Source: a bacterium A37T11 (GTDB lineage: Bacteria; Bacteroidota; Bacteroidia; Sphingobacteriales; Sphingobacteriaceae). Taken from it: a DNA stretch of 64,000 nt. Location: positions 1-64,000 of the forward strand of contig FOBR01000025.1 in NCBI GenBank assembly GCA_900109895.1. The letters run 5' to 3'. The position numbers were made by a program, and so were the translations under genes. The notes beneath the pieces are model-generated. The model was not told the origin of the DNA. It ran no database searches and saw nothing but the letters and a program-made list of their open reading frames with translations. Positions 1-64,000 of this stretch are shown here, in pieces; the first letter of the stretch is position 1; each line of letters starts with the position of its first letter.

Positions 1-1
1 C

Positions 2-103
2 GCATTTGAGCAATATGACAGATTGCTGAAGCGGGCGAACGGGACCTATGAGCGCTTCAATGTAGTGGATAAGTTGATCAACGAACGGTTTGGTGCCGGG
101 TGA
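2..103 (+). CDS. C-terminal tail of an unidentified protein (partial)
   Basis: An open frame enters from the left edge and ends at TGA 101-103. The 33 visible residues begin AFEQYDRLLKRANGTYERF and end in NERFGAG. The stretch is charged and looks helical. I do not recognise the family, and the part in view is too short to assign a function. The frame is converging with the monooxygenase gene that ends at 181. The 77 bases between them hold no clear terminator hairpin. Confidence 0.5.
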   Translation, partial: AFEQYDRLLKRANGTYERFNVVDKLINERFGAG

Positions 104-180
104 TATCCGGCTTATTGAATGTAACGAATGATCTTGTCGGTTGCCCCATAAAAGCCGCGTCCCAACGTCTTTTTCTAACG

Positions 181-1356
181 CTAAGATGCCGGGACTTGAG
201 CTTTTACCCGGTTAAAGAACGCCACCATTTGCTCCAATCCATTTTTGGCAAACATCCGTTCCATGTTGTCCAATGTTTGTTGAGTAGCATCCGCACCGCG
301 GGCAACCATATCTCTTTCAAAATGCGCAATGGCAGTTTTAATATCCGAAAATTTACCGTTTGTTAAAACTTCGGCGAGTTCAAATGAATCTTGCATGGCT
401 ACATTTGCACCTTCGCCTGCAAATGGGGGCATACGATGGGCCGCATCGCCGATCATTGTCAGCGTTTCATTCGTTTCCCAATGCTGGTTAAAAGGAAAAT
501 AGTATTGCGGGCGGGGAATAAAAGTCGTTCCATCGTTTGTAAAAACCTCGTGCCATTCTTTACTCCATCCGGAAAATTCATTTTTGAACCACGCAAAAAC
601 CTGTGCTCGGTCATTGAAATCAATATCACTCTCTTCCAGCCAGTTCTCGGGCGTTTTAAAACAAGCTATCGCCATCATGGAGCCGTCAGCCCTTGTCCCG
701 AAACCAAGCATTTGTTCGTTATCAAAACCCATTACTTTCCCCCCTTTTGTTACCGCAAACAATGATGGGGTGTTATTTTGCCAATCGTCAACATCCATTT
801 GTATCAACGTAATGCCCGAATAAACCGGCTGTATATTGCTGAGGTATGGACGGATTCTGGAGTTTGCCCCATCAGCTGCCACCACTAGATCGGCATAGGC
901 GCTTGTGCCATTTTTAAAATGCAACAACCAACCATTGCCTACTTTTTGCATGGATGAAAACTGGCTGCCCCATACCACGGTATTTGGCTGCAGCGAGTCG
1001 AGTAAAATGCTGCGCAGCGGACCACGGTCAATCTCGGGACGGGTTTCGGCCGTTATTTTTGCAAAATCAGTTTCAAAATCTGAAAACCGAATATTGAACG
1101 ATCGGTCGATCAATCGCAATTTGCTTGCTTCGGGGCGGTGGTATTTGTAAAATTCATCGAGCAAACCTGCGCGTTTCATTGCTTCCAGCCCGGTACTTTC
1201 GTGCAAGTCAAGGGTTGAGCCCTGGTCGCGTACATGGCGGCTCCTATCGCGTTCGTACACGGTTACTGCTGCATTTTTTAGTTGCAGTAAATGTGCTAAA
1301 GTCAAGCCTGCCATCCCTCCGCCAACAATGGCGACCTTTTTATTTTGCAATAACAT
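181..1356 (-). CDS. TetX-like FAD-dependent monooxygenase
   Basis: This is a 391-residue class A flavoprotein monooxygenase. The N-terminal dinucleotide fold carries VAIVGGGMAGL at about residues 9-19, followed by an acidic/basic YERD. The second FAD motif GDAAHRMPPFAGEGANVAMQ lies near residue 300. The segments STLDLHESTG and EAMKRAGLL closely resemble TetX, the flavoenzyme that hydroxylates tetracyclines using NADPH and oxygen. Many Bacteroidota chromosomes carry TetX relatives with unknown substrates, so the fold and cofactor are well supported but tetracycline inactivation is not. It lies 25 bp downstream of a damaged AraC regulator on the same strand, which may have been its regulator. 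Length and motifs suggest the gene itself is intact. Confidence 0.85.
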   Translation of the reverse strand: MLLQNKKVAIVGGGMAGLTLAHLLQLKNAAVTVYERDRSRHVRDQGSTLDLHESTGLEAMKRAGLLDEFYKYHRPEASKLRLIDRSFNIRFSDFETDFAKITAETRPEIDRGPLRSILLDSLQPNTVVWGSQFSSMQKVGNGWLLHFKNGTSAYADLVVAADGANSRIRPYLSNIQPVYSGITLIQMDVDDWQNNTPSLFAVTKGGKVMGFDNEQMLGFGTRADGSMMAIACFKTPENWLEESDIDFNDRAQVFAWFKNEFSGWSKEWHEVFTNDGTTFIPRPQYYFPFNQHWETNETLTMIGDAAHRMPPFAGEGANVAMQDSFELAEVLTNGKFSDIKTAIAHFERDMVARGADATQQTLDNMERMFAKNGLEQMVAFFNRVKAQVPAS

Positions 1357-1381
1357 GATTTCTATTTATCTGAATGCAAAA

Positions 1382-1924
1382 CTATTTTGCATCCAGCACA
1401 GAAAATTGTAAAAATCGGCCGTTTTTATTTTTGTGTAATTCTTTGGGAGAAACGCCCGATAATTTTTTTGCTTCTTTAATGAAATGCGATTGGTCGGCAT
1501 AGTTCTGTTGCGGGAACAAAATGCCATCTTGGATTTTAACCACATCAGCAACCGTTTCGTGCAAAATATATTCCACAGCAAGCAATTTGAAACTAACCAC
1601 GAACATTAACGTTTGGGGAGGAATAAATGCCGGGTCTGCCTGCGTTTCAACTCCCATTAAAAATAAGCGCGTGATCTCATTCCCTGCCCGGAATAGCGAC
1701 AAATCTATTCTGCCGTTAGGTACAATTGTCGCTTCAACCATGTTGTCCGAAATGTTGTGCAACATCCAAAAATTCTCTACAAAATCAGCAATGGATTTGT
1801 CAGCAGCCCGTACCAACAATGCCGACCTGAAATATGCTAGCAGTCTGGGCATCCACGTGGACAACTGTCCTGACGAATTCAACAGACCAGAAAACATATC
1901 CCAGCAAAGTATCCGGAATCTCAA
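1382..1924 (-). pseudogene. AraC-family regulator with internal deletion of the DNA-binding domain
   Basis: The open frame gives 180 residues. Residues about 45-127 (ADFVENFWMLHN, then IPPQTLMFVVSFKLLAVEY) match the N-terminal sensor region (DUF6597 type) of Bacteroidota AraC regulators. Residues about 131-180 (ILFPQQNYADQSHFIKEAKK, then GVSPKELHKNKNGRFLQFS) match the extreme C-terminal end of the AraC helix-turn-helix domain. What is missing, at about residue 129 (near base 1540), is roughly 90-100 residues covering the first helix-turn-helix and most of the second. Family members are about 270 residues long. The frame is kept across the junction. The first 40 residues are also unlike the family, so the true start may be lost. 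The product could hardly bind DNA as an activator. It stands upstream of the TetX-like gene. Confidence 0.7.
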
Positions 1925-1964
1925 TGTGTGGGAAAAAGGAAAATTAGTGGGCGAAGAAAGATAA

Positions 1965-2238
1965 TATGCAAAGCGAAAAAACCCTTTACCTCATTAAAAA
2001 ATACAACGTGCCCGCGCCGCGGTATTATAACCATCAGGTAGAGATGCCCTAAATTGTAGGTATTCTCAACGAGTGGCAACTTTATAAAGAGCGGCTGGAT
2101 ATCGCCATTAGCGATGCCTGGTACGGTTTCTCACAAACGAGGACTTGTTGTTGCGGTGTATTATTCTGGACATCATGTGCAAAGGGATGGCCTTCTGGGA
2201 TTCTGGCCTATTATGAGCAAGATTTGGTTTTAAAATGA
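1965..2238 (+). pseudogene. Remnant of coproporphyrinogen III dehydrogenase (hemN)
   Basis: ATG 1965 opens a frame reading MQSEKTLYLIKKYNVPAPRY, which resembles the conserved HemN start (IKKYNVPGPRYTSYPT), but it stops at TAA about 2050. Further on, a different frame from about 2120 reads FLTNEDLLLRCIILDIMCKG, like the HemN C-terminal segment (LTxEDLLxRxxILxxMC), and ends at TGA about 2195. A third frame carries the last few residues (LAYYEQD) to 2238. The radical-SAM core with its CxxxCxxC cluster is absent. I read this as an oxygen-independent coproporphyrinogen oxidase gene reduced by a large deletion and frameshifts. The ends are approximate. Confidence 0.55.
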
Positions 2239-2347
2239 GTGCCTGGTTCGTGCTACCCGGTTCAGGCCTTGCCCTTCCCTATTTAAGCCCAGGCTTCCAT
2301 CCGGCGACTACAGGCGAACATTGTGCTCCAACATAGTAAATTTAAAT

Positions 2348-2355
2348 TATCTTTA
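2348..2355 (+). promoter_or_regulatory. Bacteroidota -7 element (TATCTTTA)
   Basis: TATCTTTA fits TAnnTTTG with one change and lies about 20 nt before the ATG at 2375. A clear TTTG -33 partner is not visible at the usual 19-21 nt spacing. The element falls inside the longest possible reading frame, which supports 2375 as the start of the barrel protein. Confidence 0.35.
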
Positions 2356-2374
2356 TCAACAAAAAACTGGAATT

Positions 2375-2965
2375 ATGTTTAATTCGGGAACCTGTAAAGA
2401 GGATGAGAGCAAATCTTTCCTGCGCAAATTCTTATTTATAGCAATACTAGTTACATTCGGCATCAAATCGCAGGGACAAGAGACAGCAAGCCCCTCCTTG
2501 CAAAAGGCACAATTTATTATCAATATTATATCCCCTTCTTTCAGTTATGAAGCCCGGCTGGGAAGAAAAACCAGTTTGGCGCTGAAAGCCGGTGTTGGCT
2601 TCGGGGTAACTTATGACAGCTATGACGGTGGACAAATTGATGGGGACTTCTGGCCCTACCTGATGGCTGACTATCGCTATTATTACAACCTGGACAAACG
2701 GGTTATAAAAGGCCGCAGTACGTCGCACAATTCCGGGAACTTTGTTGCACTCAGCGCCTGGTATAGTAATCAAATTCCCAATCCCTTGTCCATTGGAAAA
2801 GAGTATGCATGGTCAGCAGGCCCAGTGTGGGGCATACAGCGTACTTATTGGAACCGGGTAAACCTGAAATTAGCTTTTGGCATGGGGGTAGTTAAAAGGG
2901 AAGGTGAAAACATCATTCCCTGGCCCATGATAGACTATTCTTTGGGCATACGTTTGGGGATATAG
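2375..2965 (+). CDS. Hypothetical outer-membrane beta-barrel-like protein
   Basis: About 196 residues from ATG 2375; an upstream ATG at 2321 is possible, but a promoter-like box sits between the two. A hydrophobic stretch (FLFIAILVTFGIKSQGQ) followed by Gln-Glu looks like a signal peptide cut after GQGQ. The rest alternates polar and aromatic residues (YEARLGRKTSLALKAGVGFG, DYRYYYNLDKR, LKLAFGMGV) and ends in a strand-like GIRLGI. This pattern fits a small outer-membrane barrel of about eight strands. No enzymatic motif is present and I cannot name a family. It converges with the small gene ending at 2972, only 6 bp away. Confidence 0.6.
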   Translation: MFNSGTCKEDESKSFLRKFLFIAILVTFGIKSQGQETASPSLQKAQFIINIISPSFSYEARLGRKTSLALKAGVGFGVTYDSYDGGQIDGDFWPYLMADYRYYYNLDKRVIKGRSTSHNSGNFVALSAWYSNQIPNPLSIGKEYAWSAGPVWGIQRTYWNRVNLKLAFGMGVVKREGENIIPWPMIDYSLGIRLGI

Positions 2966-2971
2966 CCTGAA

Positions 2972-3277
2972 TCAGGGAGTCACATCAAGCTTTTCGGGGT
3001 CGATGTTTCCCGTATGGGCCGTTACCTCTTTGCTTAGGTTGTAATAATACGTCCCATTGCGTTCAGCACCGTTAATAAGGCCCTTGTCAAATAATTCTTT
3101 CAGAATCTGACTGCTTTGCTCTGAATAACTTTTCGCATCCTTCGATGGATCAAGCGCGGCCAGTTTAGCCCCAACCTGGTTGGATGAAGCATCGCCCAGA
3201 TAGGCAAGTGCAAAAACAATTTGCTCCTGTATTGGAGCAGTTTTATTAAAATTGGCAGGTACGTGAAGTGGCTTCAT
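2972..3277 (-). CDS. Small hypothetical protein, possibly winged-helix
   Basis: A 101-residue protein starting MKPLHVPANF. It is soluble, with no signal peptide or membrane segment. The middle reads as helices (QEQIVFALAYLGDASSNQV, EQSSQILKELFDKGLING) followed by a short hairpin (AERNGTYYYNL). That order resembles a winged-helix fold, where a strand-turn-strand wing follows the recognition helix. Nothing identifies a target or a family. It is transcribed divergently from the MFS gene, sharing the 3278-3358 gap. Confidence 0.5.
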   Translation of the reverse strand: MKPLHVPANFNKTAPIQEQIVFALAYLGDASSNQVGAKLAALDPSKDAKSYSEQSSQILKELFDKGLINGAERNGTYYYNLSKEVTAHTGNIDPEKLDVTP

Positions 3278-3302
3278 GATTTGCTAACAATTTGGTGAAA
3301 TC

Positions 3303-3338
3303 TTTGTTTGATTTCGAGCACAATAATACGTAATTTTG
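3303..3338 (+). promoter_or_regulatory. Promoter of the MFS gene (TTTG ... TAATTTTG)
   Basis: TTTG occurs at 3303-3306 and again at 3307-3310. TAATTTTG at 3331-3338 matches the Bacteroidota -7 consensus TAnnTTTG exactly, with 20 nt between the second TTTG and the -7 box. The start codon at 3359 follows about 20 nt later. The -7 box is flanked by near direct copies of CGTAAT. Confidence 0.6.
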
Positions 3339-3358
3339 CGTAATAGAAATCAAATACA

Positions 3359-4534
3359 TTGGAAATTTCCCAAACAGCGGACCACTACCGGGCGCTACCT
3401 TACCGAAGCCGTTTTAGGCTGGCAGTTTCATTTTTCTACTTTTGTCAAGGCCTTGCGTTTGCCTCCTGGGCTAGCCGTATCCCTGATATCCGCGCGAAAC
3501 TGAACCTTTCAGACGCCGAATTGGGTAGCCTGTTATTCGCATTGCCTCTTGGGCAACTGCTCACGATGGCACTTTCCGGAAGGTTGGTCACCATCTATGG
3601 CAGTAATAAGGTATTGCGAATTGTGGCACCCCTTTATGTGATCGTGCTTACTTTTCTTGGCCTGGTAACGCAATCCTGGCAGCTGGGCCTGGTACTTTTG
3701 TTATTTGGTGTGGTGGGAAATATGTGCAATATCTCGGTGAATACCCAAGGCGTTGCCGCAGAAAACTTGTATGAAAAACCAATCATGACAGCATTTCACG
3801 GCGCTTGGAGCATTGCTGGTTTTACAGGTGCCCTCATTGGCCTGGTTATGATGAACCTTGGCATTGGCCCTTACGTTCATTTTTGGGTCATCGCAGGCTT
3901 GGTTTTTATCAGCACCTTTTTAAACTACCGTTATCTGGTACCCGGGCGGCCAAAACAAGAAGCCAAACGGAAGATTTTTGCCCGGCCCGAAGGCGTGTTG
4001 CTGCAATTGGGCATTATCGGTTTTTGTAGCATGGCCACCGAAGGGGCCATGTTTGACTGGAGCGGCATCTATTTTAAAGATATTGTAAAGGCACCCCCTT
4101 CACTCGTCGTATTGGGTTATACCTCCTTTATGATCATGATGGCAGGCGGGCGTTTCATTGGCGACTGGGCCATTTTCCGCCTGGGGCGTAAAACACTACT
4201 TCAAATATGCGGCTGCCTGATCTTCTTGGGTATGGGCATCGCTGTATTTTTCCCCTATTTATACAGTGCCATGTTGGGCTTTATGTTTGTGGGTTTGGGC
4301 GTATCCTGCGTGGTGCCTACCGTTTACAGCGTGGCCGGCCGCAATGGCAAAGTTTCACCCGGAATGGCTTTGGCCATGGTTTCAAGCGTTAGTTACTTGG
4401 GTTTCCTAATGGGACCGCCACTTATCGGCTATATCTCGCAGCTTGCCAGCCTGCGCTATTCCTATGCCGTTATAGGTTTTGCAGGCCTGTTGGTAACCTT
4501 TCTGGTCACCAAGTTGTCGGTCATTAAAAACTAA
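3359..4534 (+). CDS. Major facilitator superfamily transporter (YbjJ-like)
   Basis: A 391-residue integral membrane protein with about twelve hydrophobic segments. It opens RSRFRLAVSFFYFCQGLAFA and carries SWASRIPDIRAKLNLSDAELG in the first loop, a hallmark of the YbjJ-like MFS group, where AxxxRIPxIxxxLxLSxxxLG recurs. The substrate is unknown. The frame begins with TTG at 3359. No in-frame ATG lies before the first membrane segment, and a good promoter ends 20 nt upstream, so TTG is probably the real start. Downstream, after 77 bp, comes a sugar-isomerase-like exported protein. The pair could handle a small carbohydrate, but that is only an inference from position. Confidence 0.8.
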   Translation: MEISQTADHYRALPYRSRFRLAVSFFYFCQGLAFASWASRIPDIRAKLNLSDAELGSLLFALPLGQLLTMALSGRLVTIYGSNKVLRIVAPLYVIVLTFLGLVTQSWQLGLVLLLFGVVGNMCNISVNTQGVAAENLYEKPIMTAFHGAWSIAGFTGALIGLVMMNLGIGPYVHFWVIAGLVFISTFLNYRYLVPGRPKQEAKRKIFARPEGVLLQLGIIGFCSMATEGAMFDWSGIYFKDIVKAPPSLVVLGYTSFMIMMAGGRFIGDWAIFRLGRKTLLQICGCLIFLGMGIAVFFPYLYSAMLGFMFVGLGVSCVVPTVYSVAGRNGKVSPGMALAMVSSVSYLGFLMGPPLIGYISQLASLRYSYAVIGFAGLLVTFLVTKLSVIKN

Positions 4535-4611
4535 AATTAGTGTGAAATGTTCGTATGTGAACTTTAATATTTCTTACATTAGCCCACATAAACTAAACTC
4601 CTACATTAAAC

Positions 4612-5586
4612 ATGAGGTTATCAAGAAGAAAATTCATCCAACAGGCTGGCCTTGCATCGGCCGGTATCATGGCAGCACCAACATTGTTTGCAGCGTGCAG
4701 CCCCAAAAAAGGCCAACAAATTCCGGCCATTGGCCTGCAACTATATACCCTGCGCGAACTACTTGACAAGGATGCCAAAGGGACGTTAAAGAATGTATCG
4801 GCTATTGGCTATGGTACGGTAGAAACCTATGGATATAGCAGCCTGGACGGCAAGGGAACATTTTGGGGCCTCAAACCGGCAGAACTTAAGGCTACATTGG
4901 ATGATCTGAACCTGAAAACCTTTAGTGGCCATTATGGATTGGATGACTTTCTGACGGAGGGAAACGGTAAAATTGATGCGGTTAAGCCTCTACTGGAAGT
5001 AGCCAAAAGCCTGGGGCAGCAATATTTGGTGGTACCCATGGTTCCAGGAGCCATCCTGAATAAACTGAACCTGAAAGATTATCAATTTATAGCTGCCCAG
5101 TTGAACAAAGCGGGAGAACTAGCCAAAGAAATTGGCCTGGGGATAGCTTATCACAATCATTTTTTCGAGTTCAGGAAGCTGGAAGATGGAAGGACCGGTT
5201 ATGACGTATTGCTGGAAGAAACCGAAGCCAGCCTGGTAAACTTAGAGATCGATATCTTTTGGGCGCAAAAAGCGGGGGCTGATATACCGGCATTGTTTAG
5301 CAAACACCCGGGCCGTTTCCCAATGTGGCATGTAAAAGATATTGATAAAACCCATCCGGAAATTGTGACCGGCCCGGCCCTGGATTCTTTGCCGGTTGAC
5401 AGCATTTTTAACCGCATCAAATTTACGGAAGTTGGTACCGGCACGATCGATTTTAAGGCCCTATTTGCCCTCAAAGAAAAAGCCGGCCTCAAACAATTTT
5501 ATGTCGAGCAGGACCAAATTTATGTACCTGATAAGTTTGAGAGCATTAAAAACAGCTTTGATTACATTAAAGGAAATTTGTTGTAA
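4612..5586 (+). CDS. Tat-exported sugar phosphate isomerase/epimerase-like TIM-barrel protein
   Basis: 324 residues. It begins MRLSRRKFIQQAGLASAGIM, a twin-arginine signal (SRRKF), followed by LFAACSPKKG, which could also serve as a lipobox. The body is the xylose-isomerase-like TIM barrel (AP endonuclease family 2): IGLQLYTLRELL opens strand one, and AYHNHFFEF, VNLEIDIFW and WHVKDID carry the usual metal-binding His/Glu/Asp ligands, ending with FYVEQDQ. Bacteroidota encode many such periplasmic isomerase-like proteins acting on sugars or keto-sugars; the exact substrate cannot be read from sequence. A hairpin at 5604-5618 follows the stop. Confidence 0.85.
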   Translation: MRLSRRKFIQQAGLASAGIMAAPTLFAACSPKKGQQIPAIGLQLYTLRELLDKDAKGTLKNVSAIGYGTVETYGYSSLDGKGTFWGLKPAELKATLDDLNLKTFSGHYGLDDFLTEGNGKIDAVKPLLEVAKSLGQQYLVVPMVPGAILNKLNLKDYQFIAAQLNKAGELAKEIGLGIAYHNHFFEFRKLEDGRTGYDVLLEETEASLVNLEIDIFWAQKAGADIPALFSKHPGRFPMWHVKDIDKTHPEIVTGPALDSLPVDSIFNRIKFTEVGTGTIDFKALFALKEKAGLKQFYVEQDQIYVPDKFESIKNSFDYIKGNLL

Positions 5587-5597
5587 GCTTCATAAAG

Positions 5598-5621
5598 CTT
5601 TTTTCCGCCAAAGGCGGATTT
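5598..5621 (+). terminator. Hairpin terminator after the isomerase-like gene
   Basis: TCCGCC (5604-5609), a three-base loop AAA, and GGCGGA (5613-5618) form a tight stem. It is preceded by a T-run and followed by TTTATG. With A/T-rich tracts on both sides it could act in either direction. It separates the isomerase-like gene from the ispG promoter. Confidence 0.55.
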
Positions 5622-5635
5622 ATGCTTAAAACCCG

Positions 5636-5643
5636 TACCTTTG
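5636..5643 (+). promoter_or_regulatory. ispG -7 element (TACCTTTG) almost on the start codon
   Basis: TACCTTTG is an exact TAnnTTTG match. It ends only 7 nt before the ATG at 5651, so the transcript would have almost no leader. There is no strong TTTG at -33; the region there is the terminator hairpin of the preceding gene. Confidence 0.5.
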
Positions 5644-5650
5644 CAATGAT

Positions 5651-7654
5651 ATGGAGAGGATAACAGCCGAAATTCCCAGCTATACACGCTGGCTGACACG
5701 GGAAGTGACCATTGGCGATGTCCCGATGGGGGGCCATCATCCCATCCGCATTCAGAGCATGACCACGGTGGACACGATGGATACACTGGGATCCGTGGAA
5801 CAAACCATCCGCATGGTGCAGGCTGGCTGCGAATATGTACGCCTGACAGCCCCCAGCATCAAAGAGGCGCAAAATCTTGCCGAGATAAAAAAAGAACTAC
5901 GCAAACGCGGTTGTGAAGTGCCTTTGGTAGCCGATATCCATTTTACGCCGAACGCGGCAGAAATAGCAGCCCGAATTGTTGAAAAAGTACGGATCAACCC
6001 CGGTAACTATGCCGATAAAAAGAAATTTGACCAGCTCAGTTATACCGAAATGGAATACCAAGCCGAGCTGGAACGTATCTACCAGAAATTTGCACCACTT
6101 GTAAAGATCTGCAAGGAGTACGGTACGGCTATGCGCATCGGCACCAACCACGGTTCCCTTTCAGACCGCATCATGAGCCACTATGGCGATACGCCGGAAG
6201 GAATGGCCGAATCAGCGCTTGAATTCATCCGCATGTGCGAGGATCTGAATTATTACAACCTGGTGATCTCCATGAAATCGAGCAACCCCCAGGTAATGGT
6301 TAAGGCCTACCGGCTGCTGGTAGAAAAGATGGTGGCCGAGGGCATGAACTATCCACTGCATTTGGGCGTCACGGAAGCAGGCGATGGGGAAGACGGCCGT
6401 ATCAAATCGGCCGTCGGCATTGGCACCCTGCTGGAAGACGGCCTGGGCGATACCGTACGGGTATCCCTCACAGAGGAACCTGAATTTGAAGCCCCGGTGG
6501 CCATTGCCTTGTTAAAACGATATATAAACCGAAATTCCGCCTTAGACTTAGAAAAGCGAAATGTTGAAGCTGTTGCAAAGGATGCTTATAGCTTAGAGCC
6601 TATATCCTACAGCTTAAAGCCTACAGCCTACACCTCAAGAGAGGTTAACGCCTTTATCGGTGGTTCGCTTGTACCTCGGGTTGTAGTAGATCTTTCTGCC
6701 AAACGGCTTATGGACCCAGCCGTGTTAAACGATACGGGTTATCGGTATGATGCCCTGTTGGATAAATACCACATGGGCGAACAATCGGTCGATTTTATCT
6801 ATTTTGGGGACAACCTGCCTTCGTTTACCATGCCAGGCAACCTTAAACAGCTTTATAACTATGCGACCTGGAAAACGCTTGCCTCAAAAATGAATATTCA
6901 CCCGCTCTATACGCTGGCTGATTATGTTGAAGCGGATATACGGGATCCGCAGCTTAACCTCGTAAAAGTGTCTAACCGTGACTTGGACGGCGAGCTTTTT
7001 AACCGGCTGCCTATCGACAAAACACTGGTATTTGTGCTGGAAACTGACCAGCCAAACGGCATGGCCGACCAGCGCCAATTTTTTGGCCGCATCAGTGACT
7101 GGGGGCTTGACATGCCGGTCATCATCCGTCGCTCCTACCCTGCTTGTGATTTTTCGGGGCCCTTTGGCAACCTGATGGATCCGGAAGAGCCCATTGCCAA
7201 ATTACAGGTCTACGCCGGTACCGATATGGGCGCCCTGCTGGTAGACGGCATGGGCAATGGCATTTGGATTGATTCGCCTGCCACGCCAACTGCCCAATTA
7301 GTTTCAGCTTCTTTTGGCATACTCCAGGCCACCCGCTCCCGCATCTCCAAAACCGAATATATTTCATGCCCCAGTTGCGGCCGAACCCTTTTTGATCTGC
7401 AGGAAACCACCCAAATGATCCGCAGCCGCACCAACCATCTTAAAGGATTAAAAATCGGCATCATGGGCTGCATCGTAAACGGCCCGGGTGAAATGGCCGA
7501 TGCCGATTATGGTTATGTCGGTGCTGGACAAAATAAAATTACCCTGTACCGGGGCAAAGAAGTGGTTAAACGTAACGTTCCTACCGCCAGTGCCCTAGAT
7601 GAGCTTATCGAAATTATTCGGGAAGACGGGCATTGGGTGGAGCTTCCTGAATAA
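5651..7654 (+). CDS. ispG: 4-hydroxy-3-methylbut-2-en-1-yl diphosphate synthase, long three-domain form
   Basis: IspG (GcpE) is the iron-sulfur enzyme that converts MEcPP to HMBPP in the MEP isoprenoid pathway. The 667-residue length fits the long form of Bacteroidota and plants, with an extra domain between TIM barrel and cluster domain. Visible landmarks: PIRIQSMTTVDTMDT near residue 30, VPLVADIHFTPNAA, the barrel end LGVTEAGDGEDGRIKSA, and the C-terminal 4Fe-4S domain with SCPSCGRTLFDLQETT and IGIMGCIVNGPGEMADADYG. The linker at about residues 311-328 (YSLEPIS then YSLKPTA) is encoded by a heptamer array at 6587-6635. The start sits just after a TACCTTTG box. It converges with the GH105-GH28 gene. 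Confidence 0.96.
   Translation: MERITAEIPSYTRWLTREVTIGDVPMGGHHPIRIQSMTTVDTMDTLGSVEQTIRMVQAGCEYVRLTAPSIKEAQNLAEIKKELRKRGCEVPLVADIHFTPNAAEIAARIVEKVRINPGNYADKKKFDQLSYTEMEYQAELERIYQKFAPLVKICKEYGTAMRIGTNHGSLSDRIMSHYGDTPEGMAESALEFIRMCEDLNYYNLVISMKSSNPQVMVKAYRLLVEKMVAEGMNYPLHLGVTEAGDGEDGRIKSAVGIGTLLEDGLGDTVRVSLTEEPEFEAPVAIALLKRYINRNSALDLEKRNVEAVAKDAYSLEPISYSLKPTAYTSREVNAFIGGSLVPRVVVDLSAKRLMDPAVLNDTGYRYDALLDKYHMGEQSVDFIYFGDNLPSFTMPGNLKQLYNYATWKTLASKMNIHPLYTLADYVEADIRDPQLNLVKVSNRDLDGELFNRLPIDKTLVFVLETDQPNGMADQRQFFGRISDWGLDMPVIIRRSYPACDFSGPFGNLMDPEEPIAKLQVYAGTDMGALLVDGMGNGIWIDSPATPTAQLVSASFGILQATRSRISKTEYISCPSCGRTLFDLQETTQMIRSRTNHLKGLKIGIMGCIVNGPGEMADADYGYVGAGQNKITLYRGKEVVKRNVPTASALDELIEIIREDGHWVELPE
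6587..6635 (+). repeat. Seven degenerate heptamers inside ispG
   Basis: Seven consecutive 7-bp units, with consensus close to TANAGCY, run from 6587 to 6635 without gaps. Three units make 21 bp, so the protein reads as a 7-residue repeat (YSLEPIS, YSLKPTA, then YT). The array lies in the linker between the IspG TIM barrel and the inserted domain, where extra residues should be tolerated. A related five-unit array lies at 31284-31318. Confidence 0.7.
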
Positions 7655-7666
7655 TTAAGCCTTAGG

Positions 7667-10207
7667 TTAGTTCACCCCATGAATGTACGTACTTTCACTT
7701 ACCCGTATCTTGGGCGTGCCACCTTGCGGGACAGGAAGCTTAAGCTGATCTAAAAAGGCTGTGTGTACATCCTCTAACACGACGACTGGCCGGGCGTCCA
7801 TATTCCGAAGCTGGATTTCCATATCCATTATGTGTATATTCTGTACATGCCTTACGTACAGTCCGCTGGCTGGGTAAACAAGGCCGTACATCCGGTTTTC
7901 AGGATATCCGGACTTACTTTCGGGCAATACCAACCGGGCATCTTCCGAAGTACCTGTGCCCATCTCGTTTAATGAAATGTGCTCCAATGAAACGTTTTCT
8001 ACCCTGCAACCAGGAAATCCGGTAATGGAACTGGGCATCTTGCTGTGCCCGACGGCATCGACATTTCTAATGCGAATGTTTCTGATCGCCCCTTTCCGAT
8101 AGGTCACCGGATTATCGACCGATTGTCTGTTGCGGTCGCTGATGACGATAAAGATGGGGGTTTGCACGTCCCTGAGGTGTATGCGGTTAAAATCAATCCC
8201 GTCAACAATAGCGCCATCAACCGATTCAAGTGCAATGCCTGAAAGCACCGTGACCGGCTGGTCTATAAATTGCAGGTTCTTCTGCCAGTTGCGGATGCGA
8301 TCTTCGGATGCTTTGTGTATGGTACAATCCATTACCTGCACATCTTCCAAGCCACCGATAGAGGTTGTGCCAAATTTAATGCCATTGCAGTTGGTGCCAA
8401 TATCGCAATTCCTGACCAGTACATGCTGTACGACGTGGGCGCGCTCCTGGCTTTTAAAACAGATACCATCGTCGTCTACATCGATGTGGCAATCTTCCAC
8501 CAATACATTGCGGGCATCGATATCCATGCCATCCTGGTTATAATTGGTGTGGTTATAAATGCGTAGCCCCTTTAAATGCAACCCGTCGCAACCTATATAG
8601 TTTTGCAACCAATATGCCGGGTTGGTCATAAATAGGTCCTGTACGCTGATGTCTTTGCAGTTGATGAGCAACAGCGCACAAGGCCGCTCCTTACTATGCG
8701 CCGATTCGCCGTCATTACCCAGCTGAAATTCAGCCGCATCGCCATGTCCGTCAACCGTCCCTTTACCATATATCCGAATATGGTCGCTGCCTTCGGCAAA
8801 GAGCAGTGCTCTGGTCATGACGACCTTGCCATTGAAGTTATTGACAAAGCCATTTTTGTAGGCCACTTGGTTTACGGGATAGTCCTTAAAATATGGGCTC
8901 CCTTTTAAAATGCCGCCTTCAGCAATCTCGATGTGCGTATACGAAGGGAGGTATAACGTCCCTGACAAAAAAGTACCTTTCGGTATAAGCACCGAACCTC
9001 CGTGCCGGCTGCTGCTGTCAATGGCAGCCTGAATGGCCCGGGTATTGATTTGTTGACCATCCCCCACTGCACCAAAATCACGGATATCATACTGTGGTCC
9101 AATATGCAGCTGGTAGATTTCACTGCCTGCGAGCAGCAGGCCACCTACCCCATATACGTTGGTGCTTTCATAGTCGGCCGTCACCGGCTTATCACCAATA
9201 TTCTGTACATATCCCAGCTTTCCGTTTGGATGGACCGCCGCCATTAAGGACACCCACGCACGCTGAATGACTGGCAGGTAGGTCTCTTTGGGCAAAAGGC
9301 CATGGTTCACTCCCCAGGTTAGTCCATAGCAAAAAAAAGCTGTGCCGCTGGTTTCCTTTGCGCTAAAGGTGACCGGGTCATACAAAGAAGCATGCCAGCT
9401 GCCGTCGGGCTGCTGCAGCGAAGCGATCTTATGTGCCATTTCCTGAAACAACGTTACGTACTTGTCCCGGTGTTCAAAATTAGGTGGCATGTTGTCCAGC
9501 ATCCGTACTATTCCGGCAATCACCCAGCCGTTCCCTCTTGACCAGAACACCTTTTTTCCATTGGCTTCTTGTTTTTGGAAGAACCGGCTGTCCCGGTAGA
9601 ATAGGCTATCTTCTTTACTATAAAGGTAAGCCGTGGTTTTCCACCACAGGCTATCGGCCTTCTGCAGATATCTGGGGTTGCCAAGCACCTTTGACAGGGA
9701 TGCCAGGGATGGCGGACCCATAAACAAGGCATCACACCAGGCCCATTCGCGGTGGTTGATCTGCGGCACAACTTCCAACGATTCGTTGAACGGCTTTGAG
9801 ACAATGCTGTCTGCCAAGGCCTGCCAGGCGGCAATCATTTTTGGCTCTTTGTGCCAGTCGTACATCGCCGTATATAGTTGAGCAACGCAATAGTCATCGG
9901 CAAAAAAACGCTCCTTACCCGTATTCCAGTCGCATTCCTCTCCGGTTTGGTACAAAAAGCGATCATACCTTGGTTTTTTTTCCAATGCCTGAAGGGCCAC
10001 CATCCCCGTATACAAGGCTCCATTTTCCCATTCCGTTTTGGGTAGTTTGATGATGCGGCCTTCTTGCCATTCGTTGATCTGCCACTCGGCGACACGGTTC
10101 ATCAATGCGCGTACCGCGTCTGGCTGTAATAGATTCGCCGGCTGCGCTTGCACATTTTTTACTAATAACCCAACCAACAGGGCACCTATTACTATTCGCT
10201 TATTCAT
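7667..10207 (-). CDS. GH105 unsaturated glucuronyl/galacturonyl hydrolase fused to a GH28-type beta-helix domain
   Basis: 846 residues with signal peptide (IVIGALLVGLLVKNVQAQP). Residues about 25-370 are a GH88/GH105 (alpha/alpha)6 barrel: WENGALYTGM, FADDYCVAQLY, WCDALFMGPP (likely catalytic Asp), FWSRGNGWVIAGI, QQPDGSWHASL. This family removes 4,5-unsaturated uronic acids left by lyases. From about 375 on (YDIRDFGAVGDGQQINTRAI) a pectate-lyase-type beta-helix of the polygalacturonase family GH28 follows, with NQDGMDIDARN and DVDDDGICFKS in place of the NTD and DD motifs. The usual GHG is CNGIKFGT, so the His is absent and activity may differ. It overlaps the PL8 gene by 8 bp; lyase and hydrolase are therefore co-translated. 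Confidence 0.85.
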   Translation of the reverse strand: MNKRIVIGALLVGLLVKNVQAQPANLLQPDAVRALMNRVAEWQINEWQEGRIIKLPKTEWENGALYTGMVALQALEKKPRYDRFLYQTGEECDWNTGKERFFADDYCVAQLYTAMYDWHKEPKMIAAWQALADSIVSKPFNESLEVVPQINHREWAWCDALFMGPPSLASLSKVLGNPRYLQKADSLWWKTTAYLYSKEDSLFYRDSRFFQKQEANGKKVFWSRGNGWVIAGIVRMLDNMPPNFEHRDKYVTLFQEMAHKIASLQQPDGSWHASLYDPVTFSAKETSGTAFFCYGLTWGVNHGLLPKETYLPVIQRAWVSLMAAVHPNGKLGYVQNIGDKPVTADYESTNVYGVGGLLLAGSEIYQLHIGPQYDIRDFGAVGDGQQINTRAIQAAIDSSSRHGGSVLIPKGTFLSGTLYLPSYTHIEIAEGGILKGSPYFKDYPVNQVAYKNGFVNNFNGKVVMTRALLFAEGSDHIRIYGKGTVDGHGDAAEFQLGNDGESAHSKERPCALLLINCKDISVQDLFMTNPAYWLQNYIGCDGLHLKGLRIYNHTNYNQDGMDIDARNVLVEDCHIDVDDDGICFKSQERAHVVQHVLVRNCDIGTNCNGIKFGTTSIGGLEDVQVMDCTIHKASEDRIRNWQKNLQFIDQPVTVLSGIALESVDGAIVDGIDFNRIHLRDVQTPIFIVISDRNRQSVDNPVTYRKGAIRNIRIRNVDAVGHSKMPSSITGFPGCRVENVSLEHISLNEMGTGTSEDARLVLPESKSGYPENRMYGLVYPASGLYVRHVQNIHIMDMEIQLRNMDARPVVVLEDVHTAFLDQLKLPVPQGGTPKIRVSESTYIHGVN

Positions 10208-12305
10208 TCAAATAAAATTGGACGGTACTGCCTTGCAGATCTCCCTGGGGCAGGGCAATGGTTTTTTCCTGGTTGTTAATACGTATGTGGACCGATAGCT
10301 GGCTGTAAAGCGGGTCGGCGACCGATACGCGATATCCACCCTCGACTGCTTTGACCAGGATCAAAACTTTTTGATCCGTGCTGATCTTCATTCCTTCTCC
10401 AAAATCGACTGTGCCGGGTTGGTAAAAAACAGCCGCATACAGCATACCGGCTTTGATAGCCTGCACAGCCGTATCGTTTTTGACAATGGCGACCTGCGGA
10501 TCCTGGGCTATCTTTTTAAATTCGCGCAGGTTTTTGCCAGGTACCACTAAGTAGGCATATTGCTGGCCTTTGGGATTGGAGCCATGGCTCAGCCAGGCGC
10601 TAAAAACCGTTTGCTTAATAACCCCGGTCTTACCCATGGCATTGATGCCCTTCCAGGATCCTTCCTGATCCTTCCGCTGCACTGTCAGGTCTCCCCCTTG
10701 TGGAAGGAGATAGCCGATTTGATGGTGATATACCCACAATGGCCCGCTGCTTTTGATTCGGACACTGTCATCTTTCAGGGATTGACTTTGTAGGCCATTC
10801 CCGTAAGTAATAGTGCCATCGGCCAGCGACTGGTCTAATGAGGTCAGCACCTCCTGGGTGGCCGCCGCGGTGATACCCGTGCCCAGGCACAACAGCCGTC
10901 CGTCGACAAAAAAATACGCTTTTCTTGCCAATACGTCCCTATATGCATGTTCATATGCCACCAAGCCATCCAACGAGTCTGTGACACCTCCGGCGAAATC
11001 ATTGGTACCAAACAAATATCCAGGCAGTTTGCTAGCTTCACGGCTATGTATGGCCGTTGTACCGGGTATGCGGCTCCAGTCCCAACTGGGAAAAATACCG
11101 TTATATTCTTTTCCAGTGACCATAATATTGGTAGCGCCCAGAGGCAGATTATACCCTTGCAGGTTTTCGTTGTTGAGCATTTCGGTTCCCGTGGTACGTT
11201 TAGAAATCATTTTGGCAGACAGGTACCAACGGGGACCGTGCTGGGTCATGATCGCCGAATTCCAGAAGAACCGATTTCCCTGGTAGGCTTCGGGGAAATC
11301 GCCCCCCTGCAAGTGTTTCATCCAATTGATGTAGTCCATTGATTGAAGCGGGTCTGTCATTGCCATTTTGGCGACTACACCGGGGTTAATATTTCGTGTA
11401 CCGTTGGGCCTGGAAATATTGCGCCCGACCACGCCAAAGTCTAAAGCTCCGTAAAATCCGAATAACTGCGTGCCGTTGAATACTAAATGATGGTACAAAT
11501 TGATCTGCGCTGGTGTAAAGGACTTTGCAAATTCGGTGTGGGCCGAGAGCCAGAGGTAATCGCTGATTGTGGAGACATAAGAAAGCCCGTACCCGCCTGC
11601 ATATATCTGTTTGCGGTGCTGATGAAAACTATCATCATTTTTAATGCCTTCCTGTTCTTTCGATCCAACAATGCGTAGTGTAGAGGCGATGGAAGTAAAC
11701 CCCTTCTGTACCAACGCTGGATCGTCAATAATACAGCCCTTGTGAATGATGATGGAAGATACCCAAATACGGTTCATGCCCTGGTGGGATGGTTTATCGG
11801 TCGCATCCTTTAAAAAGGATGCGTACTCTAGCAATTGTTCCTTTGGCAAATAACCCTTTAGCAGGATCAGAGCTACCATATAGTCGTTGGGGATGCCGAT
11901 CTCGGTATACCACCAATTGGTGCTCACCCATTTTTTATTATAAAAAAAGGCAAAACCTTGTTGCAATTTCTGCAGTAAGGCTTCCGATTCATAAGTCTTA
12001 CTCTTCGGATTGCTGTATGCAATGGCCATCCGTTTTAACCTGACCGCGTGTTCGGCAAAGGTCGCTTTTGCTGCATCCGTATAGTCTATATCCTTCCAGC
12101 TGCCATCGGGTTGCATACTTGGCAAGATATCGTCTACCTCTGAGCGGACGTTTCTATAGCTGCTTATAATCCTGGATGTCAGGGTATCCAGATCAACCTG
12201 TGCACTGAGCACACCGGTCGCTGATTGTGCGAAAACACATAAACCTGACCGCCCAGTGCATAAGAGTACCACTGATAAGCAGCATATCCTGAGGTAAATC
12301 TGCAT
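10200..12305 (-). CDS. Polysaccharide lyase family 8 (hyaluronate/chondroitin/xanthan lyase type)
   Basis: 701 residues with a hydrophobic leader (LRICCLSVVLLC) and likely cleavage after VFAQS. The N-terminal alpha/alpha toroid contains NWWYTEIGIP (130-139), GMNRIWVSS with the conserved Asn at 178, and NDDSFHQHRKQIYAGGYG around 223-240, which carries the catalytic His (about 230) and Tyr (about 239). This is followed by ISRPNGTRNINPG and the C-terminal beta-sandwich. PL8 enzymes cleave uronic-acid-containing chains by beta-elimination, leaving an unsaturated uronate that the neighbouring GH105 domain could remove. The gene starts 1 bp after the DUF5017 lipoprotein gene and overlaps the next. 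The exact polymer is not readable from sequence. Confidence 0.88.
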   Translation of the reverse strand: MQIYLRICCLSVVLLCTGRSGLCVFAQSATGVLSAQVDLDTLTSRIISSYRNVRSEVDDILPSMQPDGSWKDIDYTDAAKATFAEHAVRLKRMAIAYSNPKSKTYESEALLQKLQQGFAFFYNKKWVSTNWWYTEIGIPNDYMVALILLKGYLPKEQLLEYASFLKDATDKPSHQGMNRIWVSSIIIHKGCIIDDPALVQKGFTSIASTLRIVGSKEQEGIKNDDSFHQHRKQIYAGGYGLSYVSTISDYLWLSAHTEFAKSFTPAQINLYHHLVFNGTQLFGFYGALDFGVVGRNISRPNGTRNINPGVVAKMAMTDPLQSMDYINWMKHLQGGDFPEAYQGNRFFWNSAIMTQHGPRWYLSAKMISKRTTGTEMLNNENLQGYNLPLGATNIMVTGKEYNGIFPSWDWSRIPGTTAIHSREASKLPGYLFGTNDFAGGVTDSLDGLVAYEHAYRDVLARKAYFFVDGRLLCLGTGITAAATQEVLTSLDQSLADGTITYGNGLQSQSLKDDSVRIKSSGPLWVYHHQIGYLLPQGGDLTVQRKDQEGSWKGINAMGKTGVIKQTVFSAWLSHGSNPKGQQYAYLVVPGKNLREFKKIAQDPQVAIVKNDTAVQAIKAGMLYAAVFYQPGTVDFGEGMKISTDQKVLILVKAVEGGYRVSVADPLYSQLSVHIRINNQEKTIALPQGDLQGSTVQFYLNE

Positions 12306-12306
12306 A

Positions 12307-13290
12307 TTATTTGACTACAATATTAAATTCCTTGGTTTTTTCTTCCCGTGCGGAGACATTTTCATTATATGCCACAAATTTAGCTGAAAACGTTCCTGCA
12401 CTTTTGAAGGTATAGGAATAAGAATTCACCACCGCGTTGGCACTCTTTACAGCTATCCCGACTTCAGGCGTTACCTTCTGAAGATCCAGCGGCCCCATCA
12501 GCGTCCAGGTCTCTGTATCTGATGTGGCCAAGTCTGCTGTTGCGGCACCAGTGATTACTAGCGAAGTTCCTCCGGTGATCACCCAATTGAGTGTATTTTT
12601 GACCGGAATACCCACCCAACCAGGGCTGAATGTCGAGACGCCTGCGAAATTGCTCGTAATGGCTGATGTGCTGTAGTTGAGGTTAGCAATGGTGTAAGCC
12701 GTGCCGTCCGCCAAGGTATTGGTTACTGTCAGCGCGCTTATAGTCCATTTATTCTGCACCGACCCGCTAGCCGCCGTATATTTAAACGCTATATAAACAG
12801 GCTTTCCTCCAGCTGATATGTCTGATAAATCTATGATGCCTGAAGTAACAGCTGTACCGCTAGTGGCCAAGGTAGCCCTGCTGGTAATGTCTGTCCAGGT
12901 AGCCGCTGTGATAGCAGCGGCTGTTGCCACCGTATCGCTGATTGTCACTCCACTAAAATCTGTAGAAACTAATAGGTGCAAGGTATTGGCCTGCGAACCC
13001 GCATTCAGCGCAGAGGTAAACTGCAATGTGGGCGTACCCGATGCCGATGTCCGGTCCCGGTATTCATACCGGTATCCAGGCTCGCCTGAATAAAATGTGA
13101 TGAAATTGGGGTTTCCGCTAAAGTTAAACTGGACAGTATCGCCTACCTGATAGCTTAGGGTACTGGTATTTACTTCAAAATCGGGCTGATCCACTCCGTC
13201 CTTCTGGCAGGAGTATAGGCTAGTAGCAGCCAAGAGCATCATAACATATCTTAACATAATTTTCATTTTTCTATCGATAAAATGGTTCAT
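12307..13290 (-). CDS. DUF5017-type surface lipoprotein of the PUL
   Basis: 327 residues. The leader MKIMLRYVMMLLAATSLYSC ends in a lipobox, so it is probably anchored in the outer membrane; the start may be at this inner Met (residue 9) or at the ATG overlapping the susD stop (TAATG). DFEVNTSTLSYQVGDTVQFN opens an Ig/PKD-like domain, followed by a beta-rich region with FITFYSGEPGYRYEYRDR, typical of DUF5017 proteins. A C-terminal Ig-like strand set (YSYTFKSAGTFSAKFVAYNE) closes it. Proteins in this position usually bind glycan at the cell surface beside SusCD; no catalytic residues are apparent. Confidence 0.75.
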   Translation of the reverse strand: MNHFIDRKMKIMLRYVMMLLAATSLYSCQKDGVDQPDFEVNTSTLSYQVGDTVQFNFSGNPNFITFYSGEPGYRYEYRDRTSASGTPTLQFTSALNAGSQANTLHLLVSTDFSGVTISDTVATAAAITAATWTDITSRATLATSGTAVTSGIIDLSDISAGGKPVYIAFKYTAASGSVQNKWTISALTVTNTLADGTAYTIANLNYSTSAITSNFAGVSTFSPGWVGIPVKNTLNWVITGGTSLVITGAATADLATSDTETWTLMGPLDLQKVTPEVGIAVKSANAVVNSYSYTFKSAGTFSAKFVAYNENVSAREEKTKEFNIVVK

Positions 13291-15152
13291 TAATAACCTG
13301 GATTATTCACACCACCCAGTGCTTTGTTCAGTGTCAGCTCGGTCAATGGAATAGGCAGGAAAACATCCTTTGAAGAGACATTGTCTCCTGGGATAGCTTC
13401 AAACTGATAGCTGGCCAACACACTCGCATTAGAACGGATACTTGCAGACAAGGCCTTCATCGTTTCCACTAGGATACCCCAACGGATTAAATCATGCTTG
13501 CGTAGCGCCTCCTGACTTAGCTCTACTGCTCTTTCGTCCCGGACTAACTGTCTGAATGTTGACTGGCTTTGCGACCTTGGCACATCAGCCACTGAAGGAT
13601 CTATAGGACTGAGTATGGCAGAAGCCACAGCGCCGTCTCCACCACCTCCACTAAAAGTGATGGTTGGTTGACCTGTAAAATATCCATTAATTATGTTGCT
13701 CATGTTTACGACCGATACTTGCCCGTTAGTTACCGTAGCTGAAGTGAGTATCGTATTACCCAAAACGGGGGAATTCAACGTTACTGTAGGTGCTGAAGTA
13801 TATCCTGCCCCTCCGTTTTCCACTATAAAACCGGTAATTCTATTACCCGTCCCTTGCGCTCTTTCCCTGATTTGATTGATGGCCCAATAAGCAGAATCGG
13901 TAGGTCCATTTAGTTCATTTTCTGCTTCTGCATACATTAATAAAACATCTGCATAGCGAAGGATCGGAAAATTGGCTGGTGTACCGTACTTAATTTTTGG
14001 CGAATAATTTTCAAACTCTCTTCGCCATTTCCCAGGCCAGCGAGCCCAAATATTAGCTGTTGTTTGAGATAAGTAAACCTTGCTAATACCTGTGAGGCCG
14101 GTGGAAGGACCACTTAGCCTAAACGGTGATAAATTCCAATCTCTCCGAAGATCGGTCGGTGAAATGGCGGAAACCAAGTCCCAAAATTTCTTGGTTATCC
14201 CATATGTACCATAACAATAGCCATAATCAATATTACTAAACTGGATACCATTGAAACTTCCTAGATTTCCCCATTCATTGGCATTCGTTGAAGTAATATA
14301 AAATCCTACCTCCCACATGGATTCTTTAGGTTCCAGAATATCAGCACTATGATTTATAAATATTTGGCGATAATCGGGATTCAGACTATGTTTGCCCGAA
14401 GATATCACTTTTGAAGCCCAATTTTTGGCATCAACAAATTTGGATAAATCTTTTAAAGGCTCTCCCGCCATGGTTAAACACACTCGGGCAAGTATTCCTT
14501 CGGCTACCGTTTTTATGACACGTACACCCGCATCACTTCCCGCCTCTTCCAATGTAGGCAAAAATGTTTCGGCTTCGGTCATGTCTTTTAAAACTTGTGC
14601 ATATACGTCAGCAATGGATGATTTAGCAAGGTTTGCATCATCCACACTCCTGGTAGGTTGCAAACGTAAAGGAATAGCACCCCAATTCGATACTAATAGA
14701 AAGTAAAAATATCCTCTTAGAAATTGTGCCTGTGCTTTAACAGGAGTCTTTATGGAAGTATCTACCGGCGACTCATCCACTGCTGCCAAAAGTTCGTTTG
14801 CGCGATTGATGCCTTGGTAAAGGGCATTCCAGGTACCAGTTACTAAAGCATCCGATGGAATTTGGTTATAGTATAGCGGATTAGTGGTCTCCGTACGGTT
14901 ATTACGCCAATAATCAATATCATTACTGGATGACAGCGTAGCCCAATAGGTATTTTGGTAGACATTTGCAGAGCCAAGAACATCGTAAATACCTGTTAGC
15001 GCATTTTGTAACTCACCTTCTGTTTGGTAATATTGCGATGGGGTAAGAAAATCGTCAGGAACTGTATCAAGGTATTTTTTGCAGGATATGACCGAACATG
15101 CCAGCATGAAAAATCCTACAAAAACAAAAAACTTATAGTTATTCATTTTCAA
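13290..15152 (-). CDS. SusD/RagB-type glycan-binding lipoprotein with an extra glycine-rich insert
   Basis: 620 residues. The leader ends VISCKKYLDTVPDDFLTPSQYY, giving a lipobox Cys and the classic SusD N-terminus. Helical TPR-like segments follow (AQFLRGYFYFLLV, VAEGILARVCLTMAGEP), and FPILRYADVLLMYAEAENEL plus RDERAVELSQEALRKHDLIRW mark the conserved C-terminal half. Between INQIRERAQG and FRQLVRDERA lies an insert of roughly 80-90 residues (about 441-532, bases 13557-13832) rich in Gly/Thr/Ser, with GGAGYTSAPTVTL and TGQPTITFSGGGGDGAVASA. Ordinary SusD proteins have only a short loop there. It is 17 bp downstream of susC and overlaps the next gene by one base. Confidence 0.9.
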   Translation of the reverse strand: MKMNNYKFFVFVGFFMLACSVISCKKYLDTVPDDFLTPSQYYQTEGELQNALTGIYDVLGSANVYQNTYWATLSSSNDIDYWRNNRTETTNPLYYNQIPSDALVTGTWNALYQGINRANELLAAVDESPVDTSIKTPVKAQAQFLRGYFYFLLVSNWGAIPLRLQPTRSVDDANLAKSSIADVYAQVLKDMTEAETFLPTLEEAGSDAGVRVIKTVAEGILARVCLTMAGEPLKDLSKFVDAKNWASKVISSGKHSLNPDYRQIFINHSADILEPKESMWEVGFYITSTNANEWGNLGSFNGIQFSNIDYGYCYGTYGITKKFWDLVSAISPTDLRRDWNLSPFRLSGPSTGLTGISKVYLSQTTANIWARWPGKWRREFENYSPKIKYGTPANFPILRYADVLLMYAEAENELNGPTDSAYWAINQIRERAQGTGNRITGFIVENGGAGYTSAPTVTLNSPVLGNTILTSATVTNGQVSVVNMSNIINGYFTGQPTITFSGGGGDGAVASAILSPIDPSVADVPRSQSQSTFRQLVRDERAVELSQEALRKHDLIRWGILVETMKALSASIRSNASVLASYQFEAIPGDNVSSKDVFLPIPLTELTLNKALGGVNNPGY

Positions 15153-15169
15153 TAATTTAAATGTTAATC

Positions 15170-18100
15170 CTAAAATATCACATTCACTCCAGCCGTCAAT
15201 GTTCTTGCCCTCGGATATGCTGAATAATCAAACCCAGACGAAAGCGCACTATTGAAAATGGATACTTCCGGATCTGAACCCGAATAATTAGTCCAGGTAA
15301 GTAAATTCTGACCAGACACATACATTCTTAACGTTTTGATACCTACTCTGCCCAAACTTTTGGCAGGAAAAGTATATCCCAGTTGAACAGTTTTTAACCT
15401 TAAAAAAGACCCATCTTCAACCACCCTTGATGAATATACATTCGGGCCACCATTATTGGGAATGTTGGATGATTGGTTGTCCGGGGACCACCTATTGGCA
15501 AACGAAGCAAATTGATTCCGGTCTCTGACAATACCCCCTTCAAAAACATACCTGTTAGCATTTATGATGTCATTGCCATAAGACCATTGCAAGAAGATAT
15601 TCAAGTCAAATCCTTTGTAACTTAAATTATTGGAAAAACCTCCCACGTGATCCGGATTGGGGTTACCTATTACGGTTTCATCATTAGCATCCACTACTCC
15701 ATCGCCATTGATGTCCTTGAATTTAATATTGCCCGGTTGAATGGAAACCCTGGTACCTGTATTATTTGGTACATTATCTTTAAGCACGTACGTTCCGCTG
15801 GTTGTTTGGGTAAAATCGCTGTACTGATATACGCCATCAAAAACATAACCATAAAACATACTGATAGGCTGACCTATTTTGGCTATATACGAAGGAGCGG
15901 TATTGTAGCTATTGCTGGCCCAAGAAACGTAGCTGGTCAATGCATCCTGACCATCTGCAAGTCCGAGAACTTTGCTGCGGTTAAAGGAAATGTTAAAACT
16001 GCTAGTCCAGCTAAAATGCGTCGTTTTGATATTGACCGTATTCACGGTCAATTCAAACCCGGAGTTTTGTACCTTTCCTATATTGGCATAAGCAGCTGTA
16101 TATCCGGTAGAACCAGGCAACGATGCATTCAATAATAGATCAGAGGTTTTTTTCTTATAATAATCAGTGCTTAAAGAGATCCTGCCTTTTAGAAATTCCA
16201 GGTCAAGCCCCAGGTCAAGTTGAGACGTCGATTCCCACTTAAGGTGTGGGTTTCCTAACGAAGAAAAGGTCGCCCCTGGCAAGATATTATTATCTCCAAA
16301 AGGATATCCTGCGCTGGTAGGCAACGTAATGGTGGTCAAATATGGGTAATCGGTTACCCTATTGTTTCCAGTCAATCCATAAGTTGCGCGTACTTTTCCG
16401 TCATTTATGACCGTTAAAAGTTTTCGCATGAAAGGTTCATTGGTAATACGCCAAGATACACCACCTGATGGGAAATAACTCCAATGGTTTTCCGGGGCAA
16501 ATTTTGAACTACCATCTGCGCGGAAAGATGCTGTCAGATAATATGTAGATTTATAATTATAGTTAAACCTTCCCAGATAGGAGGCCAGGGTGTTTTTTGT
16601 ATTTATTGAAACTGGATTCTTAATAACTCCTTCATCAAAACCATTCACCCCCAGACTCTCATTGGGTAAATTAGTCGCAGAATACCCATTTGAATTATTT
16701 TTAACCCCTTGATAAGTTAGTCCAACCATTGCATTAAACTTGTGATTTTTATGGACAGACCAGTCATAGGTTAGTGTGTTTTCGTTGAGATAGTTAAAAG
16801 ATTGTTGATTAAGAATGCTTCCATTCGGACCATTTGCCCCTTGAACAGTGCGTCTGTCACCATTTGCAGTATTGCTATTATAGAATACGTTTCTCTTGCT
16901 GAATAAGTTATTAATTCCTCCGCTTAATTTTAATACCAACCCTTTGGTCAGCGTATATTGAACATACCCATTAGCAACTATTGCATTACCAAACCGGTCA
17001 TTTAAAATATTAGCGGCATTTTTCACTGGATTATACCGGTAATCACTGGAAGAACTAACCCCATCATCAAGCCCTTCAGATAATAAGTCATCCATGATTT
17101 GATCAAAATCGTCATTATTTGGAGATCCTGCTAAGGGCCTATAAGCCCAAACACTACCCAAAAGCGAGGTGAGCGGTGACGATCCACCATAAGAAGATAC
17201 TACAGTGCCGTATGACTTGGTATAACTATAATTGGCATTCAGTCCTACTTTCAACCGCTTGTTTACGTTTTGGTCGAGAACCACCCTTCCGCCATATCGT
17301 TTGAAACCAGAGTTAATAATTAAACCCTTTTGATCTTGCGCATTAAAGGATATTGAATAGTTACCGTTTGCATTTTTTCCTCGTACTGCCAAATTATAAT
17401 TTTGAAATACCCCCTGCTGCTCTATCTGGTCTTGCCAATCGATACCTTTGAGATTCTTATAATCATCCAATGTGGCATCCGTTAAATAAGCCGTAGTTGC
17501 ATAATCCGGAAAATATTGAAGATTGTACTTAACAAACTCATAAGGGCTAAATACGTCTACCTTATGGAGTACCTTATTGTAACCCACATTCCCATCAAAT
17601 GAAAACGAAGGAGGGCCACTTCCCCTTTTGGTATTGATAATGATGACCCCGTTTGCACCGCGAGCTCCGTAGATAGCCGTGGCTGAGGCATCTTTCAAAA
17701 CATCCATCGACTCGATATCACTTGGATTAACTATATTATTATCAGGGTTTTCTACCGGAAAACCATCTATCACATACAGCGGGGAGTTATCTTGGGTGAC
17801 CGAATTATTACCCCGAATGGTGATGATGGAAGAAGAACCCGGCTGGCCATCACTCGAAACAACCTGCACACCAGCTACGCGGCCGGCCAAGGCCTGCTCA
17901 AATGAACTAACGGGTGCCTTTTGCATATCTTCTACCTTGACAGTACCCACGCTTCCGGTCAGGTCCTGCCTTTTCATTTCGCCATAACCCACTACCACAA
18001 CCTCGTTTAGATTATTATTTTCGGTTTTGAGCGATACATTGATCACATTCTCTTCGCCAACCTTCCGTTCTTCGGTGGTATAGCCCAAAAAACTAAATAC

Positions 18101-18685
18101 CAGTATGGCATTTTCAGCAGGTACGTTGAGCTTGTAGCTTCCTGAATTATTGGTTAATGTGCCTGCCGGTGCTCCTTTAAGCCGTATATTGACATTGGCA
18201 AAGGCATTCCCTTTTTCATCGGTCACTTTCCCAGTTACGGTACGCTGTTGAATGGGTGCTGCCACCATAGGAACTACGGTGCTAACCGCCGCCTTTTTGA
18301 CCAATACCGTTTTTTCTTTGATGATATAAGATAGCCCTTGCGGAGTTAATATACGGTTTAGAAACTCTTCCAATGGCATATCATTGGCCGTAATGGAAAC
18401 TTTTTGGATAGGATCTACAAAATGATCGTTGTAGAATACCCGATAGCTGGTCTGCCTAAGCACAGCATCAAAAATTTGTTTTAGGGGTTGATCTTTAACC
18501 TTCAATGTCATCGTTTGTGACACAGACTTAGCACTCAAATGCAGGCAACCCAGTAGCAACAACATACTAGTTATTTTCATAACTAAAAATAATTGGTTTG
18601 GCCATATGGGCAAAAATTTGCCCATAAGCGGAATCACATTTTTTATCATTAATTTCCTGTTTATACACACAAACCAGGATTTCAC
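15170..18685 (-). CDS. SusC-type TonB-dependent transporter with STN signalling domain
   Basis: 1171 residues from the most upstream ATG; an inner ATG at 18649 (MIKNVIPLMGKFLPIW) is the likelier start. After a signal sequence (ITSMLLLLGCLHLSAKSVSQ) comes an STN domain (LKVKDQPLKQIFDAVL to GLSYIIKEKTVLV), which contacts the FecR anti-sigma factor. Next are a carboxypeptidase-regulatory-like beta-sandwich (TGKVTDEKGNAFANVNI), a TonB plug (GSVGTVKVEDM, ITIRGNNSV, PLYVIDGFPVENPD) and the 22-strand barrel ending GVNVIF. With SusD it would import oligosaccharides across the outer membrane. The STN domain and the sigma/FecR genes upstream indicate substrate-induced trans-envelope signalling. Confidence 0.93.
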   Translation of the reverse strand: MKSWFVCINRKLMIKNVIPLMGKFLPIWPNQLFLVMKITSMLLLLGCLHLSAKSVSQTMTLKVKDQPLKQIFDAVLRQTSYRVFYNDHFVDPIQKVSITANDMPLEEFLNRILTPQGLSYIIKEKTVLVKKAAVSTVVPMVAAPIQQRTVTGKVTDEKGNAFANVNIRLKGAPAGTLTNNSGSYKLNVPAENAILVFSFLGYTTEERKVGEENVINVSLKTENNNLNEVVVVGYGEMKRQDLTGSVGTVKVEDMQKAPVSSFEQALAGRVAGVQVVSSDGQPGSSSIITIRGNNSVTQDNSPLYVIDGFPVENPDNNIVNPSDIESMDVLKDASATAIYGARGANGVIIINTKRGSGPPSFSFDGNVGYNKVLHKVDVFSPYEFVKYNLQYFPDYATTAYLTDATLDDYKNLKGIDWQDQIEQQGVFQNYNLAVRGKNANGNYSISFNAQDQKGLIINSGFKRYGGRVVLDQNVNKRLKVGLNANYSYTKSYGTVVSSYGGSSPLTSLLGSVWAYRPLAGSPNNDDFDQIMDDLLSEGLDDGVSSSSDYRYNPVKNAANILNDRFGNAIVANGYVQYTLTKGLVLKLSGGINNLFSKRNVFYNSNTANGDRRTVQGANGPNGSILNQQSFNYLNENTLTYDWSVHKNHKFNAMVGLTYQGVKNNSNGYSATNLPNESLGVNGFDEGVIKNPVSINTKNTLASYLGRFNYNYKSTYYLTASFRADGSSKFAPENHWSYFPSGGVSWRITNEPFMRKLLTVINDGKVRATYGLTGNNRVTDYPYLTTITLPTSAGYPFGDNNILPGATFSSLGNPHLKWESTSQLDLGLDLEFLKGRISLSTDYYKKKTSDLLLNASLPGSTGYTAAYANIGKVQNSGFELTVNTVNIKTTHFSWTSSFNISFNRSKVLGLADGQDALTSYVSWASNSYNTAPSYIAKIGQPISMFYGYVFDGVYQYSDFTQTTSGTYVLKDNVPNNTGTRVSIQPGNIKFKDINGDGVVDANDETVIGNPNPDHVGGFSNNLSYKGFDLNIFLQWSYGNDIINANRYVFEGGIVRDRNQFASFANRWSPDNQSSNIPNNGGPNVYSSRVVEDGSFLRLKTVQLGYTFPAKSLGRVGIKTLRMYVSGQNLLTWTNYSGSDPEVSIFNSALSSGFDYSAYPRARTLTAGVNVIF

Positions 18686-18699
18686 CTATATTTGTGTGT
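18665..18699 (-). promoter_or_regulatory. 9-bp inverted repeat at the susC 5' end
   Basis: ACACACAAA (18665-18673) and TTTGTGTGT (18691-18699) are perfect inverted copies separated by 17 bp. The pair straddles the upstream ATG of susC and would lie directly upstream of the alternative start at 18649. It could be a leader hairpin or an operator; sequence alone does not decide. Confidence 0.35.
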
Positions 18700-18760
18700 T
18701 TGGATAGTTTACAATCCGGTTTTTACGACTTGATTTGTTAAAAGCAGTATCCGAACATCG

Positions 18761-18787
18761 CAGGGAGGTGGTAGCAACACTTCCCTG
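18761..18787 (-). terminator. Stem-loop between fecR and susC
   Basis: CAGGGAGGTG (18761-18770) pairs with CACTTCCCTG (18778-18787) around a 7-nt loop: ten pairs with one G-T on the plus strand, nine pairs and one A-C mismatch in the minus-strand transcript. In transcript order it follows fecR and precedes susC, and TGCTTTT follows about 15-20 nt on. It may attenuate read-through from the sigma/fecR unit or be a processing site. The rest of the 182-bp gap shows no other clear feature. Confidence 0.4.
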
Positions 18788-18867
18788 TCCTGTTATTTCG
18801 TATATTGTCTATGTGCTCGTTATCATATTTTGCTGGTTTTTTTTAATAATTGGTTCATATCCTAGTG

Positions 18868-20031
18868 TTAATTAATTAGCAATTTTCTTCCGTCCACTTT
18901 GAAAACAATACCCGATTCATCCAAAAAGTCCAGGACTGTCTGCAGGCTCACATTTCGATCCAAGCTTCCGCTGAATGAATCAGTTGGGATGTTTTTATGA
19001 TAAACCACCTCAATGTCATACCATCGGGATAATTGTTTCATAAGCTCTGTAAATGGGGTGTTGTCAAAATAAAAGATCCCCTCTTTCCAAGCGGTTGACG
19101 CAGTGATATCGGCCTTTTGTTTGGTCAATGCACCGGAAGCTGACAACTGGCTCTGCTCTCCGGGTAACAACCGCACGCCTTTCCTTTGTTGGGTACCCGG
19201 GGTATTTTTTGCAGAAACTAAAACCGCCCCTTTTACCAACGTCGTCTTTATCGTCGCATCCGATTCATAGGCCGAAACATTAAAATCCGTACCTAATACA
19301 CTTATTTCCTGACCTTTGGATATAACTTTAAACGGCTTATCGCCATTCGGTGCCACAGAAAAATATGCTTCACCCAGGATGGTGACAGTACGGTTCGGGC
19401 CATCAAACGAGCTGGGGTAGGTAAGGCTGCTTGCCGCATTGAGCCATACATTGGTCCCATCAGACAGCTGAACCTGGTATTTGCCACCTCTGGGAGTAGT
19501 CAAGGTGAGCATCGTGCTTTTCGCCCCGATTTTTGTACCATCATTATAACTGATGTTATCATCCTTGACTTGAATGCCCTCTTTAGCACTATTCAGCTCC
19601 ACTTTTGAACCATTGGCCAGCGTTAGCGTAGCCTTATTTGTTCCTGGAGTGATTGGCCTAACCAGCGAAAGTTGTTTTTTGGATGAAAGTTTACCTGAAA
19701 AGGGTTTGTAAAAATAAGCGCCAAATGCCAGCAACAATATAGCGGCTGCTGCCGCATACCACCACGAAAATAGCCTTACTTTTGCCTTGGGAACGGGTTT
19801 AACCTGCTGCATAAGCCTGTTCAAATTTTCGCTGAAAGAAAATGCTGGTGCAGGCAGCCTTTCATCAGGGCTAATGGTTTTTTCCATTGCTGCAGCTATA
19901 AAACGCACCATCGCATCGTCCCCTTTCTGGGTACGAAAATAGTCCAGCAACTGTTCCGCTTCCTGTCTGGAACATTCGCCGTTCAAAAATTTATGGTATA
20001 TTTTCTCAATATCCTGCATGGAATTCTTCAA
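18868..20031 (-). CDS. FecR-family anti-sigma factor
   Basis: 387 residues (a second Met at residue 5 could be the start). The cytoplasmic N-terminal part includes HKFLNGECSRQEAEQLLDYF, a typical sigma-binding FecR start. One membrane segment (WWYAAAAAILLLAFGAYFY) lies near residue 100. The periplasmic FecR domain contains GGKYQVQLSDGTNVWLNAAS, TVTILGEAYFSV and FKVISKGQEISVLGTDFNV, followed by the C-terminal region that meets the STN domain (FTELMKQLSRWYDIEVVY). It would hold the ECF sigma factor until the downstream SusC reports substrate. It sits 57 bp after the sigma gene. Confidence 0.92.
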   Translation of the reverse strand: MKNSMQDIEKIYHKFLNGECSRQEAEQLLDYFRTQKGDDAMVRFIAAAMEKTISPDERLPAPAFSFSENLNRLMQQVKPVPKAKVRLFSWWYAAAAAILLLAFGAYFYKPFSGKLSSKKQLSLVRPITPGTNKATLTLANGSKVELNSAKEGIQVKDDNISYNDGTKIGAKSTMLTLTTPRGGKYQVQLSDGTNVWLNAASSLTYPSSFDGPNRTVTILGEAYFSVAPNGDKPFKVISKGQEISVLGTDFNVSAYESDATIKTTLVKGAVLVSAKNTPGTQQRKGVRLLPGEQSQLSASGALTKQKADITASTAWKEGIFYFDNTPFTELMKQLSRWYDIEVVYHKNIPTDSFSGSLDRNVSLQTVLDFLDESGIVFKVDGRKLLIN

Positions 20032-20088
20032 CCCTCTGTAATACCATTCAAATGAAAACGGGGAAGTCTATGCTCCGTATGAATTTTT

Positions 20089-20634
20089 TTATTTAAGCAC
20101 GCCACGCAGGAAACGGACCGCCTTGGCCATATGGTCTTTGACCGTTCCGACCGAAATACCGAAAAGCTGGGCTGCATCCGCATAACTATTGCCTTCCAGC
20201 TTACAATAAGTAAAAATCTTTTTCCGTTGTTCGGGCAACCTGGCGATTGCTTCAGATACCTGTGCACTGGTTTCTATAAAATTTAGCTGATCATTCAGCG
20301 GATCGTAGCATTCGGTACCCGCGACAGCCAGCTGCTCCCTCAGCTGCTTGTCGCGGATAGCCTTTCGATAGTAATTTATGGCCAGGCTTTTGGCCGACTG
20401 CATTAAGATAGCTAATACAGGTGTATTGGTATCCATGGAATGGCGCTGGTTCCAAATGTTTAAGAAAACATCCTGTACGATCTCTTCAGCAGCCTCATGT
20501 AGGTGCACCAGTTTAATAATACGATTGTAAAGTATGGCCGCAAACTCGCTATAAAGCGCAGCCAATGCCGTTTCATCGCCTTTCTGCAGCCTTAAAAGCC
20601 ATTCACTTTCATCACCAACCGAATTACTGGTCAC
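20089..20634 (-). CDS. ECF-family RNA polymerase sigma factor
   Basis: 181 residues. Region 2 reads ETALAALYSEFAAILYNRI and EAAEEIVQDVFLNIWNQR, and region 4 reads IARLPEQRKKIFTYCKLEG followed by a helix-turn-helix (YADAAQLFGISVGTVKDHMA). This is the usual architecture of Bacteroidota ECF sigma factors paired with FecR. The frame starts with GTG at 20634; no nearby ATG fits. It probably activates the susC operon downstream. The gene lies just after katE on the same strand, across 70 A/T-rich bases without an obvious terminator. Confidence 0.93.
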   Translation of the reverse strand: MTSNSVGDESEWLLRLQKGDETALAALYSEFAAILYNRIIKLVHLHEAAEEIVQDVFLNIWNQRHSMDTNTPVLAILMQSAKSLAINYYRKAIRDKQLREQLAVAGTECYDPLNDQLNFIETSAQVSEAIARLPEQRKKIFTYCKLEGNSYADAAQLFGISVGTVKDHMAKAVRFLRGVLK

Positions 20635-20704
20635 AATTTAGCCCTTTAAATTTGTGGCTAAGTTAAGAAATATTTAAAAAACTGCTAATTATTATGCCAA
20701 CATG

Positions 20705-22840
20705 TTAAGCCGGTACTTTTCGCGAAGCTTCCCGTTCCCAAACTCGGTGCCCTGCGATGGCCTTGATAAAACGCGGAACCAAGTCCTTTCCTTGAATGAG
20801 GCCCTCATCCGTCTTGCCTGCAAAATAAGTTTGTGAAGCAAGGCTTTCTGCACCCTGACCAAAAGCAATGGCCTTACAGTGCCGGAATATTTCATTGAGA
20901 AAGTGGACAGCATCCGGATCAGCAGCCAATTTTTTGGCGCTGTCCGCGCCTGCCGGCACATAAACTGCGTCATACAACACAGAAGCGGTGGTCAGAAAAC
21001 TTTTGTCAACCGCCTGCGCAGCTTTGTCTGCCGTGGCTACAGCTCCAAGTTTGGGGGCAACCAGTTCAACCGTAGCTCCTTCTTTTTCAAGGGCAGTTTT
21101 TACAAGGGCAACGTCAGTGGCCTGAACGCCATCGGCTACCAGGAACGCAATTTTCCGGGTGGCGATGGTATCTTTAATAGTGCCAGCCATGCTGAGTGCT
21201 TCTGATTTGTCAATGACTGATTTTCCTTTTTTGGATTCATATTTTTCCGCATCAGCATCAGCAGGCATGCCCTGATTGATGGGCTTTTCGGGCGCTTCGG
21301 GTACCGCAATCCCAAGATTGGCTGCAACGGAAGCAGCCAGCCCTTTGTCTATCTGGGTAAGTATCCCGACCATGCGCTTACGGATTTCCGGATAGGTCAG
21401 TTTTCCCAATTCAAAACTAAGGGCATCAATAATGTGTTGTTGTTCTGGTTTTGACTGGCTATTAAAAAACAAAGTAGCTTGCGAAAAATGGTCAGAAAAG
21501 CTCACGCTGCGGGCGCGTACTTTTGGAGCGGCAATGGGTTCGGGATAAGAGCTAAAACCACCCTCAGAAAGCATGGCCTGATAAGGACAGCCACCCCCGA
21601 TGGAATTAGGCTGATAGCTCGTAGTTCCGCGGTTAACAGTTTGACGCATATGCCCGTCACGCTGGTTGTTATGAACGGGTGCCACCGACCTATTAATGGG
21701 AATTTCATGAAAGTTGGAACTGCCCAAACGGCTCAACTGCGTATCGGTATAGGAAAATAACCTGCCCTGCAGCAAGGGGTCATTGGTAAAATCAAGTCCG
21801 GGAACAATATGGCCGGGATGGAAAGCAACCTGTTCCGTTTCGGCAAAAAAATTGTCCGGATTGCGGTTAAGCACCATTTTCCCGATACGTTGCACAGGCA
21901 CCAGTTCTTCGGGGATTAGTTTGGTAGGATCAAGCAGGTCAAAGGGGAATTTGTGTTCATCTTTTTCGGGGATAACCTGAATACCTAGCTCCCACTCGGG
22001 AAACGAACCATTTTCAATGGCTTCCCACAAGTCTCTCCGATGAAAATCAGGATCCATTCCCGAAATTTTTTGAGCTTCATCCCATGCCACGGAATGAACA
22101 CCCAACTTCGGCTTCCAATGAAACTTAATGAACGTTGAGACACCCTTCGCGTTTATAAAACGGTAAGTGTGGATACCAAAACCTTCCATCATGCGCAAAC
22201 TGCGGGGTAATGACCGGTCAGACATGGCCCACATGATCATATGTGCTGACTCCGGCATGAGCGATATAAAATCCCAAAACGTATCGTGTGCAGAAGCGGC
22301 TTGCGGAATCTCATTGTGTGGTTCAGGCTTTACGGCATGTATTAAGTCTGGAAATTTAATGGAATCCTGGATAAAAAATACCGGAATGTTATTACCAACC
22401 AGGTCAAAAATGCCTTCATCAGTATAAAACTTAACAGCAAACCCACGTACATCGCGAGCCATATCGGTAGATCCGCGGGAACCTGCAACCGTAGAAAAGC
22501 GGACAAATACCGGTGTTTGCCTGTTTGGATCACTTAAAAACCCAGCCTTTGTTAGGTCAGCCATCGATTTATAAGGTTGAAAATAACCATGGGCGGCAGA
22601 ACCACGGGCATGCACAATGCGTTCAGGAATCCGTTCGTGGTCAAAATGAAAGATCTTTTCGCGAAAAATAAAATCTTCCAGTAAAGAAGGCCCACGTTCA
22701 CCCGCTTTTAGGGTGTTTTGGTTGTCTTGAATACGCACCCCATGGTTGGTTGTGAGGAATTGATCGGTTGCATCACTCACATTTTTTTCAAGGTCGATTG
22801 CCTTTTTATTCTTGATGGTGGCTGCCTGTTTCTTTGCCAT
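20705..22840 (-). CDS. katE: Large-subunit catalase (HPII type)
   Basis: 711 residues, the size of large-subunit clade 2 catalases. It degrades hydrogen peroxide with heme. The catalytic His region reads [19 protein letters not shown] (about residues 68-86), the distal Asn region is [20 protein letters not shown], and the proximal heme region is [16 protein letters not shown]-terminal class I glutamine-amidotransferase-like flavodoxin fold ([19 protein letters not shown] to [10 protein letters not shown]) marks the HPII type. It is probably cytoplasmic. The upstream gap shows no clear TAnnTTTG box. Confidence 0.95.
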
Positions 22841-22940
22841 GATTAGTTATTTTGTTTTGAATAATAGTTAGTTCTTACTACCCAACAACAATAATTTGTA
22901 CATTTTGTTTAGGTTCATTACAAAAGTTTGGGTATGTCTT

Positions 22941-23150
22941 TTACAAACTATAGGAGTCAATTTCCCGGGCAATTTCCTGCAACAATTCCTGATCAGCTTT
23001 ACTTCCCGGAACAGCGCGAAGCCCACCTTGGCAAGGTTCAAATTCAACCTCTTCCTCTTCAATCCAAACCTTGAAAATGGTTCCTGTCATCGTGCATGAA
23101 GGGGTTACGGTATATTGCTCATTACCCACTTTGATGTCAAATCTGTTCAT
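22941..23150 (-). CDS. Small conserved-looking acidic hypothetical protein
   Basis: About 69 residues from ATG 23150 (MNRFDIKVGNEQYTVTP). An in-frame upstream codon at 23165 is less likely. The protein alternates strands and has a very acidic patch (VWIEEEEVEFEPC), then a helix (KADQELLQEIAREIDSY). There is no signal peptide. Small proteins of this kind are common in Sphingobacteriales but I know no function. It is about 100 bp upstream of katE on the same strand. Confidence 0.5.
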   Translation of the reverse strand: MNRFDIKVGNEQYTVTPSCTMTGTIFKVWIEEEEVEFEPCQGGLRAVPGSKADQELLQEIAREIDSYSL

Positions 23151-23251
23151 GATAGGTTTTAACAACAGCTACCTAAAAATGTTCAAACAGGATCCATACA
23201 AAATTTCACATGTAGCACAAATTTGACAATATCCCGTAAAGAGGCCGCTAT

Positions 23252-24475
23252 TTACTTCATTGGATGCGCAATAGATTCCTTATCAATTAGTGGCATTGAA
23301 AACAGGAAGGTGGTTTTGTCCTCGTCAGAACTGGCACTGATCTTACCGCTATGGCCTCTGGCAATTTCATAGGCTATAAACAGGCCTAATCCCAAACCTT
23401 GCCCCTCCTTTTTATTGTCACCACGCAGAAAAGGTTCAAAAAGGGTCTTCATTATTTTTGTCGGTATGCGCTTACCCCTGTTACTTACAGAAAATAAAAA
23501 ATGCCCGTGTTGTTTCAAGGCCGCTATTTCAATTGGTGCGTATTCGTCGCCATGCAGCACCGCATTACTGATCAGGTTAGAAAAAATCTGTGAAAGGCAA
23601 ACGGCATCGCCATATAAATGCAGTTCAGGCGCACAGGATAATTTCAATTGTCGCTCCGGCCAGATCGTTTTTACCTCTTTTAATACCTGCCTGACAATCG
23701 TTCCTGCGTCCTCAATGATTTGTTGGTTAAGGCTCAAACCACTTCCCAACTGTCCTTTAGCAAAATCCAGAATATTATCAATGAGCCCTCTCATCCGGAA
23801 AGAAGAATCCTGAATATTTTTCACCAGCCGATATCCCCGTTCGTCCAGCCCAGTCCGCTCCATTAATTGAGCCGAGCTAATGATTGCACTGAGCGGATTA
23901 CGAAGGTCATGACCCAATATCGCGATAAACTGATCTCTTCTTTTGGCAATGCGCTGTTCTGCCCTAAGCTGCTGTTCCGTACGCTGCAAACGTTCGTGAG
24001 CATCCAGGTGAAACCCGATCAGTTCGGCAAATAAACGGAACATTTCCACTAATTCTGGTTTGTTAAGCTGGGCTGGTTTAAAATCAATCGCACAAAGCGA
24101 ACCAAAAAAATGACCATTTTTATACCGGATTGGAACAGCAATATAGCTTTTAAAGCCACGCCTAGCCATCTTCCTGCACCATTCGGCATTCTCTTCACGG
24201 TCTGCGTCTTCAATAGCAACAGCTGTTTCACAGGTATCCAGCTCACTGCAAATGGTATCATCTAAATTAAGCTCGCGTCCAGGTAACAAGCCAATGGATA
24301 GTTCATCGCGAGCTGCACAGGCCACCCAACGTTCTTTTGTTACACGCGCCACCACAGCAATTCCCATACCTGTAGTGCGGCAAATCACTTCCAACATTTG
24401 TGGAACCGATGAAATACCGCTCACGGCATCAATATCAGCATCTGGCATTTTTTCTTTAGGTACAATTTCTTTCAT
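23252..24475 (-). CDS. GAF-domain sensor histidine kinase
   Basis: 407 residues. Residues about 20-160 are a GAF domain (QMLEVICRTTGMGIAVVARV, then FKSYIAVPIRYKNGHFFGSL). A short coiled coil (LQRTEQQLRAEQRIAKRRDQ) leads to the HisKA dimerisation helix with the phosphoacceptor His at about 189 (ILGHDLRNPLSAI). The HATPase domain carries the N box (IFSNLISNAVLHG) and the G2 box (GQGLGLGLFIAYE). No membrane segment or receiver domain is present, so it is a soluble kinase, probably sensing a small cytoplasmic ligand. No response regulator is adjacent. Confidence 0.88.
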   Translation of the reverse strand: MKEIVPKEKMPDADIDAVSGISSVPQMLEVICRTTGMGIAVVARVTKERWVACAARDELSIGLLPGRELNLDDTICSELDTCETAVAIEDADREENAEWCRKMARRGFKSYIAVPIRYKNGHFFGSLCAIDFKPAQLNKPELVEMFRLFAELIGFHLDAHERLQRTEQQLRAEQRIAKRRDQFIAILGHDLRNPLSAIISSAQLMERTGLDERGYRLVKNIQDSSFRMRGLIDNILDFAKGQLGSGLSLNQQIIEDAGTIVRQVLKEVKTIWPERQLKLSCAPELHLYGDAVCLSQIFSNLISNAVLHGDEYAPIEIAALKQHGHFLFSVSNRGKRIPTKIMKTLFEPFLRGDNKKEGQGLGLGLFIAYEIARGHSGKISASSDEDKTTFLFSMPLIDKESIAHPMK

Positions 24476-24511
24476 AAATATTGCTAGAATTCAGGCAAAA
24501 TAGGTAAAATT

Positions 24512-25618
24512 TTACATATCTTCCAGCATAAGTGAATTTATTCCTCCCACCAAGCTATATATCTTTTTTCCCCGTCCCTCTATTAGATTATGATATAGTT
24601 CGGCAGCTTTTAAACTACGTTTCCCGCTCTGGCAAATGAACACCACCGCTTCTTGCTGTATTCGGCTTGCCTGCTCCGTAAAAACAGAAAGCGGAATCCG
24701 GAGATGGTCAATGCCTGAAAGTTTTGGCTTTTCGTGTGGCTCACGCACATCCACCACATTCAAACCACCCTGTAAGTATCGGTCATAAAACGACCCAGGA
24801 TCCAGTTCATCGACCGTAGAGACCGTATCGATTCCGCAAAGTGCCGGATAATCTGTAGACTCAAACGCTTCCCGGCTTATAGGCAATAATTGCCTGCCCA
24901 GCGCAGTTGCACTTACATTAACCACATAGGATTGGCTTGTCAATGCATCAAAGGTCAGCAATTTTCCGGTAAGCACCTCCCCAATGCCGGTCAGTAACTT
25001 TATGCATTCATTGGCCATTAAACTACCGATGATGCTTGGCAATACACCCAGCACACCAGCCTCACTGCAGTTGGGCACATCCGCTTCTGCCGGCGGATAT
25101 GGAAAAAGGTCCCGATAATTGATGGGGGCCTCAAAAACGGCCACCTGGCCTTCGTAGCGCGATATGGCACCATAAATTAGGGGTTTACCCAACAGGGCGC
25201 AGGCATCGTTGATTAAGTATCGGGTGTGAAAATTATCCGTGCCATCTAAAATCACCTCGTAATCTGCAAAGATATCCAGTGCATTTGCAGTATCGAGCCG
25301 ATACTCGTAACGATGTATAGTTACATCCGGATTCATGGCCTGCAACCGTTCACTGGCGCAAATTACCTTTAGCCGGTCAATATCCGATGTATTATATAAT
25401 AATTGCCGATGCAGGTTGCTAAGTTCTACTAATCCATCATCTGCTATTCCAATAGTCCCGATGCCTGCCGCCGCAAGGGTCATAAGCGCGGGACAACCAA
25501 GGCCCCCTGCACCTACAACCAAAACCCGGGCCTGTTTTAATTTTTTTTGCGCCGACATACCAAATCCCGGAAGGATAAGCTGGCGGTGATAGCGTTGATA
25601 TAGTTGTTGATCGTCCAT
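24512..25618 (-). CDS. MoeB/ThiF-type adenylyltransferase with C-terminal rhodanese domain
   Basis: 368 residues. The E1-like domain has the ATP-binding VLVVGAGGLGCPALMTLA, DDGLVELSNLHRQLLY and LDGTDNFHTRYLIND, with a conserved Cys in VPNCSEAGVLGVLP. From about residue 270 a rhodanese domain follows, with active-site loop VVFICQSGKRSLKAAE. Such fusions adenylate a ubiquitin-like sulfur carrier (MoaD or ThiS) and supply sulfur for molybdopterin or thiamine synthesis. No moa or thi genes are nearby, so the pathway is open. It is divergent from msrA across an 87-bp gap. Confidence 0.88.
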   Translation of the reverse strand: MDDQQLYQRYHRQLILPGFGMSAQKKLKQARVLVVGAGGLGCPALMTLAAAGIGTIGIADDGLVELSNLHRQLLYNTSDIDRLKVICASERLQAMNPDVTIHRYEYRLDTANALDIFADYEVILDGTDNFHTRYLINDACALLGKPLIYGAISRYEGQVAVFEAPINYRDLFPYPPAEADVPNCSEAGVLGVLPSIIGSLMANECIKLLTGIGEVLTGKLLTFDALTSQSYVVNVSATALGRQLLPISREAFESTDYPALCGIDTVSTVDELDPGSFYDRYLQGGLNVVDVREPHEKPKLSGIDHLRIPLSVFTEQASRIQQEAVVFICQSGKRSLKAAELYHNLIEGRGKKIYSLVGGINSLMLEDM

Positions 25619-25630
25619 GAGGTGATTTAT

Positions 25631-25661
25631 TTTGTACTATCTGAAAAAAGTCGTATCTTTA
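25631..25661 (+). promoter_or_regulatory. msrA promoter (TTTG-N19-TATCTTTA)
   Basis: TTTG at 25631-25634 and TATCTTTA at 25654-25661 are separated by 19 nt, the spacing of the Bacteroidota -33/-7 promoter. Only the final base differs from TAnnTTTG. The msrA ATG follows 44 nt later. Confidence 0.55.
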
Positions 25662-25705
25662 ATTTCCAAACTCAAATATAATTAATTTCATTAAAGAAGT
25701 ATAAC

Positions 25706-26227
25706 ATGAATACAGAAACAGCCACTTTTGGCGGCGGATGCTTTTGGTGTACCGAGGTTATTTTTCAGCAGCTTAAAGGAGTGATCAGCATAAAGCCCGG
25801 ATACATGGGTGGCCAACGCGAGCATCCAACCTATGAACAAGTTTGTACAGGCGCAACCGGGCATGCTGAAGTATCACAAATAATTTACGATCCGGAACAA
25901 CTAGAATACCGGGAACTATTAAGCGTGTTTTTTAAAACTCATGACCCAACTACGCTTAACAGGCAAGGAAATGATGTGGGCACACAATACCGTTCCGTTA
26001 TTTTTTACCACAACGAAAAACAACGGTTGGAGGCGTGGGATTTTGTGCGCGTATTATCCGACGAGGAAATCTTTGACAACCCAATCGTTACTGAAATTGT
26101 ACCTGCCAGCACATTTTACGAGGCAGAAGATTATCACCACAATTATTATAACAAGAATCCAAACCAAGGTTACTGTGTGGCCGTCATTCAGCCAAAACTG
26201 CAAAAATTTTTAAAAAATTTGCACTAA
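25706..26227 (+). CDS. msrA: Peptide-methionine (S)-S-oxide reductase
   Basis: 173 residues, the normal length. MsrA reduces methionine-S-sulfoxide in oxidised proteins. The active site [18 protein letters not shown] has the nucleophilic Cys at residue 12 and a second Cys at 15; the family signatures KPGYMGG and [20 protein letters not shown] follow. No MsrB domain is attached. It is a single gene with its own promoter and converges with the esterase gene, leaving 14 bp. Confidence 0.95.
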
Positions 26228-26241
26228 GTTTAAAGGTATGT

Positions 26242-27057
26242 TTAACCGGCCTGGTTAAAAAAATGGCTGAAAAATACGAGTTGAAACGTAATGCTGTTGG
26301 ACCAATATTCCCAGGTATGCGCCCCCGGACGGGTAGAATAATCGTGTGGAATATTTCGCTCAAGCAGTTTGGCATGCAGGCTTTCATTCACGCCGTAGAA
26401 AAAATCACCGGTTCCGCAGTCAAAGGTCAAAACCAGCGAATTGGGCGTCAGCAAATGGATCTGGTTAATCACTGTGTAGCTTTCCCATAGCGCAGGGTTT
26501 TCGGCATAGCTGCCCAGGCGCTTGGCCATATCCCAGTTATTGGGAAAAGGACGAATATCTACCCCGCCTGACATGCTGCCTGCTGCACCAAACACATCCT
26601 GGTGCCGAAAAGCCAGGTACAGCGCGCCCTGGCCACCCATACTTAACCCCGTAATGGCACGTCCGCTGCGATTAGCCCGGGTTTTGTAGTGCGCATCCAC
26701 CCAATTCACGAGTTCTGTAGCCACATAGGTCTCGTAGCGAAATCCTTTATCGATGGGGCTATCCCAATACCAGCTTCCAATGGCCCCATCAGGGCACACA
26801 ATAATCAGGTGGTATTGATCGGCATTCTGGCTCAGTGCCGGTACTTTTTTAATCCAATCGGCATAGTTGCCCCCATAGCCGTGTAGCAGATAAAGAACAG
26901 GAAGGGCCTGTTGGCCCGCATTGTCTGGCGTAATGACCACAGCCTTGATGTCTTTATTCATGGCTTCGCTATGCGTGTTAACGGTATCAACCTTGGCCGC
27001 GATTACACCCTGCGCAAAGATGATCAGGAACGAAAAAAATATCCAGTTAAGTTTCAT
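26242..27057 (-). CDS. Secreted alpha/beta-hydrolase esterase (esterase D-like)
   Basis: 271 residues from ATG 27057, chosen because it gives a clean signal peptide (LNWIFFSFLIIFAQGVIAA) and overlaps the upstream stop as ATGA. The hydrolase fold shows LPVLYLLHGYGGNYADW, the nucleophile elbow GRAITGLSMGGQGALYLA, FDCGTGDFFYG (acid) and RPGAHTWEYW (His). This is the tributyrin-esterase/S-formylglutathione-hydrolase-like group, which deacylates small esters. It is translationally coupled to the phosphatase-like membrane protein upstream. Confidence 0.85.
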   Translation of the reverse strand: MKLNWIFFSFLIIFAQGVIAAKVDTVNTHSEAMNKDIKAVVITPDNAGQQALPVLYLLHGYGGNYADWIKKVPALSQNADQYHLIIVCPDGAIGSWYWDSPIDKGFRYETYVATELVNWVDAHYKTRANRSGRAITGLSMGGQGALYLAFRHQDVFGAAGSMSGGVDIRPFPNNWDMAKRLGSYAENPALWESYTVINQIHLLTPNSLVLTFDCGTGDFFYGVNESLHAKLLERNIPHDYSTRPGAHTWEYWSNSITFQLVFFSHFFNQAG

Positions 27058-27698
27058 ACAGGTTGGGCTACTTTTTTGCCTAATCGGCAACACATATAAC
27101 TAAACAAAGGGGCTGCCAGCACATCCATCGTATAATGCACATGTTGTACCAATACAAATACGGTAACCAGCAAAGCTGCTGTTAAGGCAATCATGCGGTC
27201 ACGCTTTTCGTTTAGACTAAAAAATACCAGGTACATGGTGGCGCAATGACCAGAGAAGAAAAGGTCTTTGGTCACAAAATTTTCTTTACCATAAAAATAA
27301 TTGCTTATCGGGTCTACCAATGGAGTTAATCTTGCCGGTGGGTCAAGCGCGACCAGCTCAATGCAAATAGTGCGTGCAGCAATCACAAAAATAAAGCTGT
27401 ATAACGCAGAAAGTAACAATTGTGGTTTAGCATAACACCTGTATATTAACAACACAGATGTACCCCAAATGGTGATAAACAGTGGAACTGACATATCCAT
27501 AGCGGGCAATAGTTTTAATAGTACATCCCGCAATATAGGGCCACTGCGTTGCTCAATGTGCTCAAAAAAAAACGGTAAAAAAGCCAAAAGACCGCATAAA
27601 AGGATAACCCCCAGCCCCAGCTTGAACAAAAAAATATGATCTTGCACCGCAATTTTCCAAGTTATAGCCTTGGTGCGGGCATAAGGAGATTGTTGCAT
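27054..27698 (-). CDS. Sphingomyelin-synthase-like PAP2 membrane phosphatase/transferase
   Basis: 214 residues from ATG 27698; a TTG two codons upstream is less likely. About six membrane segments. The catalytic motifs are KDLFFSGHCATMYLVFF and QHVHYTMDVLAAP, matching the SGHT...HYTxDV pattern with His/His/Asp triad of the PAP2 C-terminal (sphingomyelin synthase-related) family, not classical PAP2. Such enzymes move or remove phospho-headgroups on diacylglycerol or ceramide. Bacteroidota of this clade make sphingolipids, so a ceramide phospholipid role is plausible but unproven. Its stop overlaps the esterase start (ATGA). Confidence 0.75.
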   Translation of the reverse strand: MQQSPYARTKAITWKIAVQDHIFLFKLGLGVILLCGLLAFLPFFFEHIEQRSGPILRDVLLKLLPAMDMSVPLFITIWGTSVLLIYRCYAKPQLLLSALYSFIFVIAARTICIELVALDPPARLTPLVDPISNYFYGKENFVTKDLFFSGHCATMYLVFFSLNEKRDRMIALTAALLVTVFVLVQHVHYTMDVLAAPLFSYMCCRLGKKVAQPV

Positions 27699-27747
27699 TC
27701 GCAAATAATTAGCGGCACAAATATCGTATTATTTTTTACAACTGCAC

Positions 27748-28677
27748 CTATATAATGGCGGTCGGTTCAAATTTAATCACTACGGCCTCTTCTGTCACCT
27801 CCATTTGCACCCTTGCACCCAATATGAGCGCATGGTTATTGCTTAAATGGCCTGCCGGAAAATCAAAAGCCACCGGATACCCGTAGGCTTCTACTTTCTC
27901 ACGGATCATTTCATGAACGGTATAACCAAACGGCGTTTCGTTATCTTTTAAGTGGGTAAATCCGCCCACCAGCAGCCCCTGAAGCCCTGCCAATTTCCCA
28001 GCTCGTTTCAGGGTCCACAACATCCGGTCAATGGAATAAAAATACTCACTTACGTCTTCCAGAAAGAGTATCTTACCTTGGTAGTTGGGGTCAGAGGCTG
28101 AACCTGACACGTTTACCAGCAGGGAAAGATTGCCACCAATCAACACCCCACTTGCTTTCCCCGGTCGGTTGCCAGGAATCGCTGGGTAATGGTAGGTCAA
28201 TCTTTCCCCAAAAAGGGCTTTCCGTAAAGAATCAAGCGATGGGGCCGTGGCATCCGGAATGGTGAGTGGCATTTGTCCGTGTATGCTGGGTATGCCCCAA
28301 ACCGCCTGGATATGGCTATGCAGCACCGTGATGTCGCTAAAACCAACTATCCATTTAGGCGCCTTTGAAAACCGGCTAAAATCAATTCGGTCTATGATCC
28401 GTACAGTACCGTAACCACCCCTGGCAGCAAAAATGGCTTTCACTTCCGGGTCGTCCAGCATTTGCTGAAAATCGGCCGCGCGCAATGCATCATCGCCTGC
28501 AAATTGATGGTAAGATGCCTCTACCGATTTTCCCAGCCTCACCTTCAGTCCCCACCCTTCCAACAAATTGACCGCATCGATTAAGGAGCCACTGATCTTT
28601 CCTGCCGGGCAAACGATCGCGACCGTGTCGCTTTCTATCAGTGGAGGGAGGCTACTCAAATGCGGTTGTTTTGTCAT
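27748..28677 (-). CDS. LD-carboxypeptidase (peptidase family S66)
   Basis: 309 residues from ATG 28677. S66 enzymes remove the terminal D-Ala from murein tetrapeptides during peptidoglycan recycling. The nucleophile Ser is at about 114 in VGFSDITVLH, preceded by AARGGYGTVRIIDRI; the Glu lies in LFLEDVSEYFYSID and the His in FPAGHLSNNHALILG, the S66 Ser-Glu-His triad. There is no signal peptide, consistent with cytoplasmic recycling. It is 9 kb from the muropeptide locus but could feed the same route. A TACCTTTG box ends 6 nt before the start. Confidence 0.92.
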   Translation of the reverse strand: MTKQPHLSSLPPLIESDTVAIVCPAGKISGSLIDAVNLLEGWGLKVRLGKSVEASYHQFAGDDALRAADFQQMLDDPEVKAIFAARGGYGTVRIIDRIDFSRFSKAPKWIVGFSDITVLHSHIQAVWGIPSIHGQMPLTIPDATAPSLDSLRKALFGERLTYHYPAIPGNRPGKASGVLIGGNLSLLVNVSGSASDPNYQGKILFLEDVSEYFYSIDRMLWTLKRAGKLAGLQGLLVGGFTHLKDNETPFGYTVHEMIREKVEAYGYPVAFDFPAGHLSNNHALILGARVQMEVTEEAVVIKFEPTAII

Positions 28678-28683
28678 GTCACG

Positions 28684-28691
28684 CAAAGGTA
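28684..28691 (-). promoter_or_regulatory. LD-carboxypeptidase -7 element (TACCTTTG)
   Basis: Minus-strand TACCTTTG is an exact TAnnTTTG match. Only six bases (CGTGAC) separate it from the ATG at 28677, predicting a leaderless or nearly leaderless transcript. Confidence 0.5.
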
Positions 28692-28731
28692 GAAAATAAA
28701 TGCATATTATCCTGTGCGGCTGAAAGCTGGT

Positions 28732-29140
28732 TTACCTACTGTATACAGAAGCTTCAGACCGAACATTGGCAGACAGCGGCCATTTCCATGACGTAAACAA
28801 GTTGCTTAGGTCCTTATTTGCCGTGGCGCAAGCCGCCAGAAAAAAACTGTCTACGGCATCCTGGGTAGAACCGGCAGCCGGCCTTTTAGCTACTTCCTTC
28901 CAGAGCTGCTCCACAAAGGCATCGCCCCGTAATACTGGCGGAGCCTGAAACAAAAAGAGGCAAACAGGTCGGTGGCCCCCAGCCCGGAGCTGGGAATACC
29001 CTGCCCCGCGCCCAGGGTATTCTCCCAGTTAAGCTGACTATTCGAGATATACGTATCTATTAAACCAATTACCTTGTTTTTGAATACCGAAAATGCTGTC
29101 CCGTTAAAGGGAGCGGGCTTCACTTTGGTAAAATCAATTA
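28732..29140 (-). pseudogene. Frameshifted 3' remnant of a larger secreted-type protein
   Basis: Two minus-strand frames join into one sequence. The upstream frame reads ...LIDTYISNSQLNWENTLGAG and DLFASFCFRLRQYYG; the next frame continues GDAFVEQLWKEVAKRPAAGS and ends FTSWKWPLSANVRSEASVYSR at 28732. The switch falls in a G-run near 28935, where one added G would restore one frame. The 5' part is missing: the frame runs into the metG promoter region with no plausible start. It looks like the C-terminal end of a several-hundred-residue Bacteroidota protein that I cannot name. A sequencing error could explain the shift but not the missing 5' end. Confidence 0.55.
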
Positions 29141-29161
29141 TTAATAACAACCAAATTGCTT

Positions 29162-29169
29162 TATCTTTG
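29162..29169 (+). promoter_or_regulatory. metG -7 element (TATCTTTG)
   Basis: TATCTTTG matches TAnnTTTG exactly and lies 41 nt upstream of the TTG start of metG. No convincing TTTG is seen 19-21 nt further upstream. Confidence 0.45.
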
Positions 29170-29210
29170 CCGCCATTGCAATTAATTTCATTTTTTGAAC
29201 GATATTTCCA

Positions 29211-31283
29211 TTGAAAAAGACTTTCAAACGTTATACGCTTACCTCTGCCCTGCCCTATGCCAATGGGCCACTGCACATTGGCCACCTGGCCGGTGCTTAT
29301 ATTCCCGGCGACATTTTTGCCCGCTTTCTGCGCCTAAACAAGCAGGAGGTGGTGTATGTATGCGGCTCAGATGAGCATGGAGCAGCCATTACCATAAAAG
29401 CCAAAAAGGAAAACACCACGCCGCAAGCCATCATTGACCAGTACCATGCCCAGATCAAAAAGAGCTTTGCCGATTTCGGGATGTCGTTTGACATCTACCA
29501 CCGCACATCCGAAAAAATCCATCACGAGCTCTCGCAGGAATTCTTTTTGAACCTCTATGAAAAAGGTGAGTTCATTGAAAAATACTCAGAACAGTACTAC
29601 GATGAAGATTTCCATCAGTTTCTGGCCGACCGTTATATCATAGGAACCTGCCCCAATTGTGGCAATGAAGGGGCCTATGGCGACCAGTGTGAAAAATGCG
29701 GTGCTTCATTGAGCCCTACCGACCTCATAAATCCGGTGTCAACGCTGAGTGGCAAAGCACCCGTACTGCGCAATACCAAACACTGGTACCTGCCGCTGGA
29801 TAAATACCAACCCTGGCTGGAACAATGGTTGCTGGAAGGGAAAAAAGATCTACTGAAGCCCAACGTGTTTGGGCAATGCAGTTCCTGGCTGAAACAAGGC
29901 CTTCAGGCCCGTTCCATGACGCGTGACCTGGATTGGGGGGTTGATGTACCCTTGCAGGAAGCCACCGGCAAGAAACTCTATGTTTGGCTGGATGCACCCA
30001 TTGGCTATATATCAGCCACAAAACAATGGGCACTGGACACCGGCAATGACTGGGAGAAATATTGGAAAAAGCAGCCGGATGCAGCCGATGACACTTGCCT
30101 CATCCATTTTATTGGCAAGGACAACATCGTGTTCCATTGCATCACCTTTCCGTCCATTCTGCATGCCCATGGAGAGTATGTATTGCCAGAGAATATCCCG
30201 GCTAATGAATTTTTAAATCTGGAAGGCGATAAACTATCCACGTCGCGCAACCACGCGGTATGGCTGCATGAATACCTGGAAGAGTTGCCCGGGAAACAGG
30301 ATGAGCTGCGTTATGTACTCACGTCCATCCTGCCCGAAACTTCCGACAGTGAATTTACCTGGAAAGATTTTCAGGCACGGATCAATAATGAGCTGGTAGC
30401 CATCTTTGGCAACTTCATTAACCGGGTAGCCGTATTATCACATAAATATTTTGATGGGAAAGTACAAGCCCCTTCCCATTTAACGGTTACGGACAAATTT
30501 GTACTGGAAGAACTTTCGCGCTATCCGGAACGCATTGCCTCATCCCTTGAACAGTACCGGTTTCGGGAAGCTTTGGCCCAGTTTATGAATGTTGCCCGCC
30601 TGGGCAATAAATACCTGGCGGATGAGGAACCCTGGAAGGTGATCAAAACAGATGAGGCCCGTGTAAAAACGGTACTGAACATAGGCTTGCAGATTGCGGC
30701 CAACTTAACGGTATTGGCCCAGCCCTTCCTGCCATTTACGGCCGAAAAATTATTTACCATGCTAAACCTGGAGCGTAGCGGCTGGGATAACGCAGGCCGG
30801 CCAGACCTATTGCCCGAAGGGCACCAATTAGGTGCGGTACAATTGCTGTTTGAAAAGATTACGGATGAGCAAATTGATTACCAGCTGGACAAGCTAAGCC
30901 TCGCCAAGACTAAAAATGCGCAGGCGGCCTCCAAAACTCCGGCTTCGCCCGCCAAAGCATCCATCAGTTTCGATGATTTTGCAGCCATGGATATCCGGAC
31001 GGGCATCATCCTGGCAGCAGAAAAAGTAGCCAAAACAAAAAAATTGTTAAAATTGACCATTGATACGGGTATTGACCAGCGAACTGTGGTTTCAGGCATT
31101 GCCGAATATTTTGAGCCGGAAACGATCGTGGGCAGGCAGGTATCTATCCTGGTAAACCTGGAACCTCGAAACATCAAAGGCATAGAGTCTAAAGGCATGA
31201 TCCTGATGGCAGAAGATGCAGACGGCAGGCTTGATTTTGTAACTCCGCAATCGAAGTTTAAACCAGGAAGCACAATTAGGTAA
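29211..31283 (+). CDS. metG: Methionyl-tRNA synthetase with C-terminal tRNA-binding domain
   Basis: 690 residues. MetRS charges tRNA-Met. The class I HIGH motif is at 22-25 ([12 protein letters not shown]); the KMSKS loop appears as KLSTS in [13 protein letters not shown]. The zinc knuckle has two CxxC pairs (CPNCG, CEKCG). The anticodon-binding helical domain follows, then a linker ([20 protein letters not shown]) and an EMAP/Arc1p-like OB fold ([20 protein letters not shown]). The frame starts at TTG 29211; no in-frame ATG precedes the HIGH motif, so TTG is likely the real initiator. Confidence 0.96.
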
Positions 31284-31318
31284 TCGGCTTTAAGCCTTCC
31301 GCTATCCGCTTTCCGCCT
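31284..31318 (+). repeat. Five degenerate heptamers between metG and folP
   Basis: Five 7-bp units run from 31284 to 31318, directly after the metG stop; three of them share TCCGCY plus one variable base and one is TAAGCCT. On the minus strand they encode the last residues and the stop codon of folP (stop complement 31302-31304). The period and the TAAGCC core resemble the array inside ispG at 6587-6635. Confidence 0.6.
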
Positions 31319-32141
31319 TCTGAAATAATAGTACTGCTTCGCGGGCTTCCTTAACGTCGTGCACACGGATTAGCTGCACGCCTTTGGTCAGCATCCATGT
31401 ATTGAGCACGGTTGTGCCGTTTAGGGCATTTTCAGGGCCGCCTCCCAGCAATTTATAGATCATCGATTTGCGGGATAAAGCGCCCAGGATGGGTAGACCA
31501 AAGGCGTGGAGTTCGTCCAAGCGGCGCAAAAGCTCATAATTTTGATCCAAGGTTTTGGCAAAACCAAAGCCGGGGTCAAGGATAATATCTTTTACCTTCA
31601 GTGCACGCAAACGTGCTATGCGTTCGCCATAATATTGGCACATTTCCCACAACAGGTCGGTATATTGGGTCTGTTTTTGCATGGTAGCCGGTGTTCCGCG
31701 CATGTGCATAAGTACATAAGGCACACCAAGCCTGGCTACCGTGGCAAACATCGACTCATCCAGCGATCCACCCGAAATATCATTGATCATACCGGCACCA
31801 GCCCGAATGGCAGCCTCGGCAACCGGCGCCCGAAAGGTATCAATAGACAACAGCGCATCGGGATATTGCTTTAGTAATGCTTCCACCACCGGCACGATAC
31901 GGTCTGTTTCTTCCTGCACACTGACTTCTGCTGCCCCCGGACGCGAGGAATAGGCGCCCAGATCAATCATATCAGCTCCTTCCTGCAGCAATTTGCCGGC
32001 ATGGGCTACTGCCTTATCTACCTGGTTGTAGGTTCCCCCATCAAAAAATGAATCGGGCGTCACATTGATGATACCCATGAGCCTTGGCGTGGAAAGGTCC
32101 AAAAGCTTGCCTTGTATTTGGATGGTGAGCTGCGATAACAC
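31302..32141 (-). CDS. folP: Dihydropteroate synthase
   Basis: 279 residues from GTG 32141. FolP joins p-aminobenzoate to the pterin diphosphate in folate synthesis. Motifs: LMGIINVTPDSFFDGG, DMIDLGAYSSRPGA, LLSIDTFRAPVAEAA, INDISGGSLD, ILDPGFGFAKT, GALSRKS and IRVHDVKEAREA. A longer frame opens at 32198 with TTG, but a TATGTTTG -7 box (32158-32165) lies inside it and the family usually starts about 20 residues before MGI, which fits the GTG. The last codons and stop lie in a heptamer array. Divergent from the DUF1599 gene. Confidence 0.95.
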   Translation of the reverse strand: MLSQLTIQIQGKLLDLSTPRLMGIINVTPDSFFDGGTYNQVDKAVAHAGKLLQEGADMIDLGAYSSRPGAAEVSVQEETDRIVPVVEALLKQYPDALLSIDTFRAPVAEAAIRAGAGMINDISGGSLDESMFATVARLGVPYVLMHMRGTPATMQKQTQYTDLLWEMCQYYGERIARLRALKVKDIILDPGFGFAKTLDQNYELLRRLDELHAFGLPILGALSRKSMIYKLLGGGPENALNGTTVLNTWMLTKGVQLIRVHDVKEAREAVLLFQKAESG

Positions 32142-32157
32142 GTTTACATTTTTTTGC

Positions 32158-32165
32158 CAAACATA
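32158..32165 (-). promoter_or_regulatory. folP -7 element (TATGTTTG)
   Basis: Minus-strand TATGTTTG matches TAnnTTTG and precedes the GTG start at 32141 by 16 nt. Its position inside the longest frame decides against the TTG start at 32198. Confidence 0.45.
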
Positions 32166-32205
32166 CTTAAAATAAGCTTCTGTTGCTATTGACGGCAACT
32201 TTGCC

Positions 32206-32213
32206 TAAGTTTG
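32206..32213 (+). promoter_or_regulatory. DUF1599 operon -7 element (TAAGTTTG)
   Basis: TAAGTTTG matches TAnnTTTG exactly. Six bases separate it from the ATG at 32220, as in the ispG and LD-carboxypeptidase promoters. A TTGC about 19-20 nt upstream (near 32183) may serve as the -33 element. Confidence 0.5.
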
Positions 32214-32219
32214 CAGTTT

Positions 32220-32780
32220 ATGAGCAATACACGTACGTCCGAATCTTACCACAAGGTCATCAGCCGCTGTAAGAAATTATTTATGAAGAAAACGGTCGAT
32301 TACGGTACCGCCTGGCGCATTTTGCGGCTAACTTCCATCACCGACCAATTGTTTATTAAAGCACAGCGCATCCGCACCCTTGAAATTAAAAAAATAGCAA
32401 AAGTGGATGAAGGCATACCTTCGGAGTACATCGGCATCGTTAACTATTGCATCATCGCGATGATCCAGCTTGATTTGGGAAACGACGGTGGCGATCCGTT
32501 GCCGGCGGATGTGGCAGAAAAATATTATGACGAGAAGGTGGCAGAAACCTACGCGCTGATGGAAGCCAAAAATCACGATTACGGAGAAGCATGGCGCGAC
32601 ATGCGGATCAGCTCATTGACCGACCTGATCCTGATGAAAATAGTACGGGTAAAACAAATTGAAGATAACCTAGGCCAAACACTGGCTTCTGAGGGAGTAA
32701 AGGCAAATTACCAGGACATGCTGAATTATGCAGTATTTGCATTGATACGGCTGGATGAGACCGAAGAGATAGAGAAATAA
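32220..32780 (+). CDS. DUF1599 protein with internal duplication
   Basis: 186 residues from ATG 32220; the frame can be extended to TTG 32211, but this overlaps the -7 box. The protein has two similar halves: FMKKTVDYGTAWRILRLTSI...TDQLFIKAQRIRTLE and MEAKNHDYGEAWRDMRISSL...TDLILMKIVRVKQIE, each followed by a helix with LNYAVFALIRLD or VNYCIIAMIQLD. This is the DUF1599 (nucleotide-modification-associated) fold, whose function is not established. It opens a compact operon with the BT_3928-like gene, aroK and a HAD phosphatase. Confidence 0.85.
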   Translation: MSNTRTSESYHKVISRCKKLFMKKTVDYGTAWRILRLTSITDQLFIKAQRIRTLEIKKIAKVDEGIPSEYIGIVNYCIIAMIQLDLGNDGGDPLPADVAEKYYDEKVAETYALMEAKNHDYGEAWRDMRISSLTDLILMKIVRVKQIEDNLGQTLASEGVKANYQDMLNYAVFALIRLDETEEIEK

Positions 32781-32785
32781 ACGCC

Positions 32786-33967
32786 ATGACGCAGACCACC
32801 GTGCACAAGCCCTCCTATTTAGTACATTTTGCCCGGATATTAACGGGTGTTCTTTTTATCTTTTCAGGCCTTATTAAGGCCAACGACCCCACAGGCTTCA
32901 GTTATAAACTCATTGAATATTTCGAGGTTTTTCACCTGACGTTTTTCAACCATCTAGCACTGGCACTGGCCGTGCTGATTTGCACCCTTGAAATTTTACT
33001 GGGAGCCTTGTTGCTGCTGGGCTTTTGGGGCAGCAAGGTAGCCTGGGGCCTGCTTATATTGATCTTATTTTTTAGTTTCCTCACCTTCTATTCGGCCTAT
33101 TTTGAGGTGGTGACCTCCTGTGGTTGTTTTGGGGATGCCATCCCCCTTACCCCTTGGCAATCGTTCAGTAAAGATTTGGTATTGCTTATCCTTATCGTCA
33201 TCATTTTTGCTAATCGCCGGTACATCACACCCGTCATCGCGGATGGGTATACCCAGGCCATTACCGCCGGATTGCTAACCATTGTGTCGTTGGGCATCGG
33301 CATTTATACCGTCAATTTTCTGCCTTTCATAGATTTTCTGCCCTACAAAGTGGGAAATAATTTACCAAAATTGATGACCCTGCCCCCCGGAGAAAAACCG
33401 GATGAGTATGAAATGACCTATCAGTTGCTCAATAAAGAAACCGGACAGAAAAAGCAGCTGACGGATAAGGAATATATTGCCCAGCAAGTTTGGCTGGATA
33501 AAAGCTGGGAAATACAGGGTGAGCCAACAAGCCGGTTGGTTAAGAAAGGCTATACAGTGCCCATCGGCGACCTGCAAATTACCGACGCCCAAGGAGGAGA
33601 CCATACCCATGAGCTAATTGAAAACCCCGATTATAACCTGATAGTCGTGGCTTGGGACCTGGACAATACCGATATAGAGGGCTTGAAGAAGATCAATGCC
33701 ATCGCGGCGGAAGCAACGGACCAGTACAGGATCAGGACTGTACTATTGACGGGTGCTTCGGCGCAGGATGCAGAGGCGCTTAGCCAGGACCTCAACCTGT
33801 CCATGGAAAATTTTTATGCGGATGGCGTACCTTTGAAAATGATGGTTCGCGCCAATCCGGGTGTATTGCTGTTAAAAAATGGTAATGTGGTTGATAAATG
33901 GCATTTTCACACGTTCCCTTCTTTTGACGAACTCTCAAAAAAATACTTTGAAAATGCCGGAGATTGA
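32786..33967 (+). CDS. BT_3928-type membrane protein (DoxX/MauE-like, redox)
   Basis: 393 residues. The N-terminal part has four to five membrane helices of the DoxX/MauE type (LTGVLFIFSGLIKANDPTGF, LLLLGFWGSKVAWGLLILIL) and the motif VTSCGCFGDAIPLTPWQSF, whose Cys pair (CGC) suggests thiol redox chemistry. From about residue 190 a soluble domain follows, with a thioredoxin-like segment toward the C-terminus (NLIVVAWDLDNTD to LLKNGNVVDKWHFHTFPSFD). MauE-like proteins support disulfide formation in periplasmic proteins; the precise role here is unknown. It starts 5 bp after the DUF1599 gene and overlaps aroK by 14 bp. Confidence 0.82.
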   Translation: MTQTTVHKPSYLVHFARILTGVLFIFSGLIKANDPTGFSYKLIEYFEVFHLTFFNHLALALAVLICTLEILLGALLLLGFWGSKVAWGLLILILFFSFLTFYSAYFEVVTSCGCFGDAIPLTPWQSFSKDLVLLILIVIIFANRRYITPVIADGYTQAITAGLLTIVSLGIGIYTVNFLPFIDFLPYKVGNNLPKLMTLPPGEKPDEYEMTYQLLNKETGQKKQLTDKEYIAQQVWLDKSWEIQGEPTSRLVKKGYTVPIGDLQITDAQGGDHTHELIENPDYNLIVVAWDLDNTDIEGLKKINAIAAEATDQYRIRTVLLTGASAQDAEALSQDLNLSMENFYADGVPLKMMVRANPGVLLLKNGNVVDKWHFHTFPSFDELSKKYFENAGD

Positions 33968-34484
33968 GGTAAAACCGGTGTTCCTGATCGGTTTTATGGG
34001 TTCAGGAAAAAGCACGTTAGGAAAACGGCTATCCAAACAAACCGGCCGAGGTTTCATTGACCTGGATGAGCAGATCGTCCAAACGGCAGGCATGAGCATT
34101 CCCGCATATTTTGAAAGATATGGGGAAGAAAAGTTCAGGGAGCTTGAACGGGATTGCTTGCAAACCCTGCCATTAACAGAATTTCCCATCGTTGCCGCAG
34201 GTGGAGGTACTCCCTGTTTTTTTGATAATGTGGACTGGATGAATGGCCATGGGACTACCGTATACTTAAAATTATCGCCTACAGCCTTGCTCCGTCGGCT
34301 TATGCAAGGTAATTTAGCTGCCCGCCCGTTATTAAGTGGGAAAACGGAAGAACAACTGCTTGAATTTATCCGCCAAAAGTTAAGGGAGCGTGAAATTTGG
34401 TATTCAAAGGCCGACAACATTATCGACGCGACTGGCCTCACAGCCGGAAAGTTACTAGACTACCTGCATTACGTAAATAAATGA
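33954..34484 (+). CDS. aroK: Shikimate kinase
   Basis: 176 residues from ATG 33954. It phosphorylates shikimate at the 3-position in aromatic amino acid synthesis. The P-loop is GFMGSGKSTLG (13-23), followed by FIDLDEQIVQTAGMSI and YGEEKFRELERDCL (shikimate-binding Arg), VAAGGGTPCF and the lid/adenine region. A longer frame begins at 33879, but that part is the antisense-phase continuation of the upstream gene. It overlaps the BT_3928-like gene and, at ATGATGA, the HAD gene, indicating coupled translation. Confidence 0.95.
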   Translation: MPEIEVKPVFLIGFMGSGKSTLGKRLSKQTGRGFIDLDEQIVQTAGMSIPAYFERYGEEKFRELERDCLQTLPLTEFPIVAAGGGTPCFFDNVDWMNGHGTTVYLKLSPTALLRRLMQGNLAARPLLSGKTEEQLLEFIRQKLREREIWYSKADNIIDATGLTAGKLLDYLHYVNK

Positions 34485-35119
34485 TGAACGAATCTGATAC
34501 GCTGAAATTAGCCACCTTAAACCAACTGAGTGAAGGTAATTACGATGCTTTTTTATATGATTGTGACGGAACCCTGGCTGATAATATGCCTGCACACAAA
34601 GCGGCTTACGTGGTGGCGGCAGCCAACCATGGTCTGGAACTTGACCCCGCTATTATTGACGAGCTGGCAGGCTGGCCAACGGTACTAATCGCCAAAGAAA
34701 TTAATAAACGTTACCATACATCCTTGGATCCGGCGGCTTTTGCAAATGAAAAATCAACCATCTTCATCGACCAATTTATGGAAAAGACCCAGCGGATTGA
34801 CTTTGTGGTGGAGCACTTGCTGATGCATCTCCAGGATAAAAAGATCGGGGTTGTCTCCGGCGGCAGCCGAAAAACCGTGACCAAAACACTGGCCACGATT
34901 GGGCTAAACCCTTATATTAAGGTATTGGTCTGTGCTGGTGAAACCGAAAGGGGAAAACCTTTTGCCGATCCATTTCTGGAGGCAGCCCGGCAACTGGGAG
35001 TAGAACCGTCCCGGTGCCTGGTGTTTGAAGATGGTGATCCGGGGACCCAGGCTGCAGAGGCAGCTGGCATGGACTGGATCAGGATTGACAAACTGGTTAA
35101 GCATTTTACTATGGAATAA
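34481..35119 (+). CDS. HAD-family sugar-phosphate phosphatase (YqaB-like)
   Basis: 212 residues. HAD motif I is YDCDGTLADNMPAHKAAY, motif II IGVVSGGSRKTV, motif III/IV GKPFADPFLEAARQLG and CLVFEDGDPGTQAAEAAGM. The cap domain is the small helical type. The arrangement resembles fructose-1-phosphate phosphatase YqaB and beta-phosphoglucomutase relatives; the physiological substrate is not certain. It is the last gene of the DUF1599-aroK operon. Confidence 0.88.
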   Translation: MMNESDTLKLATLNQLSEGNYDAFLYDCDGTLADNMPAHKAAYVVAAANHGLELDPAIIDELAGWPTVLIAKEINKRYHTSLDPAAFANEKSTIFIDQFMEKTQRIDFVVEHLLMHLQDKKIGVVSGGSRKTVTKTLATIGLNPYIKVLVCAGETERGKPFADPFLEAARQLGVEPSRCLVFEDGDPGTQAAEAAGMDWIRIDKLVKHFTME

Positions 35120-35144
35120 TTTGGGCGGCGAAACCATGTATTCG

Positions 35145-35160
35145 TTTTTATCGATAAAAA
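35145..35160. promoter_or_regulatory. 16-bp perfect palindrome upstream of typA
   Basis: TTTTTATCGATAAAAA is its own reverse complement. It lies 26 bp after the HAD stop and 4 bp before the typA -7 box, where the -33 element would normally be. It may be an operator; the A/T-rich arms are weak for a terminator stem. Confidence 0.45.
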
Positions 35161-35164
35161 ACCC

Positions 35165-35172
35165 TACCTTTG
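35165..35172 (+). promoter_or_regulatory. typA -7 element (TACCTTTG)
   Basis: TACCTTTG matches TAnnTTTG exactly, 32 nt before the ATG at 35205. The 16-bp palindrome occupies the space between it and the expected -33 position. Confidence 0.55.
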
Positions 35173-35204
35173 CGTTTTATTAAAAATGACAACCCATTTG
35201 CGGC

Positions 35205-37010
35205 ATGCAAAAAGTAAGAAACATTGCTATTATAGCGCACGTTGACCACGGTAAAACAACATTGGTTGACAAGATTTTACACTTCACAAATTTATTCAGG
35301 GATAATGAGCAGACCGGCGATCTGATACTGGACAACAATGATCTGGAACGGGAACGTGGTATTACAATTGTTTCTAAAAATGTGGCCGTAAAATACAAAG
35401 ATGTAAAAATTAACATCATTGATACTCCCGGACACGCTGACTTTGGCGGTGAAGTGGAACGGGTCCTGAAAATGGCCGATGGGGTGTTGTTGCTGGTAGA
35501 TGCCTTTGAGGGTCCTATGCCACAAACCCGTTTTGTAACACAAAAAGCATTGGCACTAGGGCTGAAACCGATTGTAGTTGTCAATAAAGTGGACAAAGAA
35601 AATTGCCGTCCTGAAGAAGTATACGAATCTGTTTTCGAACTTTTCTTTAACCTGGATGCTACCGAGGAACAGTTGGATTTTCCGGTATTGTACGGCTCTT
35701 CCAAACAAGGTTGGATGTCACGTGACTGGAAACGGCCTACGACAGACCTTACCGAAATGCTGGACGATATTTTGGAATATATACCAGCGGCCCCCTATTT
35801 TGAGGGTACATTGCAGATGCAGATCACTTCGCTTGATTATTCATCCTTTGTGGGACGTATTGCCATCGGCCGCGTAGCACGGGGCGTGATCAAAGAAAAT
35901 CAACCCATTTCCTTAATGAAACGGGATGGAAAGGTTGTTAAATCACGCGTAAAAGAGCTTTATACGTTTGAAGGCCTTGGTAAGATCAAAGTAACCGAAG
36001 TAAAATCCGGAGATATATGTGCCGTTGTTGGCATTGAAGGTTTTGATATTGGCGACACGATCGCTGATTTTGAAAATCCGGAACAACTGGAGGTCATCCA
36101 TATTGATGAGCCGACCATGAACATGCTGTTCACGATCAACAACTCCCCTTTCTTCGGTAAAGAAGGTAAATTTGTTACTTCCCGCCATCTCCATGACCGG
36201 CTTTATAAGGAAATGGAAAAAAACCTGGCGCTAAAAGTAATTCCTACTGATTCTGCCGATGCATTCCTGGTTTACGGGCGAGGCATCCTCCACTTGTCGA
36301 TTTTGATTGAAACCATGCGCCGGGAAGGTTATGAATTGCAAGTGGGCCAACCTCAGGTAATTTTAAAGGAAATTGACGGTGTTAAATGTGAGCCGATCGA
36401 AATATTGGTGGTGGATGTTCCGGCTGAAGTGGCTGGAAAGGTGATCGAGTTGGTTACCCAACGCAAAGGCGAGCTCCATATTATGGAAACCAAGGGTGAC
36501 ATGCAGCATTTAGAGTTTGATATTCCTTCGCGTGGCATCATAGGCCTAAGAAATAATGTACTGACTGCTACAGCAGGTGAAGCAGTAATGGCGCACCGAA
36601 TTAAGGGTTATGAACCTTGGAAGGGAACTATTCCGGGTCGTTTGGCAGGTGTGCTCGTTTCTATGGAAAAGGGGACTACAACTGCTTATGCGATTGATAA
36701 ACTTCAGGACCGCGGTCGTTTCTTTGTAGATCCGGGAGTGGATATTTATGAAGGTCAAATAGTCGGAGAACATATTCGTGATAATGATCTTGTGGTCAAT
36801 ATTACCAAAGGTAAACAACTTACAAACATGCGGGCTTCTGGAAGTGATGACAACGTTCGGATAGCTCCTGCTATCAAGTTTTCCTTAGAAGAATCGATGG
36901 AATATATTCAAAGTGATGAATACATTGAGGTAACCCCTAAAAGTATCCGCCTGCGCAAGATATATCTGAATGAGAATGAGCGGAAGATTAATGCAAAGAA
37001 ATTCCAGTAA
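35205..37010 (+). CDS. typA: Ribosome-associated GTPase TypA/BipA
   Basis: 601 residues, the family length. The GTPase domain has IAHVDHGKTTLVDKIL (G1), RERGITIVSKN (G2), DTPGHADFGGEVER (G3), VVNKVDKENCRP (G4) and a G5 SSK. EF-G-like domains II, III and V follow, then the TypA-specific C-terminal domain (RASGSDDNVRIAPAIKFS to RKIYLNENER). TypA binds the 70S ribosome and helps 50S assembly and stress adaptation. It is a single gene with its own promoter and a downstream hairpin terminator. Confidence 0.96.
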   Translation: MQKVRNIAIIAHVDHGKTTLVDKILHFTNLFRDNEQTGDLILDNNDLERERGITIVSKNVAVKYKDVKINIIDTPGHADFGGEVERVLKMADGVLLLVDAFEGPMPQTRFVTQKALALGLKPIVVVNKVDKENCRPEEVYESVFELFFNLDATEEQLDFPVLYGSSKQGWMSRDWKRPTTDLTEMLDDILEYIPAAPYFEGTLQMQITSLDYSSFVGRIAIGRVARGVIKENQPISLMKRDGKVVKSRVKELYTFEGLGKIKVTEVKSGDICAVVGIEGFDIGDTIADFENPEQLEVIHIDEPTMNMLFTINNSPFFGKEGKFVTSRHLHDRLYKEMEKNLALKVIPTDSADAFLVYGRGILHLSILIETMRREGYELQVGQPQVILKEIDGVKCEPIEILVVDVPAEVAGKVIELVTQRKGELHIMETKGDMQHLEFDIPSRGIIGLRNNVLTATAGEAVMAHRIKGYEPWKGTIPGRLAGVLVSMEKGTTTAYAIDKLQDRGRFFVDPGVDIYEGQIVGEHIRDNDLVVNITKGKQLTNMRASGSDDNVRIAPAIKFSLEESMEYIQSDEYIEVTPKSIRLRKIYLNENERKINAKKFQ

Positions 37011-37023
37011 AATGGATAATTGG

Positions 37024-37056
37024 AAAGGGGTGGCGAAAGTTACCCCTTTTTATTTT
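37024..37056 (+). terminator. Intrinsic terminator after typA
   Basis: AAAGGGGT (37024-37031) pairs with ACCCCTTT (37042-37049) around a 10-nt loop, followed by TTATTTT. It begins 14 bp after the typA stop and is the clearest intrinsic terminator in the window. Confidence 0.75.
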
Positions 37057-37081
37057 AATATGCAATGGTTACCTTGGCCAC

Positions 37082-37777
37082 ATGAAGTCAAATAAACGTT
37101 TATATCCCACTATATTTTCTACAAGGTATTTCCCCTTGTCTAAACTGAGAGATAAGACCTTGCAGCTGATCGATAAGGTAACGGTGGGAGCTGGGAGAGA
37201 AAAGTCGGTACTAATAGACTTTGGCTGTGGAAATATGCCCTATAAAGAAAAAATAGACCCAAAAGTGGGTCAGTATTTGGGGGTAGACCTAGCTATTAAC
37301 CCTGTAGCTGATCATTTTATAGATTATGATAGTAAAACCTCGCTTCCAAACCAAGTGGCAGATATCATATTGTCCAATCAGGTGTTGGAGCATGTGGACT
37401 CACCAGATGGCTACCTTCAAGAGGCGTGGAGGATACTTAAACCAGGAGGTTCAATGATCATCAGTACTCATGGGTACTGGCTATATCATCCGACGCCCAA
37501 CGATTATTGGCGATGGACAAGTGCAGGTTTGCGAAAAACGATAGAAAACGCCAATTTTGAGGTAATGGAATTTTATGGCATCATGGGTCTGGCAGCCAGT
37601 GGTATTCAGCTTTTTCAAGATTCGATCATCAACAAGCTTCCTAAATTTTTGATACCCCCTATTGCTTTGGTAATGCAGTTTATGGTAAGGGTATTTGACA
37701 AGTTGCATACTCAAAAGCAGCGGGATAGGGATGCAGCGATCTATGTGATACTGGCTGTAAGACCTGCCAAAGGCTAG
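37082..37777 (+). CDS. Class I SAM-dependent methyltransferase
   Basis: 231 residues. Motif I is VLIDFGCGNMPYKEKI, the acidic post-I residue is in YLGVDLA, and motif IV region ADIILSNQVLEHVDSPDGYL matches the Methyltransf_11 type; KPGGSMIISTHG follows. The C-terminal part is hydrophobic (FLIPPIALVMQFMVRVF), which might touch membrane. The substrate is unknown; relatives often modify lipids, quinones or glycans. TACCTTGG (37070-37077), one base off the -7 consensus, ends 4 nt before the ATG. Its stop codon shares four bases with the convergent symporter. Confidence 0.82.
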   Translation: MKSNKRLYPTIFSTRYFPLSKLRDKTLQLIDKVTVGAGREKSVLIDFGCGNMPYKEKIDPKVGQYLGVDLAINPVADHFIDYDSKTSLPNQVADIILSNQVLEHVDSPDGYLQEAWRILKPGGSMIISTHGYWLYHPTPNDYWRWTSAGLRKTIENANFEVMEFYGIMGLAASGIQLFQDSIINKLPKFLIPPIALVMQFMVRVFDKLHTQKQRDRDAAIYVILAVRPAKG

Positions 37778-39264
37778 ATTTTTTTTGTATTTATTTGGAA
37801 ATCAACGGCTGATTTACTGCTAAGTAGCAGCATAAACCAGGTAAGAAATCCATTGATCAGAATAAGTTCAAAACCGATGACATAGGTGGTATATCGGGAA
37901 AGGCAATTATTCAGAACAAAGCAAAGTACAGGAGAAAGTAGGCAAATATAGGGTACCAAACCATCATTTACCCGGCGGTCGCACAGCATGCCAAAGGCAA
38001 ACAAACCTAAAAGTGGACCATAGGTGTAGCCAGCGGCTACAAATATTGCCGTAACCACTGAATCGTCATTAATGATGCGGAAGACAAGAATTACGAGCAA
38101 CATGATCACTGAAAACATGAAGTGTACACGTCCCCGTGTTTTGACCAGACGCTCGTCGTTAGGATCTTCTTTTTTATTAAAATTAAGAAAATCCACGCAG
38201 AATGAAGTCGTCAGTGCGGTAAGTGCCGAATCGGTGGTGGCAAAGGTGGCTGCCGTAAGACCCATCATAAAGATGATGCCTGGTAAGATGGCCAAATGAT
38301 TAAGGGCAATTTCCGGATATAGGTAGTCTGGGGTGGGCAAAGCGCTCACATCAATATGGTTAACGGCGGCGTAAATGTATAGCAATGCCCCTACTGCCAA
38401 GAAAAATATGTTGATAACTACAAAAACGGCAGTAAATGATAGCATATTCTTCTGGGCATCCTTAATATTTTTCATGCTCAGATTCTTTTGCATGAGGTCC
38501 TGGTCAAGACCCGTCATGGCTACGGTCACAAAAATTCCTCCGACAAATTGTTTCCAGAAATTGGTTTTACTGGCCAAAAAGTCGTTCCAAAAGAAAATTT
38601 GCGAATAACTGCTGTTCTTTACGGTTTCAATTGTTTGAACTATATTAAGCCCCATTTTGTCGGCCATAAAATAGATGGACAGCAACACGGCCGCGACCAA
38701 AAAAAAGGTCTGCATCATATCGGTAATAATGATGGTTTTGAGCCCTCCTTTATGGGTATATAGCCATATAAGCACCAAGCAAATGACAATGGTCAGTGCG
38801 AATGGGACGTTCCAAGCGTCAAAAATGAAACGTTGCAGTACGATGGCTACAAGGTAGAGCCTGAAGGCTGAGCTGATGGTACGTGAAATAAGGAAAATCA
38901 TTGCCCCGCTTTTATAGCTTTTATGGCCTAGGCGCTGTTCCAAGTAGGTGTAAATAGATACGAGTCTGAGCCTATAATAAAGGGGCAGCAATACCAGGGC
39001 GATTATTATGAAGCCAACCGCATTGCCCAAAATAAATTGAAAATAACCGAAATGCCCATGCCCTACAGCTCCAGGAACGGAAATGAAAGTGACTCCGGAG
39101 AGCGCCGTGCCGATCATTCCAAAAGCAACCACGTACCATTTGGAATTGCGGTTGGCAATAAAGAAGGTAGCATTGTCTGAAGATTTTCTGGATGTTAAGT
39201 GGGCAACTCCAACCAATAAGGCAAAATAGGCCAGCAAAAAGCACAATAGTGTAATAGGCGCCAT
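37774..39264 (-). CDS. Sodium:solute symporter, candidate MurNAc transporter
   Basis: 496 residues with about 13 membrane helices of the SSS family; GTALSGVTFISVPGAVGHGH and IYTYLEQRLGHKSYKSGAMI are the sodium-binding core, and GLTAATFATTDSALTALTTS is the conserved signature. It starts on the last base of the murQ stop (TAATG), so the two are one transcript. In Tannerella forsythia an inner-membrane transporter (MurT) beside MurK and MurQ imports N-acetylmuramic acid; this symporter is a candidate for the same job, by position. The stop overlaps that of the methyltransferase. Confidence 0.85.
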   Translation of the reverse strand: MAPITLLCFLLAYFALLVGVAHLTSRKSSDNATFFIANRNSKWYVVAFGMIGTALSGVTFISVPGAVGHGHFGYFQFILGNAVGFIIIALVLLPLYYRLRLVSIYTYLEQRLGHKSYKSGAMIFLISRTISSAFRLYLVAIVLQRFIFDAWNVPFALTIVICLVLIWLYTHKGGLKTIIITDMMQTFFLVAAVLLSIYFMADKMGLNIVQTIETVKNSSYSQIFFWNDFLASKTNFWKQFVGGIFVTVAMTGLDQDLMQKNLSMKNIKDAQKNMLSFTAVFVVINIFFLAVGALLYIYAAVNHIDVSALPTPDYLYPEIALNHLAILPGIIFMMGLTAATFATTDSALTALTTSFCVDFLNFNKKEDPNDERLVKTRGRVHFMFSVIMLLVILVFRIINDDSVVTAIFVAAGYTYGPLLGLFAFGMLCDRRVNDGLVPYICLLSPVLCFVLNNCLSRYTTYVIGFELILINGFLTWFMLLLSSKSAVDFQINTKKI

Positions 39265-40088
39265 TACAAATGGGCTTTTAATCCCCCTGAAATTTGTTCA
39301 ATGGCCTTGCGGACACTACCGTGCTTTTCAAGCAGCTCTGAAGCTGTTTGTGCATCCGTTCCTGTTTCCTGCATAATGATGTGGACCCCGCGACTGAAAA
39401 GTTTGTTGTTGGTCAATTGCATATCCACCATTTTATTCCCTTTCACTCTTCCCAATTGTATCATGATACTGGTGCTAATCATATTGAGCACCAATTTTTG
39501 CGCAGTCCCAGCTTTAAGACGCGTAGAACCAGTAACAAACTCAGGGCCTACAATAACTTCAATAGGATAGGCGGAAGATGCGGCTACCGCACTTTCTGCA
39601 TTGCACACCAGGCATCCAGTCACTAAACCCGCCGCATTTGCGGCATTCAACCCCCCAATGACATAAGGGGTACTACCTGATGCCGCTATTCCCAGCAAAA
39701 CATCATTGGCATTCACACCATGTTCCTGCAGGTCATTCCAGGCCTGTTTAGTATCATCTTCTGCAAATTCTACTGCTTTGCGTATGGCGCTATCCCCACC
39801 GGCGATCAGTCCGATCACCCAGTCATAGGGAACGCCAAATGTAGGAGGGATCTCTGAGGCATCGAGTACACCCAGCCTGCCGCTTGTACCGGCACCTATG
39901 TAAAACAACCTTCCCCCCTCTTTCATTCGGGCCACTGCCGCATTTACAAATTCTTCAATTTGCGGTATGGCTTTTTTAACTGCGATGGCTACCGTTTGAT
40001 CTTCCTGATTAATATTATTCAACAACTCATTAACAGACATTTTTTCCAAATCCTGATAATTCGAATCCCGCTCCGTCGTTTTTATCAT
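39264..40088 (-). CDS. murQ: N-acetylmuramic acid 6-phosphate etherase
   Basis: 274 residues. MurQ splits the lactyl ether of MurNAc-6-phosphate, giving GlcNAc-6-phosphate and D-lactate in peptidoglycan recycling. The SIS fold shows GRLFYIGAGTSGRLGVLDASE followed by IPPTFGVP, the second conserved block GIAASGSTPYVIGGL, and GSTRLKAGTAQKLVLNMIST, all family signatures. Catalytic Glu is in DASE. Its substrate requires a MurNAc kinase, which is not in this window. It heads a two-gene unit with the symporter. Confidence 0.96.
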   Translation of the reverse strand: MIKTTERDSNYQDLEKMSVNELLNNINQEDQTVAIAVKKAIPQIEEFVNAAVARMKEGGRLFYIGAGTSGRLGVLDASEIPPTFGVPYDWVIGLIAGGDSAIRKAVEFAEDDTKQAWNDLQEHGVNANDVLLGIAASGSTPYVIGGLNAANAAGLVTGCLVCNAESAVAASSAYPIEVIVGPEFVTGSTRLKAGTAQKLVLNMISTSIMIQLGRVKGNKMVDMQLTNNKLFSRGVHIIMQETGTDAQTASELLEKHGSVRKAIEQISGGLKAHL

Positions 40089-40119
40089 TTCTTAACTATT
40101 AAGATGTTATCAACACGCA

Positions 40120-40127
40120 CAAAAATA
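40120..40127 (-). promoter_or_regulatory. Possible murQ -7 element (TATTTTTG)
   Basis: Minus-strand TATTTTTG fits TAnnTTTG and lies 31 nt upstream of the murQ ATG. The 142-bp gap to namZ is A/T-rich. The ATGCATTTTTATG-type box of the other salvage promoters is not found 20 nt upstream. Confidence 0.35.
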
Positions 40128-40230
40128 TATCCTTTTCTGCTTAAATCTTCTATATATAGCGATAATTTATTTTAAACTTGTCCTCTTACTAAATTCATTT
40201 TATGCTTTACAATCAATACCGCCCCCATGG

Positions 40231-41406
40231 CTATTCAAAGTCGGTGTACAATAAATATTTCTTTCGCATTTGCTTGTATGCATCCAATTCAGGCTTCCAG
40301 GATGCCCTGATCTGCGACTCGCTAAGCCCTGACTTGATCTGTTCCTGTAGTTCCGCATTGCCTGCCAGCTTATTAAAGAATTCAGGCCGTGCAAAAAATT
40401 TCTTCTTGTCTGGAAATTTCCGATAAAAATCAAGCAAATATTTTAAGCTGAACTTCTCTTTGATAGCATCTGCCTGGCGAAGGTCAAGACCGTAGCAAAG
40501 ATTACCCTGTTGCTCCACATGGTCGGACATACCTGGTTTTTTGGTGGGAGTAAACGTGAAATTTCCAAAAACAGGATCTGGGTATCCCAGCACCTGAAAA
40601 GGCCAGTCAGTACCCCTGCCTACGCTAATGTCTGTGGCTTCAAACAGACACAGGGACATATACAGGCGAACCGACACATAGTTTGGCAAACTTGGCGAGG
40701 GTATGACCGGAAGCTGATACGGAGTGCTGTGATCCCAATTTTTTACTTTTATAACATCCAGATCGCATTTTCTCCCGGCTTTTAGCCAACCTTCACCATT
40801 GATCATCTGCGCGAGCTCACCGACGGTGAGCCCATGTATCATGGCTATTTTATGAAAACTTACATTACTTTTAAAGCGGTCATCTTTCCTTACCGGGCCG
40901 TCTACCTGGTCTCCGTTTGGGTTAGGCCTGTCAAGCACGATCATTTTTTTGCCATGGTCTGCACATAACTGCATGACCTGATGCATGGAGGCAATATAGG
41001 TGTAAAACCTGGCGCCTACATCTTGAAGGTCAAATAGTATGATATCGACTGAAGCCACGACAGAGTCGGCCTTTTTATTTTTACCATAGAGACTATAGAG
41101 GGGTAAACCTGTCTTTTTATCTATATCGTTGGAGACTTTCTCTCCTCGTTCAATGTTTCCCCTAAATCCATGCTCGGGAGCAAAGGCAAATTTGAGATCG
41201 ACACCATTTCTTAAAAGAACGTCTACCAAATGCTCACTACCAACAACGGAGGTCTGATTGCCCATAAGTCCCACTTTTTTGCCTTTTAATAAGGGCAAAT
41301 ATAATTCTTGCTGCTCCGCCCCTGTAAGAAGGCCTGCAGTACCTGTTCCCTTCGGTTGCGCGCAAGCTACCTGAACCAGCAAACAGATATATATCACAAG
41401 TTTCAT
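40231..41406 (-). CDS. namZ: Exo-beta-N-acetylmuramidase NamZ (DUF1343, GH171)
   Basis: 391 residues. NamZ enzymes release N-acetylmuramic acid from the non-reducing end of peptidoglycan fragments. A signal peptide with possible lipobox is visible (LVIYICLLVQVACAQPKG). Family blocks: KKVGLMGNQTSVV, LKFAFAPEHGFRGNIERGEK, LPLYSLYGKNKKAD, ILFDLQDVGARFYTYIAS, DRPNPNGDQVDGPVRKD, IPSPSLPNYVSVRLYMSLCL followed by FEATDISVGRGTDWPF, and the C-terminal PDKKKFFARPEFFNKLAG. Location is periplasm or outer membrane. It has its own promoter with the locus box at 41458-41470 and precedes murQ, whose route its product would enter. Confidence 0.93.
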   Translation of the reverse strand: MKLVIYICLLVQVACAQPKGTGTAGLLTGAEQQELYLPLLKGKKVGLMGNQTSVVGSEHLVDVLLRNGVDLKFAFAPEHGFRGNIERGEKVSNDIDKKTGLPLYSLYGKNKKADSVVASVDIILFDLQDVGARFYTYIASMHQVMQLCADHGKKMIVLDRPNPNGDQVDGPVRKDDRFKSNVSFHKIAMIHGLTVGELAQMINGEGWLKAGRKCDLDVIKVKNWDHSTPYQLPVIPSPSLPNYVSVRLYMSLCLFEATDISVGRGTDWPFQVLGYPDPVFGNFTFTPTKKPGMSDHVEQQGNLCYGLDLRQADAIKEKFSLKYLLDFYRKFPDKKKFFARPEFFNKLAGNAELQEQIKSGLSESQIRASWKPELDAYKQMRKKYLLYTDFE

Positions 41407-41430
41407 TTTCTAAATGGCTTTAAGGTTCTA

Positions 41431-41470
41431 CAATTATAATTAAATATTCCAAAAAGTATGCATGTTTATG
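41431..41470 (-). promoter_or_regulatory. namZ promoter with salvage-locus box
   Basis: Minus-strand TATAATTG (41438 to 41431) is one base off TAnnTTTG. Nineteen nt upstream lies the box ATGCATGTTTATG (plus strand, 41458-41470), which differs in one base from the copies upstream of the S9 peptidase gene and in two from the copy upstream of susC. The box therefore covers the -33 region. The remaining part of the 166-bp gap shows nothing else. Confidence 0.5.
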
Positions 41471-41572
41471 TTAAAAATTTTAATATAATGAATAAAAACG
41501 CAATCTTGTACCCCTACACTATGCTTCATACAGGCACAATAACGCAAAAAAATGTTTAAATGAAAAATATGA

Positions 41573-42979
41573 TTAATTGATTGGAGGAACATGCCTCTCT
41601 TCAAGCGGAACAAATAATTTCTTCTGCTTATAATACCAGTAGACCGGTACGCCTGAAAAAATAAGCAGTAGACCAATTAAAGACTGCAAAGGGGTCTGGA
41701 TAACGGTCACCACCACCAGCGAAACACAAAAGAGGGCAAAAATGACTGGTAAAAATGGATATCCATTCAATTTGTAAGGCCGGGGTGCCTCAGGCGATTT
41801 GACGCGCATGATGATAACGCCCAATGCGGTAGCAGCATAAAAGATAAATGCTGCAAAAATAAGCAGGTCAGTGAGCTGATCAAAACTGCCCCACCATAAA
41901 AGCACCAACGCCCATACTCCCTGCATAAGGATCGCATTAAAAGGTGTTTGGTATTTGTGATGTATTTTGCCGGTACTTTTTAAAAAAAGGCCGTCACGGC
42001 TCATGGCATAAAAAATGCGGGAAGAGGTGAGAATGGTAGTATTGGTACAGTTAAATGTGCTTAGTAGGATAAGGGTAGATAGCACTATGGCACCGGCCGG
42101 GCCTGTAATGACACCTGCCACCTCTACTGCTGCGATCTTACTGGGCTCTTGGTTAATGGCAGCAAGGTCTTGAACTGGGAGTACATATAAATAGGCTGCA
42201 TTTACCGCAAGGTACAAAAACATAACGAACAGCGTTCCCGTGATCAGCGCGCGTGGGATATTTTTTTGGGGCTCTTTGACCTCTTCTCCTAAATACCCAA
42301 TGTTGTTCCACCCTTCATAGCCCCAAAAAGCACTTAATGATGCACCAAAGAAGGCTGTAAATAACGCCCATCCGGTAGGGGCCAGGGTAGATGGTGCAAA
42401 ATGTGCGGTTTCTCCTTTTTGTGAACCAAGTGCTGAAAATACAAATCCGATCATCACCAGAATGATCCCAATAATCAGGTAACGGCTCAAGTTGGCACTG
42501 AAGGTCACCCCCCGATAGTTGATGAAACTTAAAAAGAGCACTAACAGTGTGGCCAATACTTTAATAGCAAATGCACTATGATCTGCTCCGGCAGACAGAA
42601 AATCTGTTTGAGGCAAAGGAACCAATGCATTAAAAGATTGCGCAAAAATATAGGCTAATGCGGCTACAGTTGCCGATTTCATGACCGTAAGGTTCCCCCA
42701 ACCGTATAAAAAAGCAAAAAAACGGCCGTAGATCCGCTTAAAATACACGAATTCACCGCCTGAACCGGGCATCATGGAGGCCAACTCAGCCGTACAAAGT
42801 GCCCCTGCCAAACTCAACAGCCCTGCTACTGCCCAACATAGCAGGATAAACACAGGGGAATGAAGTGTTTCTGCCATCGGGGCGATTTTTTTAAAAACGC
42901 CTGATCCAACCACGGCACTGATGACCAAAAAAATAGCCGCAGAACGGGTTACACTTCTTTTAAGCGTGGTGTTCTCCAT
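41573..42979 (-). CDS. APC-family amino acid permease
   Basis: 468 residues with 12 membrane helices. The start RSAAIFLVISAVVGSGVFKK carries the unwound helix-1 GSG substrate motif of APC transporters; AELASMMPGSGGEFVYFKRI is the conserved helix-2/loop block, and FFGASLSAFWGYEGWNNIGY is helix 6. Relatives are LAT/SteT-like exchangers for neutral amino acids, cationic ones or small peptides. In this locus it could import amino acids released from the peptide stem. The substrate is inferred from context only. Confidence 0.85.
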   Translation of the reverse strand: MENTTLKRSVTRSAAIFLVISAVVGSGVFKKIAPMAETLHSPVFILLCWAVAGLLSLAGALCTAELASMMPGSGGEFVYFKRIYGRFFAFLYGWGNLTVMKSATVAALAYIFAQSFNALVPLPQTDFLSAGADHSAFAIKVLATLLVLFLSFINYRGVTFSANLSRYLIIGIILVMIGFVFSALGSQKGETAHFAPSTLAPTGWALFTAFFGASLSAFWGYEGWNNIGYLGEEVKEPQKNIPRALITGTLFVMFLYLAVNAAYLYVLPVQDLAAINQEPSKIAAVEVAGVITGPAGAIVLSTLILLSTFNCTNTTILTSSRIFYAMSRDGLFLKSTGKIHHKYQTPFNAILMQGVWALVLLWWGSFDQLTDLLIFAAFIFYAATALGVIIMRVKSPEAPRPYKLNGYPFLPVIFALFCVSLVVVTVIQTPLQSLIGLLLIFSGVPVYWYYKQKKLFVPLEERHVPPIN

Positions 42980-43049
42980 ATTTGTTTCCTTTTAGAAAAA
43001 TATCCTATTAAAATCTGTATAAAAATACTGGTTTAAATCAAAATTTCCT

Positions 43050-43089
43050 CAATTATAAAACTAATATTCCAATATAATAGGTGTATAGG
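43050..43089 (-). promoter_or_regulatory. Possible APC-permease promoter resembling the namZ promoter
   Basis: CAATTATAA at 43050 and ATATTCCAA about 5 nt further match the same two blocks, at almost the same spacing, in the namZ promoter (41431 onward). The equivalent of the ATGCATTTTTATG box is only weakly similar here. Minus-strand TATAATTG would be the -7 element. Confidence 0.3.
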
Positions 43090-43113
43090 AAATTTTTCTA
43101 AAAATTTAATGCA

Positions 43114-44178
43114 TCATAGCAATATTAAACCTAGACCAGCACGTTCATTGGGGATCAAATATCCATCCTCCAATGTAAACCCATCTTTTACGACATCTTC
43201 AGCCAGATCAAAGCTACCATCCAGGTCTATATACTGCGTATGTGCACAACTAAACGCTACGTGCAACGCTCCCGTAATGCTCACCATGCTCTCGTCGTTA
43301 CACCCCCAAAAAAGGGAAATATCGGCCTGTTTGGCAATATTAGCGATTTCCAGGGCGCCTGCAATACCTCCACATTTCATCAGCTTAATGTTAAAAATAC
43401 CGTAAGGCATGTCCTTTGCCAGGGCCAACGCCGATTTGGCGTTTTTCAACGACTCGTCTGCTGCCAGTAACCGACGGACAGGTTCCGGAAATTGCATCAA
43501 GTCGCTTTCCATACCGGGAGGGAACGGTTGCTCTACCAGTTCTACTTCCTGCCCAGCGGTTTGGTCTAAAAAAAGCTGCAATTTGGCGGCATCATAGCCT
43601 GTATTGGCGTCTACCCGGATACGAAAGTAATCATGATATTTTTCCCGTAACTTGATGATCCGCTCTGCGTCTTCTTCGGGATCAATGCCCGTTTTTACTT
43701 TCAGCACCTTAAAGCCGCTATCATAATATTCTTGAGCTTCTGCCAAGGTATCGACCACGTTTTTGATGCCTATGGTAACCGAAGTAAGCATTTTTTGATG
43801 TCTGCGGCCATAGAAATCGAGTACCGAAATTCCCAACCATTGGCCAAATGCATCGTGCAATGCCAAGTCGATAGCGGCTTGCGTGCCTGGGTGCTTAGGA
43901 AACTGTAATCTTATATCCTGGATTATTTTATTGAATTCTCGGATATCATGCCCTACCAATGATTGAACTATTTCTGAAGTGAGGTTGTTAATGGTATCTT
44001 CTGCGGATTCACCTACCACATCCACGTCGGTAGCCGATGAACCAAACCCTACCATGCCATTTGCCAGCTTAACCTCCAAAAATACGACCTCTGCATCAAA
44101 AAATGTATTCCGGGCTATGGTATAAGGTCTTTTAATAGCCAGTTTTTTCCGGTAGGCTTTTAGCTCTAGGATGTGCAT
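43114..44178 (-). CDS. Enolase-superfamily dipeptide epimerase (L-Ala-D/L-Glu type or DgcA-like)
   Basis: 354 residues. The muconate-lactonizing-type barrel shows the KxK base in GFKVLKVKTGIDPEEDAE, metal ligands in RIRVDANTGYD, VELVEQPFPP and LAADESLKNA, and the second lysine in FNIKLMKCGG. These are the L-Ala-D/L-Glu epimerase signatures; the enzyme inverts D-Glu in murein dipeptides. In marine bacteria a relative (DgcA) racemises N-acetyl-D-Glu together with a DUF1611 partner (DgcN); exactly such a DUF1611 gene overlaps here by 13 bp, so both readings are open. It has no signal peptide and is probably cytoplasmic. Confidence 0.9.
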   Translation of the reverse strand: MHILELKAYRKKLAIKRPYTIARNTFFDAEVVFLEVKLANGMVGFGSSATDVDVVGESAEDTINNLTSEIVQSLVGHDIREFNKIIQDIRLQFPKHPGTQAAIDLALHDAFGQWLGISVLDFYGRRHQKMLTSVTIGIKNVVDTLAEAQEYYDSGFKVLKVKTGIDPEEDAERIIKLREKYHDYFRIRVDANTGYDAAKLQLFLDQTAGQEVELVEQPFPPGMESDLMQFPEPVRRLLAADESLKNAKSALALAKDMPYGIFNIKLMKCGGIAGALEIANIAKQADISLFWGCNDESMVSITGALHVAFSCAHTQYIDLDGSFDLAEDVVKDGFTLEDGYLIPNERAGLGLILL

Positions 44179-45224
44179 TTTGTTTCTTTTAAGTTTTTAA
44201 GTACTGGTACCAGACGTTCGGCACCTTCCTGCAATGGCAGTATTACAGGGACTCCAAATTCCGTTTCGTAGGCTATTTTAAATTGCAGCATTTCATCAGG
44301 AGAGCAGTTTTCGGTATTTAGCGCAATGGCAATCACTTTAGCCCCAAATAATCCTATTAGTTGTATTTCTGATTCCAGTGAAGGAATTTTGCCCAGATGC
44401 TCCTCCTGGTCATAATAAATGCGTTTTGGTGCATGCACCAGTACGACATGTTTGGCCTGCCCGGAGATGATAAGCTCTGAACCGCAGGGGCCTGTCGGAT
44501 TGCGAAGTGCCGATTGGCCTTCCAAAAGGATCACATCGGGTGAGGTTTCCTTGTCACAAGTAAGAATGGCATTTTCCAGTTCACCGGACACAAAATCATT
44601 GAGTGTTGAATCAAATACGAATCCATATTGCCCACCCTGCAACCATCCCGTTTGGCCGGTATAAATCATCTGTGCATTTAGACCGGCTTCGGCACACGCA
44701 GCTAATACGATGCGTGTGGTGGTGCGCTTGCCTAACGAACAGTCGGTACCCAATACGGCAACGACGGGCGTCTTCATCTTCAAAATTTCGCCCGTCCAGA
44801 AATGGAGGTCTTCCCTCCTTTTCGGCCTTCGTATATCGATCAACGCGACCGATCGCTCTTCGGCCAAGGTCTTGATATCTGGGCGGTCATTCAGGTAGTC
44901 GTGCAAGCCGTTAACAATGGATACCCCATAATAAATGGCTGTACGCACTTCATCGAGCATCGAATCGGGAAACACACCACCAGAAGTAGCCACGCCGACT
45001 ACACAATATTCCGGATTTAACACCAGGGCATCTTCTATTGAAGCTACTACTGGTATGTTTCTGGTTTTCCCATCCAATACTTCACCTGCGTCCCGCCCGG
45101 CACTGACCGGATCTACGACAGCAATGACTTGAAACCTATTACTTTCCCTTATTAATCCATGTGCTGTCTTGGCATGGATTGTATCCAATAATCCTGCTGT
45201 TAATAATATTGCTGATTGCATCAT
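44166..45224 (-). CDS. DUF1611 P-loop protein (DgcN-like D-glutamate N-acetyltransferase candidate)
   Basis: 352 residues. The N-terminal half is a Rossmann-like domain (VIAVVDPVSAGRDAGEVLDG, VVGVATSGGVFPDSM). The C-terminal P-loop domain has VAVLGTDCSLGKRTTTRIVL (Walker A GTDCSLGKRT), MIYTGQTGWLQGGQYG and VILLEGQSALRNPTGPCGSE. This is DUF1611; characterised members (DgcN) N-acetylate D-glutamate before epimerisation by DgcA. Next to a dipeptide epimerase in a murein salvage operon, D-Glu processing is the natural inference. It overlaps both neighbours (ATGA with the upstream hydrolase gene, 13 bp with the epimerase). Confidence 0.82.
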   Translation of the reverse strand: MMQSAILLTAGLLDTIHAKTAHGLIRESNRFQVIAVVDPVSAGRDAGEVLDGKTRNIPVVASIEDALVLNPEYCVVGVATSGGVFPDSMLDEVRTAIYYGVSIVNGLHDYLNDRPDIKTLAEERSVALIDIRRPKRREDLHFWTGEILKMKTPVVAVLGTDCSLGKRTTTRIVLAACAEAGLNAQMIYTGQTGWLQGGQYGFVFDSTLNDFVSGELENAILTCDKETSPDVILLEGQSALRNPTGPCGSELIISGQAKHVVLVHAPKRIYYDQEEHLGKIPSLESEIQLIGLFGAKVIAIALNTENCSPDEMLQFKIAYETEFGVPVILPLQEGAERLVPVLKNLKETKCTS

Positions 45225-47638
45225 TTACCTTTTATATATTCATAGAAAAACTCTGAGATCAGAGATAATGGTTTTTTAGCTTGCTCCACCGGAACATCAC
45301 CAGACAAAAGTACCAATACATATTTTCGTCCATCTGGCAGGTACACAATGCCTGAATCATGGCAAATAAGCGGAAGCCCGCCTGTTTTATGGGCTACCTT
45401 TACATTGGCTGGTAAGCGCGCTGGTATGACACTTTTAAAATATTGATTTTTCAGAATCGCTATCATCGCATCACTTGATTGCTTATTAACCAAGGTACCT
45501 TGTGCCATTTTTTCAAAAATAAGCATCAAATCATATGCCGTAGTAGTGTTATTCAATCCCTTTTCATACGCTTTACTATCCTCTACGCCTCTTAAAACTT
45601 TGATATCTTTAGCCCCGATCCCTTTCATCATTTTCATCACATTTTTTGCGCCTACTAAATTAACCAAATTATTTGTTGCCAGATTGCTGCTACGGGTAAT
45701 CATTCGCTGCAAAAGGTCATCTATGGTAGTTTTTTTTCCAATGAGCTTATACAACGCCTGTTCACTGTCGTTTAAAGGATATTGGGAATATTTACTTCCA
45801 TCAACGATACTTTTGAAAAGATTTATAACAGTCACTGAATCACTTATGGAAAACTTACCTTTATCAGCCTGTTCGAATACTTCGGCCATGACGGGTGTTT
45901 TCATCGTACTAGCGGCGTGAAAACTATCTTTTTCATTCAGAAAAAACGTTTCGCCTGTCTGCAGATCCTTATATGCAACTGCAAAGTGGCCTTTCGGAAA
46001 TTTAGCCGTTTGTGCTAAAATCCTTTTCCTGAGTGTTGTAGTATCTAAAATAGCCATTGGATTGGGGGTAGGTAACAACCGCTCAAATTCATTGTCGGCA
46101 CCGTTAAAATTACTAATAAATCGGATCTCACGGATGGTATGGTCCGGGTTTACGATAAAATTAACATAGGGGGCATCACCCATGTTAGGCACCTGATAGT
46201 GCTGCACAAATAGGTCGCCCTGAAAGTGGGTCAAATAACCGTCGTATTTAGGTGCCTTCGGAAAGCGCATGTAAAGCCCTTTTTCTTTTAAATCGACAAT
46301 TACGTCCCCAATCAACGGTTCGGTGTATGCACCAGTATATTTTTCCAGAGGCAAAGACATCCGCAGCGTAGAGTCTGGCTTGATCTGACTACGCCTTCTG
46401 CTAGTTGAATCGCTTGCGGCCAAGTCTTTGTCGTATGACTTTTTATATCCGCTCACCCAATCAAAGGCTGGAACTCCCAAGTTATAATCAACTATGTGAT
46501 TAATAATGCTCCAAAACGCTTCGCCTGACAATTGATTGGTCAACACCACAACTCCCAGCTTTAGTTCAGGAAGCATGGCTATCTGCGACACGAAACCTGT
46601 CAATAATCCTCCATGGCCGACAACCTGGTGCCCACGGTAATCGTAGGTTCTGAAGCCGAGGGCGTAGCCTGAAAAATTACGCTGATTGGGTGCTAACCAA
46701 ACCGGCTCCTTGGTGATGGGCATGGGCCGTATGATCTTCCAAAGTTGCTTAGTCGCATCAGGGGTAAAAATCCGCCCATGTTCAGGCGTCATGCCCGAAT
46801 CAAGTTGCGTAATAAGCCACTTGGACATGTCCAGGGCGGAGGAAGAAATGCCACCTGCCGGATCACCGACGTCTCCAATATTCAGGTCGTAAAAATTGTC
46901 GATTGATTTCAATTGTCCTTTTCTCCTGGCATGCGCAACTGCAAAATTGGGTTGGTCCTTGAGCGTAGAATACCGGCTAACGCTGTTTTTCATCCCCACA
47001 ACATCAAAAATGCGGGTTTTTACAAAATCTTCCCATTCCATTCCAGATACTTTTTTGATGATCTCTCCTGCTGCCAAATACAAAATATTGTCGTAGGCAT
47101 AAACTGTTCGAAAATCGTATTGTAGGGGAATATCTTTCAGCTTGCGAAGTAATTCTTCACGTGTATACAAGGAGGGTGGAAATAATAGCAGGTCATTGAC
47201 GTAGGACGGCAAGCCACTCTGGTGTACCAGTAAGTCACGTACGGTAAGATGCATGGTCACATAATCGTCAGACATGCGGAACCACGGAAGGTGCTCAATC
47301 ACTTTGTCTTCCCAATTGAGCTTACCTTCTTCTACCAACATAGCCAGCGATGTTGACGTAAATGCTTTGGTATTGGAAGCAATATTAAACAGGGTGTTCT
47401 CATCCACCTTTTCCGGACTTCCAAGTTTTTTGATGCCATAGCCTTTTGCCAGCCAGATTTTGCCATCTTTGACAATACCCACCGCTATACCCGGCACTTG
47501 AAATTTTTCAAGTACTTCCTGCAAATAGCTATCCATATCTGGAGGAATTATTTTATCTGCCTGTGCAGTTGCTCCTTGCATCCACATAAGGCAAGCAATG
47601 ACAATGACAAAACACCTATTTACTTTGTATCTATTCAT
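45221..47638 (-). CDS. Two-headed serine hydrolase: class C-like plus class A beta-lactamase-like domains
   Basis: 805 residues with signal peptide (CFVIVIACLMWMQGATAQA). Residues about 35-390 are a class C/esterase-type domain: SxxK is SNTK (88-91), YDN (182-184), and HGG (342-344) in place of KTG. A lipocalin-like DUF3471 region follows (about 425-520). Residues about 530-805 are class A-like: STMK (577-580), SSN (650-652, the SDN loop), EKGLN (692-696, matching Glu166/Asn170) and KTG (751-753). All catalytic positions of both types are present in one chain. In this operon it likely cuts murein stem peptides (DD-peptidase/endopeptidase) or inactivates beta-lactams; sequence does not decide. 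It starts 12 bp after the S9 gene. Confidence 0.88.
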   Translation of the reverse strand: MNRYKVNRCFVIVIACLMWMQGATAQADKIIPPDMDSYLQEVLEKFQVPGIAVGIVKDGKIWLAKGYGIKKLGSPEKVDENTLFNIASNTKAFTSTSLAMLVEEGKLNWEDKVIEHLPWFRMSDDYVTMHLTVRDLLVHQSGLPSYVNDLLLFPPSLYTREELLRKLKDIPLQYDFRTVYAYDNILYLAAGEIIKKVSGMEWEDFVKTRIFDVVGMKNSVSRYSTLKDQPNFAVAHARRKGQLKSIDNFYDLNIGDVGDPAGGISSSALDMSKWLITQLDSGMTPEHGRIFTPDATKQLWKIIRPMPITKEPVWLAPNQRNFSGYALGFRTYDYRGHQVVGHGGLLTGFVSQIAMLPELKLGVVVLTNQLSGEAFWSIINHIVDYNLGVPAFDWVSGYKKSYDKDLAASDSTSRRRSQIKPDSTLRMSLPLEKYTGAYTEPLIGDVIVDLKEKGLYMRFPKAPKYDGYLTHFQGDLFVQHYQVPNMGDAPYVNFIVNPDHTIREIRFISNFNGADNEFERLLPTPNPMAILDTTTLRKRILAQTAKFPKGHFAVAYKDLQTGETFFLNEKDSFHAASTMKTPVMAEVFEQADKGKFSISDSVTVINLFKSIVDGSKYSQYPLNDSEQALYKLIGKKTTIDDLLQRMITRSSNLATNNLVNLVGAKNVMKMMKGIGAKDIKVLRGVEDSKAYEKGLNNTTTAYDLMLIFEKMAQGTLVNKQSSDAMIAILKNQYFKSVIPARLPANVKVAHKTGGLPLICHDSGIVYLPDGRKYVLVLLSGDVPVEQAKKPLSLISEFFYEYIKGK

Positions 47639-47650
47639 TAACTTTTTACG

Positions 47651-49759
47651 TTAAATTATTTTTTTTAAGAGTTTTTTTTCCAGGAAATCAGCGATGGCCT
47701 GATCGACCATGACCTGATGCTCGTATTTAAGCCAATGATGCGTTTCATCGGGCACCATCAATGTTTCAATGTCCACTTGTTTTTTGCCAAGTCGATTCAG
47801 CAGGTCGATCGTCTCGTGAAAATCCACGTTTCCATCGTCGTCGCCGTGGATAAATAATACGGGCGACGTCCAGCTATCTACATAGGAAACCGGAGAGGAT
47901 TCTTTGGCCAACCTGATCGCCAGATCTTTGTCGGGAGCTGGTTCGGCGCTCAGGACAGAAACCCGGCCCATGAAATTATGAACGCCGTGCACATCCACGC
48001 CGGCAGCAAACAGTCTGGAATCCCGGCCCAAGGCCAAGGCCGTCAAAAACCCGCCATAAGATCCTCCGTATACGCCTATCCTACCCGCGTCAACCTGCGG
48101 CTGTGCCGCCAGCCATTCGCCAGCAGCTTTGACATCCAGGTATTCAGATGCGCCGTAACGACCGGCTGCAGGTGGATTGTGAAATTCAGTGCCGTAGCCG
48201 ATGCCCAGCCGATAGTTCACGGACAGGACCACAAAGCCTCTGCTAACGAGGTATTGATTGAGCGCATAGGTATTGGAATAATAATCTCCGTAGTTCCAGC
48301 CCAGCAGCATTTGCCGAGAGGGCCCTCCGTGAATAAAGAGCACCGCCGGCTTTTTGGATAGCCCCTCTTTCGGTTCAAAAAGTTGCCCATAAACCGTTCC
48401 CCCGTCTGCTGCTTTGAATTCCACGCGTGTAGGAACCACCTGTGGCGTTTTAGCCAGTGTTTCAGGTATCAGCTTTCGGCCGATCAGATCCAGCTTTTTG
48501 TCACCGGATAAATTCAGGATGGCCGGAATACCCGGCTGCACAGCCGTCGCGCTGACCAAGGCCAGGCGCTGCCCGTCACCGGTAAATACCGGAAAAGTTT
48601 CCAGGCCTGAGCCGGGCGTCAATACCTTCAACTTTGCTTTATCAACCGGCACGCTTACAATGTGCCGCCTGTCTATATCGTCCTTATCGGGACCGGTATT
48701 GGCACTGAACACCAGCGTGCATTTATCGGGGCTAAGCCCGATGTGCTCGGCCATAAAATGCCCCGGCGTCAATAAAAGCGGTTGGCCACCTTCTGCAGGC
48801 ATGCTGTACAAATGTGGCCAGCCGTCCAGGTTAGACAAAAACACGATCCGGTCCTTTGCCGCCCAGTGAAGGTTGAAGCTTCCATTCGTATTGGGAATTG
48901 ATCCGCGCAGGTTGACGGGAGACTTCCAGCGCTCCTTCGCCTCTCCAGTACTCAAGTCGGCAATCCAAATAGCCCAGGGATCTGGCTGGTCTACGGTAAG
49001 CGAATCGGGTGCCCCCCCGGAAGGCCGCATGCGGATAAACGCCAGCTTCTTCCCATCGGGAGACCAGCGTGGCGATGCATCCCGGCTAAACGTTGGTGCA
49101 ATCCACCGGATAGGTGTTTGTTCATCCCGGTAAATGCCGATGAGCGCATGATCTTTTCGTGAAGATACAAAAACGAGCTGCGATCCGTCGGGAGACCATT
49201 TTGGCGAACTATTTTGCCCTTTTGCAAAAAATAGCCGTTTTGCTTTTTGCGAGCCATCAACCGGCGCCCGCCATATTTGTCCCTGTTCCGCAAAAACTAC
49301 CGTCTTCCCATCGGGCGATAACACCGGATAATCGCCATCAGCCAGCAACACAGGAGTACCCCCGGCAAAAGGAATGCTCCAGATTTGGACTTTTGGTTCT
49401 AAGGGTAAAGATGAGGGGTTTCTGGGTACACTTTCATCATAAGCACCATGGTCGCCCCCTTTTACATAGACCACCCGCTGACCGTCAAAAGACAGGCAAA
49501 CACTTGTGATCTCATCGCCGTTGTCCTGATCATATGCGGTCAACTTCCGCAATTGAAAATCGGGGCCTTCCGCAACGTAAATATTCCGCTTGCCCCGCTC
49601 ATTAATCGCCAAGGCAATCCTGGAGCCGGTGGCTGCTGAAGTCAGTTCGGAAGGAAATGGATAAGATGTGATCGTCTCCATATCCAACGATTGCGCATAC
49701 AATAGATTGAATGAAAATAGCAGCCATATAAATGCAATGAAAATTCTATTGCCGAACAT
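47651..49759 (-). CDS. Secreted prolyl-oligopeptidase-family (S9) peptidase
   Basis: 702 residues from ATG 49759, chosen for its signal peptide (IFIAFIWLLFSFNLLYAQS); the frame extends to ATG 49792 and GTG 49801. The N-terminal part is a TolB/PD40 propeller (APKWSPDGSQLVFVSS, ASPRWSPDGKKLAFIR). The C-terminal hydrolase domain has nucleophile Ser in GVYGGSYGGFLTAL (about 581 of the longest frame), Asp in FIHGDDDGNVDF and His in VPDETHHWLKY. S9 enzymes of this type remove dipeptides or acyl-amino acids from short peptides. In this operon it may trim murein stem peptides in the periplasm. The promoter carries the salvage box. Confidence 0.9.
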   Translation of the reverse strand: MFGNRIFIAFIWLLFSFNLLYAQSLDMETITSYPFPSELTSAATGSRIALAINERGKRNIYVAEGPDFQLRKLTAYDQDNGDEITSVCLSFDGQRVVYVKGGDHGAYDESVPRNPSSLPLEPKVQIWSIPFAGGTPVLLADGDYPVLSPDGKTVVFAEQGQIWRAPVDGSQKAKRLFFAKGQNSSPKWSPDGSQLVFVSSRKDHALIGIYRDEQTPIRWIAPTFSRDASPRWSPDGKKLAFIRMRPSGGAPDSLTVDQPDPWAIWIADLSTGEAKERWKSPVNLRGSIPNTNGSFNLHWAAKDRIVFLSNLDGWPHLYSMPAEGGQPLLLTPGHFMAEHIGLSPDKCTLVFSANTGPDKDDIDRRHIVSVPVDKAKLKVLTPGSGLETFPVFTGDGQRLALVSATAVQPGIPAILNLSGDKKLDLIGRKLIPETLAKTPQVVPTRVEFKAADGGTVYGQLFEPKEGLSKKPAVLFIHGGPSRQMLLGWNYGDYYSNTYALNQYLVSRGFVVLSVNYRLGIGYGTEFHNPPAAGRYGASEYLDVKAAGEWLAAQPQVDAGRIGVYGGSYGGFLTALALGRDSRLFAAGVDVHGVHNFMGRVSVLSAEPAPDKDLAIRLAKESSPVSYVDSWTSPVLFIHGDDDGNVDFHETIDLLNRLGKKQVDIETLMVPDETHHWLKYEHQVMVDQAIADFLEKKLLKKII

Positions 49760-49829
49760 TGTTAACAAGATTAAATTCGCGACACATATCATCCGGTACA
49801 CTCGGCAACAGATGCTATGATTGGAGGTA

Positions 49830-49903
49830 CAATTTTAAGAAAAAAATTTTGAATTAGATGCATTTTTATGAGTTATTTTTATTAAATAGGAATAAAAATG
49901 CAT
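49830..49903 (-). promoter_or_regulatory. S9-operon promoter with two facing salvage boxes
   Basis: Minus-strand TAAAATTG (49837 to 49830) is one base off TAnnTTTG. Twenty nt upstream begins ATGCATTTTTATG (plus strand, 49858-49870), and its inverted copy ATAAAAATGCAT lies at 49892-49903, a perfect 12-bp inverted repeat with 22 bp between the arms. A third copy (49951-49963) lies in the hairpin after susD. Same box and spacing as the susC and namZ promoters. Confidence 0.6.
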
Positions 49904-49940
49904 TTAACTATCCATAAATATTAATAATATCAAATTTTAA

Positions 49941-49976
49941 CCAGCAAACAATGCATTTTTATGCACTTTTTGCTGG
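49941..49976 (-). terminator. Long stem-loop after susD
   Basis: CCAGCAAA (49941-49948) pairs with TTTGCTGG (49969-49976). Inside, TGCAT and ATGCA pair around an A/T tetraloop, giving about 15 pairs with one mismatch. It starts 8 bp after the susD stop on the transcript and is not followed by a long U-run. It may end most susCD transcripts, or protect the susCD mRNA while the S9 operon uses its own promoter. The inner stem contains a copy of the salvage box. Confidence 0.5.
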
Positions 49977-49983
49977 TTACATC

Positions 49984-51420
49984 TTATTGATCCCACCAAA
50001 GCGGCGAATCGAGCGAAAATTCGGGTGGTACATTGCTGCCATTCTCATTCCGCTCATCGGCCGGATAAGCAATCCTCCTGATAAAATTGGGAAGATAAGA
50101 CGATGCACCTACTGGCATTTGGAAATCTTTGTATTCATAATCGTGGCGTCTCATATCGTTCCACGCTTCCGGGCTTAAGTAAGTCACTACGTATTTTTCT
50201 TTAAAGATTAGGTCCAGTGTTAAATTTGATGACCCTACAGCCACCATTGGATTCTTCATATAAGCGTCCCTGTCGGCAGTGGCGACACCGAGCTTATCCA
50301 TATTTGACTTAATACCGGCTAGATAAGCGGTATAGGCCCGAAACTTGTCACCAGCCCTGAATGCTGCTTCAGCCTCAATCAATTTGAGCTCGGCAAAAGT
50401 CAAAATATAAATCGGTGCTGTTTTATTGGTTAAAATACTATTCAGGCTAATATAACATTCATCGTGTATGGTATTGGCTGCACCCACATTTCCCTGGCCG
50501 TTTCGGGTACCGACATAATCACCATTTACTGTCTTGTCGGTAATCTTTGAAATCCTGGGATCAACGATACCATACTTCGTACCGTTTAGATGATTGATGA
50601 AATTATCCGAAAGCCACCCCCCCAGCAATTGGTTATTATTGTCAATGGCCAATTGGGCCCAAGGATTGTTCCCGTCGAATAAACCCATCTTCGCCTCATC
50701 GGCTTCGGATGCATAAGAGCTTTCAAGGGCACTCAGCACCGAATTTGGGTCGTAGGATGATTTCTTTGATACCTTATTCAGAAAACGGGATTTGATTCCA
50801 TAGGCCGTTTTGATCCAGGCAGCTTTCTTTCCCTGATGGATCAAGTCATTGGCGGAATCTAATGTGACCGTTGCATCCGTCTTGTTCAATAACGCTATAC
50901 TTTCATCGATCAATTTGAGCGAGGTTTGGTACAGCGATTCTTCTGAGTCAAATGCCGGTGTCAATACTTTAGAAGCTCCCAATGCTTCCGAATAGGGAGC
51001 ACTGCCCCAAGTATCTGCCACGAACCCCAACTGATAGGCCAAAAGAAGTTCGCCAACCGCCTGATGATCTGTGGCACCAAGCTCCTTAGCCTTGTTGATC
51101 ATATCATACAGATCTGACATTGCATAATACACGTTATTCCATTGTGAGGAATTGTCTGTAATCTGGTAAGTATCGGAAGCGGCACCTGCCGTAGGGCTTG
51201 CCGTGTATTGCACGTAGGGTGCATCAAGCGCACCAAAACGCTGTGTATTAAGCCCGGCTTTCTGCGTAGCCGTAGAAAGCAGTGCATTGATAGGAGGATT
51301 TTGCACAAGGTTTGGATTATCGTTCAGGTCAAAATAATCTCCGCATCCCTGCAGAAGCAATGGGGCTATGATCGCGTAAACAATTTTTATTAAATTAGCA
51401 CGTATTTTCATGATCGTCAT
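49984..51420 (-). CDS. SusD-like lipoprotein (SusD_2 type) of the salvage locus
   Basis: 478 residues; start at residue 1 or at MKIRANLIKIVYAIIAPLLL (residue 4). The lipobox is LLLQGCGDYF. Conserved blocks of the smaller SusD_2 group: YDMINKAKELGATDHQAVGE, LLAYQLGFVADTWGSAPYSE, NDLIHQGKKAAWIKTAYGIK, APIYILTFAELKLIEAEAAF and FKEKYVVTYLSPEAWNDMRR. The group is often linked to peptide or non-starch cargo. With the SusC 2 bp upstream it would capture fragments at the surface; the downstream genes point to muropeptides. A strong stem-loop follows the stop. Confidence 0.9.
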   Translation of the reverse strand: MTIMKIRANLIKIVYAIIAPLLLQGCGDYFDLNDNPNLVQNPPINALLSTATQKAGLNTQRFGALDAPYVQYTASPTAGAASDTYQITDNSSQWNNVYYAMSDLYDMINKAKELGATDHQAVGELLLAYQLGFVADTWGSAPYSEALGASKVLTPAFDSEESLYQTSLKLIDESIALLNKTDATVTLDSANDLIHQGKKAAWIKTAYGIKSRFLNKVSKKSSYDPNSVLSALESSYASEADEAKMGLFDGNNPWAQLAIDNNNQLLGGWLSDNFINHLNGTKYGIVDPRISKITDKTVNGDYVGTRNGQGNVGAANTIHDECYISLNSILTNKTAPIYILTFAELKLIEAEAAFRAGDKFRAYTAYLAGIKSNMDKLGVATADRDAYMKNPMVAVGSSNLTLDLIFKEKYVVTYLSPEAWNDMRRHDYEYKDFQMPVGASSYLPNFIRRIAYPADERNENGSNVPPEFSLDSPLWWDQ

Positions 51421-51422
51421 TC

Positions 51423-54400
51423 TTAGAAGCCAACATTAAGGGTAAACAAAAAACTACGCACCGCCGGGTAGGTCATCCCGGAAAAAGCATCCACGTTGGA
51501 CCCACTATTGGTAGTGGTACTTTCTGGATCAAAGCCCGTGTAACCGGTCCATAGAAACAAATTATTGCCGGTTACCGAAACCTGCACTTTTTTAAAAAAA
51601 CTGCTTTTTATCCAGCTATTCGGAAAGGTGTAACCAATAGATGCAGAACGTAAACGAAACCATGATGCGTCTTCCACGAATTTTTCCGAGTTCCCTCGGT
51701 CAATTAACCGATAATACCCGTCGCCATAATTCCGACCTGTCGACGGATCCACACCCTGCCCAAGCCAAACCTCTTTAGTATTGGTGGTGCCATCAGCCAA
51801 TACTCCTTCAAATACCTTGTGGTCGTTCCGGTTTTCAGTACTTTTAGCGATTCCGAAAGCCGAATAGAAGTTAGCCAATTGATTGTAGCGATCCTGTCCT
51901 ACCTGAGCATCAAACAAAATGGAAAAAGACCATTGTTTATACGTAATGGAATTCATCCAACCGCCAATCCAATCTGGTTGCGTATTACCCAATTTCTTGG
52001 TATCGGCCACATTTTCCAATATTGGAAAACCATCCGCACTGATCAAAAGGGGCCTTTTTTTGTCTATCTCCTTTCCCTTATCCAAGCCTGCTTTAATTTC
52101 ATCTTCTGTATAATACCGTTTAAATGCCCTTCCATAAAGCTCCCCGTAGGGTTCTCCCGGAATCAGGATCATCGACACATTTGAGCTCAAATATCCAAAC
52201 TCGGAACCTGCCGTGATCTGTTTCAAGTCTGGTCTCAACGACACAACCTTATTACGGTTTGCTGAAAAATTTAAGGTCGTTTCCCACGTAAAATCCGGAG
52301 ACTTTAAGAGTGATGCGTTCACCGTTAACTCAATACCCTGATTACGAAGGCTCCCAGCGTTTACAGCTGCTGTTACATATCCGATGGTAGAAGATACCGG
52401 AATTTTTATTATCTGGTCCTTACTCAACGAATGGTAATAATTGGCATCAAAGCCCAAACGGCCTTTAAAAAAAGTCATGCTCAGGCCTGCTTCATAGGTA
52501 TCCGTAAATTCAGGTTTCAGCGCCGGGTCACCAAGCAATTTTGGTCTTGTGAAACCAGTATAACCCGTGGGCAACCCCGTATACGCGGCAAATCCTGTAC
52601 TGGTGGAATAAGGATCCGCGTCTTTTCCTATCCGGGCGTATGAAAAGCGCACTTTTGTATTGCTAATTACCTCTGGAAGGTGAACATGGTCTGAGAGAAT
52701 GTAACTCAGACTGGCCGAGGGATAAAAGAACGAATTATTAGGACTTAAAAGGGAGGAGGTGACGTCGTTTCTGCCGGTTATGGTGAGGTACAGATAATCC
52801 TTGTAATTAAGTGACAACTCGCCAAAAACACCCATTAACCGATATTTTTCCATATAGGTACTGGCTTCCAGGAATTTTGCATTCTGCAGTTCAAACCAAT
52901 CATAAATGGTTAAGTTAGAACCATCAGTTCCATCCTGCGTGATGTTGCGGTCGTATAGCTCGTGACCTAATCTTAATGTTCCTGAAAAATCATTTGAAAA
53001 TTTATGATCTGCACTTACAATGAAGGTACTGTTTAGGGTGCGGAATTTGTTGCTATACACATTGATGATCCCATAACCCGGATATTGAAGAGACCCATTG
53101 TCGCCTACCTTTAGTTCCCCTACCAGATCCTGAAACCCCGGTGCGGTATTCCGTCGGTTATCCCGATACGCATCCAAACCAAGGCGATATGAGAAATTGA
53201 GCCATTTGAGCGGCTGATATGAGAAATTCACATTTCCCAGCATGCGCAGCACATCATCCCTAAATAAATTTGTTTCCGCCACATAACGCGGATTAGTGGT
53301 CGTACCATAGGTACGCATTGTGTTGTTTTCATTGATGTAATCATTGATATCATGCCGGGGAGACCAGTAGGTGAGTTCTTCAATGTATCGCCCTGCATTA
53401 CTACGGTTTCCTCCTGAATTTGTCACGTTCAGGCTAGCTCCTGCTGTGAATTTTTCACTCGGTTTGTACGTGGTATTTATCCGTCCCTGATAATTTTTAA
53501 AATCAGACGCAGGCATCACCCCATTTTGATTTAGTTGCGATAGCGATGACAAAAAGTTCATCTTTTCGGATCCACCGGAAAACGTCAAGTTATTCCGGTA
53601 CTGGTTGCCCGTTTGGAATGCGTTTGACATTTTATATAAATGAGCAGGATGAGTGGGATCCAGCGCTTTGGCTTCCTCGACCGTAGGTCCCCAGGAGGGC
53701 CAAAAACTATTCGGATCGTATTCTCCATGCCACCCTTGCGAATAGATATCCTGCACTTCTGGATATTTATTCACGTTTTCAAAACCTGCTATCCCCTGAT
53801 AATTGATCTGTACCGATCCAGATTTACCTGACTTTGTAGTGATCACAACAACCCCATTAGCACCACGCAGTCCATACAGAGCAGTGGCTGCACCACCTCT
53901 TAAAATATTTATAGAGGCAATATCTTCTGGATTAATATCCACCGCACGATTACTCATTCCGCGACCAGAAGCACCTGTACCCTGAATCGAAGTATTGTTA
54001 TCCATTAATAACCCGTCGATGACAAACAAAGGCTGATTTGCCTTTTCGGGATCTATTGAATTTATTCCACGTATTTGTATCCTTGTACCCTGTCCGGGTG
54101 CTCCACCGGTACTACTGATGGTGACACCCGCAATTTTGCCCTGCATGGCATTTAAAACATTCGGCTGTTTATTTGCATTTAGGTCTGCAGAAGAAACTGT
54201 TTGGGCTGTGTAACCCAGCGATCGCTCCTGCCGCTTAATACCCAATGCTGTCACCACTACTTCATCTAAATTAGAAGCTGCTTTTTTAAGGACTGCATTT
54301 ATTATACTTCCATTATTAACTGGCACCCTCAGAGTTTCCATCCCAACAAAAGTAAATACCAAGGTCGCCCCTGAACTGGCAGTAATGCTATAGTGCCCGG

Positions 54401-54572
54401 AAGCATCGGTTTGTACTGCTGAACTTGTGCCCTGAACGGAAACTGTTACGCCTGGTAATGCCTTTCCTTCGTTAATATCGGTAACCGTGCCGGAAACCGA
54501 TCTTTGCTGAGAGCGGGCGCTAAACATTAAAAACACCATCCCAAAGACTAAGCTGTACAATTTTCTACCCAT
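51423..54572 (-). CDS. SusC/RagA-type TonB-dependent transporter of the salvage locus
   Basis: 1049 residues. Signal peptide (LVFGMVFLMFSARSQQ), a carboxypeptidase-regulatory-like domain (VSGTVTDINEGKALPGVTVS), the TonB box/plug region (VVVTALGIKRQERSLGY, IQIRGINSIDPEKANQPLFV, NRAVDINPEDIASINILRGG) and a long barrel ending FTLNVGF. Unlike the 15.2-18.7 kb SusC it has no STN domain and no FecR/sigma pair, so it is regulated otherwise. Its promoter (54683-54723) has the salvage box. Expected cargo is a muropeptide or murein oligosaccharide, inferred from the operon content downstream. Confidence 0.93.
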   Translation of the reverse strand: MGRKLYSLVFGMVFLMFSARSQQRSVSGTVTDINEGKALPGVTVSVQGTSSAVQTDASGHYSITASSGATLVFTFVGMETLRVPVNNGSIINAVLKKAASNLDEVVVTALGIKRQERSLGYTAQTVSSADLNANKQPNVLNAMQGKIAGVTISSTGGAPGQGTRIQIRGINSIDPEKANQPLFVIDGLLMDNNTSIQGTGASGRGMSNRAVDINPEDIASINILRGGAATALYGLRGANGVVVITTKSGKSGSVQINYQGIAGFENVNKYPEVQDIYSQGWHGEYDPNSFWPSWGPTVEEAKALDPTHPAHLYKMSNAFQTGNQYRNNLTFSGGSEKMNFLSSLSQLNQNGVMPASDFKNYQGRINTTYKPSEKFTAGASLNVTNSGGNRSNAGRYIEELTYWSPRHDINDYINENNTMRTYGTTTNPRYVAETNLFRDDVLRMLGNVNFSYQPLKWLNFSYRLGLDAYRDNRRNTAPGFQDLVGELKVGDNGSLQYPGYGIINVYSNKFRTLNSTFIVSADHKFSNDFSGTLRLGHELYDRNITQDGTDGSNLTIYDWFELQNAKFLEASTYMEKYRLMGVFGELSLNYKDYLYLTITGRNDVTSSLLSPNNSFFYPSASLSYILSDHVHLPEVISNTKVRFSYARIGKDADPYSTSTGFAAYTGLPTGYTGFTRPKLLGDPALKPEFTDTYEAGLSMTFFKGRLGFDANYYHSLSKDQIIKIPVSSTIGYVTAAVNAGSLRNQGIELTVNASLLKSPDFTWETTLNFSANRNKVVSLRPDLKQITAGSEFGYLSSNVSMILIPGEPYGELYGRAFKRYYTEDEIKAGLDKGKEIDKKRPLLISADGFPILENVADTKKLGNTQPDWIGGWMNSITYKQWSFSILFDAQVGQDRYNQLANFYSAFGIAKSTENRNDHKVFEGVLADGTTNTKEVWLGQGVDPSTGRNYGDGYYRLIDRGNSEKFVEDASWFRLRSASIGYTFPNSWIKSSFFKKVQVSVTGNNLFLWTGYTGFDPESTTTNSGSNVDAFSGMTYPAVRSFLFTLNVGF

Positions 54573-55094
54573 AACTATTTATAAATTTTAATTAAAAAAC
54601 AATTTATTAAAATAAAATCGTAAATAACATCTGTTTAAACTTACTTTTTATCAATAAATAAGATATATTATAAAAATTATTACAAATTTAATTAAAATAT
54701 TTTTAACTATTTGCATTTTTATGAATAATTAATAACAAAAAACGATAAATTATGCATTATATACATCATATATGCAATTTTCATGTTAAATTTAGGCTTA
54801 ATTAATAATAAAATGCATAAAACAGCAAATTAGGTATCCATCAGAAAATTTCTGGCACTTTTATCGTTGAAATTATTGCTTTAGAATATACATCCGGGAA
54901 CTTACATGGATGAGCGACATTACCGCATCAATGGTAGTACGTGGCTCTTATTAATTGGATTATCCAGCAAATCCAGTATGTTAAATTCACAAATTATGTT
55001 TGCTACCGTTGAGGGAGCAAATACATGAACCGACTAACCTGTAGCTGGCTTATTATTTATCATAAATTTCTTCTTCCCGCGAAAATTCCTGTGG
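54573..55094. other. 522-bp A/T-rich intergenic region
   Basis: Apart from the susC promoter and the scattered ATGCAT-type elements between 54711 and 54818, I see no gene here. The part next to susC (54573-54830) is extremely A/T-rich; the part next to the GH43 gene (54830-55094) has more average composition. It contains one 40-codon plus-strand frame (54906-55028) without recognisable features. No hairpin terminator for the GH43 operon was found. Confidence 0.6.
54683..54723 (-). promoter_or_regulatory. susC promoter with salvage-locus box
   Basis: Minus-strand TAAATTTG (54690 to 54683) is an exact TAnnTTTG match. Twenty nt upstream lies TTGCATTTTTATG (plus strand, 54711-54723). A facing near-copy ATAAAATGCAT is at 54808-54818 and TATGCATTAT at 54751. 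The predicted leader is about 100 nt. Box and spacing match the S9 and namZ promoters. Confidence 0.6.
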
Positions 55095-56183
55095 CTAAGG
55101 TGTTGTATTGTTAAAATTAGGAGCTGACTGAAGTGTACTACTCGGCTTTTTATCTTTGATGACAGGCCAGTCATTCTCCCAAGTAAGTTTATCAAGCATC
55201 AAAGCCCGCAGGGTTGTGCCGTTCGCTAATTTTGGATTGGCAATCGATATGGCATGGTATAAAAACCAATCTGTGCCCTTGTCATCCGTTACAATATGTG
55301 CGTTATGCCCAGGGCCAACAAATGAATTACCACCATCTATCAAGATCGTTCCGTTGCCGTTTTGGGCAATATCATTACCAGCCTTATCTAAATATGGACC
55401 TTTAAGACTACCCGAACGCGCTACCATAACGTGATAGGTACTCCCGGCCCCATCGCAACATCCTCCCTTGGATCCGAAAAAATAATAGTAGCCCCTACGT
55501 TTATAGATCATGGGGGCTTCGAAATCGCCTGCGGCAATCTTAAATTTGCTTGAAGGAATGATACTAAGACCGTCACTAACTAGCTGCACACCGTGAATTC
55601 CCTGAGTCGATGCCGTGCTAAAACTACCCCAGATCAGGTATCGCACGCCATCGTCTTCAAAAATTGTTGGGTCGATCGAGTTTGGAACTCCGATACTTTG
55701 TGTGTCAAATAATTTTCCCTGGTCCTGAAATGGCCCTTCGGGTTTATCCGAAAGGGCTACCCCTATACCAGGATTAGTATCTCCCCAAGTGGAAAGGGCA
55801 TAGTATAAGTAATATTTGCTATTAAAATAATTAATGTCAGGCGCCCAAATACCTCCGCTCGTTTTCCAACTTGGACGAGTTGCAAATGCATTTCCCACAA
55901 CACTCCAGGTTATCAGGTCTTTTGATTTAATAACTGGAACCAATCGTGACCCTTTACCATCACCCCAATCATCCTGTGTGCCATAGGCATAAAACGTATC
56001 TCCAGCCTTTATCACACTTGGATCAGCAAGAATAGGCTGAAAAACAGGATTTTTATAGGTTAAGCCCGTAATAACGGGCTCATCACTTCCTTCAGCTGTG
56101 TCTTTTATTGGATTATCTCCCCCACCCTTCCCACAGGATACTAAAAAAATTACACACAAAAACTTTTTTGAAAATAATATCAT
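55095..56183 (-). CDS. Glycoside hydrolase family 43 lipoprotein (arabinanase/arabinofuranosidase-like)
   Basis: 362 residues. Lipobox FLVSCGKGGG (Cys 17) predicts a surface or periplasmic lipoprotein. The five-bladed propeller carries the three GH43 acids: Asp 54 in ILADPSVIKAG, Asp 171 in SIDPTIFEDDG, and Glu 222 in GDFEAPMIYKRRGYYYFFGS. IWAPDINYFNSKYYLYYALS and the metal-contact His in GPGHNAHIVTDDKG are also typical. GH43 enzymes of this layout hydrolyse alpha-L-arabinofuranosyl or beta-xylosyl links. It is the last gene of an operon otherwise aimed at phosphodiesters, so the target is likely a furanose-bearing side chain; not proven. Confidence 0.9.
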   Translation of the reverse strand: MILFSKKFLCVIFLVSCGKGGGDNPIKDTAEGSDEPVITGLTYKNPVFQPILADPSVIKAGDTFYAYGTQDDWGDGKGSRLVPVIKSKDLITWSVVGNAFATRPSWKTSGGIWAPDINYFNSKYYLYYALSTWGDTNPGIGVALSDKPEGPFQDQGKLFDTQSIGVPNSIDPTIFEDDGVRYLIWGSFSTASTQGIHGVQLVSDGLSIIPSSKFKIAAGDFEAPMIYKRRGYYYFFGSKGGCCDGAGSTYHVMVARSGSLKGPYLDKAGNDIAQNGNGTILIDGGNSFVGPGHNAHIVTDDKGTDWFLYHAISIANPKLANGTTLRALMLDKLTWENDWPVIKDKKPSSTLQSAPNFNNTTP

Positions 56184-56231
56184 AATTGAATCTGCTAAAT
56201 TTATTTTTGTAAAAAAATGAACTAAGGTTAC

Positions 56232-57215
56232 CTACTTACTATATCGTTCTTTTAGTACTATACCTAATCCATCACCAACAGCACGTTCTGAACCATCGGA
56301 TGGCTTATTTTGTATGACCCATTGGGCTATTTCTTTTTTTCTTAAAGCTAAAGTAGTAGATCCGCCGCCATCCATATTAATAGCCATATAGGTATTTAAT
56401 GCATAAAAAATATCCTGAAGATCTGCAACTGTAGTCCCCATAGACCAACCCATCTGCCTTCCATCTATGACCAGCGCATACAACACCCTGTCATCGGTAT
56501 AACCTATGGCGGTTCGCGGGTGTTCATCCAACTCCAAGCTTGTAGTAGCCAAAAGTGCTCGCTTATGGTCAATGATTAACCGCTCATTGCCTCCAACTGC
56601 TTGCTGTAAACGTGTAAAATCGACGTCCATTTCTTTTCCATCCAACCCCAGCCCACCCAGCACCAGGGTACCATCCGGATACGTACCTACAAAAGTCCTG
56701 GCCTTGGTATCCCTCGTCTCTTTCAGAACAACTCCATCCACCACCAGTACACTTTGCGGCTCTCCGGTGGTTAAATTAAAAAAATCTCCATTGATAGCAG
56801 CCAGAATTTTTGTGCCTGCCTTTTCGTTGGAGGCAGCCATTTGGGTAATGGGCTGCCTCCCAAACTTTTTTTCACCAAAAGGAACAAGCGCTTGAAGCCC
56901 CAAACCTGTCTGTTTTAGGTCTACCTTAAGGATAAGCATTTTCATGCGCGAACCGCTCTTCTTGATGAAATCAATACGAGTCTCTTGTAACCCATTGGTT
57001 ATTTGAATAACTGTATCCGATAAAAAATCTTTTATAAAATCTGTTTTGTGAAAAATAATTTTTGTTAGTTCACTGGTATCGGGCTTTTCCTGTAGAGGAG
57101 TACCACCGGAGTTCACATCGTTTACTGCACCATCGCTTTTCGCACAATAAGCAAAACTTATGATAATATAAAACAACAAGCTCGCTAGCTTCAGTCCGTA
57201 AAATAACCTTTCCAT
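56232..57215 (-). CDS. Phosphodiester glycosidase lipoprotein (NAGPA-like domain)
   Basis: 327 residues. The leader LLFYIIISFAYC ends at a lipobox Cys. The NAGPA/DUF2233 domain shows ILAAINGDFFNLTTGEP, HPRTAIGYTDDRVLYALVID, MAINMDGGGSTTLALR and ERAVGDGLGIVL, the conserved Asp/Gly-rich blocks. The mammalian enzyme removes GlcNAc from GlcNAc-1-phospho-mannose; bacterial relatives cleave sugar-1-phosphodiesters of wall or capsular glycans. It starts 2 bp after the SusE-like gene, in one operon with a PLD-like protein, so two phosphodiester-directed proteins sit side by side. Confidence 0.88.
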   Translation of the reverse strand: MERLFYGLKLASLLFYIIISFAYCAKSDGAVNDVNSGGTPLQEKPDTSELTKIIFHKTDFIKDFLSDTVIQITNGLQETRIDFIKKSGSRMKMLILKVDLKQTGLGLQALVPFGEKKFGRQPITQMAASNEKAGTKILAAINGDFFNLTTGEPQSVLVVDGVVLKETRDTKARTFVGTYPDGTLVLGGLGLDGKEMDVDFTRLQQAVGGNERLIIDHKRALLATTSLELDEHPRTAIGYTDDRVLYALVIDGRQMGWSMGTTVADLQDIFYALNTYMAINMDGGGSTTLALRKKEIAQWVIQNKPSDGSERAVGDGLGIVLKERYSK

Positions 57216-57217
57216 AT

Positions 57218-58525
57218 TTAGTTGATTAATTTGCTCCCGCCTGACTCTATATCCGTTATGGGCGAATTATAAACTAACTTAACATTGGTAGGGATGCGTG
57301 GGCTAACCCACTTACCGCTATCGTCAATAGTACCTGCTAACTTCTGAAAGCCACCATCCAAGGCTGGCAGATAAATGTAGGTATTGGACCCGGCGCCAAA
57401 GAAAGGTTGTGCAAGTCCTGTCTGAGGATCAGTCAGGGAATAGTGGTCATTATCGGTAACACGGTACCCCCAGCCCTTACTGCTATTGATCACACCGGTA
57501 CCTACTATCTGCCCATAAAATATAGCATCCACGGGTACCGAACTTTCAGTGACATCAGTACCGTAAAAGACCGCAATACCATCAGCATTACCTGATCCTG
57601 CTGTCGCATCGTTTCCTAATATTCCGGCAATTGAATTCCCAAAACCATCGCCAGTAACCACTGATTCATCGCCCACGTTAATATTTTGGACCCGGACCCA
57701 ATTAGCTCCACTGATGTCGGTACTCAATCCTTTTGAACTATAACCACAGATTACCTCAGAAGACCCCCCGACATAAAAATATGACCCTTTTGTCGCAAAA
57801 CCCGAAGTCAAGTCAAATTTATGGGTGATCGCATTTCCTTCAGCCCATCCCTTAGCGGTGACACTTCCATTATTTGAAGTTACGACTGAATAAGGTGTTT
57901 TTGAAAAATCAATATCTTCCAATGCCATTAATTGAATATATTCATACCCCCCTTTATGTTGAACTGTGATTCCACCGGCATAGGAATTGGTTGTTCCATA
58001 TTCTGGAATATCGCCACCCGTAGGATTAGCCATAAATCCAGTTACCACAACATAATTTGTACGATAGGTTGTTACTGTTACCGGTATCGTATTTGAGTAA
58101 TAGGTGTTGGCAGCAGACCCATTAGGATTTACTGCATAAAGTCGGACGTCCAGATCAATTTGATTACCCCCACCATAAATAGGTGACAACGCAGCATTCA
58201 ATTCTACTACGCTAAAAGTATATTGAAATATACCATTGCCGATAGGACGCTGATTGGCTCCTTTAAAATCATTACCCTTACGGTCCCACTGAAGATAATA
58301 CGTCAATGCTCCTGCATCAGCTTCTGGCACATTTTCCAACTCCCATTTAAATGCTATCGCATCGCTGCTTTCATTTTCACTACTAAGCACGGCCGATGTT
58401 GCAGAACTACTTATTTTTATGGGCACAGGACCTAACCCACTAAAATCTTTATCATCACAAGCAACTACAATGACCAAGCTTAAGCACAGGCACAGTACAG
58501 CCTTTATAAATTGCATATATTTCAT
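57218..58525 (-). CDS. SusE-like surface glycan-binding lipoprotein
   Basis: 435 residues. Lipobox in LSLVIVVACDDKDFSG. Residues about 35-165 follow the SusE domain: SSENESSDAIAFKWELENV, ALTYYLQWDRKGNDFKGANQ, VVELNAALSPIYG and VRLYAVNPNG. The second half is beta-rich and repetitive (YIQLMALEDIDFSKTPYSVV, GSYFYVGGSSEVICGYSS) without catalytic motifs; it may be a carbohydrate-binding module. SusE-type proteins help deliver glycans to SusCD at the cell surface. It lies between the PLD-like and phosphodiester-glycosidase genes. Confidence 0.78.
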   Translation of the reverse strand: MKYMQFIKAVLCLCLSLVIVVACDDKDFSGLGPVPIKISSSATSAVLSSENESSDAIAFKWELENVPEADAGALTYYLQWDRKGNDFKGANQRPIGNGIFQYTFSVVELNAALSPIYGGGNQIDLDVRLYAVNPNGSAANTYYSNTIPVTVTTYRTNYVVVTGFMANPTGGDIPEYGTTNSYAGGITVQHKGGYEYIQLMALEDIDFSKTPYSVVTSNNGSVTAKGWAEGNAITHKFDLTSGFATKGSYFYVGGSSEVICGYSSKGLSTDISGANWVRVQNINVGDESVVTGDGFGNSIAGILGNDATAGSGNADGIAVFYGTDVTESSVPVDAIFYGQIVGTGVINSSKGWGYRVTDNDHYSLTDPQTGLAQPFFGAGSNTYIYLPALDGGFQKLAGTIDDSGKWVSPRIPTNVKLVYNSPITDIESGGSKLIN

Positions 58526-58554
58526 ATTGTGACTTTTTAAATATTTTAAACCTT

Positions 58555-59769
58555 CTATAAGTTTTTGATAGCGTTATAATTATTTACATAAGGAGTAAAG
58601 AGGGGACTATTCCATACCGTTAACAGCGTTTCGTTATTTTGTTTAAGCGCACCTATTGTATAATTTTCTGAACCAGTAGCAATAACGCTGGCACTTTTTC
58701 CATTCATAACTCCATCAATTAGCATATGTTTAGAGTGAATGTTCTTTACAATGCTACCCGATTTAATAGGAAATATCCGGATAAAAGCGCCTTTATTTGC
58801 AAGGTCGCGTATTGGGCCCAATATCGTTTCCGGATTGTCAGCATTGACCATCACTTGCACAATTGCGCCTTGGTCAAGCAAGGAAGCTAATTTGTTGACA
58901 ATGGTTACTCTGGCTGCAGACCAATTAAACATCATTATCCTGACGGCAGTTTTGGAAGGATCCGTTATCTGGTTGAGCAGGTCTACAACAGGGTCTGGAT
59001 CGAAATAAGTTCCATTTTTAATCTTCGGAAAATAATATCCGTGAAGCCCGGCCGTTGGATCGTCAAATTCCCGGTAGGTATACTTGTCCATATTTGCTTT
59101 TGCGTATTTTCTTATGTCATGCCATAACAGCCGAAATGCGTCATATAAACCTTCGTTTTGAACTATTACATTATCCTGAAAATAAGTACATTGTATCTCT
59201 GTCATATTATTAGACGTTTGAAAAACCACGTAGTTCTTTTTACCCACTGGTGTAAGCACCGAAGAAAAGACCGCAAACTTATTATGATCTATAGCATGCT
59301 CATCAGCACTTACCATCAAACTACTGCGAACCACCGAGTAGTCGGTATTTTTAAGTTTAGCCAGTGTAGAATATGCAGCAATATTATCGGCTACACTTTC
59401 CGATCGGCTACTATCTACCAGTAAATGCAATAATACACCTCGGTTTCCTGCATTTTGCAAAGCTTTAATGACCCGGTCATGGTTCAAAAGGTAGATAGAT
59501 ATAAAAACTGAATCGCCCTTGGGTGTTGCATTTAATAATTGTACAAACCGGTTTAAAATAGCATATGAAGCTTTCGACTTGTTATAAATCGAATCCGGAT
59601 TTGTAAAATTTGCTTCCGGAAAATTGATGGAAATAGGAACCGCTTCCACTATTTCCGGGTTCTCCTCAGGGTCGGCAGGTTTAGCATCTCCATCCCCCGA
59701 GCTCTTAGAACAAGCATTTATGCCTAATTCAAGGAACAGCAATATTCCATAAATCCAAAAATATTTCAT
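58555..59769 (-). CDS. Phospholipase D-like phosphodiesterase lipoprotein
   Basis: 404 residues. Lipobox LFLELGINACSKSSG. Two PLD half-domains are visible: the first has DEHAIDHNKFAVFSS with HxK but Ser where the family Asp normally stands (HxKxxxxD), then QTSNNMT in place of GSxN; the second is canonical, NIHSKHMLIDG (HSK...D) and ATGSENYTIG. PLD-fold enzymes use paired His to cleave phosphodiesters. The first half is therefore partly degenerate but keeps His and Lys. Between susD and a SusE-like gene in a PUL, a role in cutting a phosphodiester-linked glycan backbone is inferred. Confidence 0.8.
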   Translation of the reverse strand: MKYFWIYGILLFLELGINACSKSSGDGDAKPADPEENPEIVEAVPISINFPEANFTNPDSIYNKSKASYAILNRFVQLLNATPKGDSVFISIYLLNHDRVIKALQNAGNRGVLLHLLVDSSRSESVADNIAAYSTLAKLKNTDYSVVRSSLMVSADEHAIDHNKFAVFSSVLTPVGKKNYVVFQTSNNMTEIQCTYFQDNVIVQNEGLYDAFRLLWHDIRKYAKANMDKYTYREFDDPTAGLHGYYFPKIKNGTYFDPDPVVDLLNQITDPSKTAVRIMMFNWSAARVTIVNKLASLLDQGAIVQVMVNADNPETILGPIRDLANKGAFIRIFPIKSGSIVKNIHSKHMLIDGVMNGKSASVIATGSENYTIGALKQNNETLLTVWNSPLFTPYVNNYNAIKNL

Positions 59770-59797
59770 CTTATTCTCCTTTAATTTATTTGTTATA

Positions 59798-61582
59798 TTA
59801 ATTACCGTCTTCCCAGCCCGGGTTTTGTGTTAACTTCGGATTTAACAATATTTCGTTGGTAGGCATGGGATCAAGATAGTCCCTGGATTCGTAAAATGCC
59901 CTGGATTGATAGGGATGAATGTTTAAAGTCCCATGGTCAGACTGACTGAGCACATAGCTTGGGGCTACTGCCGGGCTACTGGCTAAATATAGGTATTGAA
60001 TGGTAGAAACCGGGCCTGATACCTTCGTAGGATCAGCATATATACCGAAATCTACCATACCATCCCCATTAAAATCTTTATTGCCAAATTCAGAGAAATA
60101 CATTCCCCGGAAAGATTTAGACAAGCTTTGTCCTTCACCCCAGCGCATCAGGTCATCTTTTCTGAAACCTTCGATGGCCAACTCTACACGCCTCTCTCTT
60201 CGGATAGCCAAAATCAACGGATCATGATTTTTATCGTACTGCGAAATTAATAGTGGGTCACTCGCTACGTTGATGTCAAAATCTGGCATTCCGGCTCTCT
60301 TACGTATAGGATTTAAAGATATCGCAGCATCAGCCGCACTGAAGTTACCTAGCTCTGCTTTCGCTTCGGCATAATTGAGCATAACTTCTGCCAAACGAAA
60401 AATAGGCAAATCATTAGTACTGGCCATATTTCCATCATTTTCTGCCTCAGTTACAAATTTGACACATTGATACCCTGTTAGCGTGGATTTGAAATCAGGA
60501 ATTTGCAAGGTTGTACCACCCCTTCTTTTATAACCTGGTGTACGAATAGTTTGCGCAAGCCTTGGGTCCCGGTTAGCGGTTTCCTGCGGAAACTCTAATA
60601 CATTGTAATTTGAAACCAATGAAAACGGCAATCCATCCTTAGTCAGGTAAGACTCAATCAGGTCTTTCGTCAAACCTGGATTTCCCAGTGTTGCAGAAAT
60701 AAATTGAGCATTCGAATTATGCGCTGCTAATCCTGTAACATATTCCCTGGCCAAGATTACTTCTCCCAGGTCTGCACTCTCCATAGCAAATAAATCGCCA
60801 TAATCCTGGGTAGGCTTTCCTGTATTATATAAGGAGTAGCCGCCGTTGATCATCACCTCGTAAGCTGCATCCGCTGCCAATCGAAGATAATTGGAACCAT
60901 CAGATCCTGACACCCCAAATGCGTCTTCACTATGGTATTTTTCCCATGTACCTTCATAAAGACATATCCTGCTTTTGAGTACCAAAGCCGCCCAACGGGT
61001 AATATAAGTATTTGTGTGGGTACGGCTTACCCAACGGATAGCAAAGTCAAGATCGGCAACGATGGAATCAACTACCACATTGCGCGGATCACGCGCTTTA
61101 TAGAGATCGTCGCTTGTGGTACCGAGTGTTGACGAATACCAGGGAACCGCACCAAAAGTTTTTAACTTATTGAAATAGAAAAATGCGCGGAAAAAACGGG
61201 CCACACCCGCATAATGGTTTTTTAGGGTATCTGAAATAGCTGCCTTATTATAATGTTCCAAAAAATAATTAATATTTCTCAGATCTCCCCACCCCCAAGC
61301 GCCACTGGTGGACGGCACGGTGCGTGTCCCAGTCATCTCCTCACTAAGAGTAGACATATCCACATTATCGCTATTATTGTCATCCGTATAGATGTTAGCC
61401 CCCGGCAGAATTGGAGAATAAAAACTATTGCAATATTGTTTAAGGTCAGATTCTGAATTAAAAAAGGCCTCTCCAGACATTTGGGTTTCCGGATAACGAT
61501 CCATAAACTTATCGTTACACGCAAAAACTAACGTCCCTATTGCCAAAATTAACATGTTTATTATTACTTTATTTGCTTTCAT
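59798..61582 (-). CDS. SusD/RagB-type lipoprotein of the third PUL
   Basis: 594 residues from ATG 61582, which gives the leader VIINMLILAIGTLVFACNDK with lipobox; the frame extends further to 61681 but would overlap susC. Conserved SusD blocks: MDRYPETQMSGEAFFNSESD, GVARFFRAFFYFNKLKTFGA, RAAD-like LRLAADAAYEVMINGG, IFRLAEVMLNYAEAKAELG and RRERRVELAIEGFRKDDLMR. It is the binding partner of the SusC that runs off the window. Confidence 0.92.
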   Translation of the reverse strand: MKANKVIINMLILAIGTLVFACNDKFMDRYPETQMSGEAFFNSESDLKQYCNSFYSPILPGANIYTDDNNSDNVDMSTLSEEMTGTRTVPSTSGAWGWGDLRNINYFLEHYNKAAISDTLKNHYAGVARFFRAFFYFNKLKTFGAVPWYSSTLGTTSDDLYKARDPRNVVVDSIVADLDFAIRWVSRTHTNTYITRWAALVLKSRICLYEGTWEKYHSEDAFGVSGSDGSNYLRLAADAAYEVMINGGYSLYNTGKPTQDYGDLFAMESADLGEVILAREYVTGLAAHNSNAQFISATLGNPGLTKDLIESYLTKDGLPFSLVSNYNVLEFPQETANRDPRLAQTIRTPGYKRRGGTTLQIPDFKSTLTGYQCVKFVTEAENDGNMASTNDLPIFRLAEVMLNYAEAKAELGNFSAADAAISLNPIRKRAGMPDFDINVASDPLLISQYDKNHDPLILAIRRERRVELAIEGFRKDDLMRWGEGQSLSKSFRGMYFSEFGNKDFNGDGMVDFGIYADPTKVSGPVSTIQYLYLASSPAVAPSYVLSQSDHGTLNIHPYQSRAFYESRDYLDPMPTNEILLNPKLTQNPGWEDGN

Positions 61583-61592
61583 TTCCCTCAAA

Positions 61593-64000
61593 TTAGAAGT
61601 TAATATCCAAACCAAATGTATAAGTGCGTTGCTGGGGGTATAGAAAACCACTTCCAGCAGACGTGTTGGAGGCATCTGCATTCAGTCCCTCCGGATCAAA
61701 CACATCGCTCAGGGAAGTCCATTCATAAAGGTTATATCCACTAAAGAACACCCGCACAGTGGTATTCCCCAATTTTTCCGTGTATTTTTTCATGGTGAAT
61801 GTATACCCCAATGTCACATCTTTTAATCGCACATAGGCTGCATTTTGAAGGTAATGGGTCTGCGCCGCATACAGTGACCGCCCACTACTGAGCGCCAAAT
61901 AAGCTCTGGGCCTAGGATAATAGGCATCTATATGATCAGGTGTCCAATAATTATCTACCATATTTTGGTAAATGGGCTGATTCCAGCGATTATAACTTCC
62001 CCAAAATATCCCAGACTCAGCGCCGGGCCAAAAATCCCGCTTCCCTACACCCTGAAAAAATACATTCAGATCAAAACCATTCCAGTCAAAATTAAAGTTA
62101 GCACCAAACGAATAACGAGGGGTCGTATTTCCAATCACGTAGCGATCACCGGGTTTATCAACGGTATTATCACCATAATCAATAGCGCCACTATTGTCCC
62201 GGTCTTCATATTTAATATCACCCGCCAAAGGATGGCCACTGGCAGCGTATTCAATGCTTGATACTTTTGACTGATCGGCAGAAGAAAGGTATTCATCATC
62301 CGTTTTGAAAAACCCTGGGGTATTGTAGCCCCATATCTCACCGAGCGTCTGGCCCACATAATAATCACTCAGCAATTTAGAAGGATTATCAAATTTGGTA
62401 ATCTTGGCTTTATAATCAGATAATACCAAGTTAATGGTGTAGGTAAAAGGTTTGCTTCCAACTTTAAAACGATCTTTCCATTCCAAGGAAAATTCCCAGC
62501 CTTTGGTAGAAAGATTAGCTGCATTTTCCTGCGGCTCCGATGTCCCTAAGACCTCTGGAAGGGTTTTACCTTTTGTCAGCATATCGGTAGTATTCCGTTG
62601 GTACCAGTCAAACCCAAGTGTAAAACGGTTGGATAAGGCGTTAATATCTGCCCCAACATCAAATGTCGCAGCCCGCTCCCACGTGAGGTCGGAGGCAACA
62701 ATGCCCGGCGCTGAAGTCTGCAGCTGGGTTAACCCATCGAACACATAACTTCCCTTGACAACGGACATACTTTGGATATAAGGATATGGGTCACTTAGTG
62801 CCTGGTTGCCCAATACCCCGTATGAAGACCTGATTTTAATTTCATTAATGATATCTTTTGAAATGTTGTCGAAAAATTTTTCTTTTGTCAGCACCCATCC
62901 TGCTGATGCGGATGGGAAGAAACCAAACCGGTCTGATTTAGGAAAGCGGGAAGTGCCGTCATACCGACCATTAAACTCAACTAAATACTTACCATTGAAA
63001 TCGTAATTGAAACGACCAAAAGCCCCGCGCAATGCTACTGCGTTACGACTATCAGATAAGGTATAAATGTCGCTATTGGTTAAATTTATGGAAGAAAGCC
63101 CATTGACCATATTTCCATTTCTTCGCATATACGTGTAATTGTATGTGGTGAGTTCCTGATTAAAACCAGCCAATATCTTAAAATGGTGATCACCTATATC
63201 CTGCGAATAGTCTCCGTACAGGTTGATGTTATGGTCCAGGTTTTGGGTATTATTTTCAGAAAAATAATCCGTACCACCCAAGCTGTCTATGACTCCAAAA
63301 CTGGGTTCATATGCCGTCTTAAAGTTTTGCACCTGGTTGCCTACACTCCCATATAAGACCGAGTATTCAGCATTTATATGCAACTTGTTATTAAAAAAAT
63401 TGGTTCGTAAAGCCAATAAATTTTTGACTTGTCTGGTGGTGGTATTATCAAAACTGCCATTATTAAGACTTCCAAATACATAGGCCCCTCCTTCCGTATA
63501 ATTTCCGTTAGGTGTATAAATAGCATCATAAGAACTTCCAAATAAAGAAAGGTAGCGATATACTGTTAGGGCATTTGATAAGCGATTTGGGCTGTCATAT
63601 TGGCTTTGCACAAGCTGCAGGTTTTCTGCCACTGTGAGCCAAGGTTTAATTTGCTGATCTAACCGCATGTCAATGGTATATCGGTCCAGGTTGTCAGTAT
63701 TTACTTTAAATGTACCTGTTTGGTTAGTATATCCTGCAGAAAGATAATATTTAGTTTTATCAGTTCCCCCAGACACCGAAAGATACTGCTTGTCAAAATG
63801 CTGGTTTTTGTTGTAAAATTTATCATACCAATCTATGTTAGCCCCGCTAATCCATTTCCCGGCAGCATCTGTTGTCAATTCAGGCAATGTAGGATCGGCT
63901 TGGCGTTGCTTTAGATAATCAATTGTATTATTTAATGATGCATTATAGGCGCCGTTCCAACCTTTGTATGCTTCATTTTGAATTTCGGCAGCATCCAGGG
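61593..64000 (-). CDS. SusC/RagA-type TonB-dependent transporter (5' end outside window)
   Basis: The reading frame is open to the right edge; the last visible residues upstream read LDAAEIQNEAYKGWNGAYNA. About 800 residues are in view, all barrel: VSGGTDKTKYYLSAGYTNQT, FNYDFNGKYLVEFNGRYDGT, SRFPKSDRFGFFPSASAGWV, IRSSYGVLGNQALSDPYPY, ending FGLDINF. Plug and signal peptide are beyond the window, so an STN domain or regulator cannot be judged. TTG 63887 looks like a start in this frame but lies in the middle of the homologous region and is not the real one. Confidence 0.92.
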   Translation of the reverse strand, partial: LDAAEIQNEAYKGWNGAYNASLNNTIDYLKQRQADPTLPELTTDAAGKWISGANIDWYDKFYNKNQHFDKQYLSVSGGTDKTKYYLSAGYTNQTGTFKVNTDNLDRYTIDMRLDQQIKPWLTVAENLQLVQSQYDSPNRLSNALTVYRYLSLFGSSYDAIYTPNGNYTEGGAYVFGSLNNGSFDNTTTRQVKNLLALRTNFFNNKLHINAEYSVLYGSVGNQVQNFKTAYEPSFGVIDSLGGTDYFSENNTQNLDHNINLYGDYSQDIGDHHFKILAGFNQELTTYNYTYMRRNGNMVNGLSSINLTNSDIYTLSDSRNAVALRGAFGRFNYDFNGKYLVEFNGRYDGTSRFPKSDRFGFFPSASAGWVLTKEKFFDNISKDIINEIKIRSSYGVLGNQALSDPYPYIQSMSVVKGSYVFDGLTQLQTSAPGIVASDLTWERAATFDVGADINALSNRFTLGFDWYQRNTTDMLTKGKTLPEVLGTSEPQENAANLSTKGWEFSLEWKDRFKVGSKPFTYTINLVLSDYKAKITKFDNPSKLLSDYYVGQTLGEIWGYNTPGFFKTDDEYLSSADQSKVSSIEYAASGHPLAGDIKYEDRDNSGAIDYGDNTVDKPGDRYVIGNTTPRYSFGANFNFDWNGFDLNVFFQGVGKRDFWPGAESGIFWGSYNRWNQPIYQNMVDNYWTPDHIDAYYPRPRAYLALSSGRSLYAAQTHYLQNAAYVRLKDVTLGYTFTMKKYTEKLGNTTVRVFFSGYNLYEWTSLSDVFDPEGLNADASNTSAGSGFLYPQQRTYTFGLDINF

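Follow-up and report, generated by a model that had tools for sequence, protein, structure and literature searches.

In Escherichia coli and other bacteria, murQ and the use of MurNAc are regulated by MurR, and the substrate of MurQ is MurNAc-6-phosphate. MurR belongs to the RpiR/SIS-domain family, whereas the candidate regulator described below is of the DeoR family. For the Bacteroidota, the literature searches brought up a single regulator of muropeptide salvage, the GppX protein of Tannerella forsythia, which controls muropeptide and MurNAc salvage through the ampG operon and murTKQ (PMC5388701). GppX is a hybrid two-component activator with an AraC-like DNA-binding domain (PMC5388701), in contrast to the one-component DeoR-type protein that is the candidate here; as the salvage regulator of Tannerella is GppX, control there differs. 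A parallel in form is offered by the DeoR-family RhaR regulons, for which direct repeats of 10–11 bp are the reported motif form (PMC3870299). Like these, the regulon predicted here is sugar-catabolic, with two imperfect direct repeats at a 10–11 bp period and a DeoR-type regulator. It differs from them in concerning murein rather than rhamnose, in being based on YGCA boxes and in carrying an added facing box 33–34 bp upstream, with an outer length of 44–45 bp. As predicted from the DNA, the regulon is new but belongs to a known kind.

The window, which is the whole 64,000-nucleotide stretch of A37T11 DNA that was analysed, contains a locus whose genes, as assigned with Pfam, are a murein-fragment salvage set. 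One operon is headed by namZ, coding for an exo-beta-N-acetylmuramidase (40231..41406, minus strand), and includes genes for a murQ-type etherase (a SIS protein; 39264-40088, minus strand) and an SSF symporter (37774-39264, minus strand). A second operon is headed by an S9 peptidase gene (47651..49801, minus strand), and the rest of it (41573-47638) encodes a double beta-lactamase-fold protein, a DUF1611 protein, an MR_MLE racemase-type enzyme and an amino acid permease. The locus also encodes a SusC-type TonB receptor (51423..54572, minus strand) and a SusD-like protein (49984-51420). The double beta-lactamase-fold protein (45221-47638) combines a class C-type beta-lactamase-fold domain, DUF3471 and a second beta-lactamase-type domain (PF00144 and PF13354) in one polypeptide, and is kept in relatives (L231 684-3104). 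At 43114-45224, DUF1611 adjoins the MR_MLE enolase-superfamily enzyme, and this pair likely handles D-glutamate or L-Ala-D-Glu murein-peptide products. The initial annotation had stated that no regulator gene lies in the locus, and the Pfam scan agrees: neither a one-component regulator nor, beside murQ, a regulator combining an RpiR-type HTH with a SIS domain was found among the scanned ORFs.

A shared 13-bp box had been reported at 41458, 49858 and 54711, lying 19, 20 and 20 nt from the -7 elements of namZ, the S9 operon and susC respectively; all three boxes are present and the distances hold. The -7 elements, supported by the sequence and by a genome-wide pattern search, are TATAATTG for namZ (41431..41438, minus strand, 19 nt below the operator described below), TAAAATTG for the S9 operon (49830..49837, minus strand, 20 nt below) and TAAATTTG for susC (54683..54690, minus strand, 20 nt below). 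A clear TTTG at -33 is absent from these promoters, and the proximal box occupies the position of the -33 element. With at most one mismatch, the box TGCATTTTTATG occurs seven times in the window against 1.25 expected, a count reached in 0 of 100 shuffles. With three mismatches it occurs 51 times against 50 expected, and the signal is therefore confined to the tight form of the box.

The whole genome, 5,092,396 bases in 60 contigs, contains six exact copies of the box, three of which lie in the salvage locus. Two of the other three are inside long coding frames (hisD-like and GH5-like), and the last falls within what looks like the part of a TonB-type gene that codes for the signal peptide. 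When the box was required to be followed 16–23 nt on by TAnnWTTG, five places were found genome-wide and none with the reversed pattern used as a control. Among the five, the full TGCA box is present only at the three promoters of the salvage locus, the other two having GCT instead of GCA. The box had been expected to recur at random A/T-rich sites with no link to salvage genes if the initial reading were wrong, and the genome-wide search did not show such a scatter.

The 13-bp box is the promoter-proximal half of a larger operator, TGC...GCA, of 44–45 bp, with a facing arm 33–34 bp upstream of the box at all three promoters. The operator of the namZ-murQ-SSF operon (41459..41502, minus strand) reads TGCGTTTTTAT-N22-ATAAACATGCA and spans 44 bp, its arms being 33 bp apart. 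That of the S9 peptidase operon (49859..49902, minus strand) reads TGCATTTTTAT-N22-ATAAAAATGCA, also over 44 bp. The proximal operator of susC (54712..54756, minus strand) reads TGCATAATTTAT...ATAAAAATGCA over 45 bp, with a looser distal arm. A possible second, upstream susC dyad, TGCATTTTATTA...CATGAAAATTGCA, was read directly in the sequence at 54773..54817 (minus strand, 45 bp). Of the two facing copies noticed earlier, the one at 49892 stands (49891-49903), and the one at 54808 is present but is part of this second dyad. Facing arms additional to those are found at namZ (41491-41503) and, in the looser form ending at 54756, at susC.

A genome-wide search for TGCRTTTTTAT-N22-ATAAAAAYGCA with up to three mismatches returned two places, the S9 promoter without mismatch and the namZ promoter with one; the reversed control returned one. 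The strict dyad with spacers of 15–40 and no mismatches again gave S9 and namZ only, against none in the control. Downstream of susD, a strong terminator-like hairpin (49938..49979, minus strand; -24 kcal/mol, z = -6) carries a further exact copy of the box at its tip (49951-49963). This copy was set aside and probably belongs to a terminator, not to an operator. The hairpin, situated between susD and the S9 operon, might also be terminator and operator both.

Promoter regions of 57 genes were collected from S9 and susC orthologues in relatives of the same family, which gene content and family size suggest to be Sphingobacteriaceae. The pattern TGC-N38/39-GC[AT]-N17-21-TAnn(W)TTG matched six of the 57, against 0.24 expected from shuffles, namely the namZ, S9 and susC promoters of A37T11 and the susC promoters in G072, G062 and G015, three genomes that belong to a different genus (g16). 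The outer length of 44–45 bp was the sole one enriched in these regions, all other lengths from 26 to 75 bp giving 0–1 match each. Because the inner sequence differs between promoters, it is the geometry of the operator that is kept. The pattern AANAYGCA-N17-21-TANN(N)TTG matched eight times in 445 kb of fetched sequence, each time in a salvage locus. In genus g4, the equivalent site precedes genes of the NamZ and SusC types and has a proximal box that is repeated in tandem at a 10-bp interval (e.g. ATGCATAAACATGCAT and ATGCAAAAACATGCAT), and the operon heads downstream of such sites encode N-acetylmuramoyl-L-alanine amidases, NagA-type proteins and NamZ proteins. This doubling of the proximal box (YGCA-N6-YGCA) is frequent in relatives. 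Direct repeats of 10–11 bp are clear in the g4 sites and in the g16 murQ sites, and are degenerate in the namZ, S9 and susC arms of A37T11. By these sequence criteria, the operator is conserved in at least three genera. When the strict dyad pattern was applied family-wide, six of 400 genomes gave matches, which is close to what the reversed pattern gave as a control, the G062 susC promoter excepted. In the susC promoters of genus g14 (L156-L171), TGC-N7-TGC is repeated in tandem and a TTTTRTGCGTGTTTTTRT block is conserved directly above TATATTGCA; this arrangement probably represents the operator after drift, in another orientation.

Two operator models were applied to whole genomes, and their E-values are rough. 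R1, a sequence-only model from 15 sites whose training set contained no murQ promoters, was run on 13 genomes and then on 16 more outside training. It placed matches 31–51 bp upstream of murQ in seven genomes (G062, G072, G015, G051, G036, G205 and G227), and R2, a second model built without any A37T11 site, added murQ sites in G016 and G332. In A37T11 itself, R1 found the three known sites (25.1 bits at namZ and 24.8 bits at the proximal susC operator) and one new strong site at C29:204061-204108. R2 scored the S9 operator at 18.7 bits, its best match in the window, gave the namZ operator 9.1 bits and missed that of susC; the namZ and susC sites of A37T11 consequently rest on the genome-wide pattern search and on their geometry. 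The new site has the same layout of 44 bp, then 20 nt, then TATTATTG, and was scored at 26.7 bits by R2. It precedes a SusC-type gene that follows Amidase_3 and NlpC/P60 genes in an amidase/NlpC/beta-lactamase cluster. With this site on contig C29, the predicted regulon has four members or more. The surrounding murein cluster, the second in this genome (L229 3912-10436), encodes a beta-lactamase fold, a DeoR regulator, NlpC/P60, Amidase_3 and, near the contig end, a SusC-type protein. Few or no R1 matches were obtained in genera with more distant orthologues of this DeoR protein (g14, 57%; g21; g19), in which the motif has perhaps drifted.

A candidate regulator was indicated by G062, in which a site is flanked by a SusC/SusD operon and by a divergent gene of the DeoR family, whose product combines HTH_DeoR with DeoRC, a sugar-phosphate sensor domain. 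Sites near the DeoR gene are also found in G072 and G051. Orthologues of this gene are present in 23 of the 24 genomes examined. The one exception, G086, which is the sole DeoR-negative control, has namZ-murQ-SSF and lacks both the DeoR orthologue and the site. In seven relatives the gene lies 2.9, 4.4, 5.5, 11.5, 15.9, 21.4 and 21.4 kb from murQ, and in an eighth 50 kb. No regulator was seen among the ten neighbouring ORFs scanned in the relatives' loci. The A37T11 orthologue is encoded outside the window at C29:198914-199654, is 81% identical, and has both PF08220 and PF00455 above cut-off. Its gene is about 4.4 kb from the fourth operator; the adjoining gene encodes a beta-lactamase fold and is preceded, at 51 bp, by a weak site. 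The HTH region NVSEDTIRRDL is nearly invariant among the 11 DeoR orthologues compared. NCBIfam places the A37T11 protein among GlpR/AgaR-type DeoR regulators, below every named cut-off (best, GlpR_Halo, 157 of 300 bits). Identity with a specific named DeoR protein (GlpR, AgaR, UlaR, SrlR and others) is not supported, as no NCBIfam match reaches its curated cut-off. A phmmer search at E <= 0.001 found no PDB relative of the A37T11 protein.

The factor encoded at C29:198914-199654 probably reads the operator and controls a dispersed murein-salvage regulon, a judgement that covers both the DeoR identity and the regulon and overlaps with the activating variant weighed below. The operator, its conservation, its murein context and its linkage to the DeoR gene come directly from the computation; that the A37T11 protein binds the operator, we infer. 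The earlier proposal of a single regulator acting from elsewhere gains support from an operator present in at least three genera, from the dispersal of the murein-salvage regulon and from a DeoR candidate on another contig. The operator would be built from YGCA boxes and A/T tracts, with either a single box or a 10-bp tandem of two next to the -33 region. A facing YGCA box would lie about three helical turns upstream, the outer length being 44–45 bp and the operator ending 17–20 nt above the -7 element. Being three turns away, this distal box may allow cooperative binding of two units on one face of the DNA. This distal arm is not part of the reported DeoR motif form, which counts against a DeoR factor. 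The A37T11 regulon would include susCD, the S9/beta-lactamase-fold/DUF1611/racemase/permease operon, the namZ-murQ-symporter operon and the second SusC-type gene on C29.

A repressor would hide the -33 region, and an activator would stand in for the -33 element. The factor, probably a sensor of an amino-sugar phosphate, may act mainly as a repressor that covers the -33 region and is released by such a ligand, e.g. MurNAc-6-phosphate or GlcNAc-6-phosphate, the ligand being a pathway guess from the action of MurQ on MurNAc-6-phosphate. Repression lifted in this way is somewhat favoured over activation on the family prior, as most characterised DeoR/DeoRC proteins repress. The activating variant has the same DeoR factor and differs in the sign of control only: the proximal box would substitute for the missing -33 element and recruit RNA polymerase. 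This is a tentative possibility. The lack of a clear TTTG at -33 means that activation would fit too, the distance to the -7 element is fixed at 17–20 nt in the A37T11, g16 and g4 promoters, and the NCBIfam model of a DeoR-type L-fucose operon activator scores close to the repressor models, all below cut-off. The family habit of repression speaks against it, as do the murQ promoter sites, which do not have the same obvious -7 spacing. Bolder, and doubtful, is the suggestion that a DeoR-type sensor of a murein amino-sugar phosphate is the family's master switch for murein salvage, activating through a three- or four-box operator, with tandem boxes at -33 and a facing one three turns upstream, at promoters without a -33 element.

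The spacing of the arms initially favoured an AraC/XylS-family dimer, RhaR/RhaS-like, activating from two inverted half-sites 33–34 bp apart with the proximal one at -33/-35. The A37T11 operators do show this arrangement, and the E. coli RhaS/RhaR system is alike in it: RhaR binds a pair of inverted half-sites, each of 17 bp and separated by another 17 bp, which puts them 34 bp apart (PMC3870299), and half-site 2 of RhaS coincides in part with the -35 region (PMC12858550). The XylS site TGCA-N6-GGNTA is an equivalent 10-bp two-box form (PMC4514859), at least 49 HTH_18 genes are present in the A37T11 genome, and the murein regulator GppX itself has an AraC-like domain (PMC5388701). Set against this, TGCA forms the outer ends of the dyad here, whereas the GGCA/GTCA ends of RhaS sites face inward (PMC12858550), and the Bacteroides AraC motifs surveyed are 21-bp direct repeats (PMC3870299). 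Also, no AraC gene stands beside the sites in the Pfam-scanned loci, where a DeoR gene is found in several genomes. The model was demoted because the boxes are tandem 10-bp direct repeats of identical boxes, a further difference from RhaS/RhaR, and because the linked gene is a DeoR gene; an AraC-type factor is now considered unlikely. An amino-acid-responsive octamer of the Lrp/AsnC type, bound to imperfect palindromes TGCATnnnnATGCA three turns apart, is very unlikely. Some copies are palindromic (49951; L063 14019), the spacing is about three helical turns and the locus handles peptide and amino acid products, but the operators do not keep the inner half of the palindrome, relatives have 10-bp direct repeats and the linked gene is again DeoR. 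Least probable of all is chance likeness of A/T-rich promoters, or the spread of copies by duplication within the locus. The intergenic DNA is indeed very A/T-rich and the three-mismatch box is at background, but the confinement seen genome-wide, the outer length kept while the inner sequence changed, and the murQ matches in genomes outside training speak against it, and the whole-genome searches largely refute it.

A pattern spotted by eye thereby becomes a regulon that can be tested and for which a candidate regulator is named. If the DeoR assignment is true, DeoR-type control of NamZ, MurQ, SusCD and beta-lactamase-fold enzymes would tie murein fragments from outside both to a sugar-phosphate signal and to beta-lactamase-related enzymes. 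In these genomes, the operator model may in addition serve as a tool for finding more genes of murein use whose function is unknown.

Elsewhere in the window, away from the salvage locus, an ECF sigma factor/FecR anti-sigma pair is encoded at 18868-20634, and the large ORF below it (15170-18685), presumed to be a SusC-type receptor, points to a separate uptake system. A histidine kinase (23252-24475) is likewise located away from the locus. The box searches show no operator box near an LD-carboxypeptidase gene (S66) at 27748-28686. A second SusC/SusD-type cluster at 55095-63887, with GH43, a phosphodiester glycosidase (NAGPA) and a PLD-like protein, suggests the use of a phosphate-containing polymer.
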